From positions 1 through 42,722 of the forward strand of contig JAUWXF010000016.1 of the NCBI GenBank assembly GCA_030616475.1: a stretch of 42,722 bases of DNA, read 5' to 3'. Source of the stretch: Desulfobacterales bacterium (lineage in GTDB: Bacteria > Desulfobacterota > Desulfobacteria > Desulfobacterales > C00003060). Below the pieces are notes generated by a model that saw nothing but the letters and a program-made list of their open reading frames with translations, had not been told where the DNA came from and searched no databases. Of the stretch, positions 1 through 42,722 are shown one piece after another (positions within the stretch are counted from its first letter, which is position 1; each line of letters starts with the position of its first letter). The position numbers and the translations under genes were made by a program.

Positions 1-689
1 AAGTCCCGAAACCTGGTCATATACTTGAATAAGCCCTGGTTGATTCCGGCCGAAAATACGATGCTGGAGCGAAGACCGCTCTTAGCATACCCTCGAAGGG
101 CCGCTTTGGCATCGCTGAATTCATCCCTGAGGGGGTTGCCATTGTTATCAGAATTGATGCAGTCCAGTTTGACCATGATATTGACGTCAATAGAGCCAGG
201 TTGCATTCTACGTGTTAAATCCTCTGCCAGGGCGTTTCTCTCAGGCCCGGCCTCCATTTTGAGAAGCCTGTTGTATTCCCTTTTCATGGGAGTTTCATCG
301 GAAAGCAGGTCAAAGTATTTACTCTTGCTGTTTACCTCAAAAAAAGGCTGTTCTCTAATGTCCTCCATCTTAATCCGAACGATCTCCCTGACGGTCTCAA
401 GATAAGCGGTGATCCTTTTTGCTCTGCCGTCCTCTTCCTTCCTTGGCAGCTTGACATAAGGTAAGCCGTACTTTTCACAGTAATATTTGCGGACTTTCTC
501 GAGAAAAATATCGTCTACGAGTGAAATAACGGATGTAATGCCTAAAGGAGCTACACGGATAGGTGTGTCAACAGAGTGTCCGATCCCCATAACAGGAATG
601 TGAAAGGTGTGATAGTAGTCTTTCATATGTCTACGTCTATCTATGTCTTTATCCAACTCGGGTTCGGGCGGACTTGAGTTCAACGACAT
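1..689 (-). CDS. Conserved protein of unknown function, 3' end outside the window
   Basis: About 229 residues are visible, reading from an ATG at 689 to the left edge, so the C-terminus is missing. The N-terminal part reads HIPVMGIGHSVDTPIRVAPL, then a segment with SVISLVDDIFLEKVRKYY and KRITAYLETVREIV. Further on are SIDVNIMVKLDCIN and SSIVFSAGINQGLFKYM. I have a memory of similar uncharacterised proteins in Bacteroidota and Desulfobacterota but cannot name a family or function. The alternating strand and helix segments would fit an alpha/beta (TIM-barrel-like) enzyme, which is inference only. No strong ribosome binding site precedes 689; an internal ATG at 626 is an alternative start that begins just before the conserved-looking part. 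The coding call rests on an open frame across the whole stretch. Confidence 0.7.
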   Translation of the reverse strand, partial: MSLNSSPPEPELDKDIDRRRHMKDYYHTFHIPVMGIGHSVDTPIRVAPLGITSVISLVDDIFLEKVRKYYCEKYGLPYVKLPRKEEDGRAKRITAYLETVREIVRIKMEDIREQPFFEVNSKSKYFDLLSDETPMKREYNRLLKMEAGPERNALAEDLTRRMQPGSIDVNIMVKLDCINSDNNGNPLRDEFSDAKAALRGYAKSGLRSSIVFSAGINQGLFKYMTRFRD

Positions 690-1009
690 AGTGTATTATC
701 CCGAATTTCGCAAGGGTTGAGTGCTATTCCTACCCCGAGACCTCATGAAATGGTATTGATATTCACCATTTCGGGGAGGGATACCGCTTCACTCCGGCCC
801 CCAACCCGCCTGCCACTGCAAGCTCGCCTGCCAGCCAAGCCCGCCCGGCATTCGCCTGAGGCGCAGCCAACCCGCCTGCCACTGCGTTGAAAACTCTGTT
901 TACGCTGCCTTTTCCGGGAGAGCAATAGAATGTTACAAGAAGAGAGAGGGAGCGGGAGTGGTGGGTTAGAATGAATATTACGCCGGAATACTTCGCCGAA
1001 CGTCATGAA
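690..1009. other. Intergenic region with GC-rich repeat words
   Basis: No convincing gene. Around 800-885 the words CCCGCCTGCCACTGC and CGCCTGCCAGCCAAGC recur. They belong to the same GC-rich family (reverse complement of GGCGGGCAGG) seen at 2654, 3189, 6481 and 13524. The reading frame open here on the minus strand is low-complexity and looks like a by-product of the repeats. Confidence 0.6.
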
Positions 1010-1043
1010 TTTGACGGAAATTCTGGCTCAATTTTCCGTCAAA
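1010..1043 (-). terminator. Hairpin at the 3' end of the receiver gene
   Basis: TTTGACGGAAA (1010-1020) and TTTCCGTCAAA (1033-1043) form a perfect 11-bp stem with a 12-nt loop. The upstream arm on the minus strand encodes the last residues (LTEN) of the receiver gene and the stop lies in the loop. No T-run follows on the minus strand, so it may act as a 3' stabilising hairpin rather than a classical terminator. Confidence 0.5.
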
Positions 1044-1408
1044 TGACCAGGCTTGTGTGCCTCGACCGCTCTGTTGATCGCTGTTTTCAGTTCAGAGAAG
1101 TCAGATGACTTGACGACATAATAATCTGCGGCTATGGACCTTAGGTCATACTTGTACGTTTGGTAAGCGCTGCATAAAATGACCGGCAGGTTATAGTATT
1201 CATTGCGGATCTCTTTCAGTAGTTCGAGGCCGTTATAATCTACAAGCTTGATGTCCAGAATCACGACATGGGGTTTAAAAATATCAATTATCCTCAATAG
1301 TTCATGGCCAGAGGCCACTGCCGAGACCTGATGTCCGTCATCAGATAATTCCTCCATGTAGTACTGGCGGATGTTTTCGTCGTCATCCACCACAAGGATT
1401 TTCGCCAC
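1028..1408 (-). CDS. Stand-alone response regulator receiver protein (CheY-like)
   Basis: A 126-residue single receiver domain with no output domain. The acidic pocket is D8-D9-D10, the phosphoacceptor is D52 in VVILDIKL, the switch residue is S80 in LCSAYQ, and the conserved lysine is K100 in YYVVKSSD. All residues needed for phosphotransfer are present. The start is GTG at 1408, chosen because GAGGAG lies five bases upstream and no ATG is available. It sits 38 nt downstream of the slipin gene on the same strand, with a repeat hairpin in the gap. No kinase is adjacent, so its partner cannot be named; the window has four kinase genes elsewhere. It probably works through protein contact, as other single-domain receivers do. 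Confidence 0.9.
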   Translation of the reverse strand: MAKILVVDDDENIRQYYMEELSDDGHQVSAVASGHELLRIIDIFKPHVVILDIKLVDYNGLELLKEIRNEYYNLPVILCSAYQTYKYDLRSIAADYYVVKSSDFSELKTAINRAVEAHKPGHLTEN

Positions 1409-1420
1409 GTTAACTCCTCC

Positions 1421-1453
1421 TCAAGTTATAAAATCGCTTCGCGATTTTATGTA
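1421..1453. repeat. 33-nt hairpin repeat, copy 1 (exact inverted copy at 18492-18524)
   Basis: The core is AAAATCGC-TTC-GCGATTTT, a perfect 8-bp stem. All 33 positions are identical to the reverse complement of 18492-18524. This copy contains the stop codon of the slipin gene and touches the ribosome binding site of the receiver gene. Confidence 0.8.
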
Positions 1454-2184
1454 GAGAGAAAAGGCTTGAAAAGGTCGATGGGGATCGGAAATACAGTTGT
1501 GGAATTGCTCTCAGCCGCGATCTCCTGAACCGTCTGTAAATACCGCAACTGCAAGGCCATGGGGTGTTCTTGGATGATGGTAGCAGCCTCTGCCAGCCTG
1601 CCGGCCGCCTGATACTCTCCTTCTGCATTGATGACCTTGGCACGTCGCTCTCGCTCTGCCTCTGCCTGCTTGGCCATGGCTCGCTGCATTTCCTGTGGGA
1701 GATCGATATGCTTGACCTCCACGGTGGAGACCTTGATTCCCCATGGATCAGTCTGGCTGTCCAGGATCTCCTGAAGCTGCCTGTTGATCTTTTCCCGCTC
1801 AGAAAGAAGCTCGTCCAATTCAGCCTGACCGCACACACTGCGAAGAGTGGTCTGGGCGAGCTGAGATGTGGCATACATGTAGTTCTCCACCTCGATAATC
1901 GCCTTCACCGGGTCCATGACTCTAAAGTAGATCACGGCATTCACCTTGAGCGACACGTTGTCCCGGGTGATGACGTCCTGAGGGTCCACATCCGTGGCAA
2001 TCAGACGCAGACTCACCCTTACCATCTTGTCAACCACGGGAATCAAGATGATTAGTCCCGGTCCCTTGGCGGCAATGACCCGCCCCAAACGGAATATAGT
2101 TCCCCGTTCATATTCTTTGAGGATACGTATCGCAGAGGCCAGGAAGAATAACAGTAGGATAGTAACTGTGACAATCGTAATCAT
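1447..2184 (-). CDS. Slipin (SPFH/stomatin/prohibitin-family membrane protein)
   Basis: 245 residues. An N-terminal membrane segment (about residues 2-18, [17 protein letters not shown]) is followed directly by the SPFH domain: [53 protein letters not shown] helical part rich in charged and Ala residues follows ([27 protein letters not shown] split over residues 160-195), typical of slipins. The family forms membrane-associated oligomers that organise lipid or protein domains. Slipin operons often carry an NfeD partner; none is next to this gene. The ATG at 2184 is preceded by GGCGGG at a plausible distance. The TAA stop falls within the 33-nt hairpin repeat. Family assignment is firm, cellular role unknown. 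Confidence 0.92.
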
Positions 2185-2857
2185 AAGACCCGCCTAGTGT
2201 TCATCCCGAATCTCGCAACAACTTCCCGGTGAAACACAATCTATCTCGACATGCTGGCAAAGCGCACAATGTCCCCGTTTAAGTGATATTAAAGGGCAAA
2301 GTGCTGAGAACTTCCTTTTGGGTGAGCGTAGCTTAGGGCAAAGGCGCTTGGATGTCAATGGGTCAAACGGAAAGGCCCGGGACCGCGTCAAAGCTGCTAC
2401 AAAATCTCCCCTGTCCCCCCTGGCCCAGACCTGGTTTTTCTTTCGAAGGCATTGTCCAACTTCCCTGGCCCAGACCTGCTTTTTCTCTGCGGGGCATTCT
2501 CCGGCTTCTGTCGCGCCAGGGCGGGCTGTCGCGCCAGGGCAGGCCCTTTGCCAAAGGGGGGCACTTCAAAGGCCCCCTTTCAATATTAAAGGGGGACCCG
2601 CCCCCGCCTGCCTCTCGCCTGGCAACTCATGTGTGTCATGCACTTTGTTTATTGGCAATGGCGGGCAGGCACACGGCAATGGCGGGCAGGTTTAGGGGCA
2701 TTTTCATCCTCGTGCAAACGTGACTTTGACGGGGCAATACCTTGCGTGGAAGTTTTATTGACTGACCAGAGTCTAAATGATAACTTCGAAAGGATTGCAA
2801 GGTCCTTGGCGACCGAGCCAGCCCCTGATGCTATTAGAAATAAGGAGGTTATCGTTG
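2185..2857. repeat. Intergenic cluster of dispersed GC-rich repeats
   Basis: No gene is supported. Successive words are CCTGGCCCAGACCTGG (2427, variant at 2468), CGCGCCAGGGCGGGC and CGCGCCAGGGCAGGC (2512-2545), and two copies of GGCAATGGCGGGCAGG (2654-2669 and 2675-2690). The same words return at 13.5, 26.6, 29.1 and 32.1 kb. Open frames in this stretch are by-products of the repeats. Confidence 0.75.
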
Positions 2858-3037
2858 ATGGTTGTTTATCACTACGAAGATAAGGATGCGAAAACCGAGA
2901 CGAGTCCCAAGAAGGTCTACATGATCATAAATGGTGAAAAAGTGTACATCGATCCTGAGATCGTCATGAAGTATGACTTGGACAGGCAAGAAGTCAGCCC
3001 GTTTACAGGCAGAAGACTCTATACAGAGGGAGATTGA
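2858..3037 (+). CDS. Small protein of unknown function (59 aa)
   Basis: The start is ATG at 2858, fixed by AAGGAGG at 2842-2848, nine bases upstream. The product begins MVVYHYEDKDAKTETSPKK and has the central block KVYMIINGEKVYIDPEIVMK, ending GRRLYTEGD. It has no membrane segment or Cys motif and is rich in charged residues. The ING-K-Y-I-DPE pattern suggests a small beta-rich fold, but I do not recognise the family. The strong ribosome binding site and sharp change from repeat sequence to ordinary coding composition support it as a real gene. It stands alone, flanked by repeats. Confidence 0.65.
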   Translation: MVVYHYEDKDAKTETSPKKVYMIINGEKVYIDPEIVMKYDLDRQEVSPFTGRRLYTEGD

Positions 3038-3104
3038 AACCTTACATTACATTGACGGCATCCTTCATTTTCGCCATAAAGTAGTTTACACTTTTTTTTA
3101 CCAC

Positions 3105-3243
3105 CCCAGGTTTCAGGTTTCAGTGTTCAGGTTTCAGACCCGCCTGCCAACGCCTGGGTCACACCGAGGTTACAATGCCCGCATACACGGCAATGGCGGG
3201 CAGGTCTCGCGTTTCTTGCACCTGACACCTGAAACCTGAAACC
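3105..3243. repeat. Inverted low-complexity arms around a GC-rich repeat core
   Basis: The left arm is built from CAGGTTTCAG words (3110-3138) and the right arm from CACCTGACACCTGAAACC words (about 3219-3242), its imperfect reverse complement. Between them lie CCCGCCTGCCAACGCC and one GGCAATGGCGGGCAGGT (3189-3205). The block could fold into a long hairpin. No gene is seen in 3038-3365. Confidence 0.65.
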
Positions 3244-3325
3244 AAAGAGTAGGAACAAAAGAATTTATCTCTTGGCGCCCGCATTCTTGAAAAGTGTAAA
3301 CCGAGAAATGAAGGATGCTGAATTT

Positions 3326-3356
3326 TTGACCGAAAAAACCAGAGGTTTTCGGTCAA
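3326..3356 (+). promoter_or_regulatory. Hairpin touching the ribosome binding site of the HD gene
   Basis: TTGACCGAAAA at 3326 pairs with TTTTCGGTCAA ending at 3356, with CC/GG pairs continuing inward and a short AGA loop. The Shine-Dalgarno AAGGA (3355-3359) starts inside the right arm and the ATG is at 3366. Either a control hairpin for translation or the end of an upstream repeat. The role is inference. Confidence 0.4.
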
Positions 3357-3365
3357 GGACTAACT

Positions 3366-4004
3366 ATGCCCAGTATTGAGGACATCAGGGGCTTTGCCGT
3401 CACATGTTTTTCCAACGCCCGTGGCAGCCATGACTGGGATCACACCCAGCGGGTGTACAACCTTTGTATGCATATTGGCGGGGTTGAGGGGGCGGATTTG
3501 GAGGCATTGGAGATTGCTGCCTACCTTCATGATGTTGGAAGGTCCTATGAAGATGAATCAAAGGGTGCGGTTTGCCACGCCGAAAGAGGAGCGGAGATAG
3601 CCCGTAATCTATTGGCAGAATACCCAATTTCTGATCAGCGAAAGGCGAATATCATCCACTGCATTCGATCTCACAGGTTCCGTGGAAACCGCCGGCCGGA
3701 GACCCTGGAGGCCAACGTGCTCTTTGATGCTGACAAACTGGATGCCATTGGTGCCGTGGGCATCGCCAGGGCCTTCCTCTTTGCGGGCGAGGTGGGGGCC
3801 AGGCTCCACAACCCTTATATCCAGCCGGAGGATATGGAACCATACAGCGAGGAAGACACGGGGTATCGGGAGTACAAGATAAAACTTTCCAGGATCAAAG
3901 ACCGCATGCTTACAGCAGAAGGCCGACGCATGGCCGAAGAGCGGCACGCATTCATGGAGACGTTTTTTCATAGGTTTACCAAGGAGTATGAGGGACACAA
4001 ATAG
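3366..4004 (+). CDS. HD-domain phosphohydrolase
   Basis: 212 residues with the HD metal-binding signature: H26 in SHDWDHTQRV, H55-D56 in AYLHDVGR, and D121/D123 in LFDADKLDAIG. The spacing and the DADKLDAIGAVGIARAF segment resemble the small YpgQ/YedJ-type HD hydrolases, which act on nucleotides or small phosphate esters. The exact substrate cannot be read from sequence. The ATG at 3366 has AAGGA six bases upstream, partly in a hairpin. The next gene downstream is another HD protein. The 142-bp MITE-like insertion at 4004-4145 begins at the last base of the stop codon. Without the insertion the two HD genes would be about 13 nt apart, so they probably formed one transcription unit. Confidence 0.88.
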   Translation: MPSIEDIRGFAVTCFSNARGSHDWDHTQRVYNLCMHIGGVEGADLEALEIAAYLHDVGRSYEDESKGAVCHAERGAEIARNLLAEYPISDQRKANIIHCIRSHRFRGNRRPETLEANVLFDADKLDAIGAVGIARAFLFAGEVGARLHNPYIQPEDMEPYSEEDTGYREYKIKLSRIKDRMLTAEGRRMAEERHAFMETFFHRFTKEYEGHK

Positions 4005-4145
4005 AGACCTTTGCAAAACATCCCCTTTTGCCCAATCTCTGCGTCAGACTCAGATTTCAATCCTCAAAATACCTAAAGTATTCCTGCGGTTAAAATCTTC
4101 GTCTTTCTTGACCTTGGACAAGATTGAATGCTTTGCAAAGGTCTC
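4004..4145. mobile_element. MITE-like element, 142 bp, between two HD-domain genes
   Basis: The ends are perfect 14-bp terminal inverted repeats: GAGACCTTTGCAAA at 4004-4017 and TTTGCAAAGGTCTC at 4132-4145. They are flanked by a 5-bp direct repeat AAATA (3999-4003 and 4146-4150), which looks like a target-site duplication. The interior has no open frame of useful length. The preceding gene's stop codon TAG is kept whether the element is present or absent. Size, terminal repeats, duplication and lack of coding capacity fit a miniature inverted-repeat transposable element. The parent transposase is not in the window. Confidence 0.85.
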
Positions 4146-4163
4146 AAATAGCAGAGGGGACCA

Positions 4164-4748
4164 TTGATACCCACAAGGGAACAATGTTTTGAGTTGATCC
4201 GGCGATACCGGATGTTGCCACATATCGTGCGACACAGCGAGCTGGTAACAAATGTGGCCCTGCTTATTGCCCGCAAGTTGAACAGTCGTGGCCAGCACCT
4301 TGACATTGCCCTGGTGGAGGCAGGGGCTTTGCTCCATGATATTACAAAGACCATCTGCATCCAGACCAACGAAAACCACGCTCAAACCGGAGGCGAGCTA
4401 CTTGCCTCTTTGGGCTATCCTGCGGTAGCCAACATCGTACGCCAGCATATCTGTCTTGACCCAGGGTCATCTGACCCGAATGCTGTCACCGAGCCAGAGC
4501 TGATCAACTATGCCGATAAACGGGTCAAACACGAAGAGGTGGTAGACATCGACGAGCGCTTCAGGGACGTGCTGGACAGGTATGTCAAGAAGTTACCTGG
4601 TCTTCAGGCCCGCTTTGAGGAGGTTCAACTCGAAACCCAAATTGTGGAACAAAAGATATTCTCAAAGATCGATATCTCCCCCGAGCAGATCAACGATATT
4701 TTTTCTAGCGAAGCTCCGCCTCAAACCAACGAGGTACGAACCCGATAA
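4164..4748 (+). CDS. HDIG-type HD-domain phosphohydrolase
   Basis: 194 residues. The HD signature is PHIVRHSELVTNVAL (first His), ALLHDITKT (HD pair), HAQTGGELLASLGYP and the late acidic position in INYADKRVKHEEVVD. The C-terminal third is helical and charged. HDIG proteins are metal-dependent phosphohydrolases, often of nucleotides or cyclic nucleotides; the substrate here is unknown. The start is taken as TTG at 4164 because GAGGGG lies close upstream and no ATG or GTG comes before the HD motif. It follows the other HD gene on the same strand, separated only by the MITE-like insertion, so transcription now has to pass through that element. The 3' end runs into an AT-rich dispersed palindrome. 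Confidence 0.85.
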   Translation: MIPTREQCFELIRRYRMLPHIVRHSELVTNVALLIARKLNSRGQHLDIALVEAGALLHDITKTICIQTNENHAQTGGELLASLGYPAVANIVRQHICLDPGSSDPNAVTEPELINYADKRVKHEEVVDIDERFRDVLDRYVKKLPGLQARFEEVQLETQIVEQKIFSKIDISPEQINDIFSSEAPPQTNEVRTR

Positions 4749-4754
4749 GAAAAT

Positions 4755-4935
4755 ACGAATATCGAATATCGAAATCCGTACTGTTCTCAAGGCGTAAGCC
4801 GCAAACAAATTCTAATGACCAAAATCTCAATTTTCTAAACAAAAAACCTTTCCCCAGAGGAAGTAAGGATTTGAGATGTTTTGAATTTTGAACATTTGAA
4901 TTTCGATATTGTTTCGTATTTCGGATTTCAAGACA
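4755..4935. repeat. AT-rich imperfect palindromic dispersed repeat
   Basis: The left half has CGAATATCGAAATCCGTACT, then the ACAAATTCTAATGACCAAAA word. The right half mirrors it with TTTTGAACATTTGAATTTCG and TTTCGTATTTCGGATTTC. Related copies lie at 6346-6750, 13560-13770, 15370-15416, 17617-17795, 32130-32350 and 42565-42720. The word GAAATCCGTACTGTTCTCAA recurs nearly unchanged at 6346 and inverted near 6715-6740. Nothing coding is seen between 4749 and 4997. Confidence 0.75.
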
Positions 4936-4997
4936 GCACGGCTTGATTTAGCCGGAAGGCTTGACATAAATGTTAAAATCTTAGCGTATATAGACGG

Positions 4998-6251
4998 CTA
5001 GTCGGGCCAAGCAATCTCTTTGAGGGCAGCCATGATCAGATCATGCTCATCCACGCTGTAGATCTCTGTGTCGAACTCAACGTCCAGCCTCAACATGTCT
5101 CTGACCACACCAGTCATCTTGCGACCCAGGATCATGATATCGGCGTAAGGGAGAACAGAGGATAAAATGTTTAGACCCTCTGAATGATTCACCGAAAGGG
5201 CGTTCCAGATGTTCCGTTTGATCTTGATAGCCGGGACATCTCTGAAGTGTTTGGATTCGTAAAAGGATACCAGCCCTTCCAGGCCTTCCGGTTTACCGCC
5301 ATAGTGGTTCCAAAGGGCAATGGGCAGGTCAAGCTTTTGACCGGCCCAGAAACCGTCAAAGCGCCGCTTTTGTGTCTCCCCCGTTACGCTCTGGTATTTC
5401 ATGCCGAGCCTGACCAGGTCCCTCAGGTGCCTTGTAGATCGTTGTTGCAGTTGCCGTTCATCCTTCAGAGAGGCATCATCGCATCTAATCCTGAGCCGTG
5501 TGGAAATGGACTCTGGCCCTTCTTGCCGGCTTGCGGCAGTGCCTGGTTTTTCGGCAAGGGCCAAGACGCCTTTGAATACAACAGATGGGCGCTTCTTCAT
5601 GATTGCATTGACCGTTTCCTTCTGAAACGCGTCCTGCCAAAACTTTCGGTAGTTCACCGGGCCATTGCCATCGATGAAGCCACGAAGTGCCCTGAAGACT
5701 TGAAAGTCTTCTATGGATTGAGAGTGCTTGAATGATAAGCCTTCCGAAAGCGTTCTGATGATATTCAGCCCTTCCCAGGCCTGAGTGCCTCCCATCTGAA
5801 GGGCTTCGCGATGAAAGCTGTCTTCCGGACAGATGAGCTTTCCCTCCTTGACCATGTCCATGACCTTGTCGTACAGGGCTCTGGAGTTTGCTGCTATGGG
5901 CTCGGCAAGCGGCTGCCCGAGGGCGTACCTGATGATATTTTCAATGAGAGGGGTATCCAGATAGAGGACTGGTACAGGAGGGCGCTCCCCACGCACCATG
6001 GAAAGCTTTCGACTCAACACCTTTCTCTCCCTGCCTTCGGGAAGGGAATCAATTCTTTGTTTTACACTGGCGTCCAGTTGATCAAAAATTTCATCAGCAT
6101 ATGCACGCGCCTCTTTGTCGAGGCGCTTATAATGATTGATCATGTATTCGTGAAATTGCTCCCACACGTGAGCAGACATCCGGCCTTGTTCAGAGGGAAT
6201 GCCCGAAGATAGTTTGTCCAAATATTGCCTGATATGTTTTTTCGTAATCAT
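4998..6251 (-). CDS. Protein of unknown function, possible divergent PIN-like domain
   Basis: 417 residues from ATG at 6251. The N-terminal ~90 residues are helical and charged (EQFHEYMINHYKRLDKEARA). Then comes VPVLYLDTPLIENII (D99), which looks like the first strand and acidic residue of a PIN-type nuclease. Near the C-terminus SVLPYADIMILGRKMTGVV resembles the strand-plus-helix that carries later acidic residues in PIN proteins, although the expected acidic residue after ILG is not obvious. No signal peptide or membrane segment. The match is by pattern only, so nuclease activity is a hypothesis. The start was placed at 6251 because everything upstream lies in a dispersed repeat that begins two bases before the ATG; the ribosome binding site is weak (ACGGGG). 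The gene stands alone between repeat blocks. Confidence 0.72.
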   Translation of the reverse strand: MITKKHIRQYLDKLSSGIPSEQGRMSAHVWEQFHEYMINHYKRLDKEARAYADEIFDQLDASVKQRIDSLPEGRERKVLSRKLSMVRGERPPVPVLYLDTPLIENIIRYALGQPLAEPIAANSRALYDKVMDMVKEGKLICPEDSFHREALQMGGTQAWEGLNIIRTLSEGLSFKHSQSIEDFQVFRALRGFIDGNGPVNYRKFWQDAFQKETVNAIMKKRPSVVFKGVLALAEKPGTAASRQEGPESISTRLRIRCDDASLKDERQLQQRSTRHLRDLVRLGMKYQSVTGETQKRRFDGFWAGQKLDLPIALWNHYGGKPEGLEGLVSFYESKHFRDVPAIKIKRNIWNALSVNHSEGLNILSSVLPYADIMILGRKMTGVVRDMLRLDVEFDTEIYSVDEHDLIMAALKEIAWPD

Positions 6252-6252
6252 G

Positions 6253-6822
6253 CTAGTGCCCCGTCTCAAAAATTCCGTATTCCAAATTGGCAAAATGAAA
6301 TGTTGTCAACTTGGTTACATTTAATCCACTTATCAGAGACGGGGAAATCCGTACTGTTTTCAAGGCGTGAGCCGCAAATTCGAATACCCGCCTGCCAACG
6401 CCTGAGACAGCATTCAGCTTATGTGCCGACACCCGCCTGCCAGCGCCACATACAGCGGGCAGGCGGGTGCTGGCATCTCTGGCAATGGCGGGCAGGTCTC
6501 TGGCAATGGCGGGCAGGTCGAAACTCGAAACAAATTCCAATGACCAAAATCTTAAAATTCCAAAACACTAATGACTTCAGTCTCTTAATATCGGATGCAG
6601 GGCTTCGGTATCGTCCGGTTTGGGTTGATGTTTTGGACATTTGAGCATTCGGATTGAGCGCAGGCTTCACTTCGTGTCGGTTTTGTTTCGGATTTGCGGC
6701 TCACGCCTTGAAAACAGTACGGATTTCGATATTCGGATTTTCAGAACAGATATTGCGTTTCGTCAACATGTTAAATTGCCAAAATCGAACTTAGAACTTA
6801 TGAGACACAGTACCAGGCGAGC
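6253..6822. repeat. Composite repeat block bounded by inverted ends
   Basis: The outer ends are related in inverted orientation: TAGTGCCCCGTCTCAAAAAT at 6253 and, on the other strand, GTACTGTGTCTCATAAGTTC running inward from about 6820. Both continue into a TTGGCAA-containing word. Inside are GAAATCCGTACTGTTTTCAA (6346) with its inverse (about 6715-6740), then a GC-rich core (6376-6523) with two GGCAATGGCGGGCAGGT copies at 6481-6497 and 6502-6518. The core is nearly identical to 13418-13566. A third outer end lies at 42487. It looks like nested palindromic elements and carries no gene. Confidence 0.7.
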
Positions 6823-6826
6823 CCCG

Positions 6827-8638
6827 TTACCAGGTTTCATTCACTGAGACTTCGTGGATCATTTTGTCTTCTGAGCCGAAGTGTTCGCATAGAGTCTTGA
6901 AGATCTCAGAGCCATGCTTGATAAAATAACAACTTTCAAAGACTTTGGGGTCCGCCGTCCCCTCAGATGCCAGGTGGTTGAGCCAGTCCTGAAGGGGCTT
7001 GTAAAATTCTCCTACAAATATTTGCGGCTTGTAATGCCCAATGCCGAGTTTCTTCTTCACAAAAGTGATGGCGTTTTCAAGATTGGTCCCCACCCCGCCT
7101 TTAAAATAGATGTCTGCCTCAGTAGTTTCAGATAAGATCTCCTGTCTTTCCAGCAAGTCATTTCGGGCCAGATACGCCGCAAAATCGACATGCGGATAGA
7201 TGTCCACACCTGGAATCTTCCAGTACACGGCCCCTGATAGCATCCCCAGAGAAGCCGTGGTTTCGGATACAAACGACATAACACTTCCGGTGTTGCCGCC
7301 TGTGAGGATGCCGCAGATGCCGCCGTGGAAGTCCTTAAAGGACTTGATGCTGTCTACAATTTCTTTTTGTGTGTCGGCATCTACATCCCCTGCTGTTCCG
7401 TAAATCGCAGCAAGCTTCCTTGAGCTGAAGGCCTCATTGAATGAGGGTATGACCGAAGACCTCATAAAGAATTGCTTGTACAAGACCAGGTCCCCCTGCA
7501 AGGGGCTCTTCCAGTAAATATCGACTCCCATGTCCTGAAGTTTATTCATAAAGGCAAGGTCTTCGGCACTGAAAAAATATTCCTCCTCAGGGGCCCTTCT
7601 GAAGGTCAGGTCCCTGATGAGGCCCAGGTCAGCGGCTACAATGAGGTAAGACGCAAGGCGTTGGCTAGGGAAATCCTGAAGTATGAGAGACGTATCAGAC
7701 TGGAGCTCATGTAACAGTTGATCGTACCTTTTGTTCAGCTTGATGAATCTCTGTCCTTCAGCTTCACTGATGGCTGCGATGGTGTTTTCATCCACAGCCC
7801 GCTCTCCGTAAAGCGTCTCTAAGAGGGAGGATTGAAGGTCAATATAAAACTTTTTTTTCGCACTGTATTGCGCCTTGGCTGGTTTATAGACTTCAATGTG
7901 AACCGCCTCCTTGATGATGTCCTTTTCTCCTCCCATCATCTCAAGATATATGATCCCATTGGTGTGTTTGCTTCCTACCCTGGCATCTGTGTGTTCCGGA
8001 TCGAGAATATAAATTTCGTTTTGCTGCGTAAAAAGGGTGGTATGGGATATCACCCCGCTTCCCGCCGGCACGATGACCTGCTCCACCCTTTGCTCCGGTT
8101 GAGCAAAATAGAGATCTTCACGAGGAATCCTTTTCAGCACAGCAGCCTTCAGATAATCGGGCGTCAAGACCCTGGGATTCGGAAGATGTACAAGGGGCAT
8201 AACCGGTACAGATAGGATGCCTTCCCCCAGCACCCTGGTTCCTTTAGGAACAATGATGGTACGGTTTGAAATGAGATTGATCAACTCCTCGGCAGAGTAT
8301 TTCAGTTCAGGGTTTTTCAAATAGATCTTGCCGACTTCAAGGCCGGGTGTCATCAACTGGTCAATGGTAAGGCCTGCCGAATATTCTGGAATATAAAACC
8401 AGAATCTGGCTTCATAGGAGATCTTGTTCCCTTTCAGTTCAAAAGGACTGATCTTCTCCTGATTGATGCCAAGCCTGGCCTTTGTGCTGTGCAGGTCCGT
8501 TGTCAGGCAGTCCTGGTTGCGCAAGAAATACTGTATCTGTTCATCCTCAAGGTATGCTGAGGCCAGCGCAACGACCTCCGTGTCATTTGCACGAATGATC
8601 TTTTCAATCTTGCAGTCAGGGCTTTCGTTCAGGGACAC
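6827..8638 (-). CDS. Large protein with C-terminal LOG/SLOG-like domain
   Basis: 603 residues. The N-terminal two thirds match no family I know. Beta-rich stretches (RTIIVPKGTRVLGEG, RVEQVIVPAGSGVISH) are followed by helical ones. The C-terminal part has the two glycine motifs of the LOG (lysine-decarboxylase-like, SLOG superfamily) fold: TGGNTGSVM (446-454) and KGGVGTNLE (513-521), matching the family's GGxGTxxE. YKPQIFVGEFYKPLQDWL follows, as after that motif in LOG proteins. LOG enzymes cleave nucleoside 5'-monophosphates, and other SLOG domains bind nucleotide-derived ligands. The GTG at 8638 was chosen because GGAGG lies seven bases upstream; a GTG at 8704 would add 22 residues but has no such site. 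A promoter-like block lies at 8720-8748. Confidence 0.8.
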   Translation of the reverse strand: MSLNESPDCKIEKIIRANDTEVVALASAYLEDEQIQYFLRNQDCLTTDLHSTKARLGINQEKISPFELKGNKISYEARFWFYIPEYSAGLTIDQLMTPGLEVGKIYLKNPELKYSAEELINLISNRTIIVPKGTRVLGEGILSVPVMPLVHLPNPRVLTPDYLKAAVLKRIPREDLYFAQPEQRVEQVIVPAGSGVISHTTLFTQQNEIYILDPEHTDARVGSKHTNGIIYLEMMGGEKDIIKEAVHIEVYKPAKAQYSAKKKFYIDLQSSLLETLYGERAVDENTIAAISEAEGQRFIKLNKRYDQLLHELQSDTSLILQDFPSQRLASYLIVAADLGLIRDLTFRRAPEEEYFFSAEDLAFMNKLQDMGVDIYWKSPLQGDLVLYKQFFMRSSVIPSFNEAFSSRKLAAIYGTAGDVDADTQKEIVDSIKSFKDFHGGICGILTGGNTGSVMSFVSETTASLGMLSGAVYWKIPGVDIYPHVDFAAYLARNDLLERQEILSETTEADIYFKGGVGTNLENAITFVKKKLGIGHYKPQIFVGEFYKPLQDWLNHLASEGTADPKVFESCYFIKHGSEIFKTLCEHFGSEDKMIHEVSVNETW

Positions 8639-8719
8639 AGTAGAACCTCCAGGAAAGGCTGCACAGGGCAGACGAACCGCCCTGTGCGCTCTGTTGTCAG
8701 CCACAAAGAGTACCGTTTA

Positions 8720-8748
8720 AGATTACCGGAAATACCAAATTTTTTCAA
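8720..8748 (-). promoter_or_regulatory. Putative sigma70-type promoter for the LOG-like gene
   Basis: On the minus strand TTGAAA (8748-8743), a 17-nt spacer and TAATCT (8725-8720) form a good -35/-10 pair. The surrounding ~42 nt are nearly repeated at 9968-10009 with the same elements. The start codon at 8638 is about 75 nt from the expected transcription start. Confidence 0.55.
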
Positions 8749-8774
8749 TTAGAGCAAACAACTCCGTATGTGAT

Positions 8775-9785
8775 TTATTGAATACCCTGCATAACATCCC
8801 ATATCATTCGGCCCATGGCAATTAGCACAAGGACAGCCCCTTCAAGCCTTCCAATCTTCCATCCACTTCGCATAAAAAATACAACAATCGTGACCATGCC
8901 AACCAGTGAAATAACGGAATAAAAGGCGTGGTCATCCATTTTTCCCAGAAAAAATACGCTGCCGCATACTCCCATGATTCCCAGTTGGTTAAAGATGTCA
9001 CTTCCCACAAGATTACCAATGGCAATATCAGCCTTCCCCTTTCTGGCAGCCACCAGAGAAGTAACCATTTCAGGAACCGATGTTCCTGCTGCAACAATGG
9101 TCACACCGATAGCCCAGTCAGACAGACCTATAGATTTGGCCAATCCCTTAGCGGATCCAACAACATAATGGGACCCTATTGCAAGTATCGCGAACCCCAA
9201 TATAATCAAGAGGGAATCCCATTTCTTCGGAGCGCTCTCTTCAGCAGACACCTCCTGTGATTCATTGCTGGGTATATTTCTTTGAATAATCAATACAGCG
9301 ATGTAAATCACAAATCCCACAAGGAAAATAGCACTTTCCCAGCGGGCTAGAAAATTGTCCCTCATGAAAATCAGAAGAACAAGGGTTATTGAAAGCAAAA
9401 CCATTCCATCTCGATAGACCAAAATCCTGGATGTCTTAAGCGGCCGGAGAAAGGCAGATAATCCAAGTATAAATCCCAGATTAAACATATTACTGCCGAC
9501 CGCATTACCAATGGATATGGAAGGAGCATGCTTGGCCGCTGCCATAAATGAAATTGCTATCTCGGGCAGAGAAGTTCCCAGGGATACAAGAGTAAGTCCG
9601 ATAATGATTTCAGAGATTCCGAATTTGTTAGCGATTCTGCACGCAGAATCAATCGTAATAGTCGCGCCTTTGACCACAATATAAACAGAGGCCGCAAATA
9701 CGACCGGATAAAAAAGATAAGCATATATTGGATCGCCCAGATTCCATATATGCTTATTAACATCGAGAAATTCCAGCATATGCAT
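8775..9785 (-). CDS. Ca2+/cation antiporter of the CaCA family (YrbG-like)
   Basis: 336 residues, about ten membrane segments. The two inverted alpha repeats that build the ion pore are clear: GLTLVSLGTSLPEIAISFMA with GNAVGSNMFN in the first half, and GVTIVAAGTSVPEMVTSLVA with GNLVGSDIFN in the second. The Glu of each (S)LPE/VPE motif and the GS(N/D)xFN motifs are intact, so the protein should be active. CaCA proteins exchange Ca2+ (or other cations) for Na+ or H+ across the inner membrane. A soluble loop rich in Glu and Ser (ESQEVSAEESAPKK) lies between the halves. ATG at 9785 with AGGA eight bases upstream. Monocistronic, with its own promoter-like block at 9977-10005. Confidence 0.93.
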   Translation of the reverse strand: MHMLEFLDVNKHIWNLGDPIYAYLFYPVVFAASVYIVVKGATITIDSACRIANKFGISEIIIGLTLVSLGTSLPEIAISFMAAAKHAPSISIGNAVGSNMFNLGFILGLSAFLRPLKTSRILVYRDGMVLLSITLVLLIFMRDNFLARWESAIFLVGFVIYIAVLIIQRNIPSNESQEVSAEESAPKKWDSLLIILGFAILAIGSHYVVGSAKGLAKSIGLSDWAIGVTIVAAGTSVPEMVTSLVAARKGKADIAIGNLVGSDIFNQLGIMGVCGSVFFLGKMDDHAFYSVISLVGMVTIVVFFMRSGWKIGRLEGAVLVLIAMGRMIWDVMQGIQ

Positions 9786-9976
9786 CGTTCATATCCTAAG
9801 GCTCAAATACCGGGTTCAAACCTGCTGGCTTCTCAATTGTTTCCTGCCACTGCACAGTTATCGTAGGTTCTCACCGAGGAGTTGAAACCACACCTCTAAT
9901 GCCCACGTGGTAAAGCTTTTCTCGCATGGAACGCAGACAGCATTCGATATCGCGAAGGCACAATGAATACCGTTTT

Positions 9977-10005
9977 ACATTACCGGAAACACCAAATTTT
10001 ATCAA
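9977..10005 (-). promoter_or_regulatory. Putative sigma70-type promoter for the cation antiporter
   Basis: On the minus strand TTGATA (10005-10000), 17 nt, TAATGT (9982-9977). It is the second copy of the promoter block at 8720-8748, with the identical 17-nt spacing. The antiporter ATG is about 185 nt downstream. No gene is seen in 9786-10034. Confidence 0.5.
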
Positions 10006-10070
10006 TTAGAATTGCTGAGTAAACAAAGATTTACTTGACGGTTGTCCCTCACAGGTATTACGAATCACCT

Positions 10071-10340
10071 ATGGGTCGCAAGAAGTCTATAACAGTGATC
10101 GAATTCATCGTTAGCCATGACGGGAAAAACTGGATTGCAAGGAATGATTGGCTATCTGCTGAGGCTCCGACGTTAGAAGAGCTGGATAATAAATTGAAAA
10201 AACTGGTGAAACAGAACGGCTACCTTGAACCGGGTAAGAAGCTCGATTTGTTTATGGCCTTTGACAATTCAACGATCCCCCAGTGGATGCGTCAGTACAG
10301 CCAGCATTATTTTAACAGAATCATACGGGTGGAAAGTTAG
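10071..10340 (+). CDS. Small conserved protein of unknown function (possibly DUF5395-like)
   Basis: 89 residues from ATG at 10071. The order is a beta strand (TVIEFIVSHDGKNWIARND), a helix with TLEELDNKLKKLVKQ, and a C-terminal block PQWMRQYSQHYFNRIIRVE. The combination of a short 'HDGK.WIA' strand with 'IP.W.RQY..HYFNR' resembles what I remember of DUF5395, small archaeal and bacterial proteins of unknown role; this is recollection and not certain. An upstream TTG at 10035 would add 12 residues but neither start has a strong ribosome binding site. The stop codon abuts the hairpin at 10340-10352. It is convergent with the YeiH gene. Confidence 0.7.
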   Translation: MGRKKSITVIEFIVSHDGKNWIARNDWLSAEAPTLEELDNKLKKLVKQNGYLEPGKKLDLFMAFDNSTIPQWMRQYSQHYFNRIIRVES

Positions 10341-10374
10341 GGGCTTCGCCCCAATACTCCATCACTCCATCTGA
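10340..10374. repeat. Hairpin repeat GGGGC-TTC-GCCCC plus ATACTCCATCACTCC word
   Basis: A 5-bp stem GGGGC/GCCCC at 10340-10352 starts on the last base of the preceding stop codon, followed by AATACTCCATCACTCCAT. Related blocks are at 26517-26529 with 26663-26690, and at 37837-37877. It lies between convergent genes and might stop transcription, but no T-run is present. Confidence 0.55.
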
Positions 10375-10390
10375 AAGGTATGCGTCTCAG

Positions 10391-11845
10391 CTAAGGAGCG
10401 GTCGGTGGCACCATGCCATGATGAAATAACCATGCTAAGAAGAATCCCAGGGGTATTATTATGAACACAAGAACTGTTCCGTAAGCGGCAGCCAGCCTTC
10501 CCAGCCCTTCTTTGGCGAGTTCCCTGAAATCTGTGACTATACCTATGCTTGTGAATGTCAGCATAAAAAAGAACTTCCTCAAAGAACCTTCAATTGGTTT
10601 GATTCCAAACTTAAGGTCTTCGAATGTCATGATGTCGGCCAGTCCAAGACCCATAACGAGGAACCATGCAATGAAATATCCAAGAACAAACTTTGGAAAT
10701 CTAAACCATATCTCAGATTTTGGAACTTTCTCTCCCGGCCTTCTCTCTATGTACCAGACCCAGACTACTGCCAGTACAAATGCCCATACCCCTATGAACA
10801 TGTCTATCCAGATCTTTGTCATGATTGCCGAGGCCAATATCCAACCCTCATCCCAGTGTATGCCTTGTCCGGCAACTTTACTCCTTATAAGGTCATCAAG
10901 TATTGCACCTGCCGCAGCATCAGCCCCATCAGTCTTTACAGTCAATCCGAGGCTGGCTCCAGCAACTATTGGCTCATGTGACCAATATTTGGTGAGTACT
11001 CCCGGGAGGATTACAAGTTCTGAAAAAGCAAAGACCACTACCAGCGAGGATATCATAATAGGAACTATAGGCCTTGCTCTAATAGCTCCACCAGTGGCAA
11101 TTGCAGCTGAAACTCCACAAATTGAAATTGCTGAAGCCAGGCATGCTGCCCATTCCTTTGTCAGTTTGAAGATTTTTCTACCCACCGTGTAAGCCAAAGG
11201 CCAGAAAAGGAGATAAGCAGCTATTGTGGCACAGCAACCGGCAAGGAGCAGATGGATAGCAAAACCTGCGGCCTCAATCGCCTTCAAGCCCAATTTGGTC
11301 CCAAGGCAGACAATAGCAACTTTAATGAACCATTCCGGTTTTGCCGCCTCCTTCACGAAAGTTCTAAACCTCTTTGGAGTCAGATTTCCAATAAAGAGCC
11401 CTGCAAACAGCGCTATTATATAATAAGCCCCGCCCAAAGAAAGACCTCGTTCAATGCCATATTTCTTCCACTCCAATTCAGTTGCCGCGATATATGCATT
11501 TTGGCCAACAATGTAGAAAATCACTGTTAGCCAAAAAATTATAGTCCATGCTATAAAGTACTTTTTCACATCCCATTTCATGAATTTGGCCCCTACGCAG
11601 GTGGCCGCTGTGAAGATGATATAGGTCAGTATGAGGGATGCTACCGGACTTAATAGCCCCTTAGAAGAGGCTCTAAACGACTTTGTTATGTCTACCCACA
11701 TGGAAAACTTTACTATCCAGCCGGTTAAGTCAACCCGAGTTGCTGCTGCCAGGAGACCAAGCAAGACAAAGAAAAGGCCTATCCAAACTGCCCACCAGTC
11801 CTCTGTGCTAAACATCCCGGCATACCATCTTCTATGTTCAGCCAT
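10391..11845 (-). CDS. YeiH-family membrane protein (putative sulfate exporter family)
   Basis: 484 residues with many membrane segments. The family signature is SAISICGVSAAIATGGAIRA in the middle, matching the CGxSA(I/A) box of the YeiH/UPF0324 family. LFAGLFIGNLTPKRFRTFVK and KVAIVCLGTKLGLKA are also typical. The family is annotated as putative sulfate (or sulfonate-derived sulfite) exporters, with the substrate rarely proven. The protein is longer than the usual ~340-residue YeiH: about 110 extra N-terminal residues hold additional membrane segments (DWWAVWIGLFFVLLGLLAAA). The ATG at 11845 overlaps the TGA of the upstream 51-residue gene (TGATG) and has GGAGG before it, so the two are translationally coupled and probably work together. 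Confidence 0.88.
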   Translation of the reverse strand: MAEHRRWYAGMFSTEDWWAVWIGLFFVLLGLLAAATRVDLTGWIVKFSMWVDITKSFRASSKGLLSPVASLILTYIIFTAATCVGAKFMKWDVKKYFIAWTIIFWLTVIFYIVGQNAYIAATELEWKKYGIERGLSLGGAYYIIALFAGLFIGNLTPKRFRTFVKEAAKPEWFIKVAIVCLGTKLGLKAIEAAGFAIHLLLAGCCATIAAYLLFWPLAYTVGRKIFKLTKEWAACLASAISICGVSAAIATGGAIRARPIVPIMISSLVVVFAFSELVILPGVLTKYWSHEPIVAGASLGLTVKTDGADAAAGAILDDLIRSKVAGQGIHWDEGWILASAIMTKIWIDMFIGVWAFVLAVVWVWYIERRPGEKVPKSEIWFRFPKFVLGYFIAWFLVMGLGLADIMTFEDLKFGIKPIEGSLRKFFFMLTFTSIGIVTDFRELAKEGLGRLAAAYGTVLVFIIIPLGFFLAWLFHHGMVPPTAP

Positions 11846-12000
11846 CAGTGACCTCCCAGGAGAAACATGTGGACCAAAGTTGCCAATACAATCAGTGCTA
11901 TTATGCCTGCGATTACAGAACCTACGACCAGTTTTGTCTCTATTGGCAGCCAGGGTTCCTCGGCTTCTTGAGTAGCTTCTGCTTTATGGGCATCTTTCAT
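11845..12000 (-). CDS. Small single-pass membrane protein coupled to YeiH-type transporter
   Basis: 51 residues from ATG at 12000, with GGAGG nine bases upstream. The N-terminal half is polar and acidic (MKDAHKAEATQEAEEPWLP). It is followed by one hydrophobic segment (LVVGSVIAGIIALIVLATLVHMFLL). The stop overlaps the start of the transporter gene by one base. A small membrane protein in this position suggests an accessory subunit or stabiliser of the transporter; that is inference from coupling. A longer frame extends upstream to 12042 but lacks a ribosome binding site there. Confidence 0.75.
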   Translation of the reverse strand: MKDAHKAEATQEAEEPWLPIETKLVVGSVIAGIIALIVLATLVHMFLLGGH

Positions 12001-12142
12001 ATTCAACCACCTCCCAACCCGGACAAGCCGGAACCAAAACAAAAGAATCTTATCACGAAAGGACGAAAATACGAAAGTTAGGAGCTACAAAAAACCTTTA
12101 GCTTCAATAGCTTGTAGAAGTTTCGAGACGTATTATCAATGT

Positions 12143-12172
12143 TTAACAGTCATATTTCAAAAAAAATGTCAA
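12143..12172 (-). promoter_or_regulatory. Possible promoter for the YeiH operon
   Basis: On the minus strand a consensus TTGACA (12172-12167) is followed 17-18 nt later by CTGTTA/TGTTAA, a weak -10. The operon start codon is about 140 nt downstream. Between 12001 and 12208 nothing else is seen except a strong AAGGAGG followed by ATG GCT TAA on the minus strand (about 12185-12205), a two-codon frame. Confidence 0.3.
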
Positions 12173-12208
12173 TAAAATTCTCATTAAGCCATTGAGTTAC
12201 ACCTCCTT

Positions 12209-13321
12209 TTATGCCCCAAGCCTTTTATAACATTTTACGCAGCATTGAGGCATTTCCGGCCGAGTTTGCTCAGGTTTTCTTGCTGTCTCAGGATCAAAGA
12301 GATCTCTGAATCTGGCGTATTCCTTCTTGTTCCAGATCCGGGTCAAGGTTTCGTTCCGAATGTTGCCAAAGGACATTCCTCTCAGCGAAAGGGATTGATC
12401 TTTGAAGATGTAACAGGGAGGCTTACCGTTACTCACACTAACCCTCTCCCCCACGGGGGAGAGGGCAGGGGTGAGGGGGGAAAGAACCGGATTGGTAAAA
12501 ACGCACGGGACGACTTCGCCTTCAACATTGATGACGCACGCCCGGTGGACATTTTCACGGCAGCCGACAGAGCCATCGTCAAGACCAGGGCCATGATAGT
12601 CAAAGATGATGCTCTCACGGGCTGCTCTGTGCATGATCTCACTTAGTGTGTTGCGGTAATAGTCCGTACTCTCTGTATTGTTGAAGATCGCTTCTGTGGA
12701 AAGTTTCGGATCAACAATCAAAGTCTGGTTGCTGGCCACGATCTGTTTCGCTCCCACCCTTTTTGCAAGGGGAAGAATCTCTTTGAGTTCATCAAAATTG
12801 GACTTGAGCATCAGATAGGCTATATGCAGCGCTGGGTTCTGGGTCTTCTTTTCAGCCTTGAACCTGCGAAATCGTTCAAGATGGGAAATCACCTTGTCAA
12901 AATCGGTCCCTTTGCGTATCCGGTTGTGAGTTCCCGCGGTGGTGCCGGCAAGGCTGATGCCCATGATGTCCAACTGCAAGTCAACCAAAGTCCGGATCGT
13001 ATCTTCAGTAAGAAGCATGCCGTTTGTGGTAAACCCGACGCGTTTTCCTCGATCCTTGCAAATTCGGACCATCTCAAAAAACTCCTTGTGAAGAAGGGGT
13101 TCTCCCCACCCCTGTAGGTAAACCAAGTCCGTATGTCTGAGAAAGGGGATGAATTCACAAAATAGCTCCATTGGCATGTGTCTGTTTGCCCAATGGTGCC
13201 TCATGAGGGTATGAGGACAATAAACACAGGATCCGTTGCAGTAGGTCGTTACCTCAACCTGAACCCAGTCCAGGGTTGGGCTGCCGATCTTGTCCAGTTG
13301 TCTTTTGACCCATTCAAACAT
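12209..13321 (-). CDS. Radical SAM/SPASM-domain protein
   Basis: 370 residues from ATG at 13321 (CGGGG upstream). The radical SAM cluster motif is CNGSCVYC (CxxxCxxC) within VEVTTYCNGSCVYCPHT. YLQGWGEPLLHKEFFEMV (the GGE-like motif) and FTTNGMLLTED follow. The C-terminal part has a SPASM-like Cys set: GCRENVHRACVINVEGEVVPC and PQCCVKCYKRLG. The family catalyses S-adenosylmethionine-dependent radical chemistry, often peptide or cofactor modification; the substrate here is unknown. Odd feature: a palindromic repeat is inserted in frame between the SPASM Cys residues (NPVLSPLTPALSPVGERV). The frame open further upstream to 13549 is repeat sequence and is excluded. Confidence 0.87.
   Translation of the reverse strand: MFEWVKRQLDKIGSPTLDWVQVEVTTYCNGSCVYCPHTLMRHHWANRHMPMELFCEFIPFLRHTDLVYLQGWGEPLLHKEFFEMVRICKDRGKRVGFTTNGMLLTEDTIRTLVDLQLDIMGISLAGTTAGTHNRIRKGTDFDKVISHLERFRRFKAEKKTQNPALHIAYLMLKSNFDELKEILPLAKRVGAKQIVASNQTLIVDPKLSTEAIFNNTESTDYYRNTLSEIMHRAARESIIFDYHGPGLDDGSVGCRENVHRACVINVEGEVVPCVFTNPVLSPLTPALSPVGERVSVSNGKPPCYIFKDQSLSLRGMSFGNIRNETLTRIWNKKEYARFRDLFDPETARKPEQTRPEMPQCCVKCYKRLGA
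12441..12471. repeat. REP-like palindrome inside the radical SAM gene
   Basis: CCCTCTCCC-CCAC-GGGGGAGAGGG is a near-perfect palindrome, with ACTAA before it and GCAGGGGTGAGGGG after. It resembles the CCCTCACCCT-type dispersed elements known in many genomes. In the minus-strand frame it reads LSPLTPALSPVGER without a stop. Confidence 0.7.
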
Positions 13322-13414
13322 GTTAACCCCGACCCTCGCCCCATGGTAACGCCATATACGGAGCTGACCAATTATACGGACGAACTCATTTGGCCAAACT
13401 CTTTTTCCATAAAT

Positions 13415-13770
13415 CCGAAATTCGAATACCCGCCTGCCAACGCCTGAGACAGCATTCAGCTTATGTGCCGGCACCCGCCTGCCAGCGCCACATACAGCGG
13501 GCAGGTCAAATGCTAGCATCTCTGGCAATGGCGGGCAGGTCTCTGGCAATGGCGGGCAGGTCGAAATCCCTGGCCCAGACCTGGACTACATGGGCACCAA
13601 AATCATCTGGGCATGTCGCGCCAGGGCAGGCCGAAACAATATCAAATGACAAAAATGCAAAATTCAAAACAATACTAAGTTCAAGATTATTGGTGGCAAC
13701 AGCCTATGTTTTGAGCATTTGAGCATTTGAATTTCGAATTTGTTTCGAATTTCGTGCTTCGTGCTTCGAA
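13415..13770. repeat. Composite repeat block upstream of the cytochrome gene
   Basis: 13418-13566 is a near copy of 6376-6523, including two GGCAATGGCGGGCAGGT (13524-13540, 13545-13561). It is followed by CCTGGCCCAGACCTGG (13569), CGCGCCAGGGCAGGCC (13617) and an AT-rich arm that ends in TTTGAATTTCGAATTTG and TTTCGAATTTCGTGCTTCG. No gene is seen between 13322 and 13894. Confidence 0.75.
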
Positions 13771-13894
13771 TTTTTTCTGCATGTCTGTCCGGACTATGGA
13801 TTCCAAAAACCCATATGGATGAATGAATTAGCACCTACTTTGACCGAGCCCCTACCCCTTGACATCCTTGCCTGCCTGTAATAGTTTCCGGCCC

Positions 13895-15304
13895 ATGAAG
13901 AGGTTATTGAAGAAGAAAGGCCGAAGAGTCGGCCTAATAGCGGTCTTTGCTATTGCGGCCTTCCTTGGTCCCGCCCGCGGGTATGCCAAAGCCGAAGCTG
14001 CCGAAGGCAAGAGTGAATGTATCGCCTGTCATACTGACGTAAAAAATCTAGTTAGCCTGATCTCGGAGATCGAAAAGATCAGGCCAGAGCTAGGCAAATC
14101 CGCGCAGGCCCCTGGCGAAGGTTGAGCGGGGCCTCCGTCTCCGTTGGAGCCGTATGAAAAGATTTATGTCAAGCCTTCCTTCCTGAAGACCGGCCACGGG
14201 CAAATAGCATGCGAGACCTGTCACAACGGCGACCCCAAAGACCCTAACTGGAAGACTGCCCATAGGGGAATCGTGAGAGACCCTACCTTCCCTGACGCCG
14301 ACAAGGTCTGCGGGGAATGCCACGAAAATATCGCGTTCACAGCCAGGAACAGCCTGCACTACACCTTAGCCCCCTTTGACAGGGTTATTAAGGCCCGGGC
14401 CAACAAAAAGGCCAAAGGAGTTCTTGAAAAGGTCTGCCAGGCAAAAGAAAAGCATTGCACCGCCTGTCATGCAAGCTGCGGCCAGTGCCATGTCAGCCGT
14501 CCGGATTACGTACAAGGCGGCTTTCTGGCCGGACATCTTTTTGAGAAAACACCATGTATGCACACGACCTGCGGGAGCTGCCACAACGGCCGGGTCTATA
14601 GTGAGTTTACCGGTGCAAATGACGGCTATCCCGCAGATGTTCATTACAACAAAGAGGAAATGACTTGCATGAACTGCCACACGGGAAAAGAGATACATTC
14701 TGATGCTACAGGCGTGGCTACCCGATTTAGTCTTCCTGAACGGCCGAGGTGCGAGAGGTGCCACCCGGATGTAGTATCTAAAAAGCCCAAGACCAACTCA
14801 CATACGATTCACAGGGACAAGGTCGCCTGTCAGGTTTGCCATGCGGTGGCCAACAAAAACTGCTTTAATTGCCACGTTGGGACCGATAAGGACGGCCTTG
14901 CTTGTTCCAAGTCCGGCGAAACGAGAATGGTATTTAAAATAGGCCTCAATCCCAACAAGACAAAGGACAGGCCGTATAACTATGTGGTTTTGCGTCACCC
15001 ACCGGCCGATCCGGGGCTGTTTGATTTTTACGTAAAGGACGGGCTGAGTGATTTTGACAAACTTCCCACCTGGAAGTTGGATACACCTCACAACATTCAA
15101 CGAATAACCCCGCAGAACAAGACCTGCAACAACTGTCACGGCAATGCCTCACTTTTCCTCCAGAAAAAGGACGTGACCGATTGGGAGCAGAAGGCGAACG
15201 CCGGGGTAGTCGTCCCCAAGGCTAAGATCCCCAAGCCCATCATTCCCAAACCCGCCATCAGACCTGACGATCCGTTAAAATCCCCCCCATCCCCCCTTTA
15301 CTAA
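13895..15304 (+). CDS. Periplasmic 11-haem c-type cytochrome with an in-frame TGA at codon 77
   Basis: A Sec signal peptide (MKRLLKKKGRRVGLIAVFAI, then AAFLGPARGYA) is followed by 11 CxxCH sites: CIACH (42-46), CETCH, CGECH, CTACH, CGQCH, CGSCH, CMNCH, CERCH, CQVCH, CFNCH and CNNCH. Such proteins carry electrons in the periplasm or to the outer surface. The frame has one TGA (14123-14125) after GEG. The same frame continues at once as AGPPSPLEPYEK, with ten of the haem sites after it. No frameshift is needed, and no ribosome binding site or ATG restarts translation. So TGA is either read as selenocysteine or is a nonsense mutation. A weak hairpin (14136-14152) with a GTT loop lies 18-20 nt after the TGA, where bacterial SECIS loops sit. 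The last residues (KSPPSPLY) come from a dispersed C-rich repeat. Confidence 0.8.
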
Positions 15305-15512
15305 ACTGAGTATCTCCCATAAGTCCTGTACTGGGCACAATAGGTGTTAGTGTGTCGTTGCATATGGTTCATTGAAATTCGAAGCACGAAGCACGAATTC
15401 GGATTTCGGATTTCGAGCTTTGATCTCTCCACGTCTCCCAAATCCCCTGTGTCCAGCGAACTGACTTATGGGTAAAGGGCAGTTTACTAAAGGGGGGCGA
15501 GGGGGGATTTTT
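15279..15512. repeat. Inverted C-rich/G-rich repeat pair with AT-rich word
   Basis: TTAAAATCCCCCCC ... CCTTTACTAAAC at about 15277-15307 is the imperfect reverse complement of GTTTACTAAAGGGGGGC ... GGGGGGATTTTT at 15481-15512. Between them lies an AT-rich arm, AATTCGAAGCACGAAGCACG (15376). The left arm covers the cytochrome stop codon. No gene is seen between 15305 and 15528. Confidence 0.65.
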
Positions 15513-15528
15513 CCCTTCCAAATCCCTG

Positions 15529-16005
15529 TCAACAACAAAGGGCTGCTATCCATTTTCCCACATAGTGGGTGATGATGATCACCAGAACTACGATCGCTAC
15601 ATGCTCCAGTACGACTATATGAGGTTTCACAGCTTGCCGTCTGGCCATGTGATAACTGAATATGATGATCAGACTCAGGCCCCAGATGACACTCACCGCG
15701 ATGGCGGCATCAAGTTTGAACACCAGGACAGGCACAACAAAGGTTAATGCAACGACAAACTTAGAGGCCCAGGTCGAAAATGTGGCCTCCCAGATTTCTC
15801 TTGTACTATGCCTGTTTTCCGTTTCTTCTGCTATATGGATGCCCATGGCATCTGAAAAGGCATCAGCAATGGCAATGGCAATGATCCCTCCAATGACCGC
15901 AAGCTTTGAGTGGGTGCTGGCGTTCAAGCCCACCATCATGCCGAGTGTGGTAATCACGCCGGAGGTCAGCCCAAAGCCAAAGCCTTTCTTGATGGATCTT
16001 TTCAC
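15529..16005 (-). CDS. VIT/CCC1-family-like membrane protein
   Basis: 158 residues with four or five membrane segments. The N-terminal GFGFGLTSGVITTLGMMVGL and the segment AIADAFSDAMGIHIAEETEN match the first and second helices of the VIT1/CCC1 family, where the D and E residues bind the metal. The C-terminal half holds two further hydrophobic pairs. Family members move Fe2+ or Mn2+ across membranes. This protein is shorter than the usual 220-370 residues because the cytoplasmic metal-binding insert is nearly absent, so transport is likely but the substrate is uncertain. Start is GTG at 16005 with a weak AGAGACC upstream; no in-frame ATG is available before the first helix except by losing it. 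Confidence 0.8.
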   Translation of the reverse strand: MKRSIKKGFGFGLTSGVITTLGMMVGLNASTHSKLAVIGGIIAIAIADAFSDAMGIHIAEETENRHSTREIWEATFSTWASKFVVALTFVVPVLVFKLDAAIAVSVIWGLSLIIIFSYHMARRQAVKPHIVVLEHVAIVVLVIIITHYVGKWIAALCC

Positions 16006-16090
16006 AAAAGGGTCTCTGGTAACATTTTAGTTCTTTGAAAAGATTTCATTAGGCTCGCTTTTTCAATAGGCTAAAGTGACAAGGTCTCTG

Positions 16091-16879
16091 TCATTTGCGC
16101 TTTTCTAATGCCTCAAAAAGCATCCTGTAGAAAACGCCCGGTTGGTCATCCATCATAAAATGGCCGCTTTCAGGGACGATAAAGTACGGGATCTTGTTGG
16201 CATCCAGGAAGCTCCTGGTGGACCGATTCATGGACTTCTCGCCAAACACGTACCACTTTTTCACGGCCAAAGCCAAGAATCTTTGGTTGAGGTTACCCTG
16301 GCAACTCTCTTTGAACAAGGATACTGAACTCAGGTAAAGGGCCCGCGGATAGGCATTTGAGATGTTCTGATAATAATTCTTAAGACCCGGGGAGGGTTTC
16401 TTTTGTATGGTCTCTCTCAGCGTGCTTCTGAATTCCTCAAAGCCTTTGCTTTCGAAGTCATTGCAACTGCCGGAGGCGACCTTGCCGCAAAAGATGCAAT
16501 CATCAAGGCTAAGGTTTCCTTCGAGGTTAAAAAACGCCTTGACCTGGGTGCCCAGGGCCTCGGTTAGATAAAGGCAGATAACCCCTCCCATGCTGTGCCC
16601 CACCAGAATGATACGGGCAAGGGCCAGGCCCCTGATCCATTTCAGGACAAGGTCGGCCTGATCCTTCATGGTGTATGAAAAGTCATCAGGCCGGCTGCTT
16701 TCGCCACAACCAGGAAGGTCCAGGGCAGATAGAGTATAGCCCCTGAAGGCATCCATCCCAAAGCAGCGGTCAAAGGAGTTTCTTGAGGCCCCGAGGCCGT
16801 GGATAAAGACAAAACTTTCAGGCCCACCCTGCTTCAACCGATAGGCAAGTCTATGTTTACCGATTGTTGAGAAGGGCAT
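16091..16879 (-). CDS. Alpha/beta-hydrolase
   Basis: 262 residues. The oxyanion region FVFIHGLGASRNSFD is followed by ALDLPGCGESSRP and the nucleophile elbow VGHSMGG. The acid is probably E or D in KKWYVFGEKS and the catalytic His is in VPESGHFMMDDQP. This is the order of an alpha/beta-hydrolase with a cap (about residues 120-200). The cap region has four Cys within a short stretch (DDCIFCGKVASGSCND), which is unusual. The substrate (ester, lactone or similar) cannot be predicted. ATG at 16879; no clear ribosome binding site. No signal peptide, so cytoplasmic. About 100 nt of AT-rich sequence separate it from sixA, which lies upstream on the same strand. Confidence 0.88.
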   Translation of the reverse strand: MPFSTIGKHRLAYRLKQGGPESFVFIHGLGASRNSFDRCFGMDAFRGYTLSALDLPGCGESSRPDDFSYTMKDQADLVLKWIRGLALARIILVGHSMGGVICLYLTEALGTQVKAFFNLEGNLSLDDCIFCGKVASGSCNDFESKGFEEFRSTLRETIQKKPSPGLKNYYQNISNAYPRALYLSSVSLFKESCQGNLNQRFLALAVKKWYVFGEKSMNRSTRSFLDANKIPYFIVPESGHFMMDDQPGVFYRMLFEALEKRK

Positions 16880-16979
16880 CTATAGTATTTCGGATTGCGG
16901 ATTTCACTTCCGCAATACGCAATCGAAAATCGCTGAGACTCACAGCGCTCCGGGAAAGGCAAGAGCTGCCTTGGGATCA

Positions 16980-17468
16980 CTAAGAAGCGATCAGCTTCAG
17001 TTGAGCGGGTGTTAAGTACCACCGCAGGCAGCCCGAGTGTGTGGGCAGTTCGTCCACATCAATCAGACAGCACCCACCCATCTCAAACTGCACCGCAGCC
17101 TTGAGGCCCTCTGTGAGCAAAAAAGAGGCGACTTCAGCCACAGACGGAAGATGCCCGGCAATCAGTACGCGCTCAGCCCCTGAAAGTTCGGATAAGGCCT
17201 GAACCGTCTCCTCGGGTGGGGCCATGGCCTTGACCTTTGTTGTCTCAATAATCTTTTCCACCGGAAACCCAACTTCTTCAGCCACAATGGCGGCCGTTTG
17301 CTTGGAACGTTTCTTGGGGCTGGACAAAATCATATCAAAGGTAACCCCCATCTTTTTGAGGGCCTGACCGCCGGCGTGAATCCTATCTTGACCCTCGGGG
17401 CCGAGACCCTCCTCTGGGTCCTGATCCTTGGGCAGGGCCGGGCCGTGTTGCATGAGATAAATTTCCAT
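16980..17468 (-). CDS. sixA: Phosphohistidine phosphatase SixA
   Basis: 162 residues of the histidine phosphatase fold. The N-terminal catalytic motif is YLMQHGPA (RHG in most members; here Q replaces R). SSPKKRSKQTAAIVAE follows, and the second His is in LIAGHLPSVAEVASFLL. Length and motif spacing match SixA, which removes phosphate from histidine of phosphotransfer domains and related proteins. The Q-for-R change at the RHG position is seen in some SixA-like proteins and may lower activity. The ATG at 17468 is fixed by GAGGAGG close upstream. The many kinases in the window make a phosphohistidine phosphatase a plausible partner, but nothing links it to one of them. Confidence 0.85.
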   Translation of the reverse strand: MEIYLMQHGPALPKDQDPEEGLGPEGQDRIHAGGQALKKMGVTFDMILSSPKKRSKQTAAIVAEEVGFPVEKIIETTKVKAMAPPEETVQALSELSGAERVLIAGHLPSVAEVASFLLTEGLKAAVQFEMGGCCLIDVDELPTHSGCLRWYLTPAQLKLIAS

Positions 17469-17611
17469 GTGATTACCTCCTCTACACCATTTCGATAGAT
17501 AACAAGATTTCATATCAGAAGGCGTCTTGGGCGTCAACAGACACGCATATACCGTCACGGTAACGTCAAAGTAGATTCTAATTTGCTCAAATTAGAGGTG
17601 TTTGCAAGACG

Positions 17612-17800
17612 TTTAAACCCGAAATCCGAATATCGAAATTCGAAACAATTTCAAAATCCGAATATCAAATGACCAAAACATTTCCGGAATTGATGTAATA
17701 TCTATTTGAAACTTCGGAAGATATTCTTTGTTTTGAATTTAGCATTTGGAGCATTCGTATTTGTTTCGGATTTCGTGCTTCGAGATTCGGATTTAACAAA
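17612..17800. repeat. AT-rich imperfect palindromic dispersed repeat
   Basis: The left arm is CCGAAATCCGAATATCGAAA then TTCGAAACAATTTC; the right arm is GCATTCGTATTTGTTTCGGA then TTTCGTGCTTCGAGATTCGG. It is the same family as 4755-4935. No gene is seen in 17469-18608 apart from this repeat, the intron tail and the hairpin repeat. Confidence 0.7.
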
Positions 17801-18029
17801 GATTGATTAAACGAATAAATTAGGTAGGGGGGGGTCGGGCCAAGCTATGTTGCTGATATCCATAGAAATGATCCGGAAATATGGGCTAATATTGGCCCTA
17901 TAATGGCATTTTTGGGGTCAAAAAAGGAGCGGTTTTAGTAGACGCACATGGCGAGAGCAAAGCGACATTTTACTTCAACAAGTTGTAGAAATTCCGACAG
18001 GCTTTGGCTTGGGTAGGCTGGCCCAAACC

Positions 18030-18245
18030 CAGGGTCCGCAAAGACCTGAACCCGTGTCGTAGAGCGGAGGCGTACTGAATGGCGAACCGAGGAGCCGGAT
18101 GTATGGGAAAGCCGCTTGTCCGGTTCTGTGAGGGCCAGGAGTTCAACTGTGATATGGAAGAGATATTGTGGCACCGCCGCGAAAGCAGGCGGCAACAGAG
18201 AAAACAAACTTCGTCCTATAGTCACGGGAGACTCCTGTCTACTCG
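18030..18245 (+). ncRNA. 3' part of a degenerate group II intron (domains V and VI)
   Basis: 18092-18126 reads GAGCCGGATG, then GGGAAAGCCGC, then TCCGGTTC. This is the 34-35 nt domain V of bacterial group II introns, with the GAGCCG...CGGTTC stem intact. Upstream CCTGAACCCGTGTCG and GGAGGCGTACTGAATGGCG have the look of intron sequence. Downstream CAGGAGT (18136-18142) pairs with ACTCCTG (18231-18237), as a long domain VI would, ending near GTCTACTCG. No reverse transcriptase frame is present and the 5' end (GTGYG) was not found, so this is a remnant. The boundaries are approximate. Recognition is by eye, not by covariance model. Confidence 0.6.
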
Positions 18246-18491
18246 AAAATATTGGGGTTTGCGAGATTTTGCGAGTCTGTAATAATGCTATATTGGTAAA
18301 AATTGGACAAACAAGAATTTAAAAATGGGCTGTTTACCGCTGAACCAATTATTCCACCATTCCATTATTCCAACATTCCAATTGTGAGCGAAGCGAACTA
18401 TCTTGGTGTCTGAAAGCATGATCGAGCCCTCCAACTTGACGGTATAGGAATTTCCTTTTATTAAGCGGCGTAGTCCCGCCAAGGGCTGGAT

Positions 18492-18524
18492 TACATAAAA
18501 TCGCGAAGCGATTTTATAACTTGA
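18492..18524. repeat. 33-nt hairpin repeat, copy 2
   Basis: Exact reverse complement of 1421-1453. The core is AAAATCGC-GAA-GCGATTTT. Upstream at 18353-18381 is a run of ATTCCA words (ATTATTCCACCATTCCATTA), another low-complexity arm. Confidence 0.8.
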
Positions 18525-18608
18525 AATTTCCCCCCCGATGTGCTTGCGGTAAAGTGTAGCTCAACTTCGAACGGAAATCAATCATCCCTAAAGAGATCAC
18601 CACACAGC

Positions 18609-18848
18609 ATGAAAAAATGTGCAAAGTGCGGCAGGGCCTTTAATACGTTGAGAAGATGTCAGGTGTGCGGAAAAGAGATTAATGCCACAACCGGAACAGA
18701 TTTGAATTTCTGTATATTGTGCTACGGATGCCTATCAGCTATTGAAAAAGGACTTGATCTTAAAGAATACAGGAGGAAGAAGAAAGAAAGGATGAAAAGA
18801 TGCGCAGATTGTATCAATGAAAATGTGGTAATTGGGGTCTGCCCTTGA
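18609..18848 (+). CDS. Small Cys-rich (zinc-ribbon-like) protein
   Basis: 79 residues from ATG at 18609. Four Cys pairs are visible: CAKC, CQVC, CILC-YGC and CADC plus a final C (GVCP). The spacing suits two treble-clef or zinc-ribbon units. A Lys/Arg-rich helix (KEYRRKKKERMKR) lies between the last pairs, which could contact nucleic acid. No family is recognised. The frame is open further upstream to 18540, but that part reads like repeat-derived sequence. The upstream ribosome binding site is weak. The stop precedes the convergent MBL gene by about 50 nt. Confidence 0.65.
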   Translation: MKKCAKCGRAFNTLRRCQVCGKEINATTGTDLNFCILCYGCLSAIEKGLDLKEYRRKKKERMKRCADCINENVVIGVCP

Positions 18849-18901
18849 CGGGCCATTGGGGATCCACCCAGAGCATGCTGGCAAGACCTATAAGGATGAT
18901 T

Positions 18902-19819
18902 TTAGAGCTCAATCCGCACTCCTTCACAGGCAAAAAAAACTTCTGTGTCGCCGGCATAATCCGCATTGCAATACTTCTTGCTCAACTCGTCTATCTGGGC
19001 ATCGGTCCGCACAGGCTCATGGTGAAATAGGGCCAGGCGCTTGACCCCGGACCGCTTTGCCGCGGCGATGGCATGCTCACACGAAGAGTGTCCCCAACCC
19101 ACCTTAGAGGATTCATATTCTTCCTGGGTGTACTGCGCGTCGTGAATAAGGAGGTCCACTCCGGCAAAAAATTCTTCCACCCGCTGATTTTCTTCCCGGG
19201 CTACCTGCTCGCCCTCGCGGGCCATGACCTCATCATAGGATGGATCATCGGGGTCCGTGCAGAAGACATTCTGAAATGGTTCGGTATCATAGGCGGTGCA
19301 AAGGACCTTGCCGCGATACTCGAAACGATAGCCAAGGCAAAGGAGGGGATGATTGAGATACTTGGTCTTGAGCACAATACCGTCGCCAAGATCAAAGCGG
19401 CCTTCCTTGAGATCAATGTATTTAATTTCCGAGGCAAGCTCTGTCTGGCGGACCGGAAAGTAACGATATGTCAGTTGTCCGCCCACAACATCTTTAAGCG
19501 TGTCATCTTCATAGGTGACCGGCCCGTAGATCTTAAGTTTCGTCCCGGGAATGTAAATCGGCGTGAAAAAGGGAAGTCCCATAATGTGGTCCCAATGGGT
19601 ATGGGTCAGAAAAATCTCCGTCTCAATCGGACCATTGGGAAGGTCATGGGCCATCATGTAGTTGCCCAACTCTCTAATGCCGGAGCCGGCATCAATAATA
19701 ATAAGCCTGTCCGGGTCCTTGAATCGTAGCTCAAGGCAAAGTGTGTTCCCGCCATATTTCACGGTATGGGGGCCCGGACAGGGTATGGAACCCCTTACCC
19801 CCCAGAATCTAATGTTCAT
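18902..19819 (-). CDS. MBL-fold metallo-hydrolase
   Basis: 305 residues. The metal motif is HTHWDH in IFLTHTHWDHIMGLPFF. The N-terminal start MNIRFWGVRGSIPCPGPHTVKYGGNT is typical of a subgroup of MBL-fold hydrolases related to phosphodiesterases and RNase Z. LIIIDAGSGIRELG follows, then LNHPLLCLGYRFEY, TAYDTEP, LLIHDAQYTQEEY and WGHSSCEHA with a further His. The set is complete, so a di-metal hydrolase is likely; members have been linked to cyclic-nucleotide or phosphodiester substrates, but here it is not known. The ATG at 19819 overlaps the upstream HDOD gene by 11 nt and has AGGTCAGG before it, so the two are translationally coupled. The pairing suggests a signalling role. Confidence 0.9.
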   Translation of the reverse strand: MNIRFWGVRGSIPCPGPHTVKYGGNTLCLELRFKDPDRLIIIDAGSGIRELGNYMMAHDLPNGPIETEIFLTHTHWDHIMGLPFFTPIYIPGTKLKIYGPVTYEDDTLKDVVGGQLTYRYFPVRQTELASEIKYIDLKEGRFDLGDGIVLKTKYLNHPLLCLGYRFEYRGKVLCTAYDTEPFQNVFCTDPDDPSYDEVMAREGEQVAREENQRVEEFFAGVDLLIHDAQYTQEEYESSKVGWGHSSCEHAIAAAKRSGVKRLALFHHEPVRTDAQIDELSKKYCNADYAGDTEVFFACEGVRIEL

Positions 19820-20717
19820 GAGCCTGACCTTTTTGGGTAATTCGCAGGAAGATTTTGGCCTGTTCTATCTCGTCTAACACAGTTTCACGAAGATCGGAAA
19901 ATGTAGACCAGCTCACTCCAACCCGTTCAAGAAGACTGGTTACCATTGGCTTCTCGGGAAAAAGATCTCCTGATGATCCTATTGCAAAAGTATTGGCATA
20001 AGCATTTGCCAGTGCCACAATTTCAACCAGTGGGCGGGTCTCTTCCTCGGCCTCATCGGGATTGTGGTGACAGCCAAGAGAATCAATCATAGTCTCACTC
20101 AGCCGCCATTTTTCGGCAATCATCCTTCCGACAACGCAGTGATCGATTCCAAAAATCATATTCTCGGCTTGGTGCAGAGGGCGCTGCCCGGGTTTAGCCG
20201 ATTCCAACACCTGGACATACTCCTCCGGAAAGCGATCATTAAGGGGTATTTTACCCAGGTCGTGCAATAGCCCGGCCACAAAATACTCTTCCCGTTCTGT
20301 AAGCGGAACACGCTTTATGGTGGCTATGGCCTTAGCAGTCACCCCCACACAAATGGAATGGGTCCAAAAATCATTCATGGAAAGAGCCTGGAAAGGCGTT
20401 TTCCCAACCAGTCTTTCCAAAACCGCCGTACTAAGTGCAAGATTTTTTACTGTGTTAAGACCCAGCATAATAATAGCCCGGGTCAAGGAGGTGACTTGCT
20501 CGGGCATAGAATAGTACGCTGAATTGATGAGCCTCAATACCTGCCCGACAAGCACCGGATCGAGGGAAATCACCCGGTTCAGGTCATTGGGAGAGGTCGT
20601 CGGGCTGTCGCAGATTTCCAGAACCCTGGTAACCGTTGTGGAAAGGCTGGGCATCTGCTCGATGTGCCTCTGGACACGCTTCAAGCGCTTTTCTGGGGTA
20701 ATGGCAGCTTCGATCAT
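19809..20717 (-). CDS. HDOD-domain protein
   Basis: 302 residues from ATG at 20717. The HDOD domain starts at MPSLSTTVTRVLEICDSPTT and goes through LINSAYYSMPEQVTSLTRAI and MLGLNTVKNLALSTAV. It continues into an HD-type core: FWTHSICVGVTAKAIA, FVAGLLHDLGKIPL, DHCVVGRMIAEKWRL and DSLGCHHNP. Unlike many HDOD proteins, which have lost the metal residues, the HD pair and later His are present here, so phosphodiesterase activity is possible. HDOD proteins commonly take part in signalling, motility or stress control. The 3' end overlaps the MBL gene. A TTG three bases upstream is an alternative start. Confidence 0.9.
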   Translation of the reverse strand: MIEAAITPEKRLKRVQRHIEQMPSLSTTVTRVLEICDSPTTSPNDLNRVISLDPVLVGQVLRLINSAYYSMPEQVTSLTRAIIMLGLNTVKNLALSTAVLERLVGKTPFQALSMNDFWTHSICVGVTAKAIATIKRVPLTEREEYFVAGLLHDLGKIPLNDRFPEEYVQVLESAKPGQRPLHQAENMIFGIDHCVVGRMIAEKWRLSETMIDSLGCHHNPDEAEEETRPLVEIVALANAYANTFAIGSSGDLFPEKPMVTSLLERVGVSWSTFSDLRETVLDEIEQAKIFLRITQKGQAHEH

Positions 20718-20858
20718 CAATGGACCATTGCTAACAATCCACGCGAAAGGACTTTTGCAAACCGTATCCTAACCTTGTGAATGATCTCAATTATCATAGC
20801 TTATGAGTCTTGAGGGGTCAAGGAAAGTTCCACCTTTTTCAGTTAAACTTCTACGTAA

Positions 20859-21023
20859 TCAATAGGCGCTGCGGTCCACACGGGCCAGGAGATATTTCCG
20901 GTCTTTTTCAGTGTGGACAAAGACCCCCACATTTCCCAGCCGAACCTTTGTTAATCCAGTAGATCTTACGGTCTCGTAGGAATGGACCATTTTTTCGACA
21001 GAGGGACTTCTGAAATCCCTCAT
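20859..21023 (-). pseudogene. C-terminal fragment of a minus-strand gene (54 codons)
   Basis: The frame reads MRDFRSPSVEKMVHSYETVR, then STGLTKVRLGNVGVFVHTEK and DRKYLLARVDRSAY, then TGA. The composition is clearly coding (VRLGNVGVFVHTEKDRKYLL), but a stop (TAG) stands directly before the first Met and no ribosome binding site is present. It looks like the tail of a longer enzyme; the text is reminiscent of the C-terminus of some radical SAM proteins, which I cannot confirm. It ends about where the kinase homology of the opposite strand begins, pointing to a recombination joint near 21024-21030. Confidence 0.5.
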
Positions 21024-21054
21024 CTATAGACTAAAATCGACTTTCCTGGCTAAT

Positions 21055-22827
21055 ATGTCTCATGAACTCCGCACTCCCATGAATTCTATCATCGGTTATA
21101 CAGACCTATTAGTAGACGGGGTTGATGGCCCTGTTAATGAAGAACAGGAAAAGAGCCTCAAGAAGATTGCTGCTAATTCCAGATATCTTTTGCAACTGAT
21201 AAATGACATCCTCGATATATCGAAGATAGAGTCAGGAAGAATGGAAGTAGAGCCAAAGGAGCTCGACTTGAAATGGCTAATCGAGTCTGTCATTCCTACC
21301 TTTGAACCTCTGATAAAACAAAGGGGCATCACGGTTACTGATCATATCGATGAGGGTTTAGGCTTAGTCTATGGGGATGAGGATGCGATCAAACAGGTTT
21401 TGATAAACCTCTTATCCAATGCCGTCAAGTTTACCCGTAAAGGAGGGATCACCATAACCGCCAGACCCTCTGAGCGGGGTATTAAACCCGGAGAGGAACC
21501 TGTATTTGCAGAGGTCTGCGTGGAAGACACAGGAACAGGGATAAAGGAGGAGGATCTCGGCACGATCTTTGATAAGTTCGTCCAGGTAGACCTCACTACT
21601 ATCCGTCAGTACGAAGGCACCGGCCTCGGCCTCAGTATTGCCAGGGGATTGGTGGCATTGCATAAAGGCATGATGTGGGCAACGAGTAAATACGGAGAGG
21701 GTAGCAGATTCTATTTTACGATTCCTTTGAACAAAGAGATACTCGAAAGGCCCGGAGAATCTATAGTAGAACCAAGGATGGCCGAAGCCCTGGCCAATTA
21801 TTTTGGAAAGCCCGTTGAGACCTTTTTGAAGAAGCCATACTATGCCGGCAAACCAATCAGATGCTGGGAATATGTCCGTTGTGGGCAGCCCGCCTGTCCT
21901 GCGTATGAAAGCAGGGAAAGCAGATGCTGGTTAGTCCTCGGAACTCATTGTGCGGGCATGAAAATAGCCGCTTATCCGGAAAAGGTAGATTTCTGTAAGG
22001 GGTGTGAGCTCATAGAAGGCCTTGTGCTCAAGGAAGAAGAATATGAGCCTGTGAAAGCTGAATCACCCAAAGGGGAAGAAGTCGCTAAAAAGACTGTATT
22101 GGCTATAGATGATAATCCAGAGGACATTGATATTATAAGGAAATACCTGGGAGAGGAATACAGCGTAGTTGGCCTTCTTTCGGGTGAAAAGGGTGTGGAA
22201 AAGGCAAAGGAGGTTAACCCCCTTGCCATTACCCTGGACATTCTGATGCCAAGAAAGGACGGATGGGAGGTCCTGCGAGAGCTAAAAGAGACTCCCGAAA
22301 CCCAGGATATCCCTGTAATCATACTTTCCATCGTGGATGACAAGAGGTTGGGCTTCAGCCTTGGCGCCACAGAATATATCGTAAAACCAGTAGGAAAGCA
22401 GCTTCTATTGAGAAAATTAAGAAACCTGGAGAAGATGACAAAGATTAATCGGGTGTTAATAGTCGACAATGACTCAGAGACGGTAAGATTGATCGGAAAT
22501 GTCCTTAAAGAAGCAGAATATCAGGTAACAACGGCTTATAATAGTGAGGATGCCATCAAATCTATACGGGGTTTTAGACCCGACCTTGTAGTCTTAAGTC
22601 TGACAATGCCGCAGGTGAGTGGATTCGACGTGATTGAGTACCTCAAGACAGAAGAGGGTGTAAGGGATATTCCCCTTATCGTCCTTACCCACAAGGATTT
22701 GACTGAAAAAGAGATAGATGACCTGTACGACAGGATACAGGCGATACTGAACAAGGGAGTGCTTACTAAAGAAGACCTTTTGAAAGAACTCAAGGATACT
22801 ATTAGTAAGGTCAGCGAAGTGCAATGA
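21055..22827 (+). CDS. Hybrid histidine kinase, 5'-truncated (possible pseudogene)
   Basis: 590 residues from ATG at 21055, but this Met is the one inside the H-box (ANMSHELRTPMNSIIGY). The same frame upstream still reads LKSTFLANMSHELRTP and is closed by TAG at 20977 with no start codon between. The sensor and half of the dimerisation helix are therefore missing. After the H-box come the ATP-binding boxes NLLSNAVKFTRKGG, DTGTGIKEEDLGTIFDKF and [14 protein letters not shown] Cys-rich linker CWEYVRCGQPACPAYESR...CW...C...C..C follows, a module seen in other deltaproteobacterial sensors. Two receivers end the protein. The first has D in TLDILMPRKDG and KPV. The second has S instead of the phospho-Asp (VVLSLTMPQVSG), so it cannot be phosphorylated there. 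Two signalling genes follow on the same strand. Confidence 0.8.
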   Translation: MSHELRTPMNSIIGYTDLLVDGVDGPVNEEQEKSLKKIAANSRYLLQLINDILDISKIESGRMEVEPKELDLKWLIESVIPTFEPLIKQRGITVTDHIDEGLGLVYGDEDAIKQVLINLLSNAVKFTRKGGITITARPSERGIKPGEEPVFAEVCVEDTGTGIKEEDLGTIFDKFVQVDLTTIRQYEGTGLGLSIARGLVALHKGMMWATSKYGEGSRFYFTIPLNKEILERPGESIVEPRMAEALANYFGKPVETFLKKPYYAGKPIRCWEYVRCGQPACPAYESRESRCWLVLGTHCAGMKIAAYPEKVDFCKGCELIEGLVLKEEEYEPVKAESPKGEEVAKKTVLAIDDNPEDIDIIRKYLGEEYSVVGLLSGEKGVEKAKEVNPLAITLDILMPRKDGWEVLRELKETPETQDIPVIILSIVDDKRLGFSLGATEYIVKPVGKQLLLRKLRNLEKMTKINRVLIVDNDSETVRLIGNVLKEAEYQVTTAYNSEDAIKSIRGFRPDLVVLSLTMPQVSGFDVIEYLKTEEGVRDIPLIVLTHKDLTEKEIDDLYDRIQAILNKGVLTKEDLLKELKDTISKVSEVQ

Positions 22828-22840
22828 GTACAGACGTCGT

Positions 22841-23010
22841 TAAGTGGTTAAGTGGTTAAGTGGTTGAGTAGTTGAGTGGTTAAATTCACGGGCATAGTTG
22901 TTATTAGCAAGAAAATTGGACATTCGCCATTTTGATATTTGTAACCCATTGAAAAGAAGAGAATAATTTTCCAACTTAACCACTCAACCACTCAACTATT
23001 TGACTATCTC
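22841..23010. repeat. Inverted low-complexity arms (GTGGTTAA words)
   Basis: Tandem TTAAGTGGTTAAGTGG and TTGAGTAGTTGAGTGG (22841-22882) face CCAACTTAACCACTCAACC and ACTCAACTATTTGAC (22972-23005), their imperfect reverse complement, about 90 nt away. The block sits inside the kinase/receiver gene group just before the ribosome binding site of the next gene. Confidence 0.65.
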
Positions 23011-23029
23011 TGGAGCAAAGGAAGGGAAG

Positions 23030-23452
23030 ATGGAAGAGTTAAAAAGTGACTTGCCAAAGAAGATACTAATTGTTGACGACAATCAGGATAGCCGGGAACT
23101 GGTGGTGAAGATACTTAAGACCAGGGGTTATCAGACGATTGAGGCTGTTGATGGAGAGGAGGCATTAGAAAAAGCAATGGCAGAAAGACCGGACCTGATC
23201 TTGATGGATCGCTCAATCCCCAAGATAGATGGTTATGAGGTCACGAAGAGGCTTAAGAGCCAGGAGGAGTTTAAAGATATCCTTATAGTGGCCTTAACTG
23301 CTCATGCAATGAGGGGAGACAGAGAAAAGGCCCTTGAGGCGGGTTGTGAAGGATATATCTCAAAGCCTATTAATGTCCGTGAATTACCCAAACTGATAAG
23401 GTCTTATCTGACAGGCAAGAGGGAGAGCATTTCAGGTGGAGAAGAAAAGTAA
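23030..23452 (+). CDS. Stand-alone response regulator receiver protein
   Basis: 140 residues, one receiver domain. Acidic pocket D16-D17, phosphoacceptor D60 (LILMDRSIPKIDG), T90 (ALTAHAM) and K112 (YISKPIN) are all present. The LTAHAM and GCEGYISKPI segments are like DivK/CheY-type receivers that pair with hybrid kinases. The ATG at 23030 is chosen because AAGGAAGGGA lies directly upstream; the frame opens earlier within repeat sequence. The gene overlaps the following receiver-kinase by 17 nt, so both are made from one message, and it follows the truncated hybrid kinase, its likely former partner. Confidence 0.9.
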   Translation: MEELKSDLPKKILIVDDNQDSRELVVKILKTRGYQTIEAVDGEEALEKAMAERPDLILMDRSIPKIDGYEVTKRLKSQEEFKDILIVALTAHAMRGDREKALEAGCEGYISKPINVRELPKLIRSYLTGKRESISGGEEK

Positions 23453-24503
23453 AATATTGATTGTAGATGACGCTGTGGACACGGTGGAACTTCTGAAAAA
23501 GAGGCTTCGCTTTGAAGGGTATGACACAGCAGAGGCATACGACGGTGAAGAGGGTCTTAAACAGGTCGCTGAATACAACCCTGACTTGATTATCCTCGAT
23601 GTCATGATGCCAAAATTAGATGGCTATGAAGTGTGCCACAGGCTTAAGTCAGATGAAAATACAAAATATATTCCTGTCCTTATGCTTACTGCAAGAAGCG
23701 AGGTAGAGGATAAGGTAAAGGGACTCGATATGGGGGCTGATCATTATTTAGCCAAGCCCTTTGATTACAAAGAACTTTCTGCAAGGGTCAGGTCATTAGT
23801 TGCCACAAAGGCAGCAAGGGAGAAATTGGTGGAAGAGGAAAAATCAAAAGCATTGGAACAGATGATGGAAGAGGTGGAACATGAGATAAGAAATCCTCTC
23901 ACCTGTATTGGGGGTTTTGTACGCAGAGTTAATGAGAAGCTCCCTGAAGGTGACCCTAACAAAAAATATATGGAGATGATCATAAATGAGGTAGCAAGAT
24001 TGGAAAATATGATAAAAGGACTTGTTGAGTTAAAAACGATAGCGATATCTTGTACAGAGCTCACAAATATCAATGATGTAATTATGGAAGCCCTAAAATT
24101 ATTTGAAGAGGACTTCAAAGATAAAGGCATAAAGGTAAAAACCGAGTTACTGGATAATGCTCCCCTTATCTCTATCGATAAAGAACAGATGAAAATGGGT
24201 CTCGCCAGTCTTGTCAAAAATTCTATCGAGGCCATGGAAGAGAAGCCTAAGATTCTGAAGATGACCACCCATATAAGCGATGGACGTATGGAGATACAAG
24301 TTTCTGATACGGGAAAGGGTATCCCGAAGGATAAAATCAAAAAGATCTTTGACCCGTTTTTTACTTCAAAGATGTGCGGACCCGGGCTCGGCCTTACTTA
24401 CACACTAAAGATAATTAGAGAACACAAAGGAGCTATTTATGCAGAGAGTGAGCCCGGAAAAGGGACCACCTTTACTATAAGACTGCCCTTGAAAAGAGAC
24501 TGA
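23436..24503 (+). CDS. Receiver-histidine kinase (REC-HisKA-HATPase)
   Basis: 355 residues, start GTG at 23436 overlapping the previous gene. The N-terminal receiver has IVDDAVD, phospho-Asp in LIILDVMMPKLDG, T in LMLTARS and K in YLAKPFD. A charged helix (KAAREKLVEEEKSKALEQMM) leads to the H-box VEHEIRNPLTCIGGF, then NSIEAMEE (N box), DTGKGIPKDKIKKIFDPFFT and GPGLGLTYTLKII. There is no sensor or membrane domain. Such proteins take phosphate at the receiver and use it to control their own kinase, passing a signal on from an upstream kinase. The composition is richer in A/T and Lys codons than that of the antiporter operon. Convergent with the receiver gene at 24571. Confidence 0.9.
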   Translation: MEKKSKILIVDDAVDTVELLKKRLRFEGYDTAEAYDGEEGLKQVAEYNPDLIILDVMMPKLDGYEVCHRLKSDENTKYIPVLMLTARSEVEDKVKGLDMGADHYLAKPFDYKELSARVRSLVATKAAREKLVEEEKSKALEQMMEEVEHEIRNPLTCIGGFVRRVNEKLPEGDPNKKYMEMIINEVARLENMIKGLVELKTIAISCTELTNINDVIMEALKLFEEDFKDKGIKVKTELLDNAPLISIDKEQMKMGLASLVKNSIEAMEEKPKILKMTTHISDGRMEIQVSDTGKGIPKDKIKKIFDPFFTSKMCGPGLGLTYTLKIIREHKGAIYAESEPGKGTTFTIRLPLKRD

Positions 24504-24570
24504 GTTTCCAGAGGGTTATCCATTTCCTTCTGCGGTGGACTTGAGGCTGGTGCTTGATGTTGAAGGGTGA

Positions 24571-24984
24571 CTACGTGATTTCGGCCGCTTTGGCCGCACG
24601 GATGCGTGCTTCTTGTTCGGCCTTTCTCTTATAGGCCTGGTTGATCTTGGAGACGAGTTCATCGGTGTCACACGGTTTTCTGAGACAATCGTAGGCACCA
24701 ACCTTCATTGCCTCAATACCCGACTCCCGGGAGGCATGGCCGGTCAACATGATGACTTCTGTCAGGGGCTTTAGCTTCTTGATCTCGCTAAGGGTCTCGA
24801 TCCCGTCAATACCCGGCATGAGAATATCAAGGATGACCACGTCGAAATCGTAATCCGTGACCTTTTTAAGGGCCTCTTCACCGCTCAAGCACGTTGTCAC
24901 ATCATACTGGCGGTTTATCAGGCGCTTGGAAAGATATTCCAGAAACATCTCTTCATCATCGACAAGCAATAGCCTGGGCTTCAT
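24571..24984 (-). CDS. Stand-alone receiver, likely partner of the adjacent sigma54 activator
   Basis: 137 residues. Receiver residues D9-D10, D53 (VVILDILMPGIDG), T81 (IMLTGHAS) and K103 (CLRKPCD) are complete, followed by a helical basic tail (QAYKRKAEQEARIRAAKAAE). The sequence is of the kind normally fused to NtrC-type activators (IMLTGHAS, GAYDCLRKP). Here it is a separate gene 48 nt downstream of a sigma54 activator that has no receiver. It is closely similar to the receiver at 27405 (both LLVDDEE..LEYLSKRL). The ATG at 24984 has AAGGAGG upstream. The likely job is to carry the phosphate signal for the activator or for the nearby kinases; contact with the activator is inferred from position. 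Confidence 0.9.
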   Translation of the reverse strand: MKPRLLLVDDEEMFLEYLSKRLINRQYDVTTCLSGEEALKKVTDYDFDVVILDILMPGIDGIETLSEIKKLKPLTEVIMLTGHASRESGIEAMKVGAYDCLRKPCDTDELVSKINQAYKRKAEQEARIRAAKAAEIT

Positions 24985-25032
24985 CTTCGCGCCTCCTTTT
25001 GAGAGCCATACCAATTTCTCAGGCCCAAGACT

Positions 25033-26100
25033 TTACGAGTGTTTTCTTCGGGTCCTGCGAAACTCAATACTATAGTTGCTCATTTTTTGCCGCAGGGTAC
25101 GAGGCTTGATCTCAAGCAGCTCAGCCGTCCTGGCTCTCTGCCCATCCGTTATTTCCAAGGCCCTTAAGATAAGAGATTTCTCCAGCCTTTCCCGCGCTTT
25201 TTGCAAAGGTTCAATGCCGCCCGGGATTTGGAGAGGGGATGACACGTCGCTTATATCGCGAGACTCTTGAACCGCTTTTGTGTCGAGCTTAGGAGCCCCT
25301 TCCAGAAAATCTTCCGGAAAATCCTCCAGATCTATGGTGGGTCCCGATGCCATCAAGAACATTCGCTCCATTAGATTCTTGAGCTCTCTAATATTACCAG
25401 GCCATTCGTGGGACGTGAGTAATTGCATGGCATCAGGGGAAACGGTGACCCTGTCCTTTTGATATATCTTGGCAAATCGCTCCAGGAAATAGCTCACAAG
25501 ATGAGGGATGGCCTCCCTCCGTTGCCTTAAGGGTAAAAGTTTGATCGGGATAACCTGGAGACGGTAGTAGAGGTCTTTTCTAAAACGCCCGGCCTCGACT
25601 TCTGTCGCAAGATCTTTGTTGGTAGCTGCAATGATGCGAACATCAACTTTGATCGGGACTTCACCTCCGATTCTCCGGAAGCACCCATCCTCGAGCACTC
25701 GCAGAAAGTTCACCTGATTAAGCGGGGAAATCTCCGAGACTTCATCCAGAAAGAGCGTCCCCTTGTGGGCCTGCTCAAATCTTCCCCTGGTCTGCCTGAT
25801 GGCCCCTGTAAAGGCTCCCATTTCATGGCCAAAGAGCTTGCTTTCGAAGAGCTCCCCACAGAGGGTACCGCAGTTAACTGGCACAAATGGCTTATCCCTG
25901 CGGTTGCTTTTTTGATGAATGATGCGGGCCACAAGTTCCTTGCCCGTTCCAGATTCGCCAGGGATAAGGACATTGGCATCAAACCGTGCTATTTGCTGTA
26001 CGGTTCTAATAACCGAGCGCATGTGCTCGCTTACAACCACAAGCTCCGGAAAAAGGTCCGGTTCGATTTGGCCATGTAACGCAACTCTTTGAGGAATCAT
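25033..26100 (-). CDS. Sigma54-dependent transcriptional activator without a receiver domain
   Basis: 355 residues. After a short N-terminus (about 20 residues) comes the AAA+ domain: Walker A GESGTGKE (48-55), the sigma54-contact loop GAFTGA (95-100), Walker B GTLFLDE (114-120), RIIAATNKDL and the arginine-finger region FRKDLYYRLQVIPI. The C-terminus is a Fis-type helix-turn-helix (ILRALEITDGQRARTAELLE then IKPRTLRQKMSNYSI). All parts needed to open sigma54 promoters are intact. No N-terminal sensor or receiver is fused, so control must come from another protein, most simply the receiver encoded just downstream. The ATG at 26100 has GGGAGGGA before it. The promoters at 26453 and 29592 with paired GGCA-N6-TGCC sites are the obvious targets. 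Confidence 0.92.
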   Translation of the reverse strand: MIPQRVALHGQIEPDLFPELVVVSEHMRSVIRTVQQIARFDANVLIPGESGTGKELVARIIHQKSNRRDKPFVPVNCGTLCGELFESKLFGHEMGAFTGAIRQTRGRFEQAHKGTLFLDEVSEISPLNQVNFLRVLEDGCFRRIGGEVPIKVDVRIIAATNKDLATEVEAGRFRKDLYYRLQVIPIKLLPLRQRREAIPHLVSYFLERFAKIYQKDRVTVSPDAMQLLTSHEWPGNIRELKNLMERMFLMASGPTIDLEDFPEDFLEGAPKLDTKAVQESRDISDVSSPLQIPGGIEPLQKARERLEKSLILRALEITDGQRARTAELLEIKPRTLRQKMSNYSIEFRRTRRKHS

Positions 26101-26308
26101 TATTGATCCCTCCCTTCTGTGGTCGCCTCAAATACCATGCCATGATAGAAGCGGCCTGAAAAGCCACATGGGTAGCGGGGTATCCTCTTCATATTTGATG
26201 GGTAATCGGTCACGGAGTATTGGAAACAAAGAGCATTCATCCAGCCTACCACATAATTTGAGGAAGATACGTCATGGGCTTAGAACTTTTCCTTCTATCA
26301 TAGGAAAC

Positions 26309-26322
26309 GGCAAAAAAATGTC
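26309..26322. promoter_or_regulatory. Upstream activator site A of the first sigma54 promoter
   Basis: GGCA-AAAAAA-TGTC, one mismatch from the palindrome GGCA-N6-TGCC. It lies exactly 40 nt (start to start) from site B at 26349, the same distance as between the two sites at 29447 and 29487. Confidence 0.6.
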
Positions 26323-26348
26323 AACAATTATTTTGTGCTGTTGATGTC

Positions 26349-26362
26349 GGCAGAAATTTGCC
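26349..26362. promoter_or_regulatory. Upstream activator site B of the first sigma54 promoter
   Basis: GGCA-GAAATT-TGCC, a perfect half-site pair; with flanks CGGCA/TGCCG. It ends 90 nt before the -24 element at 26453. Confidence 0.65.
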
Positions 26363-26452
26363 GCTTTGTTGGATCATAGAGTTTCTTTAAGGTCCACAGA
26401 TAAGTGCTGCGAAATCAACACGTTAGTAAATCCCTTGTTGCCTGCGCGGCTC

Positions 26453-26468
26453 TGGCACATGACTTGCT
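26453..26468 (+). promoter_or_regulatory. Sigma54 promoter ahead of the CBS/receiver/kinase genes
   Basis: TGGCACATGACTTGCT: GG at -24 and GC at -12 with ten bases between, nearly the full consensus. The expected start is near 26479. An AAGGAG follows at about 26505 but no start codon fits it; the sequence switches there into a repeat block. Confidence 0.8.
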
Positions 26469-26514
26469 TGATCATCGTGCGAACGGGTAGTATATCCGGA
26501 CCCGAAGGAGAACT

Positions 26515-26690
26515 TAGGGGCTGCGCCCCAATTGGCCTGCCCTGACGCACACATCAATGTATAAGCACATAGACTATTAGCCAGGCCCGCCCTGGCGCTA
26601 CGTGCTGAAATTAGTCTATCAGGCCTATAATCCCGGTCTGGGCCAGGGTCTGGGCCAGGGAGTACTGGAGTGATGGAGTACTCCCTGTGA
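26515..26690. repeat. Repeat block in the leader of the CBS gene
   Basis: Hairpin GGGGC-TGC-GCCCC (26517-26529), then GCCTGCCCTGACGC, GCCCGCCCTGGCGCTAC, CCGGTCTGGGCCAGGG with a second GTCTGGGCCAGGG, and AGTACTGGAGTGATGGAGTA (26664 onward). It occupies much of the ~330 nt between the sigma54 promoter and the CBS start codon. No gene is seen in 26101-26800. Confidence 0.7.
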
Positions 26691-26800
26691 ATAGCACAAA
26701 TAGGTTGGTAAAAAAGCCTATAATTTCATTACGTTGTACAATTTCCGAGACGTTTAATTACCGTTTCCAAAGATAACGATGCAAGGCGAATCCGGACGAA

Positions 26801-27271
26801 ATGCCTGAAAAAAGAATAAAAGACTTACTGCTTGAGCTGGGCTCTCTTCAACGCATATCGCCCCACACAAAGGTGGCAGACGCGGTCAAGATGCTAGACG
26901 AGAAACGGCAGAGTAGATTTCCATCGTTCTTGCTGGTGGTTGACGAGGTGGAGAAGAACGAAGAGATCCTGGGCATGCTTTCGGTTAATGATATCCTTGG
27001 TCATATGGAACCTTCTACGGAGTCGATGGAAGAACTTCCGATTTTTTGGCAGGGTCAGTTCCGGGAGGAATGCGAGGCCATACTGGAGAGGCCAACCGGC
27101 GAAATCATGTCACCTGTGACCCATGTGATTCATCAAAGTGGTACACTCATGGAAGCTGTACATCTCATGAATTCTGTGAGGATCGACTGGCTCCCCGTGG
27201 TAGAAGGCGAAGACGTAGTAGGGATCCTTTTTAAAGAGAATCTGTTCAGCGAACTCGTTGCGGCAACCTAA
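26801..27271 (+). CDS. CBS-domain pair protein
   Basis: 156 residues. First CBS motif: RISPHTKVADAVKMLDEKRQ, then SFLLVVDE and EEILGMLSVNDIL. Second: EIMSPVTHVIHQSGTLMEAV, then IDWLPVVEGEDVVGILFKEN. A longer linker with acidic and aromatic residues (MEELPIFWQGQFREECEA) connects them. Stand-alone CBS pairs bind adenosine nucleotides and pass energy or redox state to a partner. The first motif resembles those of sensors that work with signalling proteins, and the gene is followed by a receiver and a kinase and preceded by a sigma54 promoter. The ATG at 26801 has only a weak AAGGCG well upstream. Confidence 0.85.
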   Translation: MPEKRIKDLLLELGSLQRISPHTKVADAVKMLDEKRQSRFPSFLLVVDEVEKNEEILGMLSVNDILGHMEPSTESMEELPIFWQGQFREECEAILERPTGEIMSPVTHVIHQSGTLMEAVHLMNSVRIDWLPVVEGEDVVGILFKENLFSELVAAT

Positions 27272-27291
27272 CCCGGGGTTGGTAGATTTCC

Positions 27292-27320
27292 TTGACAATT
27301 GAGCAAGAAAATACTAAATG
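27292..27320 (+). promoter_or_regulatory. Possible sigma70 promoter ahead of the receiver gene
   Basis: TTGACA (27292-27297), 17 nt, TAAATG. The -35 is perfect and the -10 is poor. The receiver ATG is 85 nt downstream. Confidence 0.3.
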
Positions 27321-27404
27321 GAGTGTGGTCGTCAGGGTTTTCGGCTGTCAATCTTTTTAACCACGAGCCTATGAAGGCTTAATACCAACCCCAAGGAGGA
27401 ACCT

Positions 27405-27899
27405 ATGAACGATCAGCCAAACATTCGAGTTCTTTTGGTAGACGATGAGGAAACTTTGCTTGAATACCTGTCCAAGCGGCTTTTGAAGCAACGGTTCACC
27501 GTGAAGAGCACCTTTTCTGGTGAAGAGGCTATTGAGGCGGCAAAAGAAGAGCATTATGATGTAGCGGTTGTGGATCTCAAGATGCCCGGGATAGATGGGG
27601 TAGAGACCCAAAGGAGACTCAGGGAAATCCAGCCCTTCCTTCAGTGCATCGTATTGACGGGCTATGCCTCCGTAGATACGGCATTAGAAAGTGGCCAACT
27701 GGATGCTTTTCAGTATCTCAGCAAGCCAGTTGATTACGATAATCTTGTGGCCATCATCAAAGATGCCTATAAGAAGAGGATGGAGATACAGGGGAGCAAG
27801 TTCAAAGAACAAGTGGAGGAAATCTATAGAGCAGGGCTGGGTAAGCGCGGGATGAGAAGGGCGATTGGTGAGCTGCATAAAATCTATGGAGTCGAATAG
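27405..27899 (+). CDS. Stand-alone receiver protein with helical C-terminal tail
   Basis: 164 residues. Receiver residues D13-D14, D57 (VAVVDLKMPGIDG), T85 (IVLTGYAS) and K107 (YLSKPVD) are present. The last 40 residues form a basic helical tail without a known DNA-binding motif. The sequence is closely related to the receiver at 24571, and both resemble receivers of NtrC-type regulators. The ATG at 27405 has a strong AAGGAGG upstream. The 3' end overlaps the following PAS kinase by 14 nt, a clear kinase/receiver pair. A possible output is the receiver-less sigma54 activator encoded nearby on the other strand, through protein contact. Confidence 0.92.
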   Translation: MNDQPNIRVLLVDDEETLLEYLSKRLLKQRFTVKSTFSGEEAIEAAKEEHYDVAVVDLKMPGIDGVETQRRLREIQPFLQCIVLTGYASVDTALESGQLDAFQYLSKPVDYDNLVAIIKDAYKKRMEIQGSKFKEQVEEIYRAGLGKRGMRRAIGELHKIYGVE

Positions 27900-29040
27900 T
27901 TCACTGTTAGCCGAACTTAAGAAACTCACCAGGGACCTGGCCAGCCACAAGATAGAGTTAGAGCAAGCCAGAGGGTACCTCCAGTGCATTTTGCAGAATT
28001 CCACGGACATGATCTTTGCCACAGACGTGGACGGAATTCTGCTTTCTTTTAGCAAAGGGGGCGAAAAGGTGCTTGGCTATTCCTGGGAAGAGGTAGCGGG
28101 CAGGCGCATCAATGATTTTGCCGAAGATCCTGTATCATTTGGGCATTTTATGGCCTCTTCCCAGGAAGAGGGAAGCGCCGTGGCTCTCGACGTCCACTTC
28201 CAGCACAAAGAAGGAAAAACGATTCATTGTCATGCCTCCTTGATGAGCCTGACTAACAGAGAAGGCCAAAGGGTTGGTACTGTAGGGGTCTGCCGGGATA
28301 TTACCCTATGGAAAAAACTCCAGGATGACCTCATCCAGGTTGACAGGCTGGCAGAGATAGGTCGTATAGCCGCTGGAGTGGCTCACGAGATCAACAATCC
28401 TCTCGCAGTTATTAATGAGGCGTCTGGTTGGGCAGGGGAGGTTGTTGGCGATGCCAGGGGCCTGAGCTCCGATGACCGCAGGGAACTGGAGGAATCCATA
28501 GAAAAGATTAGCGCTCACACCAGGCGCTGTAGTAACATTACCCACAAACTTCTGGACTTTGCCCGCGATTCAGCTACGACCAAAAGAGAGTTCGACATCC
28601 ACGAAGTACTCAAAGAGACGATCGATTTTCTCACTCCTGAACTGAAACATACCTCCATTGAAATCGACTTCAATTTTGCCGGGGGGCCTCTTTCTGTGAA
28701 CTCGGACCCAAGATTGTTGGAGCAGGTTTTTGTGAACTTCATTACGAATGCCATTCACGCTGTACTAGAAAAAGGGGGAGGCGAGAGACGCATTGAGATA
28801 CGAACGATCAAGACCAACTCAGAGGCCGAGATAAGCGTCAAAGATAACGGTGTGGGAATCCCTGAGGAAGCTCAGGCAAAGATATTTGATCTCTTTTATA
28901 CCACGAAGCCCCCGGGGAAGGGGACAGGCCTGGGACTTTCTATCTGCCAGAACATTGTTAGAAAGCTCGAAGGAGATATCAGTTTTGAGAGCAAGGCGGG
29001 TGTCGGAAGCACCTTCACCGTTCGAATTCCTATCTCCTGA
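27886..29040 (+). CDS. PAS-domain histidine kinase
   Basis: 384 residues from ATG at 27886, overlapping the previous receiver gene. A short N-terminal coiled-coil (LLAELKKLTRDLASHKIELE) is followed by a PAS domain (ILQNSTDMIFATDVDGILLS to VGVCRDITLWKKLQ). Then come the H-box GVAHEINNPLAVINEAS, the N box NFITNAIHAVLEKGG, DNGVGIPEEAQAKIFDLFYT and [14 protein letters not shown]. No membrane segment, so the sensor is cytoplasmic. The layout is that of NtrB-like kinases that work with sigma54-dependent systems. Its partner is most likely the overlapping receiver. Downstream 29041-29446 holds hairpins and repeats only, for example CGACGCTCTGCGTCGG and GGGCGACATAAAGTCGCCC. Confidence 0.93.
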   Translation: MESNSSLLAELKKLTRDLASHKIELEQARGYLQCILQNSTDMIFATDVDGILLSFSKGGEKVLGYSWEEVAGRRINDFAEDPVSFGHFMASSQEEGSAVALDVHFQHKEGKTIHCHASLMSLTNREGQRVGTVGVCRDITLWKKLQDDLIQVDRLAEIGRIAAGVAHEINNPLAVINEASGWAGEVVGDARGLSSDDRRELEESIEKISAHTRRCSNITHKLLDFARDSATTKREFDIHEVLKETIDFLTPELKHTSIEIDFNFAGGPLSVNSDPRLLEQVFVNFITNAIHAVLEKGGGERRIEIRTIKTNSEAEISVKDNGVGIPEEAQAKIFDLFYTTKPPGKGTGLGLSICQNIVRKLEGDISFESKAGVGSTFTVRIPIS

Positions 29041-29440
29041 AAGAAAGACAAAGCTCCTGGCGGGCGACATAAAGTCGCCCCTACAATTATTCGATCACAC
29101 ATCCATACCCCGTAGCGTGCCCCCTGGCCCAGACCGGGCTTCCTTCTGGTTCCGACGCTCTGCGTCGGAACCCAATCCGCTAGACGCTCTGCGTCTGTCA
29201 TAGCGCTACTAACCCCACCCAAACCCTCCCCTCTCCGAGGCGTAGGCCTCCGGCCGGTAGGGCCTACGCCCCCGGAGGGCTCTACGACCGGAGGCCTTCA
29301 AGCTGGTCCTTACCCATAAGAATTCATTTCCTGTAGGGGCGAGTTTGCCTCGCCCGAATTCTAAAACACATCGCTCCCGGACCATGGGTGATCTGTCTCT
29401 CGCGGTCGACTGGCTTGTGGGTAAGCTGGCTTAAAGAGAA
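29041..29440. repeat. Non-coding stretch of hairpins and dispersed words
   Basis: GGGCGACATAAAGTCGCCC, CCTGGCCCAGACCGGG (29125), CGACGCTCTGCGTCGG, GACGCTCTGCGTC, and the pair GGCCTCCGG.../...CCGGAGGCC around 29245-29300. No gene found here. The stretch separates the kinase from the antiporter promoter. Confidence 0.6.
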
Positions 29441-29446
29441 TCAACC

Positions 29447-29460
29447 GGCAAAAAAATGCC
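29447..29460. promoter_or_regulatory. Upstream activator site A of the antiporter promoter
   Basis: GGCA-AAAAAA-TGCC, a perfect palindrome. It lies 40 nt (start to start) from site B, the same as for the pair at 26309/26349. Confidence 0.7.
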
Positions 29461-29486
29461 AAAGGCTATTTTACGCTCACCTATTT

Positions 29487-29500
29487 GGCATGAATATGCC
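29487..29500. promoter_or_regulatory. Upstream activator site B of the antiporter promoter
   Basis: GGCA-TGAATA-TGCC followed by GCTTTT, as in the copy at 26349 (GCTTTG). It ends 91 nt before the -24 element. Confidence 0.7.
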
Positions 29501-29591
29501 GCTTTTCAAAAACCTTGACTCTCGGGCTGTCTCAGAAAAAAAGCTGTAAAATCAACCTGTTATAAGAATAATAGCTCGCTGAATAAGATTC

Positions 29592-29607
29592 TGGCATATC
29601 AATTGCT
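29592..29607 (+). promoter_or_regulatory. Sigma54 promoter of the Mrp/Mbh-type antiporter operon
   Basis: TGGCATATCAATTGCT: GG and GC elements with ten bases between. The expected start near 29618 leaves a leader of about 29 nt before the ATG at 29647. Confidence 0.8.
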
Positions 29608-29646
29608 CTGTCCAGCACACGGCGAGAAGACAAATAGCGGGATATC

Positions 29647-30255
29647 ATGTGGAAAAGGGAGAGCCACCTTTTGGATAAAAAAGAGCAAAAAAATCTGCGG
29701 ACTGGGGACCTGGGGAACAGCAACAAGGGCCGACCAGCTATCGAGAATCCTCAAAGCAGAAGACTCTTCTTTTACCCTTTTTTCCTTACCTTCATTATCA
29801 TGTGCGGTACCTGGGTTGTGCTCTCGGGCAAGTTTGATCCCTTTCATCTCAGCCTCGGGCTCATCTCTTGTGGAATCGTTGCCTACCTTTCGTGTGACCT
29901 GCTGTTTCCTTCCCCTAAAATAAGGGGGCTTTTGGGTCAGTGGGCCCGGTTCGCCCGGTATATCCCATGGCTGATGTGCGAGATCATCAAGGCGAATCTT
30001 CACGTGACCTACCTGGTCTTCCATCCGAGGATGATGGAGCTGATCGACCCAAAAATCGTCAAATTTCGAAGCAAGCTAGAAAGTGACTTAGCTCTGGTGA
30101 CCTTTGCCAATTCAATCACACTCACCCCTGGCACCATTACCGTTAGTGTATCGATTGATGGGGACTTCAAGGTCCATGCCATTGACAAGGCGTCCGGTGA
30201 TCCCTTGCCGGGCGCGATGGAAGCAAACATTGCCAAAGCATTTGGTGAGGTCTGA
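29647..30255 (+). CDS. mrpE: Na+/H+ antiporter subunit MrpE
   Basis: 202 residues. A polar N-terminus of about 38 residues is longer than usual. Two or three membrane segments follow (FFLTFIIMCGTWVVLSG, LGLISCGIVAYLSCDLLF), then the MnhE signature region IPWLMCEIIKANLHVTYLVF and LVTFANSITLTPGTITVSVS with HAIDKA. MrpE (MbhA in the archaeal hydrogenase naming) is a small subunit of the multi-subunit cation/proton antiporter. The gene is first in the operon, 40 nt after the sigma54 promoter. Its TGA overlaps the ATG of mrpF. An ATG start at 29647 has GCGGG upstream; a downstream Met would lose the first membrane segment. Confidence 0.9.
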   Translation: MWKRESHLLDKKEQKNLRTGDLGNSNKGRPAIENPQSRRLFFYPFFLTFIIMCGTWVVLSGKFDPFHLSLGLISCGIVAYLSCDLLFPSPKIRGLLGQWARFARYIPWLMCEIIKANLHVTYLVFHPRMMELIDPKIVKFRSKLESDLALVTFANSITLTPGTITVSVSIDGDFKVHAIDKASGDPLPGAMEANIAKAFGEV

Positions 30256-30548
30256 TGGACAACGTCTTTTTGTATTCGGGTCTTTACCTGGCTTTTTTGA
30301 TGCTCCTTTCTTTGTATCGCCCCCTGTTTGGGCCGACGGTCGTGGACCGCATGATCGGCGTCAATGCCATAGGGAGCAAGACCACGGTGCTGCTGATCCT
30401 GATCGGCCTTATCTTCCATCGGGTGGAGATGTTCGTGGACATTGCCCTGGCTTACGCCATGTTGAACTTTCTCGCGGTCCTGGCGGCTTCAAGGTACTTT
30501 CAAAAGCGTAAGGGGTTGTACGATGAAGCGCTGTTCGGTAAAGATTGA
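30255..30548 (+). CDS. mrpF: Na+/H+ antiporter subunit MrpF
   Basis: 97 residues with three membrane segments. The family motif GPTVVDRMIGVNAIGSK is followed by HRVEMFVDIALAYAMLNFLAVLA. Typical MrpF/MbhB length. The start overlaps the mrpE stop (TGATG), so translation is coupled. MrpF is an integral subunit of the inner-membrane antiporter and related to parts of the complex that carry no redox centre. The short ATTGATG repeat follows before mrpG. Confidence 0.93.
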   Translation: MDNVFLYSGLYLAFLMLLSLYRPLFGPTVVDRMIGVNAIGSKTTVLLILIGLIFHRVEMFVDIALAYAMLNFLAVLAASRYFQKRKGLYDEALFGKD

Positions 30549-30598
30549 TGATTGATGATTGATGATTGAAACAATCAACAATCGACAATCAACTTGGG
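30545..30598. repeat. Tandem ATTGATG words with inverted arm
   Basis: GATTGATGATTGATGATTGA is followed by CAATCAACAATCGACAATCA, its imperfect reverse complement. It fills the mrpF-mrpG gap up to the ribosome binding site GGGAGG. The same words recur at 38586-38652 and 40962-41036. Confidence 0.7.
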
Positions 30599-30610
30599 AG
30601 GTTGTGACGG

Positions 30611-30934
30611 ATGGACATAATCGTATGCCTGCTTTTGTTTGCCGGGCTCTTTTTCTTTACTGGCGGTGCTGTGGGGATCCTCCGTTTTCCTGATTTTTAT
30701 TCCAGGCTGCATCCGGCCGGCAAACTCGACACGCTGGGCTTGCTGTTGGCGCTGATAGGCCTTGCCCTATTTAACCTTCATCATTTTTCTCTGGGCACCT
30801 TGCTGACCAGCCTGAAGATTATCCTTATCGCAGTATTTGTTTTCCTGGCTAGCCCCACGGCCACCCACGCTATAGTGGATGCCGGGGTAAGGGCCGGCCT
30901 GGCTCCCTGGACCAAGGGAGAGAAAAGGAGATAG
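30611..30934 (+). CDS. mrpG: Na+/H+ antiporter subunit MrpG
   Basis: 107 residues with three membrane segments. The family signature is GILRFPDFYSRLHPAGKLDT, followed by GLLLALIGLAL and SPTATHAIVDAG. Length fits MrpG/MbhC. ATG at 30611 with GGGAGG upstream. The next gene starts four bases after the stop, so they are on one message. In Mrp and Mbh complexes this subunit sits between MrpF and the DUF4040 subunit, as here. Confidence 0.93.
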   Translation: MDIIVCLLLFAGLFFFTGGAVGILRFPDFYSRLHPAGKLDTLGLLLALIGLALFNLHHFSLGTLLTSLKIILIAVFVFLASPTATHAIVDAGVRAGLAPWTKGEKRR

Positions 30935-30937
30935 CCT

Positions 30938-31183
30938 ATGATCTGGCAGTTGGATTTGGCCATTCTCACTTTGGTCGTCATAGCCGGTATTGGGGCCATT
31001 ACCGTCAAGGATCTCCTGGGTGCGGCTATCCTTTTTGGGGCTTACAGTTTCATGATGTGCCTGCTCTGGTCCATCATGGGGGCGGTGGATGTCTCCTTTA
31101 CCGAAGCTACGGTCGGCGCGGGTGCCAGTACGGTTTTTTTCGTTGCGGCTGTTTTCCGCACCACAAGGAGGACAAAGGATTGA
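30938..31183 (+). CDS. Antiporter subunit with DUF4040 (MbhD-like, MrpA C-terminal part)
   Basis: 81 residues with two or three membrane segments: AILTLVVIAGIGAITVKDLL, AAILFGAYSFMMCLLWSIMG and the motif AVDVSFTEATVGAGASTVFF. This is the DUF4040 domain that in classical Mrp systems forms the C-terminal part of the large MrpA protein, and in archaeal Mbh-type complexes is the separate subunit MbhD. Its separate state here points to the Mbh-type arrangement. The TGA overlaps the TTG start of the next gene. Confidence 0.88.
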   Translation: MIWQLDLAILTLVVIAGIGAITVKDLLGAAILFGAYSFMMCLLWSIMGAVDVSFTEATVGAGASTVFFVAAVFRTTRRTKD

Positions 31184-32010
31184 AGATCATAGGACTCATC
31201 GTAGCGGTTTTAACGGGTGCGCTGTTGATTTACGGCACAGTCGATTTTCCAGGGTGGGCAGACCCGGCCTCTCCTGCCAGCACGCATCTTTCTCCTCACT
31301 TTATTGAAAAGACCATGGAGGAAACTTCCGTGCCCAACATCGTCACCGCAGTCCTTGCCGACTATCGCAGTTATGACACCATGTTTGAAACCACTGTGAT
31401 TTTCTCGGGCGGGGTCGCCTGTTTTATTCTCCTGCGAATCTTTCGGCGCAAAGAGCCTTCAGATCGACTCTATCGGCATGTTCTTACCGGAGCGACCATA
31501 CGTGTCAAAGAAGGCGGGAAGATACCTCTCGATTCGGACGACTTTGAAAGGATCGATACCCTGTGGACCCCGCACGATTTGATCATCAAGACGGTTTGCC
31601 GGTTGCTGATCCCCTTTATCCAGCTTTTTGGCCTGTACGTGATTGCCCATGGGCACCACAGCCCTGGTGGGGGGTTTCAGGGCGGCGTGATCCTGGGAGC
31701 CAGCATCATGTTGCTTGCTATCTCCCAGGATCTGAGAACGGCTGTTCAACGGATGCGCGAAAAGGTGGATGCCCTCCTTTCTCCCACCGGTGTCTTTATC
31801 TATGCGGGTACTGGAGCGTTGTGTCTGCTGTTGGGGCTTAATTTTATGGATTACAGTGCGCTTGCGTCCGTGCTTTATGTCGATCCGGTTACCGCGCGAT
31901 CCCACGGCATTCTCATTGTAGAGATCGGTGTGGGAATTGCCGTCATGGCCACCATAATTTGGATTTATAACAATCTCTCATCTGCGGGCAAGTATGATGA
32001 AGGATTATAA
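31180..32010 (+). CDS. MbhE-MnhB fusion subunit of the antiporter
   Basis: 276 residues. The first part (KIIGLIVAVLTGALLIYGTV, then NIVTAVLADYRSYDTMFETT and VIFSGGVACFILL) matches the MbhE segment that in MrpA is C-terminal. The second part (RLLIPFIQLFGLYVIAHGHH, then SPGGGFQGGVILGASIMLLA) is the MnhB/MrpB domain, with its HGHxSPGGGFQGG motif. The fusion is common in bacterial Mbh-like operons. The TTG start at 31180 overlaps the previous stop by four bases and has AAGGAGG eight bases upstream, so it is chosen over any later codon. A 420-bp repeat block separates this gene from mrpC. Confidence 0.88.
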   Translation: MKIIGLIVAVLTGALLIYGTVDFPGWADPASPASTHLSPHFIEKTMEETSVPNIVTAVLADYRSYDTMFETTVIFSGGVACFILLRIFRRKEPSDRLYRHVLTGATIRVKEGGKIPLDSDDFERIDTLWTPHDLIIKTVCRLLIPFIQLFGLYVIAHGHHSPGGGFQGGVILGASIMLLAISQDLRTAVQRMREKVDALLSPTGVFIYAGTGALCLLLGLNFMDYSALASVLYVDPVTARSHGILIVEIGVGIAVMATIIWIYNNLSSAGKYDEGL

Positions 32011-32429
32011 ACAACAGTGAACTAAAGTGCCTAAAGCCCGCCCTGGCGCTACCTGCTTAGATTAATTTACTAAGCCCATAATCCCGGTCTGGGCCAGGGT
32101 GAGCTAAAGTGCCTAAAATTCAAATAAAGAAATGGTTGAAGTCCTAAAGTACGAAGCACGAAATCCCTGGCCCAGACCTGGAGTACAGACGCCATAGCCT
32201 TTTACAGTCATGTCGCGCCAGGGCGGGCCGAAGCACGAAACAATATCAAATGACAGAAATTCAAATGTCCAAAACGTTTTCGTGAAGCGATTGATAATGG
32301 CCCGAAGGCTATCACAAAGGTTCTATCCAGGATTTCGAAATTCGGGTTTTCGATTTGGCCACGACCGAAGGCACCTTTGGCAACTTTAGACACTTTAGCT
32401 CACTTTAGGCACTTATCTTGGGGTATCTT
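32011..32429. repeat. Repeat block inserted inside the antiporter operon
   Basis: Outer arms: AACTAAAGTGCCTAAAG (32023) and its inverse CTTTAGCTCACTTTAGGCAC (about 32394-32412), with a further GCTAAAGTGCCTAAAATTC at 32103. Inside: GCCCGCCCTGGCGCTACC, CCGGTCTGGGCCAGGG, CCTGGCCCAGACCTGG (32166), CGCGCCAGGGCGGGCC (32214) and AT-rich arms (ACGAAACAATATCAAATGAC). No gene. Confidence 0.75.
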
Positions 32430-32825
32430 ATGTCTGATTTGATGCAAATGCTTGTCGCCAAATATAATTACTGGATCTATATCACCTTAATGATGATTGG
32501 CCTGTATGCCATGATCGCCAAGAACAATCTGGTCAAAAAGATCGTGGGCATGAGTATCTTTCAGACAGCAATCATCTTGTTTTACGTGTCCACGGGCGCC
32601 AAGAAAGGGGCCACCATTCCGATCATAGAGCATGGCCATGGCGCGGAGACTCACGTAGTGCATGCTGTGGACTATATAAATCCGTTGCCTCATGTGCTGA
32701 TGCTGACCGCCATCGTGGTGGCCGTGGCTACCCTTGGGGTGGCCCTGGCCTTGGCTATAAGAGTCTATAACCGGTACAACACCCTTGAAGAAGATGAAAT
32801 CTTAGCGCAGATAAGGGAAAAATGA
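32430..32825 (+). CDS. mrpC: Na+/H+ antiporter subunit MrpC (NuoK-like)
   Basis: 131 residues from ATG at 32430. Three membrane segments: YWIYITLMMIGLYAMIAKNN, KIVGMSIFQTAIILFYVST and HVLMLTAIVVAVATLGVALA. These match the NuoK-like MrpC/MbhG fold, including the NLVKKIVG loop. A His-rich loop (IIEHGHGAETHVVHAVDY) lies between the second and third segments. The stop overlaps the next start by four bases (ATGA). GGGG precedes the ATG by five bases. The gene is directly downstream of the repeat block, so it may depend on readthrough from the sigma54 promoter. Confidence 0.92.
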   Translation: MSDLMQMLVAKYNYWIYITLMMIGLYAMIAKNNLVKKIVGMSIFQTAIILFYVSTGAKKGATIPIIEHGHGAETHVVHAVDYINPLPHVLMLTAIVVAVATLGVALALAIRVYNRYNTLEEDEILAQIREK

Positions 32826-34318
32826 GCCAACAGTATCCCGCACTTCTTGTCGTCGTTCCGCTGCTGTCGGCCCTTGTCATCTGTGGGGCCGGATGGGTGA
32901 ACAAGAGACTCTGTTTTCCGATTGCGGTTGCTGCCCTGGGGGTGGCGGCCTATTCGTGCATTGGCCTGCTATTGAGGGTCCTGGATGAAGGGGTGATTGT
33001 TTACAAATTGGGCGGATGGGACCCGCCAATGGGCATTGCCTACTATGTGGATCATCTCAATGGGCTGGTTCTGGTGGTGGTGTCGGTAGTTGCTCTCCTT
33101 AATTTGATAGCAAGCAAAAAGAGTATTGACCAGGAGTTTCCGGACAAGATAGGTCCGTTCTATACATTATATGTCCTTATGGTTACAGGACTTTTGGGTA
33201 TCGTGGTCACCGGAGATGCTTTTAACCTGTATGTGTTGCTGGAAATTGCGGCCCTCACCGGTTACGGCTTGCTTGCCATGGGGGAGGACCGTGCTCCCCT
33301 GGCGGCCCTCAATTATTTATACATGGGTACCATTGGGGCCTGCTTTTATCTGTTGGGCGTTGGGTATCTTTATATTGTCACCGGTTCATTGAATATGGTG
33401 GATATTGCCAGGATATTGCCCCCCCTTTATCAGTCCAAGGCCGTGCTGGGTGCTTTTATTATCTGTATGGTCGGGGTTTGGCTCAAGATGGCCTTCTTTC
33501 CCCTGCATGCCTGGCTGCCCAATGCCTACACATACGCCCCCTCTGCGGCCAGCAGTTTGATTGCCCCTCTGGTGACCAAGGTGATGATTTACGTGATGAT
33601 CCGCCTCATGTTGACTGTCTTCACCCCGGAATTTGCCTTTACCACCCTGGCAGTGAGCGACTCTATTGTCTGGCTTGCCGTCATTGCCATTGTCATGGGC
33701 GCCATCCTTGCTCTGACAGAGCGCAATTTAAAGAAGATGTTAACCTACATCGTTGTTGCAGAAGTGGGCTATATGGTTGGCGGCGCATGGCTTGGAAACC
33801 GCGCAGGAATGACCGGAGCGATCCTCCATATTGTAAACGACGCCCTCATGACCTTGTGCGTGTTCCTGGTCGCAGGCAACATTGTCTATAAGCTCAAGGG
33901 ATATGCCTTTGATGATCTCAAGGGTTTGTATCGAAAGATGCCGTTTACCATGACGGCCTTTACGGTAGGGGTTTTATCAATGATAGGCGTTCCTCCGACC
34001 TGTGGTTTTTTCAGCAAGTGGTACCTGATCTTAGGTGCTATCCGGGCAGAGCACTGGGTCTTCATGGGCGCGCTCCTTTTTTCCAGTTTAGTAAATGCCG
34101 TCCTATTTTTCAGGATAATCGAAATAGCCTTCTTTGAGCCTTTTACGGATCATCACGCTCACGGGCACGATCACCAACCGGAACCGATTGACGAGGCACC
34201 GCTCTCAATGGTGGTTCCCCTCTGGATCGTTGCTGCAGCCCTGGTCATAGTCGGTATTTACACGAGTGATATCGTAACAAAGATTATTCAATTTGCCATA
34301 CCAGAAGGCATTCTATGA
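32822..34318 (+). CDS. mrpD: Antiporter subunit D (MrpD/MbhH, NuoL/M/N family)
   Basis: 498 residues, about 14 membrane segments. Key antiporter positions are visible: the TM5 Glu in NLYVLLEIAALTGYGL and the TM7 Lys in GVWLKMAFFPLHAWLPNAYT. TKVMIYVMIR follows, and later lysines in LTERNLKKMLTYIVVAEVGY. The C-terminal loop is His-rich (DHHAHGHDHQPEP). This subunit moves H+ in exchange for Na+ in Mrp, and is the ion pump part of Mbh and complex I. It starts at the overlap with mrpC (ATGA), so both are coupled. It is the first of three homologous subunits in a row. Confidence 0.92.
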   Translation: MSQQYPALLVVVPLLSALVICGAGWVNKRLCFPIAVAALGVAAYSCIGLLLRVLDEGVIVYKLGGWDPPMGIAYYVDHLNGLVLVVVSVVALLNLIASKKSIDQEFPDKIGPFYTLYVLMVTGLLGIVVTGDAFNLYVLLEIAALTGYGLLAMGEDRAPLAALNYLYMGTIGACFYLLGVGYLYIVTGSLNMVDIARILPPLYQSKAVLGAFIICMVGVWLKMAFFPLHAWLPNAYTYAPSAASSLIAPLVTKVMIYVMIRLMLTVFTPEFAFTTLAVSDSIVWLAVIAIVMGAILALTERNLKKMLTYIVVAEVGYMVGGAWLGNRAGMTGAILHIVNDALMTLCVFLVAGNIVYKLKGYAFDDLKGLYRKMPFTMTAFTVGVLSMIGVPPTCGFFSKWYLILGAIRAEHWVFMGALLFSSLVNAVLFFRIIEIAFFEPFTDHHAHGHDHQPEPIDEAPLSMVVPLWIVAAALVIVGIYTSDIVTKIIQFAIPEGIL

Positions 34319-34339
34319 CGGAGATGGAATAAGGATCAT

Positions 34340-35809
34340 ATGGAAACGATTACATCAATAAAGCCCTTACTGGCTGTCCTGGCCTCACTGTTGGTCGTTC
34401 CGATTCTGGTTACAAGCACCAGAATGCCGAATGTCCGTGAAGCCTGGACCTTTGTGGCGGCAACTGTAAAGTTTTTGATCGTTCTATCCATGCTTCCGAC
34501 CGTCCTGAAAGGGACCGAGATCGTATATACGGTCGCTGAGGTCATCCCGGGGCTTGCAATCAAGTTCAGGGTTGATGCATTTGGCATGCTCTTTGCGCTG
34601 GTCTCTTCTTCCCTCTGGATCATCACATCTGCATACTCGATCGGCTATATGAGAGGTCTGAAAGAACACAGCCAGACCCGGTATTTCTGCTACTTTGCCA
34701 TCTGCCTTTCAGCAACCGTTGGTGTGGCCTTTTCAGCAAACCTGCTGACCCTTTATCTCTTTTATGAAATGCTTTCTTTAGCCACCTATCCCCTGGTCAC
34801 ACACCATCAGGACCCTGAGGCGCGCAAGTCCGGGCGTAAGTATCTTCTCTATATACTTGGTACATCCATAGCATTTGTTCTTCCGGCAATGCTGATATCT
34901 TACAACCTGGCGGGCACCCTGGAATTTGCAAAGCAGGGTTTCTTGGCCGGAACCGCGTCTAAGCCCTTAATCCTGTTCCTTCTAATCCTGCTCGTTTTCG
35001 GGTTTGCCAAGGTTGCTATTATGCCTTTTCATTCGTGGCTTCCCGCAGCCATGGTAGCGCCCACGCCGGTCAGTGCCTTGTTGCATGCGGTGGCCGTTGT
35101 GAAGGTTGGCGCCTTTAGCATCCTTCGCATGATAACGGGGGTCTTTGGAACAGACCTGTTGCTGGATCTTCATCTTGGTACCCTGGTTTGCTATGCTGCT
35201 GCGTTTACCGTAATAGTGGCCTCACTCATTGCCCTTACCCAGGATGAACTAAAGCGACGTCTTGCGTTTTCAACCATCGGTCAACTGTCATATATTATAC
35301 TTGGGATTGCACTCCTTTCTCCCAAGGGGATGATCGGCGGCATGACCCACATCGCCATGCATGCCTTTGGCAAGATCACCCTCTTTTTTTGTGCAGGCGC
35401 TATTGCTGTGGCCACGGGTAAGAAGTACGTCAGTCAAATGGTCGGTATAGGGAAAAGGATGCCGGTTACCATGATTGCCTTTTTCATTGGCTCCTTGAGC
35501 GTGATAGGGCTGCCGCCCACGGGCGGATTTTTCAGCAAGTGGTATCTTGTCCTGGGAACCCTCCAGGCCGATCAAATGCCTATGTTGTTAGTCCTTCTCG
35601 GAAGCTCGCTGCTAAATGCCGCATACTTTTTGCCCATTGTATATAAGGCCTTTTTCTGCACGCCGGAAGAGTCTATGTTTGAAAACAAAGTAGAAGAGGC
35701 CCCGATATGGTGCGTGGCGCCACTTGTGGTGACCGCAGTATGCTCTATCGTACTCTTTTTCTATCCTACGGTGTTTCTTAATTTAGCAACACTCGCCATA
35801 GGAAAATAG
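34340..35809 (+). CDS. Second NuoL/M/N-family antiporter subunit
   Basis: 489 residues, about 14 membrane segments, homologous to the previous gene. The Glu lies in LYLFYEMLSLATYPLVTH and the TM7 Lys in FGFAKVAIMPFHSWLPAAMV. AVVKVGAFSILRM and KRRLAFSTIGQLSYIILGIA follow. All conserved charged residues of a functional H+ channel are there. The IVTSTRMPNVREAW N-terminus and overall length are like MrpD/NuoM. It begins 22 nt after the previous stop. A second full-length copy is more than a canonical Mrp operon needs (one MrpA and one MrpD). Confidence 0.9.
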   Translation: METITSIKPLLAVLASLLVVPILVTSTRMPNVREAWTFVAATVKFLIVLSMLPTVLKGTEIVYTVAEVIPGLAIKFRVDAFGMLFALVSSSLWIITSAYSIGYMRGLKEHSQTRYFCYFAICLSATVGVAFSANLLTLYLFYEMLSLATYPLVTHHQDPEARKSGRKYLLYILGTSIAFVLPAMLISYNLAGTLEFAKQGFLAGTASKPLILFLLILLVFGFAKVAIMPFHSWLPAAMVAPTPVSALLHAVAVVKVGAFSILRMITGVFGTDLLLDLHLGTLVCYAAAFTVIVASLIALTQDELKRRLAFSTIGQLSYIILGIALLSPKGMIGGMTHIAMHAFGKITLFFCAGAIAVATGKKYVSQMVGIGKRMPVTMIAFFIGSLSVIGLPPTGGFFSKWYLVLGTLQADQMPMLLVLLGSSLLNAAYFLPIVYKAFFCTPEESMFENKVEEAPIWCVAPLVVTAVCSIVLFFYPTVFLNLATLAIGK

Positions 35810-35820
35810 GTTGGGAGACT

Positions 35821-36072
35821 ATGAAGCAAAAAAAAGAGTTCGACTGGTTTGACAGGCCTGAGAGCAAAAGAAAACTCTGGATCTGGCTGTACGCTTTTTG
35901 CGGCCTGCTGGTGGCAATTGATTTGTTTACCCACAGGCATGCGTACTTCGGGTTTGGCCATTATTTCGCATTCTATGCACTCCTCGGATTTGTCTCATGT
36001 GCAGTCCTGATACTCTTTTCCAAATTAGTGGGTCTATTCCTGAAGGCAAAAGAGGATTACTATGATAAGTGA
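35821..36072 (+). CDS. Small membrane protein in the antiporter operon
   Basis: 83 residues. The polar N-terminus MKQKKEFDWFDRPESKRK is followed by two membrane segments (LWIWLYAFCGLLVAIDLFTH and YFAFYALLGFVSCAVLILFS) and a short polar tail. I do not recognise the family. It sits 11 nt after one large subunit and overlaps the next by 11 nt, so it is almost certainly translated with them and may be a minor structural subunit. The start ATG is at 35821. Confidence 0.82.
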   Translation: MKQKKEFDWFDRPESKRKLWIWLYAFCGLLVAIDLFTHRHAYFGFGHYFAFYALLGFVSCAVLILFSKLVGLFLKAKEDYYDK

Positions 36073-37825
36073 TTTTCCGCCTGCAGCGATTTTGATACTC
36101 GGCGCGTTGCTGGTCCCTTTTTTCAAGGGAAAGGCCAAGAATTGGTATGTTATCCTGCTGCCTGCTGCCGCCTTTTACTTAATCTCCCAGCTCCAGGTCG
36201 GTTCTTCGTGGCAGGTTCATTTCTTTGGCTTTGACCTTACGTTTTTGAGGGTGGACAAACTCAGCAAGGTCTTTGGGTATATCTTTACCCTGAACGCGGT
36301 TGCGGCCTTTGTCTACGCCTTTTATCTCAAGGACAATACCCAGCATGTGGCCGCAGCCATTTATATAGGTAGCGCCCTGGGCGTTGTCTTTGCAGGCGAC
36401 CTGGTTTCCCTTTATTTCTTCTGGGAGGTTATGGCTGTTGCCTCCACCTTTCTTATCCTATCTCGAAAGACCAAAAAGGCCCAGGCAGCCGGCATGCGCT
36501 ACATTATGGTGCATATCTTCGGTGGCCTTTGCCTGCTGGCCGGCATGGTGATCTATATAACAGAGACCGGATCGATTGCCTTCAACGCGATGGCTGACCG
36601 GAACCTGGGGACCTATCTTATCCTAATCGGACTTTTGGTCAACGCTGCAGCGCCCCCCCTTCATGCCTGGCTCCCTGATGCGTATCCGGAGGCTACTGCG
36701 ACCGGAGGAGTGATCCTGAGCGCATATACCACAAAGACCGCGGTCTATACCCTGGTACGGGGTTTTCCCGGCTGGGAGATACTTATCGTGGTCGGGTGCA
36801 TCATGACCATATACGGTATTATATACGCCTTGTTGGAAAACGATATGCGGCGAATCCTCGCTTACAGCATCATCAACCAGGTCGGGTTCATGGTTTGTGG
36901 GGTGGGTATCGGGACCGCGATGTCCTTAAACGGCACCGTAGCCCATGCCTTCTGTCACATCATCTACAAGTCGCTTCTCTGGATGTCTGCCGGCTCTGTT
37001 CTGTATATGGTCGGAAAAAGCAAGTGCACCGACCTTGGAGGGCTGTACAAGACCATGCCATGGACCCTGATTTTTGGTGGTATTGGAGCCCTTTCCATAT
37101 CCTCGTTTCCCGCAACGAGCGGATTTACCAGCAAATCCCTTATCTTAGATGGCGCGATTCATGAACACCTAATGTGGGTCTGGCTTGTTTTAGAGGTGGC
37201 TTCTGCCGGCGTTTTTCTCCATGCGGGGATCAAGTTTCCCTACTTTGTCTTTTTCGCCAAGGATAAGGGGCTGAGGCCAGGGGAAACGAACAAAGGAATG
37301 CTCATCGCCATGGGCTTTATGGCTTTCATGTGCATCTTCCTTGGCCTTTATCCGCAGCCGCTCTATAATGTTTTGCCCCATGTAGTCCCCTACCAGGCTT
37401 ACACGTTCACCCATGTGATTGCACAGTTGCAACTGCTCATGCTCTCGGCCCTCGTCTTTTTCCTGTTTCTTAAGCTGCTTAAGCGAACAGAGACCATCTC
37501 CATTGACACGGATTGGTTCTACCGCAAAGGGGGCGGCCTCTTTTACTATGTCATGGACAAGGCCCTGAACGGTATAAACGGTGTCTCAGAACGGATCTTT
37601 GTGGGTGGTTTGGCTGGTTATCTTGGCCGTGTCTCCAGGGACGGTCCGACAAGAGCCGCACTCTTAGGCATGGTGCCTGCCTGGGCGATAGGCGGTGCAA
37701 AAGGAGAAAGACTGGCCATTAAGAAAGACAATGTCCGTACGGCCCTGCGGACAGGTACCTCACCTATTGGGATAACTGCGGCCATAGCAACCATTTTTCT
37801 GGTAGTAGTTTTTCTCTTGTTGTGA
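36062..37825 (+). CDS. Third NuoL/M/N-family antiporter subunit
   Basis: 587 residues, about 15-16 membrane segments. The Glu is in SLYFFWEVMAVASTFLI. The position of the TM7 Lys is different: the usual K is absent before the P-HAWLP motif (LLVNAAAPPLHAWLPDAYPE), and a Lys is found later in SAYTTKTAVYTLVR. LLENDMRRILAYSIINQVGF and HAFCHIIYKSLLWMSAGSVL are also conserved. The longer C-terminus ends in one more membrane segment after a soluble part (about residues 480-560). It overlaps the small protein before it. The subtype resembles hydrogenase-4/Mrp-like D subunits of Desulfobacterota. It closes the operon. Confidence 0.9.
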   Translation: MISDFPPAAILILGALLVPFFKGKAKNWYVILLPAAAFYLISQLQVGSSWQVHFFGFDLTFLRVDKLSKVFGYIFTLNAVAAFVYAFYLKDNTQHVAAAIYIGSALGVVFAGDLVSLYFFWEVMAVASTFLILSRKTKKAQAAGMRYIMVHIFGGLCLLAGMVIYITETGSIAFNAMADRNLGTYLILIGLLVNAAAPPLHAWLPDAYPEATATGGVILSAYTTKTAVYTLVRGFPGWEILIVVGCIMTIYGIIYALLENDMRRILAYSIINQVGFMVCGVGIGTAMSLNGTVAHAFCHIIYKSLLWMSAGSVLYMVGKSKCTDLGGLYKTMPWTLIFGGIGALSISSFPATSGFTSKSLILDGAIHEHLMWVWLVLEVASAGVFLHAGIKFPYFVFFAKDKGLRPGETNKGMLIAMGFMAFMCIFLGLYPQPLYNVLPHVVPYQAYTFTHVIAQLQLLMLSALVFFLFLKLLKRTETISIDTDWFYRKGGGLFYYVMDKALNGINGVSERIFVGGLAGYLGRVSRDGPTRAALLGMVPAWAIGGAKGERLAIKKDNVRTALRTGTSPIGITAAIATIFLVVVFLLL

Positions 37826-37900
37826 TAGAAGTTAGGCGCTTCGCGCCAAATGGAGGGATGGAGTACTGGAGTGATGGGTATAAGCGCATAGCGCAAAGGG
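37826..37900. repeat. Hairpin and GGAGTACTGGAGTGATGG repeat after the antiporter operon
   Basis: GGCGC-TTC-GCGCC (37837-37849) and TGGAGTACTGGAGTGATGGG, the same family as at 10340 and 26517/26664. It may end the operon transcript, although there is no T-run. Confidence 0.6.
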
Positions 37901-38002
37901 CAAAGCCCAAAGAGTAAAAATGCTGTGCTCCATGGTCTCTGCGCTGAGCGCCTTTTTGCTCCCCGTGAACGGGTACGATTCGGGCCTGGAGAGGAGATAT
38001 AT

Positions 38003-38485
38003 ATGGTTTCTGTAGAAGACTTGAGAAGGATCGTGCTGTTTGAGAATTTGACAGACGGGATGCTTGAACAGTTGCTCCCGATGGTTCAAACGGAATCCCT
38101 TGACGAAAGACAGATCATTTACGAAGCAGGCAATACGGCCGACCGTTTTTATTCACTGAAAAGGGGAAAGGTGCTGCTTGAGGCAGAACTTGCCCCGACC
38201 CTTATTATCTCTCTAGGTGCGATAAAGGCGGGATATTCTTTTGGCTGGTCTGCGCTCCTTCCTTCGGCATCCCACACCTCGTATGCTGTGTCCGCTGAAC
38301 CATCCGAAATATTTGTCATGCCAGGAGATAAGTTTTTGGCCCTCCTTGAGCGTAACAACGCCATCGGATACCTGGTTATGCAGAAGGCGGCCACAATTCT
38401 TGAAAACCGCCTGGAACGTCGAACAGCACAGTTCCTGAAGGTCATAACCAAACATCCTGAAATAGGAAGGCTTTTGGGCCTGTAA
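38003..38485 (+). CDS. Cyclic nucleotide-binding-domain protein without DNA-binding domain
   Basis: 160 residues from ATG at 38003 (GAGAGGAGA upstream). The cNMP-binding fold is visible: IVLFENLTDGMLEQLLPM, QIIYEAGNTADRFYSLKRGK, then LGAIKAGYSFGWSALLP in the phosphate cassette position and SEIFVMPGDKFLALLERN. The helix-turn-helix of Crp/Fnr regulators is missing. The cassette lacks the typical FGE-x-A-L-x-R with Arg, so the ligand may not be a cyclic nucleotide. It likely acts as a sensor by protein contact. It lies between the antiporter operon and a kinase operon. Confidence 0.87.
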   Translation: MVSVEDLRRIVLFENLTDGMLEQLLPMVQTESLDERQIIYEAGNTADRFYSLKRGKVLLEAELAPTLIISLGAIKAGYSFGWSALLPSASHTSYAVSAEPSEIFVMPGDKFLALLERNNAIGYLVMQKAATILENRLERRTAQFLKVITKHPEIGRLLGL

Positions 38486-38652
38486 GATGCCGGATCCGGG
38501 AGGCCTCCCTCGTTAACCTATCACCCCGTTTGGCCTCCTCCCTACGGGGCCTGAGACGTCACATGCGGGAGGCCTCCCACCTTATGTCGATTGTTGATTG
38601 TTGATCTATTTGTTTTATTCAGTTATCAATCGTCAGTTATCAATCGTCAATC
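38486..38652. repeat. GGGAGGCCTCCC palindromes and ATTGTTGATTG arms
   Basis: Two GGGAGGCCTCCC palindromes (about 38499-38510 and 38568-38579), then TCGATTGTTGATTGTTGATC with inverted CAATCGTCAGTTATCAATCG. The last part leads into the next kinase gene without a gap. Confidence 0.65.
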
Positions 38653-38672
38653 CCAGCTACAACTTGCATCTG

Positions 38673-39815
38673 ATGAAAATCAAGGCATCTGAAGAGAAAT
38701 ATCGCCTTCTGTTTGATTACGATCCGAATCCTATTTTTATGGTTGGTGTGGAATCGGCCAAAATCCTGGATGCGAACAAGCCGGCCAGTATGACATATCA
38801 ATATAACCGCGCAGAACTGTTGGAGATGTCCTTTCTCGAACTGTTTGATGCTGACGAGGCAGATCGACTCTGGAAACATCTTCATGACTTTGCCAGGGAG
38901 GACTCGGTCTTCATCCCCAAGCTACTGGCCAGGAGGAAGAACGGTGATTATTTCCATATCGATTTCCATGCCCGGTCCGGGAAATTTCAAGAAATAGAAA
39001 GTGGGGCATCTGGTCTCTCTTACATCATTACGACTATAGATATTACTGAACGTCTTGAACACGAGGCCCAGTTGACTCAGGCCAGCAAAATGGCTACACT
39101 CGGTGAGATGGCAACCGGTATTGCCCACGAACTCAATCAGCCCTTGAATGTAATCAGGGTTGGGGCCGATTTTCTTGCCAAGATAATAAAACGCGGGCAG
39201 AAGATCTCCGAGGAGCAGTTGTTGAAAGTGAGTAGCAACATAAGCGAGCAGGTAGACCGGGCCACCAACATCATCAATCACCTGCGGGAGTTTGGCCGAA
39301 AGAGCGAGTTGGAAGTATACCCGGTGGACCTTAATGAACCTATACGAGATGTATTTACTATCCTTGGGCAGCAGCTCAGATTGCGAAACATCGAAATAAG
39401 CCTGAGGCTGGACCAACCCCTCCCGAAGATTCTCGCTGACAAGAACCGCCTGGAACAGATCTTCCTGAACCTGGTAACCAATGCGAGAGATGCCATGGAG
39501 GCAAAGGGGCCGGAGGCGATCAAAAAGCTCACCATTACCACATATCAGGAAAGGGAGAGGGTGGTGGCTCTGGTCGCTGATACTGGCACGGGCATGTCGA
39601 AAGAAGTCCCCGAGAAAATATTTGAACCCTTTTTCACCACAAAAGAAGTGGGAAAGGGAACCGGCTTAGGACTGTCGATTACCTATGGCCTGGTTAAAGA
39701 TTTCAGGGGCGATATCAACGTAAAATTCACCTCACACATCGGCACGATATTCAGGATCAGTTTTCCGATCTATACAGACGAGGCTCACCAGGATGACAAA
39801 GCTTTTACTCATTGA
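38673..39815 (+). CDS. PAS-domain histidine kinase
   Basis: 380 residues from ATG at 38673. The PAS domain runs from [20 protein letters not shown] to [16 protein letters not shown]; then the H-box [21 protein letters not shown] box [34 protein letters not shown] and [14 protein letters not shown]. No membrane segment. The frame is open further upstream to 38598 but there it is repeat sequence, and no ribosome binding site marks the start. The text just before the ATG (SYNLHLM) resembles a linker, so the gene may have lost an N-terminal sensor at the repeat boundary. It overlaps the following receiver-kinase by 23 nt. Confidence 0.88.
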
Positions 39816-40983
39816 TGATGAACGGCCGATCCTGGAGGTGTTGGATCTTTCGCTTACCAGCGAAGGATATGAGGTGATCACCGCCGAAAGCGGCCATGAG
39901 GGTTTAAAAATCTTCGAGGAGGAAAACCTCAAGCTCGTACTAACCGACATCAAGATGCCCGGTATAGACGGCATAGATGTCCTCAAAAAAATCAAGGCTA
40001 TAGACAGCGAAGCCGAGGTAATTGTTGTAACTGGCCATGGAGACATGGACTCAGCCATAGCGGCGCTCCAGCACGGAGCTTCGGATTTTATTACCAAGCC
40101 GATACGGGACGAGGCCCTCATGCTGGCGCTGGAAAGGGCCGAGCGCAAGCTGTCTATGACCAAACAACTCAAGGACTATACTGAGAACTTGCAACAAATG
40201 GTGGAAAGACGTACCCTGGAGTTGAAGCAGGCACAGGAAGAATTGATAAGAAACGAACGTCTTGCCACAATCGGCGATACTGTGGCAGGACTGGCCCATT
40301 ACATTAAGAATATCTTGACCGGACTGCGCGGTGGTATGTATATGGTAAACACAGGCATGGCCAGGGATAAATCCTATATGCTGCAAGAGGGATGGGCCAT
40401 GGTCCAGCGCAATGTTGAGAAGGTCTCGGGCCTTGTCCTCGATCTTTTGAGATATTCCAGGGAGAGGACACCTGAACGAAGTGTATGCAGGCCCAACGAG
40501 ATTGTCTCGGAGGTAGTAGAACTCCTCAAGGACAGGGCTAAGGAACACCATATCGAGCTGAAAAAGGTCCTTGATGCTGATTTGAAAGAGGCATACCTGG
40601 ACCGGGATGGCATCCACAGGGTCCTGTTGAACCTGATCTCAAATGCTATTGACGCATGCATCTATGACACAGATACCTCTAAGGCCTGGAAGGTCACAGT
40701 AAAGACCATGCTGGCAACTGATGCCGGCTCAGGCGAAACCATCCTTTTTGAAGTAACTGACAATGGATGTGGGATGACCGATGAGGTGAAGGAAAAACTC
40801 TTTACCAAGTTCTTCAGTACCAAAGCTGGGCGGGGCACTGGACTGGGTCTGCTCAACACGCAAAAGATCATTTATGAACACGGCGGGGAAATCTCGGTGA
40901 AATCGAAGGTTGGGGAGGGGGCCACTTTTTCAGTTCGACTCAAGCGGGAGATGCTTGAGGAATTGACGATTGATGATTGTTGA
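39793..40983 (+). CDS. Receiver-histidine kinase (REC-HisKA-HATPase)
   Basis: 396 residues, ATG at 39793 inside the previous gene. The receiver has LIDDERP, phospho-Asp in LVLTDIKMPGIDG, T in VVTGHGD and K in FITKPIR. A coiled-coil linker (LKDYTENLQQMVERRTLELK) connects to an atypical H-box GLAHYIKNILTGLRGG. The usual E and the P of HExxNPL are replaced, giving HYIKNIL. N box NLISNAIDACIYD, DNGCGMTDEVKEKLFTKFFS and RGTGLGLLNTQKII follow. The unusual H-box belongs to a subgroup of kinases known from deltaproteobacteria. The last six residues (LTIDDC) come from the ATTGACGATTGATGATTG repeat. Confidence 0.9.
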   Translation: MTKLLLIDDERPILEVLDLSLTSEGYEVITAESGHEGLKIFEEENLKLVLTDIKMPGIDGIDVLKKIKAIDSEAEVIVVTGHGDMDSAIAALQHGASDFITKPIRDEALMLALERAERKLSMTKQLKDYTENLQQMVERRTLELKQAQEELIRNERLATIGDTVAGLAHYIKNILTGLRGGMYMVNTGMARDKSYMLQEGWAMVQRNVEKVSGLVLDLLRYSRERTPERSVCRPNEIVSEVVELLKDRAKEHHIELKKVLDADLKEAYLDRDGIHRVLLNLISNAIDACIYDTDTSKAWKVTVKTMLATDAGSGETILFEVTDNGCGMTDEVKEKLFTKFFSTKAGRGTGLGLLNTQKIIYEHGGEISVKSKVGEGATFSVRLKREMLEELTIDDC

Positions 40984-41036
40984 TTGTCAATTTTGTTTTG
41001 TTCAATCGTCAATCATCAATCGTCAATCATCAATCC
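40962..41036. repeat. ATTGATGATTG arms between kinase and receiver
   Basis: TTGACGATTGATGATTGTTG faces TTCAATCGTCAATCATCAAT and a second CGTCAATCATCAATCC. It forms an imperfect hairpin and contains the stop codon of the kinase. The same words occur at 30545 and 38586. Confidence 0.7.
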
Positions 41037-41053
41037 TAAAAAGGAGGGGAAAG

Positions 41054-41485
41054 ATGTCCAGGAAAATATTGATCGTGGACGATGAGCCGGACGTTATCAG
41101 CTTTGTGAGTGCGGTTCTGGAGGAAAACGGCTATACAAGCATTGGTGCAAAGGACGGGGTTGAGGGGCTTGAAGTCCTGGCCAAGGAGAAGCCGGACCTG
41201 GTATTGCTCGACCTGATGATGCCAAGGAAAAGCGGCATTACCATGTTCCAGGAGATGAGAAAGGACCCGAGCATGAGCAATATTCCAGTGGTCGTGATCA
41301 CAGGTGTCTCCGAAGTGACGGGTGTCGATTTCAGGAACTTTATGTACAAGCAGCCGCTGCGGGATGAGAAAAAATTTGTTGAGACTACCGGATTAACAAA
41401 ATATACCGTACCGGATGGATATATTGAAAAGCCGATCGAGCCCGGTGAATTGATTAAGGCTATCAAGGAAGCCTTAAAAGAATAG
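41054..41485 (+). CDS. Stand-alone receiver protein with an insertion
   Basis: 143 residues from ATG at 41054 (AAGGAGGGG upstream). Receiver residues D9-D10, D53 (LVLLDLMMPRKSG), T83 (VVITGVSEV) and K126 (YIEKPIE). The gap between T83 and K126 is about 20 residues longer than usual (VDFRNFMYKQPLRDEKKFVE); this insert is rich in charged residues. There is no output domain. It follows the kinase and receiver-kinase on the same strand, so the three probably form a relay. Confidence 0.9.
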   Translation: MSRKILIVDDEPDVISFVSAVLEENGYTSIGAKDGVEGLEVLAKEKPDLVLLDLMMPRKSGITMFQEMRKDPSMSNIPVVVITGVSEVTGVDFRNFMYKQPLRDEKKFVETTGLTKYTVPDGYIEKPIEPGELIKAIKEALKE

Positions 41486-41535
41486 AACCTCGCAGCACCA
41501 TCGAAAAGCCCTGGCCTTCTACCTTCCCACCAAAG

Positions 41536-41556
41536 CCTCCCCCTTCAAGGGGGAGG
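41536..41556. terminator. G+C-rich hairpin between convergent genes
   Basis: CCTCCCCCT-TCA-AGGGGGAGG: 9-bp stem, 3-nt loop. It lies between the receiver gene (ends 41485) and the convergent stress-protein gene (ends 41573). It may work as a two-way terminator, but it also looks like the dispersed CCTCCCCC-type repeats and has no T-run. Confidence 0.5.
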
Positions 41557-41572
41557 GCTTAGGGTGGGGGTG

Positions 41573-42475
41573 TTACCTTGAAACAAGCAGGTTGAACTGA
41601 CGACAGAGCACCTTTTTCGTCACTTTGCCTAATCGATTTTTCTTCCGCTTTTCGCTAGATGCGCAAACAATAACACCATAGCCGGGTGCCATTTCGATAA
41701 TTGCGTTGACCGGGTCCCCGGTTATGACTTTCCGAGTCACCTTTAGAGAGCTCTCTGACCATTCATCAATCATCGCGGAAACCTTTTCAGAAAACCGAAA
41801 AGCCGGGTCCGCAGTCCTGAGTACGCTCAGAACCTCAATCTCACTTTTCATGCTTGTGGCCAAGAGTCGGATAAGGTGTAAGGTTGACTCTGGGGGGTCC
41901 TTTTTTCCAACACACACCAACACGGGTTGGCCTTCATCAAACTCCTTCTCTATCACCATGACCGGGCACGAGGCCTTTTGGGCAACGCTCAGAGGAATGT
42001 GCTCAATCTCATACCAGCGACATCGGGCAACACGGCTTGCCCCTAAGATGACAAGCTCATAACGGCCTTCCTCTGCTTCTCTAAGTATTTCTTTGTGGGG
42101 GACGCCTTCCCTGATCTTAAGATGGGCCCTGCTGTCAGAACGCAGTTGGACCTTTCCCTCTTCAAAAACACCGTTGGCAACATGAACCAGAACTCTGCGG
42201 GACTCTCCGATCTCTTCCTCGTTTTCCTGGTATCCACGAGCTTTCTTGAACACCTCTTCAGCTTCGTGGAGATACCTCATCTCAGGGAGTTCTTCTGTCC
42301 AGTTGGCAAATACCTCTGTTGCCTTCCGTCGAATGTTGTAACCGCGAGTGTCGTTTCTATATCTTCGAACAAACAGGAAGGTAGCCTCACTATTTGTGGT
42401 GCAAGCAAACTTCGCCGCCAGCCTGGTTGCTTCCAGAGCATTGGGGTGTCCGTCAATACAGATGAGGGTCTTCAC
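41573..42475 (-). CDS. Tandem universal stress protein (two Usp domains)
   Basis: 300 residues from GTG at 42475 (AGAGG six bases upstream; a TTG at 42481 is less well placed). The first Usp domain runs from KTLICIDGHPNALEATRLAA to VILGASRVARCRWYEIEHIP and LSVAQKASCPVMVIE. This is the ATP-binding G-2x-G-9x-G(S/T) region in a modified form: only the first G of the loop is kept, so ATP binding is uncertain. The second domain starts at PVLVCVGKKDPPESTLHLIR and ends in GVIVCASSEKRKKNRLGKVT and VLCRQFNLLVSR; here the glycine loop is lost. Usp proteins respond to stress and energy state. The gene faces the receiver gene, on the other strand from the antiporter and kinase genes. Confidence 0.86.
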   Translation of the reverse strand: MKTLICIDGHPNALEATRLAAKFACTTNSEATFLFVRRYRNDTRGYNIRRKATEVFANWTEELPEMRYLHEAEEVFKKARGYQENEEEIGESRRVLVHVANGVFEEGKVQLRSDSRAHLKIREGVPHKEILREAEEGRYELVILGASRVARCRWYEIEHIPLSVAQKASCPVMVIEKEFDEGQPVLVCVGKKDPPESTLHLIRLLATSMKSEIEVLSVLRTADPAFRFSEKVSAMIDEWSESSLKVTRKVITGDPVNAIIEMAPGYGVIVCASSEKRKKNRLGKVTKKVLCRQFNLLVSR

Positions 42476-42483
42476 AGGCAACC

Positions 42484-42722
42484 TCTAGTGCAGTGTCTCG
42501 AAAGTTCTACGTTCGATTTTGGCAATTTAATCCCGTTTTAGCGGGAACGAAACGGATCAACCGTTGCAAAAATACGAATATCGAAATACGAAATACGAAA
42601 CAATATCAAAATCCAAATGTTCGAAATTCAAAACAAATGCGGTCTGGTGGTGTCCCTTTCCGTTTTTGTCATTGAGATTTCTGTCATTTGAATTTGTTTC
42701 GGATTTCGACCTGCCCGCCATT
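42484..42722. repeat. Composite repeat block running out of the window
   Basis: The outer end CTAGTGCAGTGTCTCGAAAG (42486) matches the outer end of the 6253-6822 block. TTCGATTTTGGCAATTTAAT follows, then a hairpin CCCGTTTTAGCGGG, an AT-rich arm (ACGAATATCGAAATACGAAA) and its mirror (TTTGTTTCGGATTTCG), and at the very end CCTGCCCGCCATT, the inverted GGCAATGGCGGGCAGG word. Confidence 0.72.

Follow-up and report, generated by a model that had tools for sequence, protein, structure and literature searches.

An eleven-haem cytochrome family of Desulfobacterota with a conserved in-frame TGA that very likely encodes selenocysteine

The window analysed here is a 42,722-nucleotide stretch of a Desulfobacterales contig. 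It carries a gene for an eleven-haem c-type cytochrome in a single reading frame, from the ATG at 13895 to the TAA at 15302-15304. The frame is interrupted once, by a sole in-frame TGA at 14123-14125, without any frameshift. One CxxCH motif precedes the TGA and ten follow it, and all 11 are invariant among homologues. A sequence-only reading of the window had described one frame with a signal peptide, 11 CxxCH sites and a TGA after the first of them, as well as a hairpin with a CTCC-GTT-GGAG core and one mismatch at 14136-14152, its loop starting 18 nt after the TGA; all of these features held. Their coordinates are collected in Table 1.

Table 1. Features of the eleven-haem cytochrome gene in the window
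Feature	Position	Strand	Basis or remark
Eleven-haem c-type cytochrome gene, very likely a selenoprotein gene	13895..15304	+	469 residues, TGA counted as Sec
Probable signal peptide MKRLLKKKGRRVGLIAVFAIAAFLGPARGYAKA	13895..13993	+	From translation: basic start, hydrophobic stretch, A-K-A end; no predictor used
CxxCH haem site 1, upstream of TGA	14018..14032	+	Invariant
In-frame TGA, very likely Sec, residue 77, motif GEG-U-AG	14123..14125	+	Homologue alignment, TGA in 93/99
Bacterial SECIS hairpin	14136..14152	+	Covariation across 44 homologues; weak in the window's own sequence
CxxCH haem site 2	14210..14224	+	Translation; conserved in homologues
CxxCH haem site 3	14309..14323	+	Translation; conserved in homologues
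CxxCH haem site 4	14456..14470	+	Translation; conserved in homologues
CxxCH haem site 5	14477..14491	+	Translation; conserved in homologues
CxxCH haem site 6	14570..14584	+	Translation; conserved in homologues
CxxCH haem site 7	14666..14680	+	Translation; conserved in homologues
CxxCH haem site 8	14750..14764	+	Translation; conserved in homologues
CxxCH haem site 9	14828..14842	+	Translation; conserved in homologues
CxxCH haem site 10	14861..14875	+	Translation; conserved in homologues
CxxCH haem site 11	15125..15139	+	Translation; conserved in homologues

We followed the codon for residue 77 across homologues collected by searches of near relatives, named genomes, the order and the phylum. 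After removal of near-copies, 99 distinct homologues remained, all from Desulfobacterota save one metagenome-assembled genome (MAG) labelled Chloroflexota. The codon was TGA in 93 of them, Cys in five and Tyr in one, and TGA was the only stop type found at this position. The same TGA is kept phylum-wide, at identities down to about 35-40%. The five Cys homologues (L067-L071) form a single clade with full support in the tree, and the Tyr occurs in a cytochrome-rhodanese fusion (L128, genome G619). Because the same TGA recurs in 93 of 99 relatives and is replaced by Cys in five, we read it as selenocysteine (Sec). Outside the haem motifs, residue 77 alone is an invariant Sec/Cys position. It lies in a motif conserved on both sides, G-x-G-[U/C]-G/A-G, and in-frame conservation continues straight past the TGA (GG-x-APLEP-x-EK). 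Pairwise dN/dS was 0.07-0.34 from the first haem site to the TGA and mostly 0.08-0.28 beyond it, with one high value of 0.47 that arose from few changes; the stretches before and after the TGA are thus both under purifying selection (dN/dS <0.5). Decoding of the TGA as Sec in this family is very likely, and only slightly less so for the window's own copy; both claims rest on sequence, without protein-level evidence.

Two observations concern the distribution of the family. The copy labelled Chloroflexota (L044, on a contig of an Anaerolinea thermophila MAG) has Sec and adjoins a multi-rhodanese lipoprotein, and may reflect transfer or mis-binning. Five genomes (G007, G037, G141, G238 and G253) hold two copies each, one from each of two separate branches.

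The hairpin downstream of the TGA was analysed both in the window and across relatives. In the window, C14136 pairs with G14152 and G14137 with C14151, followed by a U14138/C14150 mismatch and an upper stem of 4 bp (CUCC at 14139-14142 with GGAG at 14146-14149) that closes a GUU loop (14143-14145). Close relatives have G where the window has U14138, which breaks one pair of the SECIS stem. The bSECIS model requires a loop start 16-37 nt from the UGA and a minimum free energy of -7.5 kcal/mol or lower (PMC13188914). The loop start at 18 nt (17 nt between UGA and loop) falls inside this range; the local stem reached -5.3 kcal/mol, against the figure of -7.5. The 40-nt window fold had -9.4 kcal/mol, took a shape other than the hairpin and was not better than shuffles (z = 0.17). 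In three relatives (L034, L035 and L092), folds holding the hairpin ranged from -11 to -13.7 kcal/mol, the sister L034 giving -13.7 over 40 nt. On its own, the window hairpin is no better than chance and is uninformative; the evidence from comparison of relatives exceeds chance by a wide margin.

That evidence comes from the 44 Sec homologues that could be aligned without gaps. Around the GUU loop, they share a 7-bp stem in which 94.2% of cells are paired. Two of its pairs alternate, between C-G and A-U and between U-A and G-C, without a broken cell, giving 35 compensatory cells. Covariation as high was seen in 0 of 500 shuffles, stems slid along the alignment dropped to 29-47% paired, and folding of the alignment agreed with the covariation stem. 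The residues after Sec alternate between APLEP, EPLAP and APLAP; through these amino-acid flips their codons remain complementary, which preserves the pairing of the RNA stem. A second large clade has another stem, UCCGCC/GGCGGA, at the same distance from the TGA. It was kept in 93.9% of cells among 22 sequences of that clade, with almost no covariation above shuffles, and the covariation claim therefore rests on the 44-sequence set. The hairpin was absent from the two Cys homologues that were folded.

The genome from which the window comes encodes SelA (626.8 bits), SelB (388.8 bits) and a tRNA-Sec with anticodon tca. It also encodes two formate dehydrogenases (FdhA) with an in-frame TGA at the RIUHS site, and together these genes argue that Sec decoding is in use there. 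SelD was not found in the window assembly, which is 92% complete; it is present in 12 of 15 relatives, including all 11 near-complete ones, and in the sister G020. SelB was found in 49 of 51 carrier genomes and in all 34 of the good ones. The sequence-only reading had left a choice between selenocysteine and a recent pseudogene, and held that selenocysteine would be refuted by unrelated residues at position 77 in homologues or by a genome without sel genes. Neither condition held: apart from the one Tyr, the position holds Sec or Cys, and SelA, SelB and tRNA-Sec were found. TGA conservation, the Cys clade, the covarying hairpin and the SelA, SelB and tRNA-Sec genes strongly support selenocysteine, and the pseudogene is rejected.

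A second, divergent SelB with a second tRNA-SeC adjoining was seen at L180 (G229:C40:940000-947000) and on G044:C31, G037:C62, G253:C5 and G259:C85. L180 shows two tRNA-SeC copies, and the second SelB set of G229 lies about 6 kb from the Sec-cytochrome gene. Some genomes thus hold two Sec-insertion sets.

We then considered the gene neighbourhood. The scan covered 105 sites, of which 3 duplicates and 5 truncated loci were set aside, leaving 97 informative distinct loci. At about 85 of these, a gene for a rhodanese, a sulfur-transfer enzyme, follows immediately on the same strand or forms a C-terminal fusion with the cytochrome (fusions at L128, L072-L075 and L086), and at four further loci it lies upstream. 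The rhodanese identity was confirmed by Pfam in two cases. So steady a neighbour or fusion partner makes sulfur or selenium chemistry likely. The window clade (the window, L034, L035 and L106) has no rhodanese adjoining the Sec-cytochrome gene; its neighbours encode a radical SAM/SPASM protein, a VIT1-like protein and an alpha/beta hydrolase. A search of the window genome with a single protein, run without a positive control, did not find a counterpart of the rhodanese that accompanies the cytochrome gene in near relatives. The missing rhodanese neighbour and U14138 possibly hint at relaxed constraint in the window lineage.

One lineage (L092, L093, L095 and L097) has the order LysR of selenium metabolism, Sec-cytochrome, rhodanese and YedE-type selenium transporter, then YedF and SelD, although contig ends keep some of these genes out of view at individual loci. 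A selenium-metabolism neighbourhood was rejected as a general trait of the family, being confined to this lineage. At L148, L155 and L157, the Sec-cytochrome gene is followed by a double rhodanese and then by another large multihaem cytochrome; a second rhodanese and a multihaem/membrane cytochrome complete these larger clusters.

The AlphaFold model of the protein had a mean pLDDT of 86.9, falling to about 56 in the Sec loop. This low value is compatible with a mobile loop or with missing cofactors, a possibility that rests on the prediction. Nine free histidines are invariant or nearly so; with eleven haems to serve, two haems may lack His as a second ligand. It is possible that the selenolate even serves as a haem ligand or sits at an open haem, but the model offers no haem geometry. 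Foldseek returned no significant structural match. The best VIA-align Z scores were 4.2, to HAO, and 2.8, to the octahaem sulfite reductase MccA, and we draw no claim of fold from them.

Selenocysteine in multihaem cytochromes already has precedents. A Sec outside the CxxCH sites had been called unusual for a haem protein, a fair remark, yet ExtKL and others are known. ExtKL (NCBIfam NF040886; GSU2937-2936), from the Geobacter extHIJKLMNOPQS cluster, is likewise a multihaem c-type cytochrome of Desulfobacterota with an in-frame TGA, and is likewise associated with a rhodanese, ExtH of its conserved cluster. That cluster has been linked to selenite and tellurite reduction (PMC5877670). However, ExtKL has five haems, all N-terminal, and a C-terminal part unlike known proteins, whereas the window protein has 11 haems, and its Sec falls after the first and before the second of them. 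The 2007 study did not find a SECIS for ExtKL (PMC1914089), in contrast to the hairpin of the eleven-haem family. The window protein gave no match to NF040886 (cut-off 250 bits), so membership was rejected, and in G557 the NF040886 gene and the eleven-haem Sec-cytochrome gene occur at separate places.

A second precedent, an octahaem tetrathionate reductase family cytochrome with Sec (TIGR04315), is annotated in GenBank and listed in PMC13188914. It resembles our family in being a multihaem cytochrome with Sec. Membership was again rejected: the window protein had no match at E 1 or better (cut-off 375 bits), and only the very remote homologue L160 gave a weak one, of 32 bits against that cut-off. 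MccSep, a third, is a solved multihaem cytochrome c whose PDB depositions name it a selenoprotein and include a U325A mutant (9wt8, 9wt9, 9wta-9wtc). Its Sec is residue 325, unlike residue 77 of the window protein, and full-length homology was not seen: the match gave only 18.9 bits over a haem stretch, with no relation shown beyond generic haem motifs. Weak profile similarity over the haem repeats links the window protein to decahaem cytochromes of the GSU2203 and DmsE types (NF041028 and TIGR03508), but the scores, 39 and 32 bits, stay below the respective cut-offs (325 and 192), and those types are not listed as selenoproteins. No NCBIfam model was reached by the window protein or by remote relatives.

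Of the 119 prokaryotic selenoprotein families listed in a 2026 review (PMC13188914), none matched the eleven-haem cytochrome, and the multihaem cytochromes in the review's relevant passages are ExtKL and the octahaem type. The main text of the deep-Sep study mentions no cytochrome (PMC12013277), and we found no Sec-containing 11-haem cytochrome in the open-access literature searched, subscription journals being outside its scope. Within that limit, the eleven-haem Sec-cytochrome is an apparently undescribed selenoprotein family. With standard annotation, these genes would end at the TGA, and a cytochrome conserved throughout a phylum of anaerobic sulfur and metal bacteria would be mis-called. 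The Sec/Cys exchange together with SECIS covariation is strong sequence evidence for Sec in an electron-transfer cytochrome, and the constant rhodanese partner allows a concrete test of selenium use in periplasmic sulfur or selenium redox chemistry.

In our reading, which the sequence strongly supports, UGA codon 77 of an exported eleven-haem cytochrome is read as Sec by SelB and tRNA-Sec, with the SECIS hairpin just downstream. Members of the family normally partner a periplasmic rhodanese, adjacent or fused, as the gene context of most relatives shows, though not that of the window clade. In the mechanism that we infer as most likely, the selenolate, carried by a mobile Gly-rich loop that links haems 1 and 2, would attack sulfane sulfur, or oxidised sulfur or selenium. 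The rhodanese persulfide would deliver or exchange this substrate, and the attack would form a Se-S bond. The haem chain would give or take the electrons that resolve this bond; we leave the reducing or oxidising direction open. The cytochrome and rhodanese may then constitute a periplasmic redox module for sulfane sulfur or selenium. We lean, by a narrow margin, towards sulfur or selenium redox work together with the rhodanese, a biochemical role that is inferred. The exact reaction and direction are likewise inferred, and we hold them more in doubt than in favour. A bolder reading is an uncatalogued, phylum-wide family of periplasmic haem selenoenzymes, with Sec on a mobile loop wired to an eleven-haem chain and exchanging sulfur or selenium with a partner rhodanese; this remains tentative, and the balance of evidence does not yet favour it.

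The rival that survives best shares the Sec reading and differs only in function. On this possible but less favoured view, the protein would chiefly acquire selenium or reduce selenite to supply YedE, YedF and SelD, and not serve sulfur metabolism. In its favour, LysR-Sec, YedE, YedF and SelD adjoin the gene in one lineage, and Geobacter ExtKL and the rhodanese ExtH belong to a cluster that also encodes the porin ExtI, which influences how selenite and tellurite are reduced (PMC5877670), a parallel that makes a selenium species a serious alternative substrate. Against it, the selenium genes are adjacent in that lineage only, elsewhere the rhodanese alone is constant, and the co-location may merely serve selenium supply.

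The remaining rivals dispute the Sec reading, and all are nearly ruled out. UGA might be decoded as another amino acid, by stop readthrough or a suppressor tRNA, since conservation of the TGA alone does not identify the residue. However, relatives have Cys at the site, a SECIS-like hairpin covaries at the right distance and the genome holds Sec machinery. A conserved two-gene arrangement, in which the TGA ends a short mono-haem protein and a ten-haem protein starts independently downstream, was raised for the similar case GSU2937-2936 by the authors of PMC1914089, and an in-frame TTG lies at 14144. This arrangement is opposed by the in-frame conservation straight after the TGA, by the lack of a ribosome-binding site before any restart, by a second protein that would have no signal peptide, and by the five continuous homologues with Cys. 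The last rival, a recent nonsense mutation truncating an ordinary 11-haem cytochrome, could draw on the stop after a single haem site, the rhodanese-free window clade and the weakened window hairpin, but it is refuted at the family level by the same TGA in 93 of 99 homologues with no other stop at that codon, by dN/dS far under 1 on either side and by Cys in place of the TGA in one clade.

Elsewhere in the window, GC-rich interspersed repeats (tggcaatggcgggcaggt...) that resemble one another lie between genes at about 2629-2700, 6400-6540 and 13430-13570. They show up as recurring WQWRAG / SLAMAGRS stretches in spurious ORFs.

Follow-up and report, generated by a model that had tools for sequence, protein, structure and literature searches.

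The 42,722-nt stretch of DNA analysed here (the window) carries two operons, one for signalling proteins and one for a Mrp/Mbh-type antiporter, each preceded by a pair of palindromic GGCA-N6-TGCC sites, an IHF-type site, and a predicted sigma54 promoter (Table 1). Beside the first site pair, on the opposite strand, lies the gene for a sigma54 activator, EBP1, followed immediately by the gene for RRx, a stand-alone receiver protein. The organism is likely a dissimilatory sulfate reducer, since dsrA was found in it, and its genome also contains rpoN (PF04552, two matches) and IHF/HU-family genes.

Table 1. Genes and putative regulatory elements of the EBP1 locus (positions in the window; gap, nt between proximal site and promoter).
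Feature	Position	Strand	Details
RRx, stand-alone receiver protein	24571-25014	-	PF00072 3.8e-31
EBP1, 355 aa, receiver-less	25033-26100	-	AAA+ (GESGTGKE, GAFTGA) and Fis-type HTH; PF00158 8.9e-68, PF25601, PF02954
sigma70 promoter of EBP1 (predicted)	26297-26324	-	TTGACA-16-TATGAT; -35 box overlaps distal site
Distal activator site (putative), first promoter	26309-26322		GGCAAAAAAATGTC, one mismatch
Proximal activator site (putative), first promoter	26349-26362		GGCAGAAATTTGCC
IHF-type site	26413-26425	+	AATCAACACGTTA
sigma54 promoter (predicted), signalling operon	26453-26468	+	TGGCACATGACTTGCT, gap 90
CBS-domain protein, first gene of signalling operon	26801-27271	+	PF00571 5.9e-14
Response regulator, receiver and short C-terminal extension	27405-27899	+	PF00072
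PAS histidine kinase, AtoS-like	27865-29040	+	PF00512, PF02518, PF13426; best NCBIfam match AtoS
Distal activator site (putative), antiporter promoter	29447-29460		GGCAAAAAAATGCC
Proximal activator site (putative), antiporter promoter	29487-29500		GGCATGAATATGCC
IHF-type site	29550-29562	+	AATCAACCTGTTA
sigma54 promoter (predicted), antiporter operon	29592-29607	+	TGGCATATCAATTGCT, gap 91
Mrp/Mbh-type antiporter operon	29647-37825	+	PF01899, PF04066, PF03334, PF13244, PF20501/PF04039, PF00420, PF00361 x3

Mrp antiporters are usually treated as salt/alkali or housekeeping machinery, and sigma54 defines a rare form of RNA polymerase. The antiporter operon encodes MrpE, F, G, MbhD, MbhE-MnhB, C, three NuoL/M/N-like subunits, and one small protein, which amounts to a full Mrp subunit set (E, F, G, B, C, and D-type) with MrpA split in the Mbh fashion (MbhD, MbhE). 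An Mbh hydrogenase was considered and rejected: the operon contains no hydrogenase genes, and downstream of its antiporter genes come genes for cNMP-binding and signalling proteins.

A recheck of the window showed that the first-pass annotation had placed all sites and promoters exactly to the base, with both site pairs 40 nt apart, gaps to the promoter of 90 and 91 nt, and a single mismatch among the four sites, in the distal site of the first pair. Both promoters match the -24/-12 pattern TGGCAC-N5-TTGC. The same annotation had taken the gene beside the first pair for a sigma54 activator, in agreement with its AAA+ and Fis-type HTH domains; the sigma54-activation domain starts at residue 22, and the GAFTGA and Walker motifs are invariant across 10 EBP1 orthologs.

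Conservation of the sites and promoters

Taken singly, GGCA-N6-TGCC sites with one mismatch allowed are not significantly enriched in the window (27 versus 20 expected), which would fit an origin by chance, and no literature report of the motif was found. Their arrangement argues otherwise: nowhere else in the 3.79-Mb genome is there a paired motif (gap allowed, 20-32) or a proximal site combined with a sigma54 promoter, and the controls gave 0 for both. A strict scan of 389 genomes of the order for the full layout, defined as two GGCA-N6-TGYC sites ~40 nt apart followed by a sigma54 promoter, returned 11 matches, all at this cluster and in seven genomes of the genus, with 0 in the control. 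The search of this genome and its relatives for 40-nt pairs before sigma54 promoters, which the first-pass annotation had proposed, therefore confines the layout to this cluster in the genus, and its view that the equal geometry at two loci exceeds chance holds for both the paired motif and the pair-plus-promoter arrangement (controls 0). As for off-pattern matches, G011:C18, from the proximal-site-plus-promoter scan, is an EBP2-type operator (see below), while G015:C28 and G014:C145 are probably background.

Furthermore, identity between diverged species is 92-96% in the conserved elements versus 29-53% in most spacer segments, although finding the sites by their consensus raises the element values somewhat; the N6 and N5 stretches inside the elements show intermediate identity. 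A sigma54 promoter is present in all 19 extracted regulatory regions, and 88-102 nt separate the end of the proximal site from the -24 element, consistent with a position ~100 nt or more upstream. This gap falls into two classes, 88-92 nt (15 regions) and 99-102 nt (4 regions), which differ by one helical turn. Elements kept amid diverged spacers and spacing classes one turn apart both speak against chance, which the zero controls of the genome-wide and order-wide scans rule out at the sequence level; the probability that the layout is fortuitous, or recently duplicated non-functional DNA, is close to nil.

The IHF-type consensus (WATCAANNNNTTR) lies 39-42 nt before the sigma54 promoter in 17 of the 19 regions (14 exact), a distance that stays constant across both classes of operator-to-promoter gap. 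In G014 and G012, the promoter on the CBS side shows no clear IHF match and has a degenerate or missing distal site. The first-pass annotation did not report the IHF site.

EBP1 orthologs (72-97% identity) occur in 9 of the 21 other genomes of the genus, and the predicted switch is conserved in about half of its species. Operators were found in 10/10 genomes with EBP1 versus 1/12 without it (Fisher p 3e-5), the exception being G010, an 85% complete genome in which EBP1 was undetected. In each of the ten EBP1 genomes an operator pair is found next to EBP1 or upstream of the CBS gene, mrpE, or a response-regulator/kinase/Mrp cluster, and it is kept despite gene rearrangement: in G014 and G012, EBP1 is divergent from mrpE. 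What the sequences show directly is the set of elements, how well they are kept, and that they occur together with EBP1. Absence of the sites upstream of orthologous operons, which the first-pass annotation had named as evidence against its proposal, was observed at Mrp operons of genomes without EBP1 and at paralogous second operons. In G016, G009, and G021, which carry the Mrp operon (mrpE 74-78% identical), EBP1, operators, and the sigma54 promoter are all absent, and no operators precede the additional, paralogous Mrp operon present in five of the EBP1 genomes (G012, G019, G006, G013, and G015).

Control of EBP1

The mismatch in the distal site (TGTC for TGCC) is explained by the -35 box, TTGACA, of the divergent EBP1 promoter, of which it forms part. 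TTGACA or TTGACG stands at the same place of the distal site in 10/10 EBP1-adjacent operators, versus TTGAC[AG] in 0/5 operators with a co-directional neighbour, all five of which have TGCC; the G006 antiporter operator, divergent from RRx, has TCGACA at the -35-box position. The sigma70 -10 box is clear in some species only. Since the -35 box falls within the distal operator, EBP1 is predicted to repress its own synthesis while activating its targets. This sigma70 promoter within the distal site had escaped the first-pass annotation.

This arrangement resembles the orp regulon of Desulfovibrio vulgaris, also a sulfate reducer, in which divergent sigma54 promoters are preceded by palindromic activator sites with IHF sites in between, and a sigma70 promoter that overlaps the activator's own site drives expression of the activator, DVU2106, forming a negative loop (PMC3897727). 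Both traits, IHF between operators and promoter and an activator promoter overlapping its own operator, are found at the EBP1 module; the likeness is one of layout. The targets differ, being orange-protein operons in orp, whereas one putative target of EBP1 is a separate transport operon. Another sigma54 activator, XylR of the TOL plasmid, lowers its own promoter (Pr) while activating the divergent Ps and the distant Pu (PMC3469447), similar to the negative autoregulation predicted for EBP1, but XylR has an aromatic-sensing domain and EBP1 has no input domain.

A domain search of the 355 aa of EBP1 found no N-terminal receiver domain of the NtrC-type response regulators, an absence that the first-pass annotation overlooked. 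The receiver-less D. vulgaris activators DVU2894, DVU2956, DVU2989, and DVUA0024 likewise have no N-terminal domain, and partner proteins or cascades have been proposed for them (PMC4641369). Because EBP1 has no receiver, any input would act in trans, and RRx is a likely regulatory partner, as suggested by gene order and domain loss only. Its best NCBIfam match is NosR, a non-sigma54 family, followed by the receivers of the sigma54 regulators AtoC, GlrR, ZraR, and NtrC. Alternatively, EBP1 may be constitutively active, so that its amount alone matters, with RRx and the kinase working towards a different output. Such activity would suit a protein without an N-terminal regulatory domain and with a predicted self-limiting sigma70 promoter, and receiver-less activators are known, for example PspF, which is controlled by a partner protein (PMC4641369). 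However, RRx is adjacent to and co-directional with EBP1 in seven genomes (G000, G020, G015, G019, G014, G013, and G012), and the related EBP2 described below is also accompanied by receivers, a kinase, and a CBS protein in the same genome as the window. These shared surroundings suggest a signal input to EBP1, and we regard constitutive activity as possible but rather unlikely.

The sister module EBP2

The first-pass annotation missed a sister module in the same genome (G000:C302:31089-31236; L196). Its activator, EBP2, is ~50% identical to EBP1, also receiver-less, and forms a sister clade to it in the tree (support 100/100). Like EBP1, EBP2 is encoded divergently from its putative target operon and has GGCA-N6-TGCC half-sites beside it, together with an IHF-like site and a sigma54 promoter (97-100 nt downstream of the operators). 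The two modules differ in target and spacing: the EBP2 operon encodes a CBS protein and a Na_sulph_symp/CitMHS-family (DASS) transporter, with PPDK-like and TauE genes nearby, and its operators, of the GGCAA-N4-TTGCC type, are 20 nt apart. Across the order, this 20-nt layout was found in 19 of the 389 genomes (control 0), spread over at least four families, so that the sister activator adjoins such half-sites in other families as well.

With near-identical half-sites and both activators in one genome, EBP2 or another GGCA-recognising activator could also act at the 40-nt pairs, or even be their main ligand, leaving EBP1 to control something else. Yet G002, G004, G005, and G021 have EBP2 but neither EBP1 nor the 40-nt layout, and in nearly every genome a 40-nt pair adjoins EBP1. 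The half-sites also differ, the 20-nt sites favouring GGCAA-N4-TTGCC and the proximal 40-nt sites GGCAT, and this match of half-site type to activator subfamily supports assigning EBP1 to the 40-nt pairs. Main binding by another activator thus appears improbable. The proposal in the first-pass annotation that the one adjacent activator serves both promoters gains comparative support from co-occurrence with EBP1, from the rearrangements, and from the sister module.

A predicted sigma54 switch for cation/proton antiport

Our preferred reading, to which we give a probability of roughly 85%, is that EBP1, IHF, and sigma54 co-activate the signalling and Mrp operons and that EBP1 limits its own level. 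EBP1 would bind the GGCA-N6-TGCC operators, of which each operon has two at a distance of 40 nt, and an IHF-induced DNA bend between these and the promoter would let an EBP1 hexamer reach the sigma54 polymerase. Transcription would then start at ~26479 for the CBS/response-regulator/kinase operon and at ~29618 for the Mrp-type cation/H+ antiporter operon. EBP1 itself would be made from the sigma70 promoter whose -35 box lies in the distal operator, and its activity would probably be set in trans by RRx and/or the kinase/response-regulator pair. Although binding, activation, self-repression, and input are all predicted from sequence, the switch very probably activates, via sigma54, both a multi-subunit sodium/proton antiporter and the signalling genes of the switch itself.

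Na+-coupled sulfate uptake by DASS proteins has been discussed for sulfate reducers (PMC5840216), and Mrp has been linked to their sodium gradients (PMC10553843), so that a sodium economy shared by the EBP1 and EBP2 modules is a plausible hypothesis. More speculatively, the locus could represent a split NtrC system in which free-standing RRx controls a receiver-less activator in trans, and in which operator spacing, after the module had been duplicated, shifted by roughly two helical turns (20 versus 40 nt) and so insulated the DASS and Mrp sister regulons; sodium economy might then be run by twin sigma54 switches.

Sigma54 control of a Mrp operon appears unreported in the literature searched, which was mostly open-access: two sigma54 regulon papers are silent on antiporters, one of them the D. 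vulgaris paper, which includes no Mrp or antiporter target (PMC4641369). The analysis names a regulator, operators, and targets for a sigma54 regulon not described before, in an uncultured sulfate reducer, with a Mrp antiporter as its predicted and unusual target. With the same half-sites at 20 versus 40 nt, the sister modules form a natural experiment on whether operator spacing is enough by itself to keep duplicated sigma54 activators insulated.

Operator conservation and gene content around the Mrp operon

In a relative of the same genus (G010, 85% complete), a pair of GGCA-N6-TGCC operators and a sigma54 promoter precede a truncated mrpE (L163, contig G010:C584). Despite this operator pair, EBP1, the receiver-less sigma54 activator proposed to regulate the Mrp antiporter operon, was not found in the G010 genome, which may reflect either an assembly gap or loss. 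Genes for cNMP-binding and receiver proteins adjoin Mrp in relatives, even in those lacking EBP1. Further ion transport is encoded in the window by a PF03601 protein and a Na+/Ca2+-exchanger-family protein.

Locations of the features discussed
Feature	Location	Setting or content
65-nt repeat, copy 1	26585-26649	CBS operon leader
65-nt repeat, copy 2	32036-32100	inside Mrp operon, between B and C subunit genes
Signalling genes 3' of Mrp	37925-41485	cNMP-binding protein, PAS kinase, receiver-kinase hybrid, further receiver
PF03601 (UPF0324-type) membrane protein	10391-11845	upstream part of window
Na+/Ca2+-exchanger-family protein	8775-9785	upstream part of window
GGCAATGGCGGGCAGG-rich repeats	6376-6523, 13418-13566, 2641-2696, 3174-3208	
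Sister sigma54 module (L196)	G000:C302:25000-40000	receiver-less activator divergent from DASS-type transporter operon

A sister sigma54 module

At L196, outside the window, the operators are spaced 20 nt apart, and the transporter operon includes a CBS protein. Neighbouring genes encode PPDK-like proteins, TauE, receivers, and a dCache kinase.

Interspersed repeats

Near-identical interspersed repeats rich in GGCAATGGCGGGCAGG separate unrelated genes in the window, with copies of 88 and 56 nt sharing 98-99% identity between places at 6.4 kb and 13.5 kb. A 65-nt interspersed repeat is present in two copies (86% identical), one of them in the leader of the CBS signalling operon. The other falls inside a gap of ~400 nt in the Mrp operon that is far shorter or missing in relatives. 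This repeat may affect polarity or leader length.
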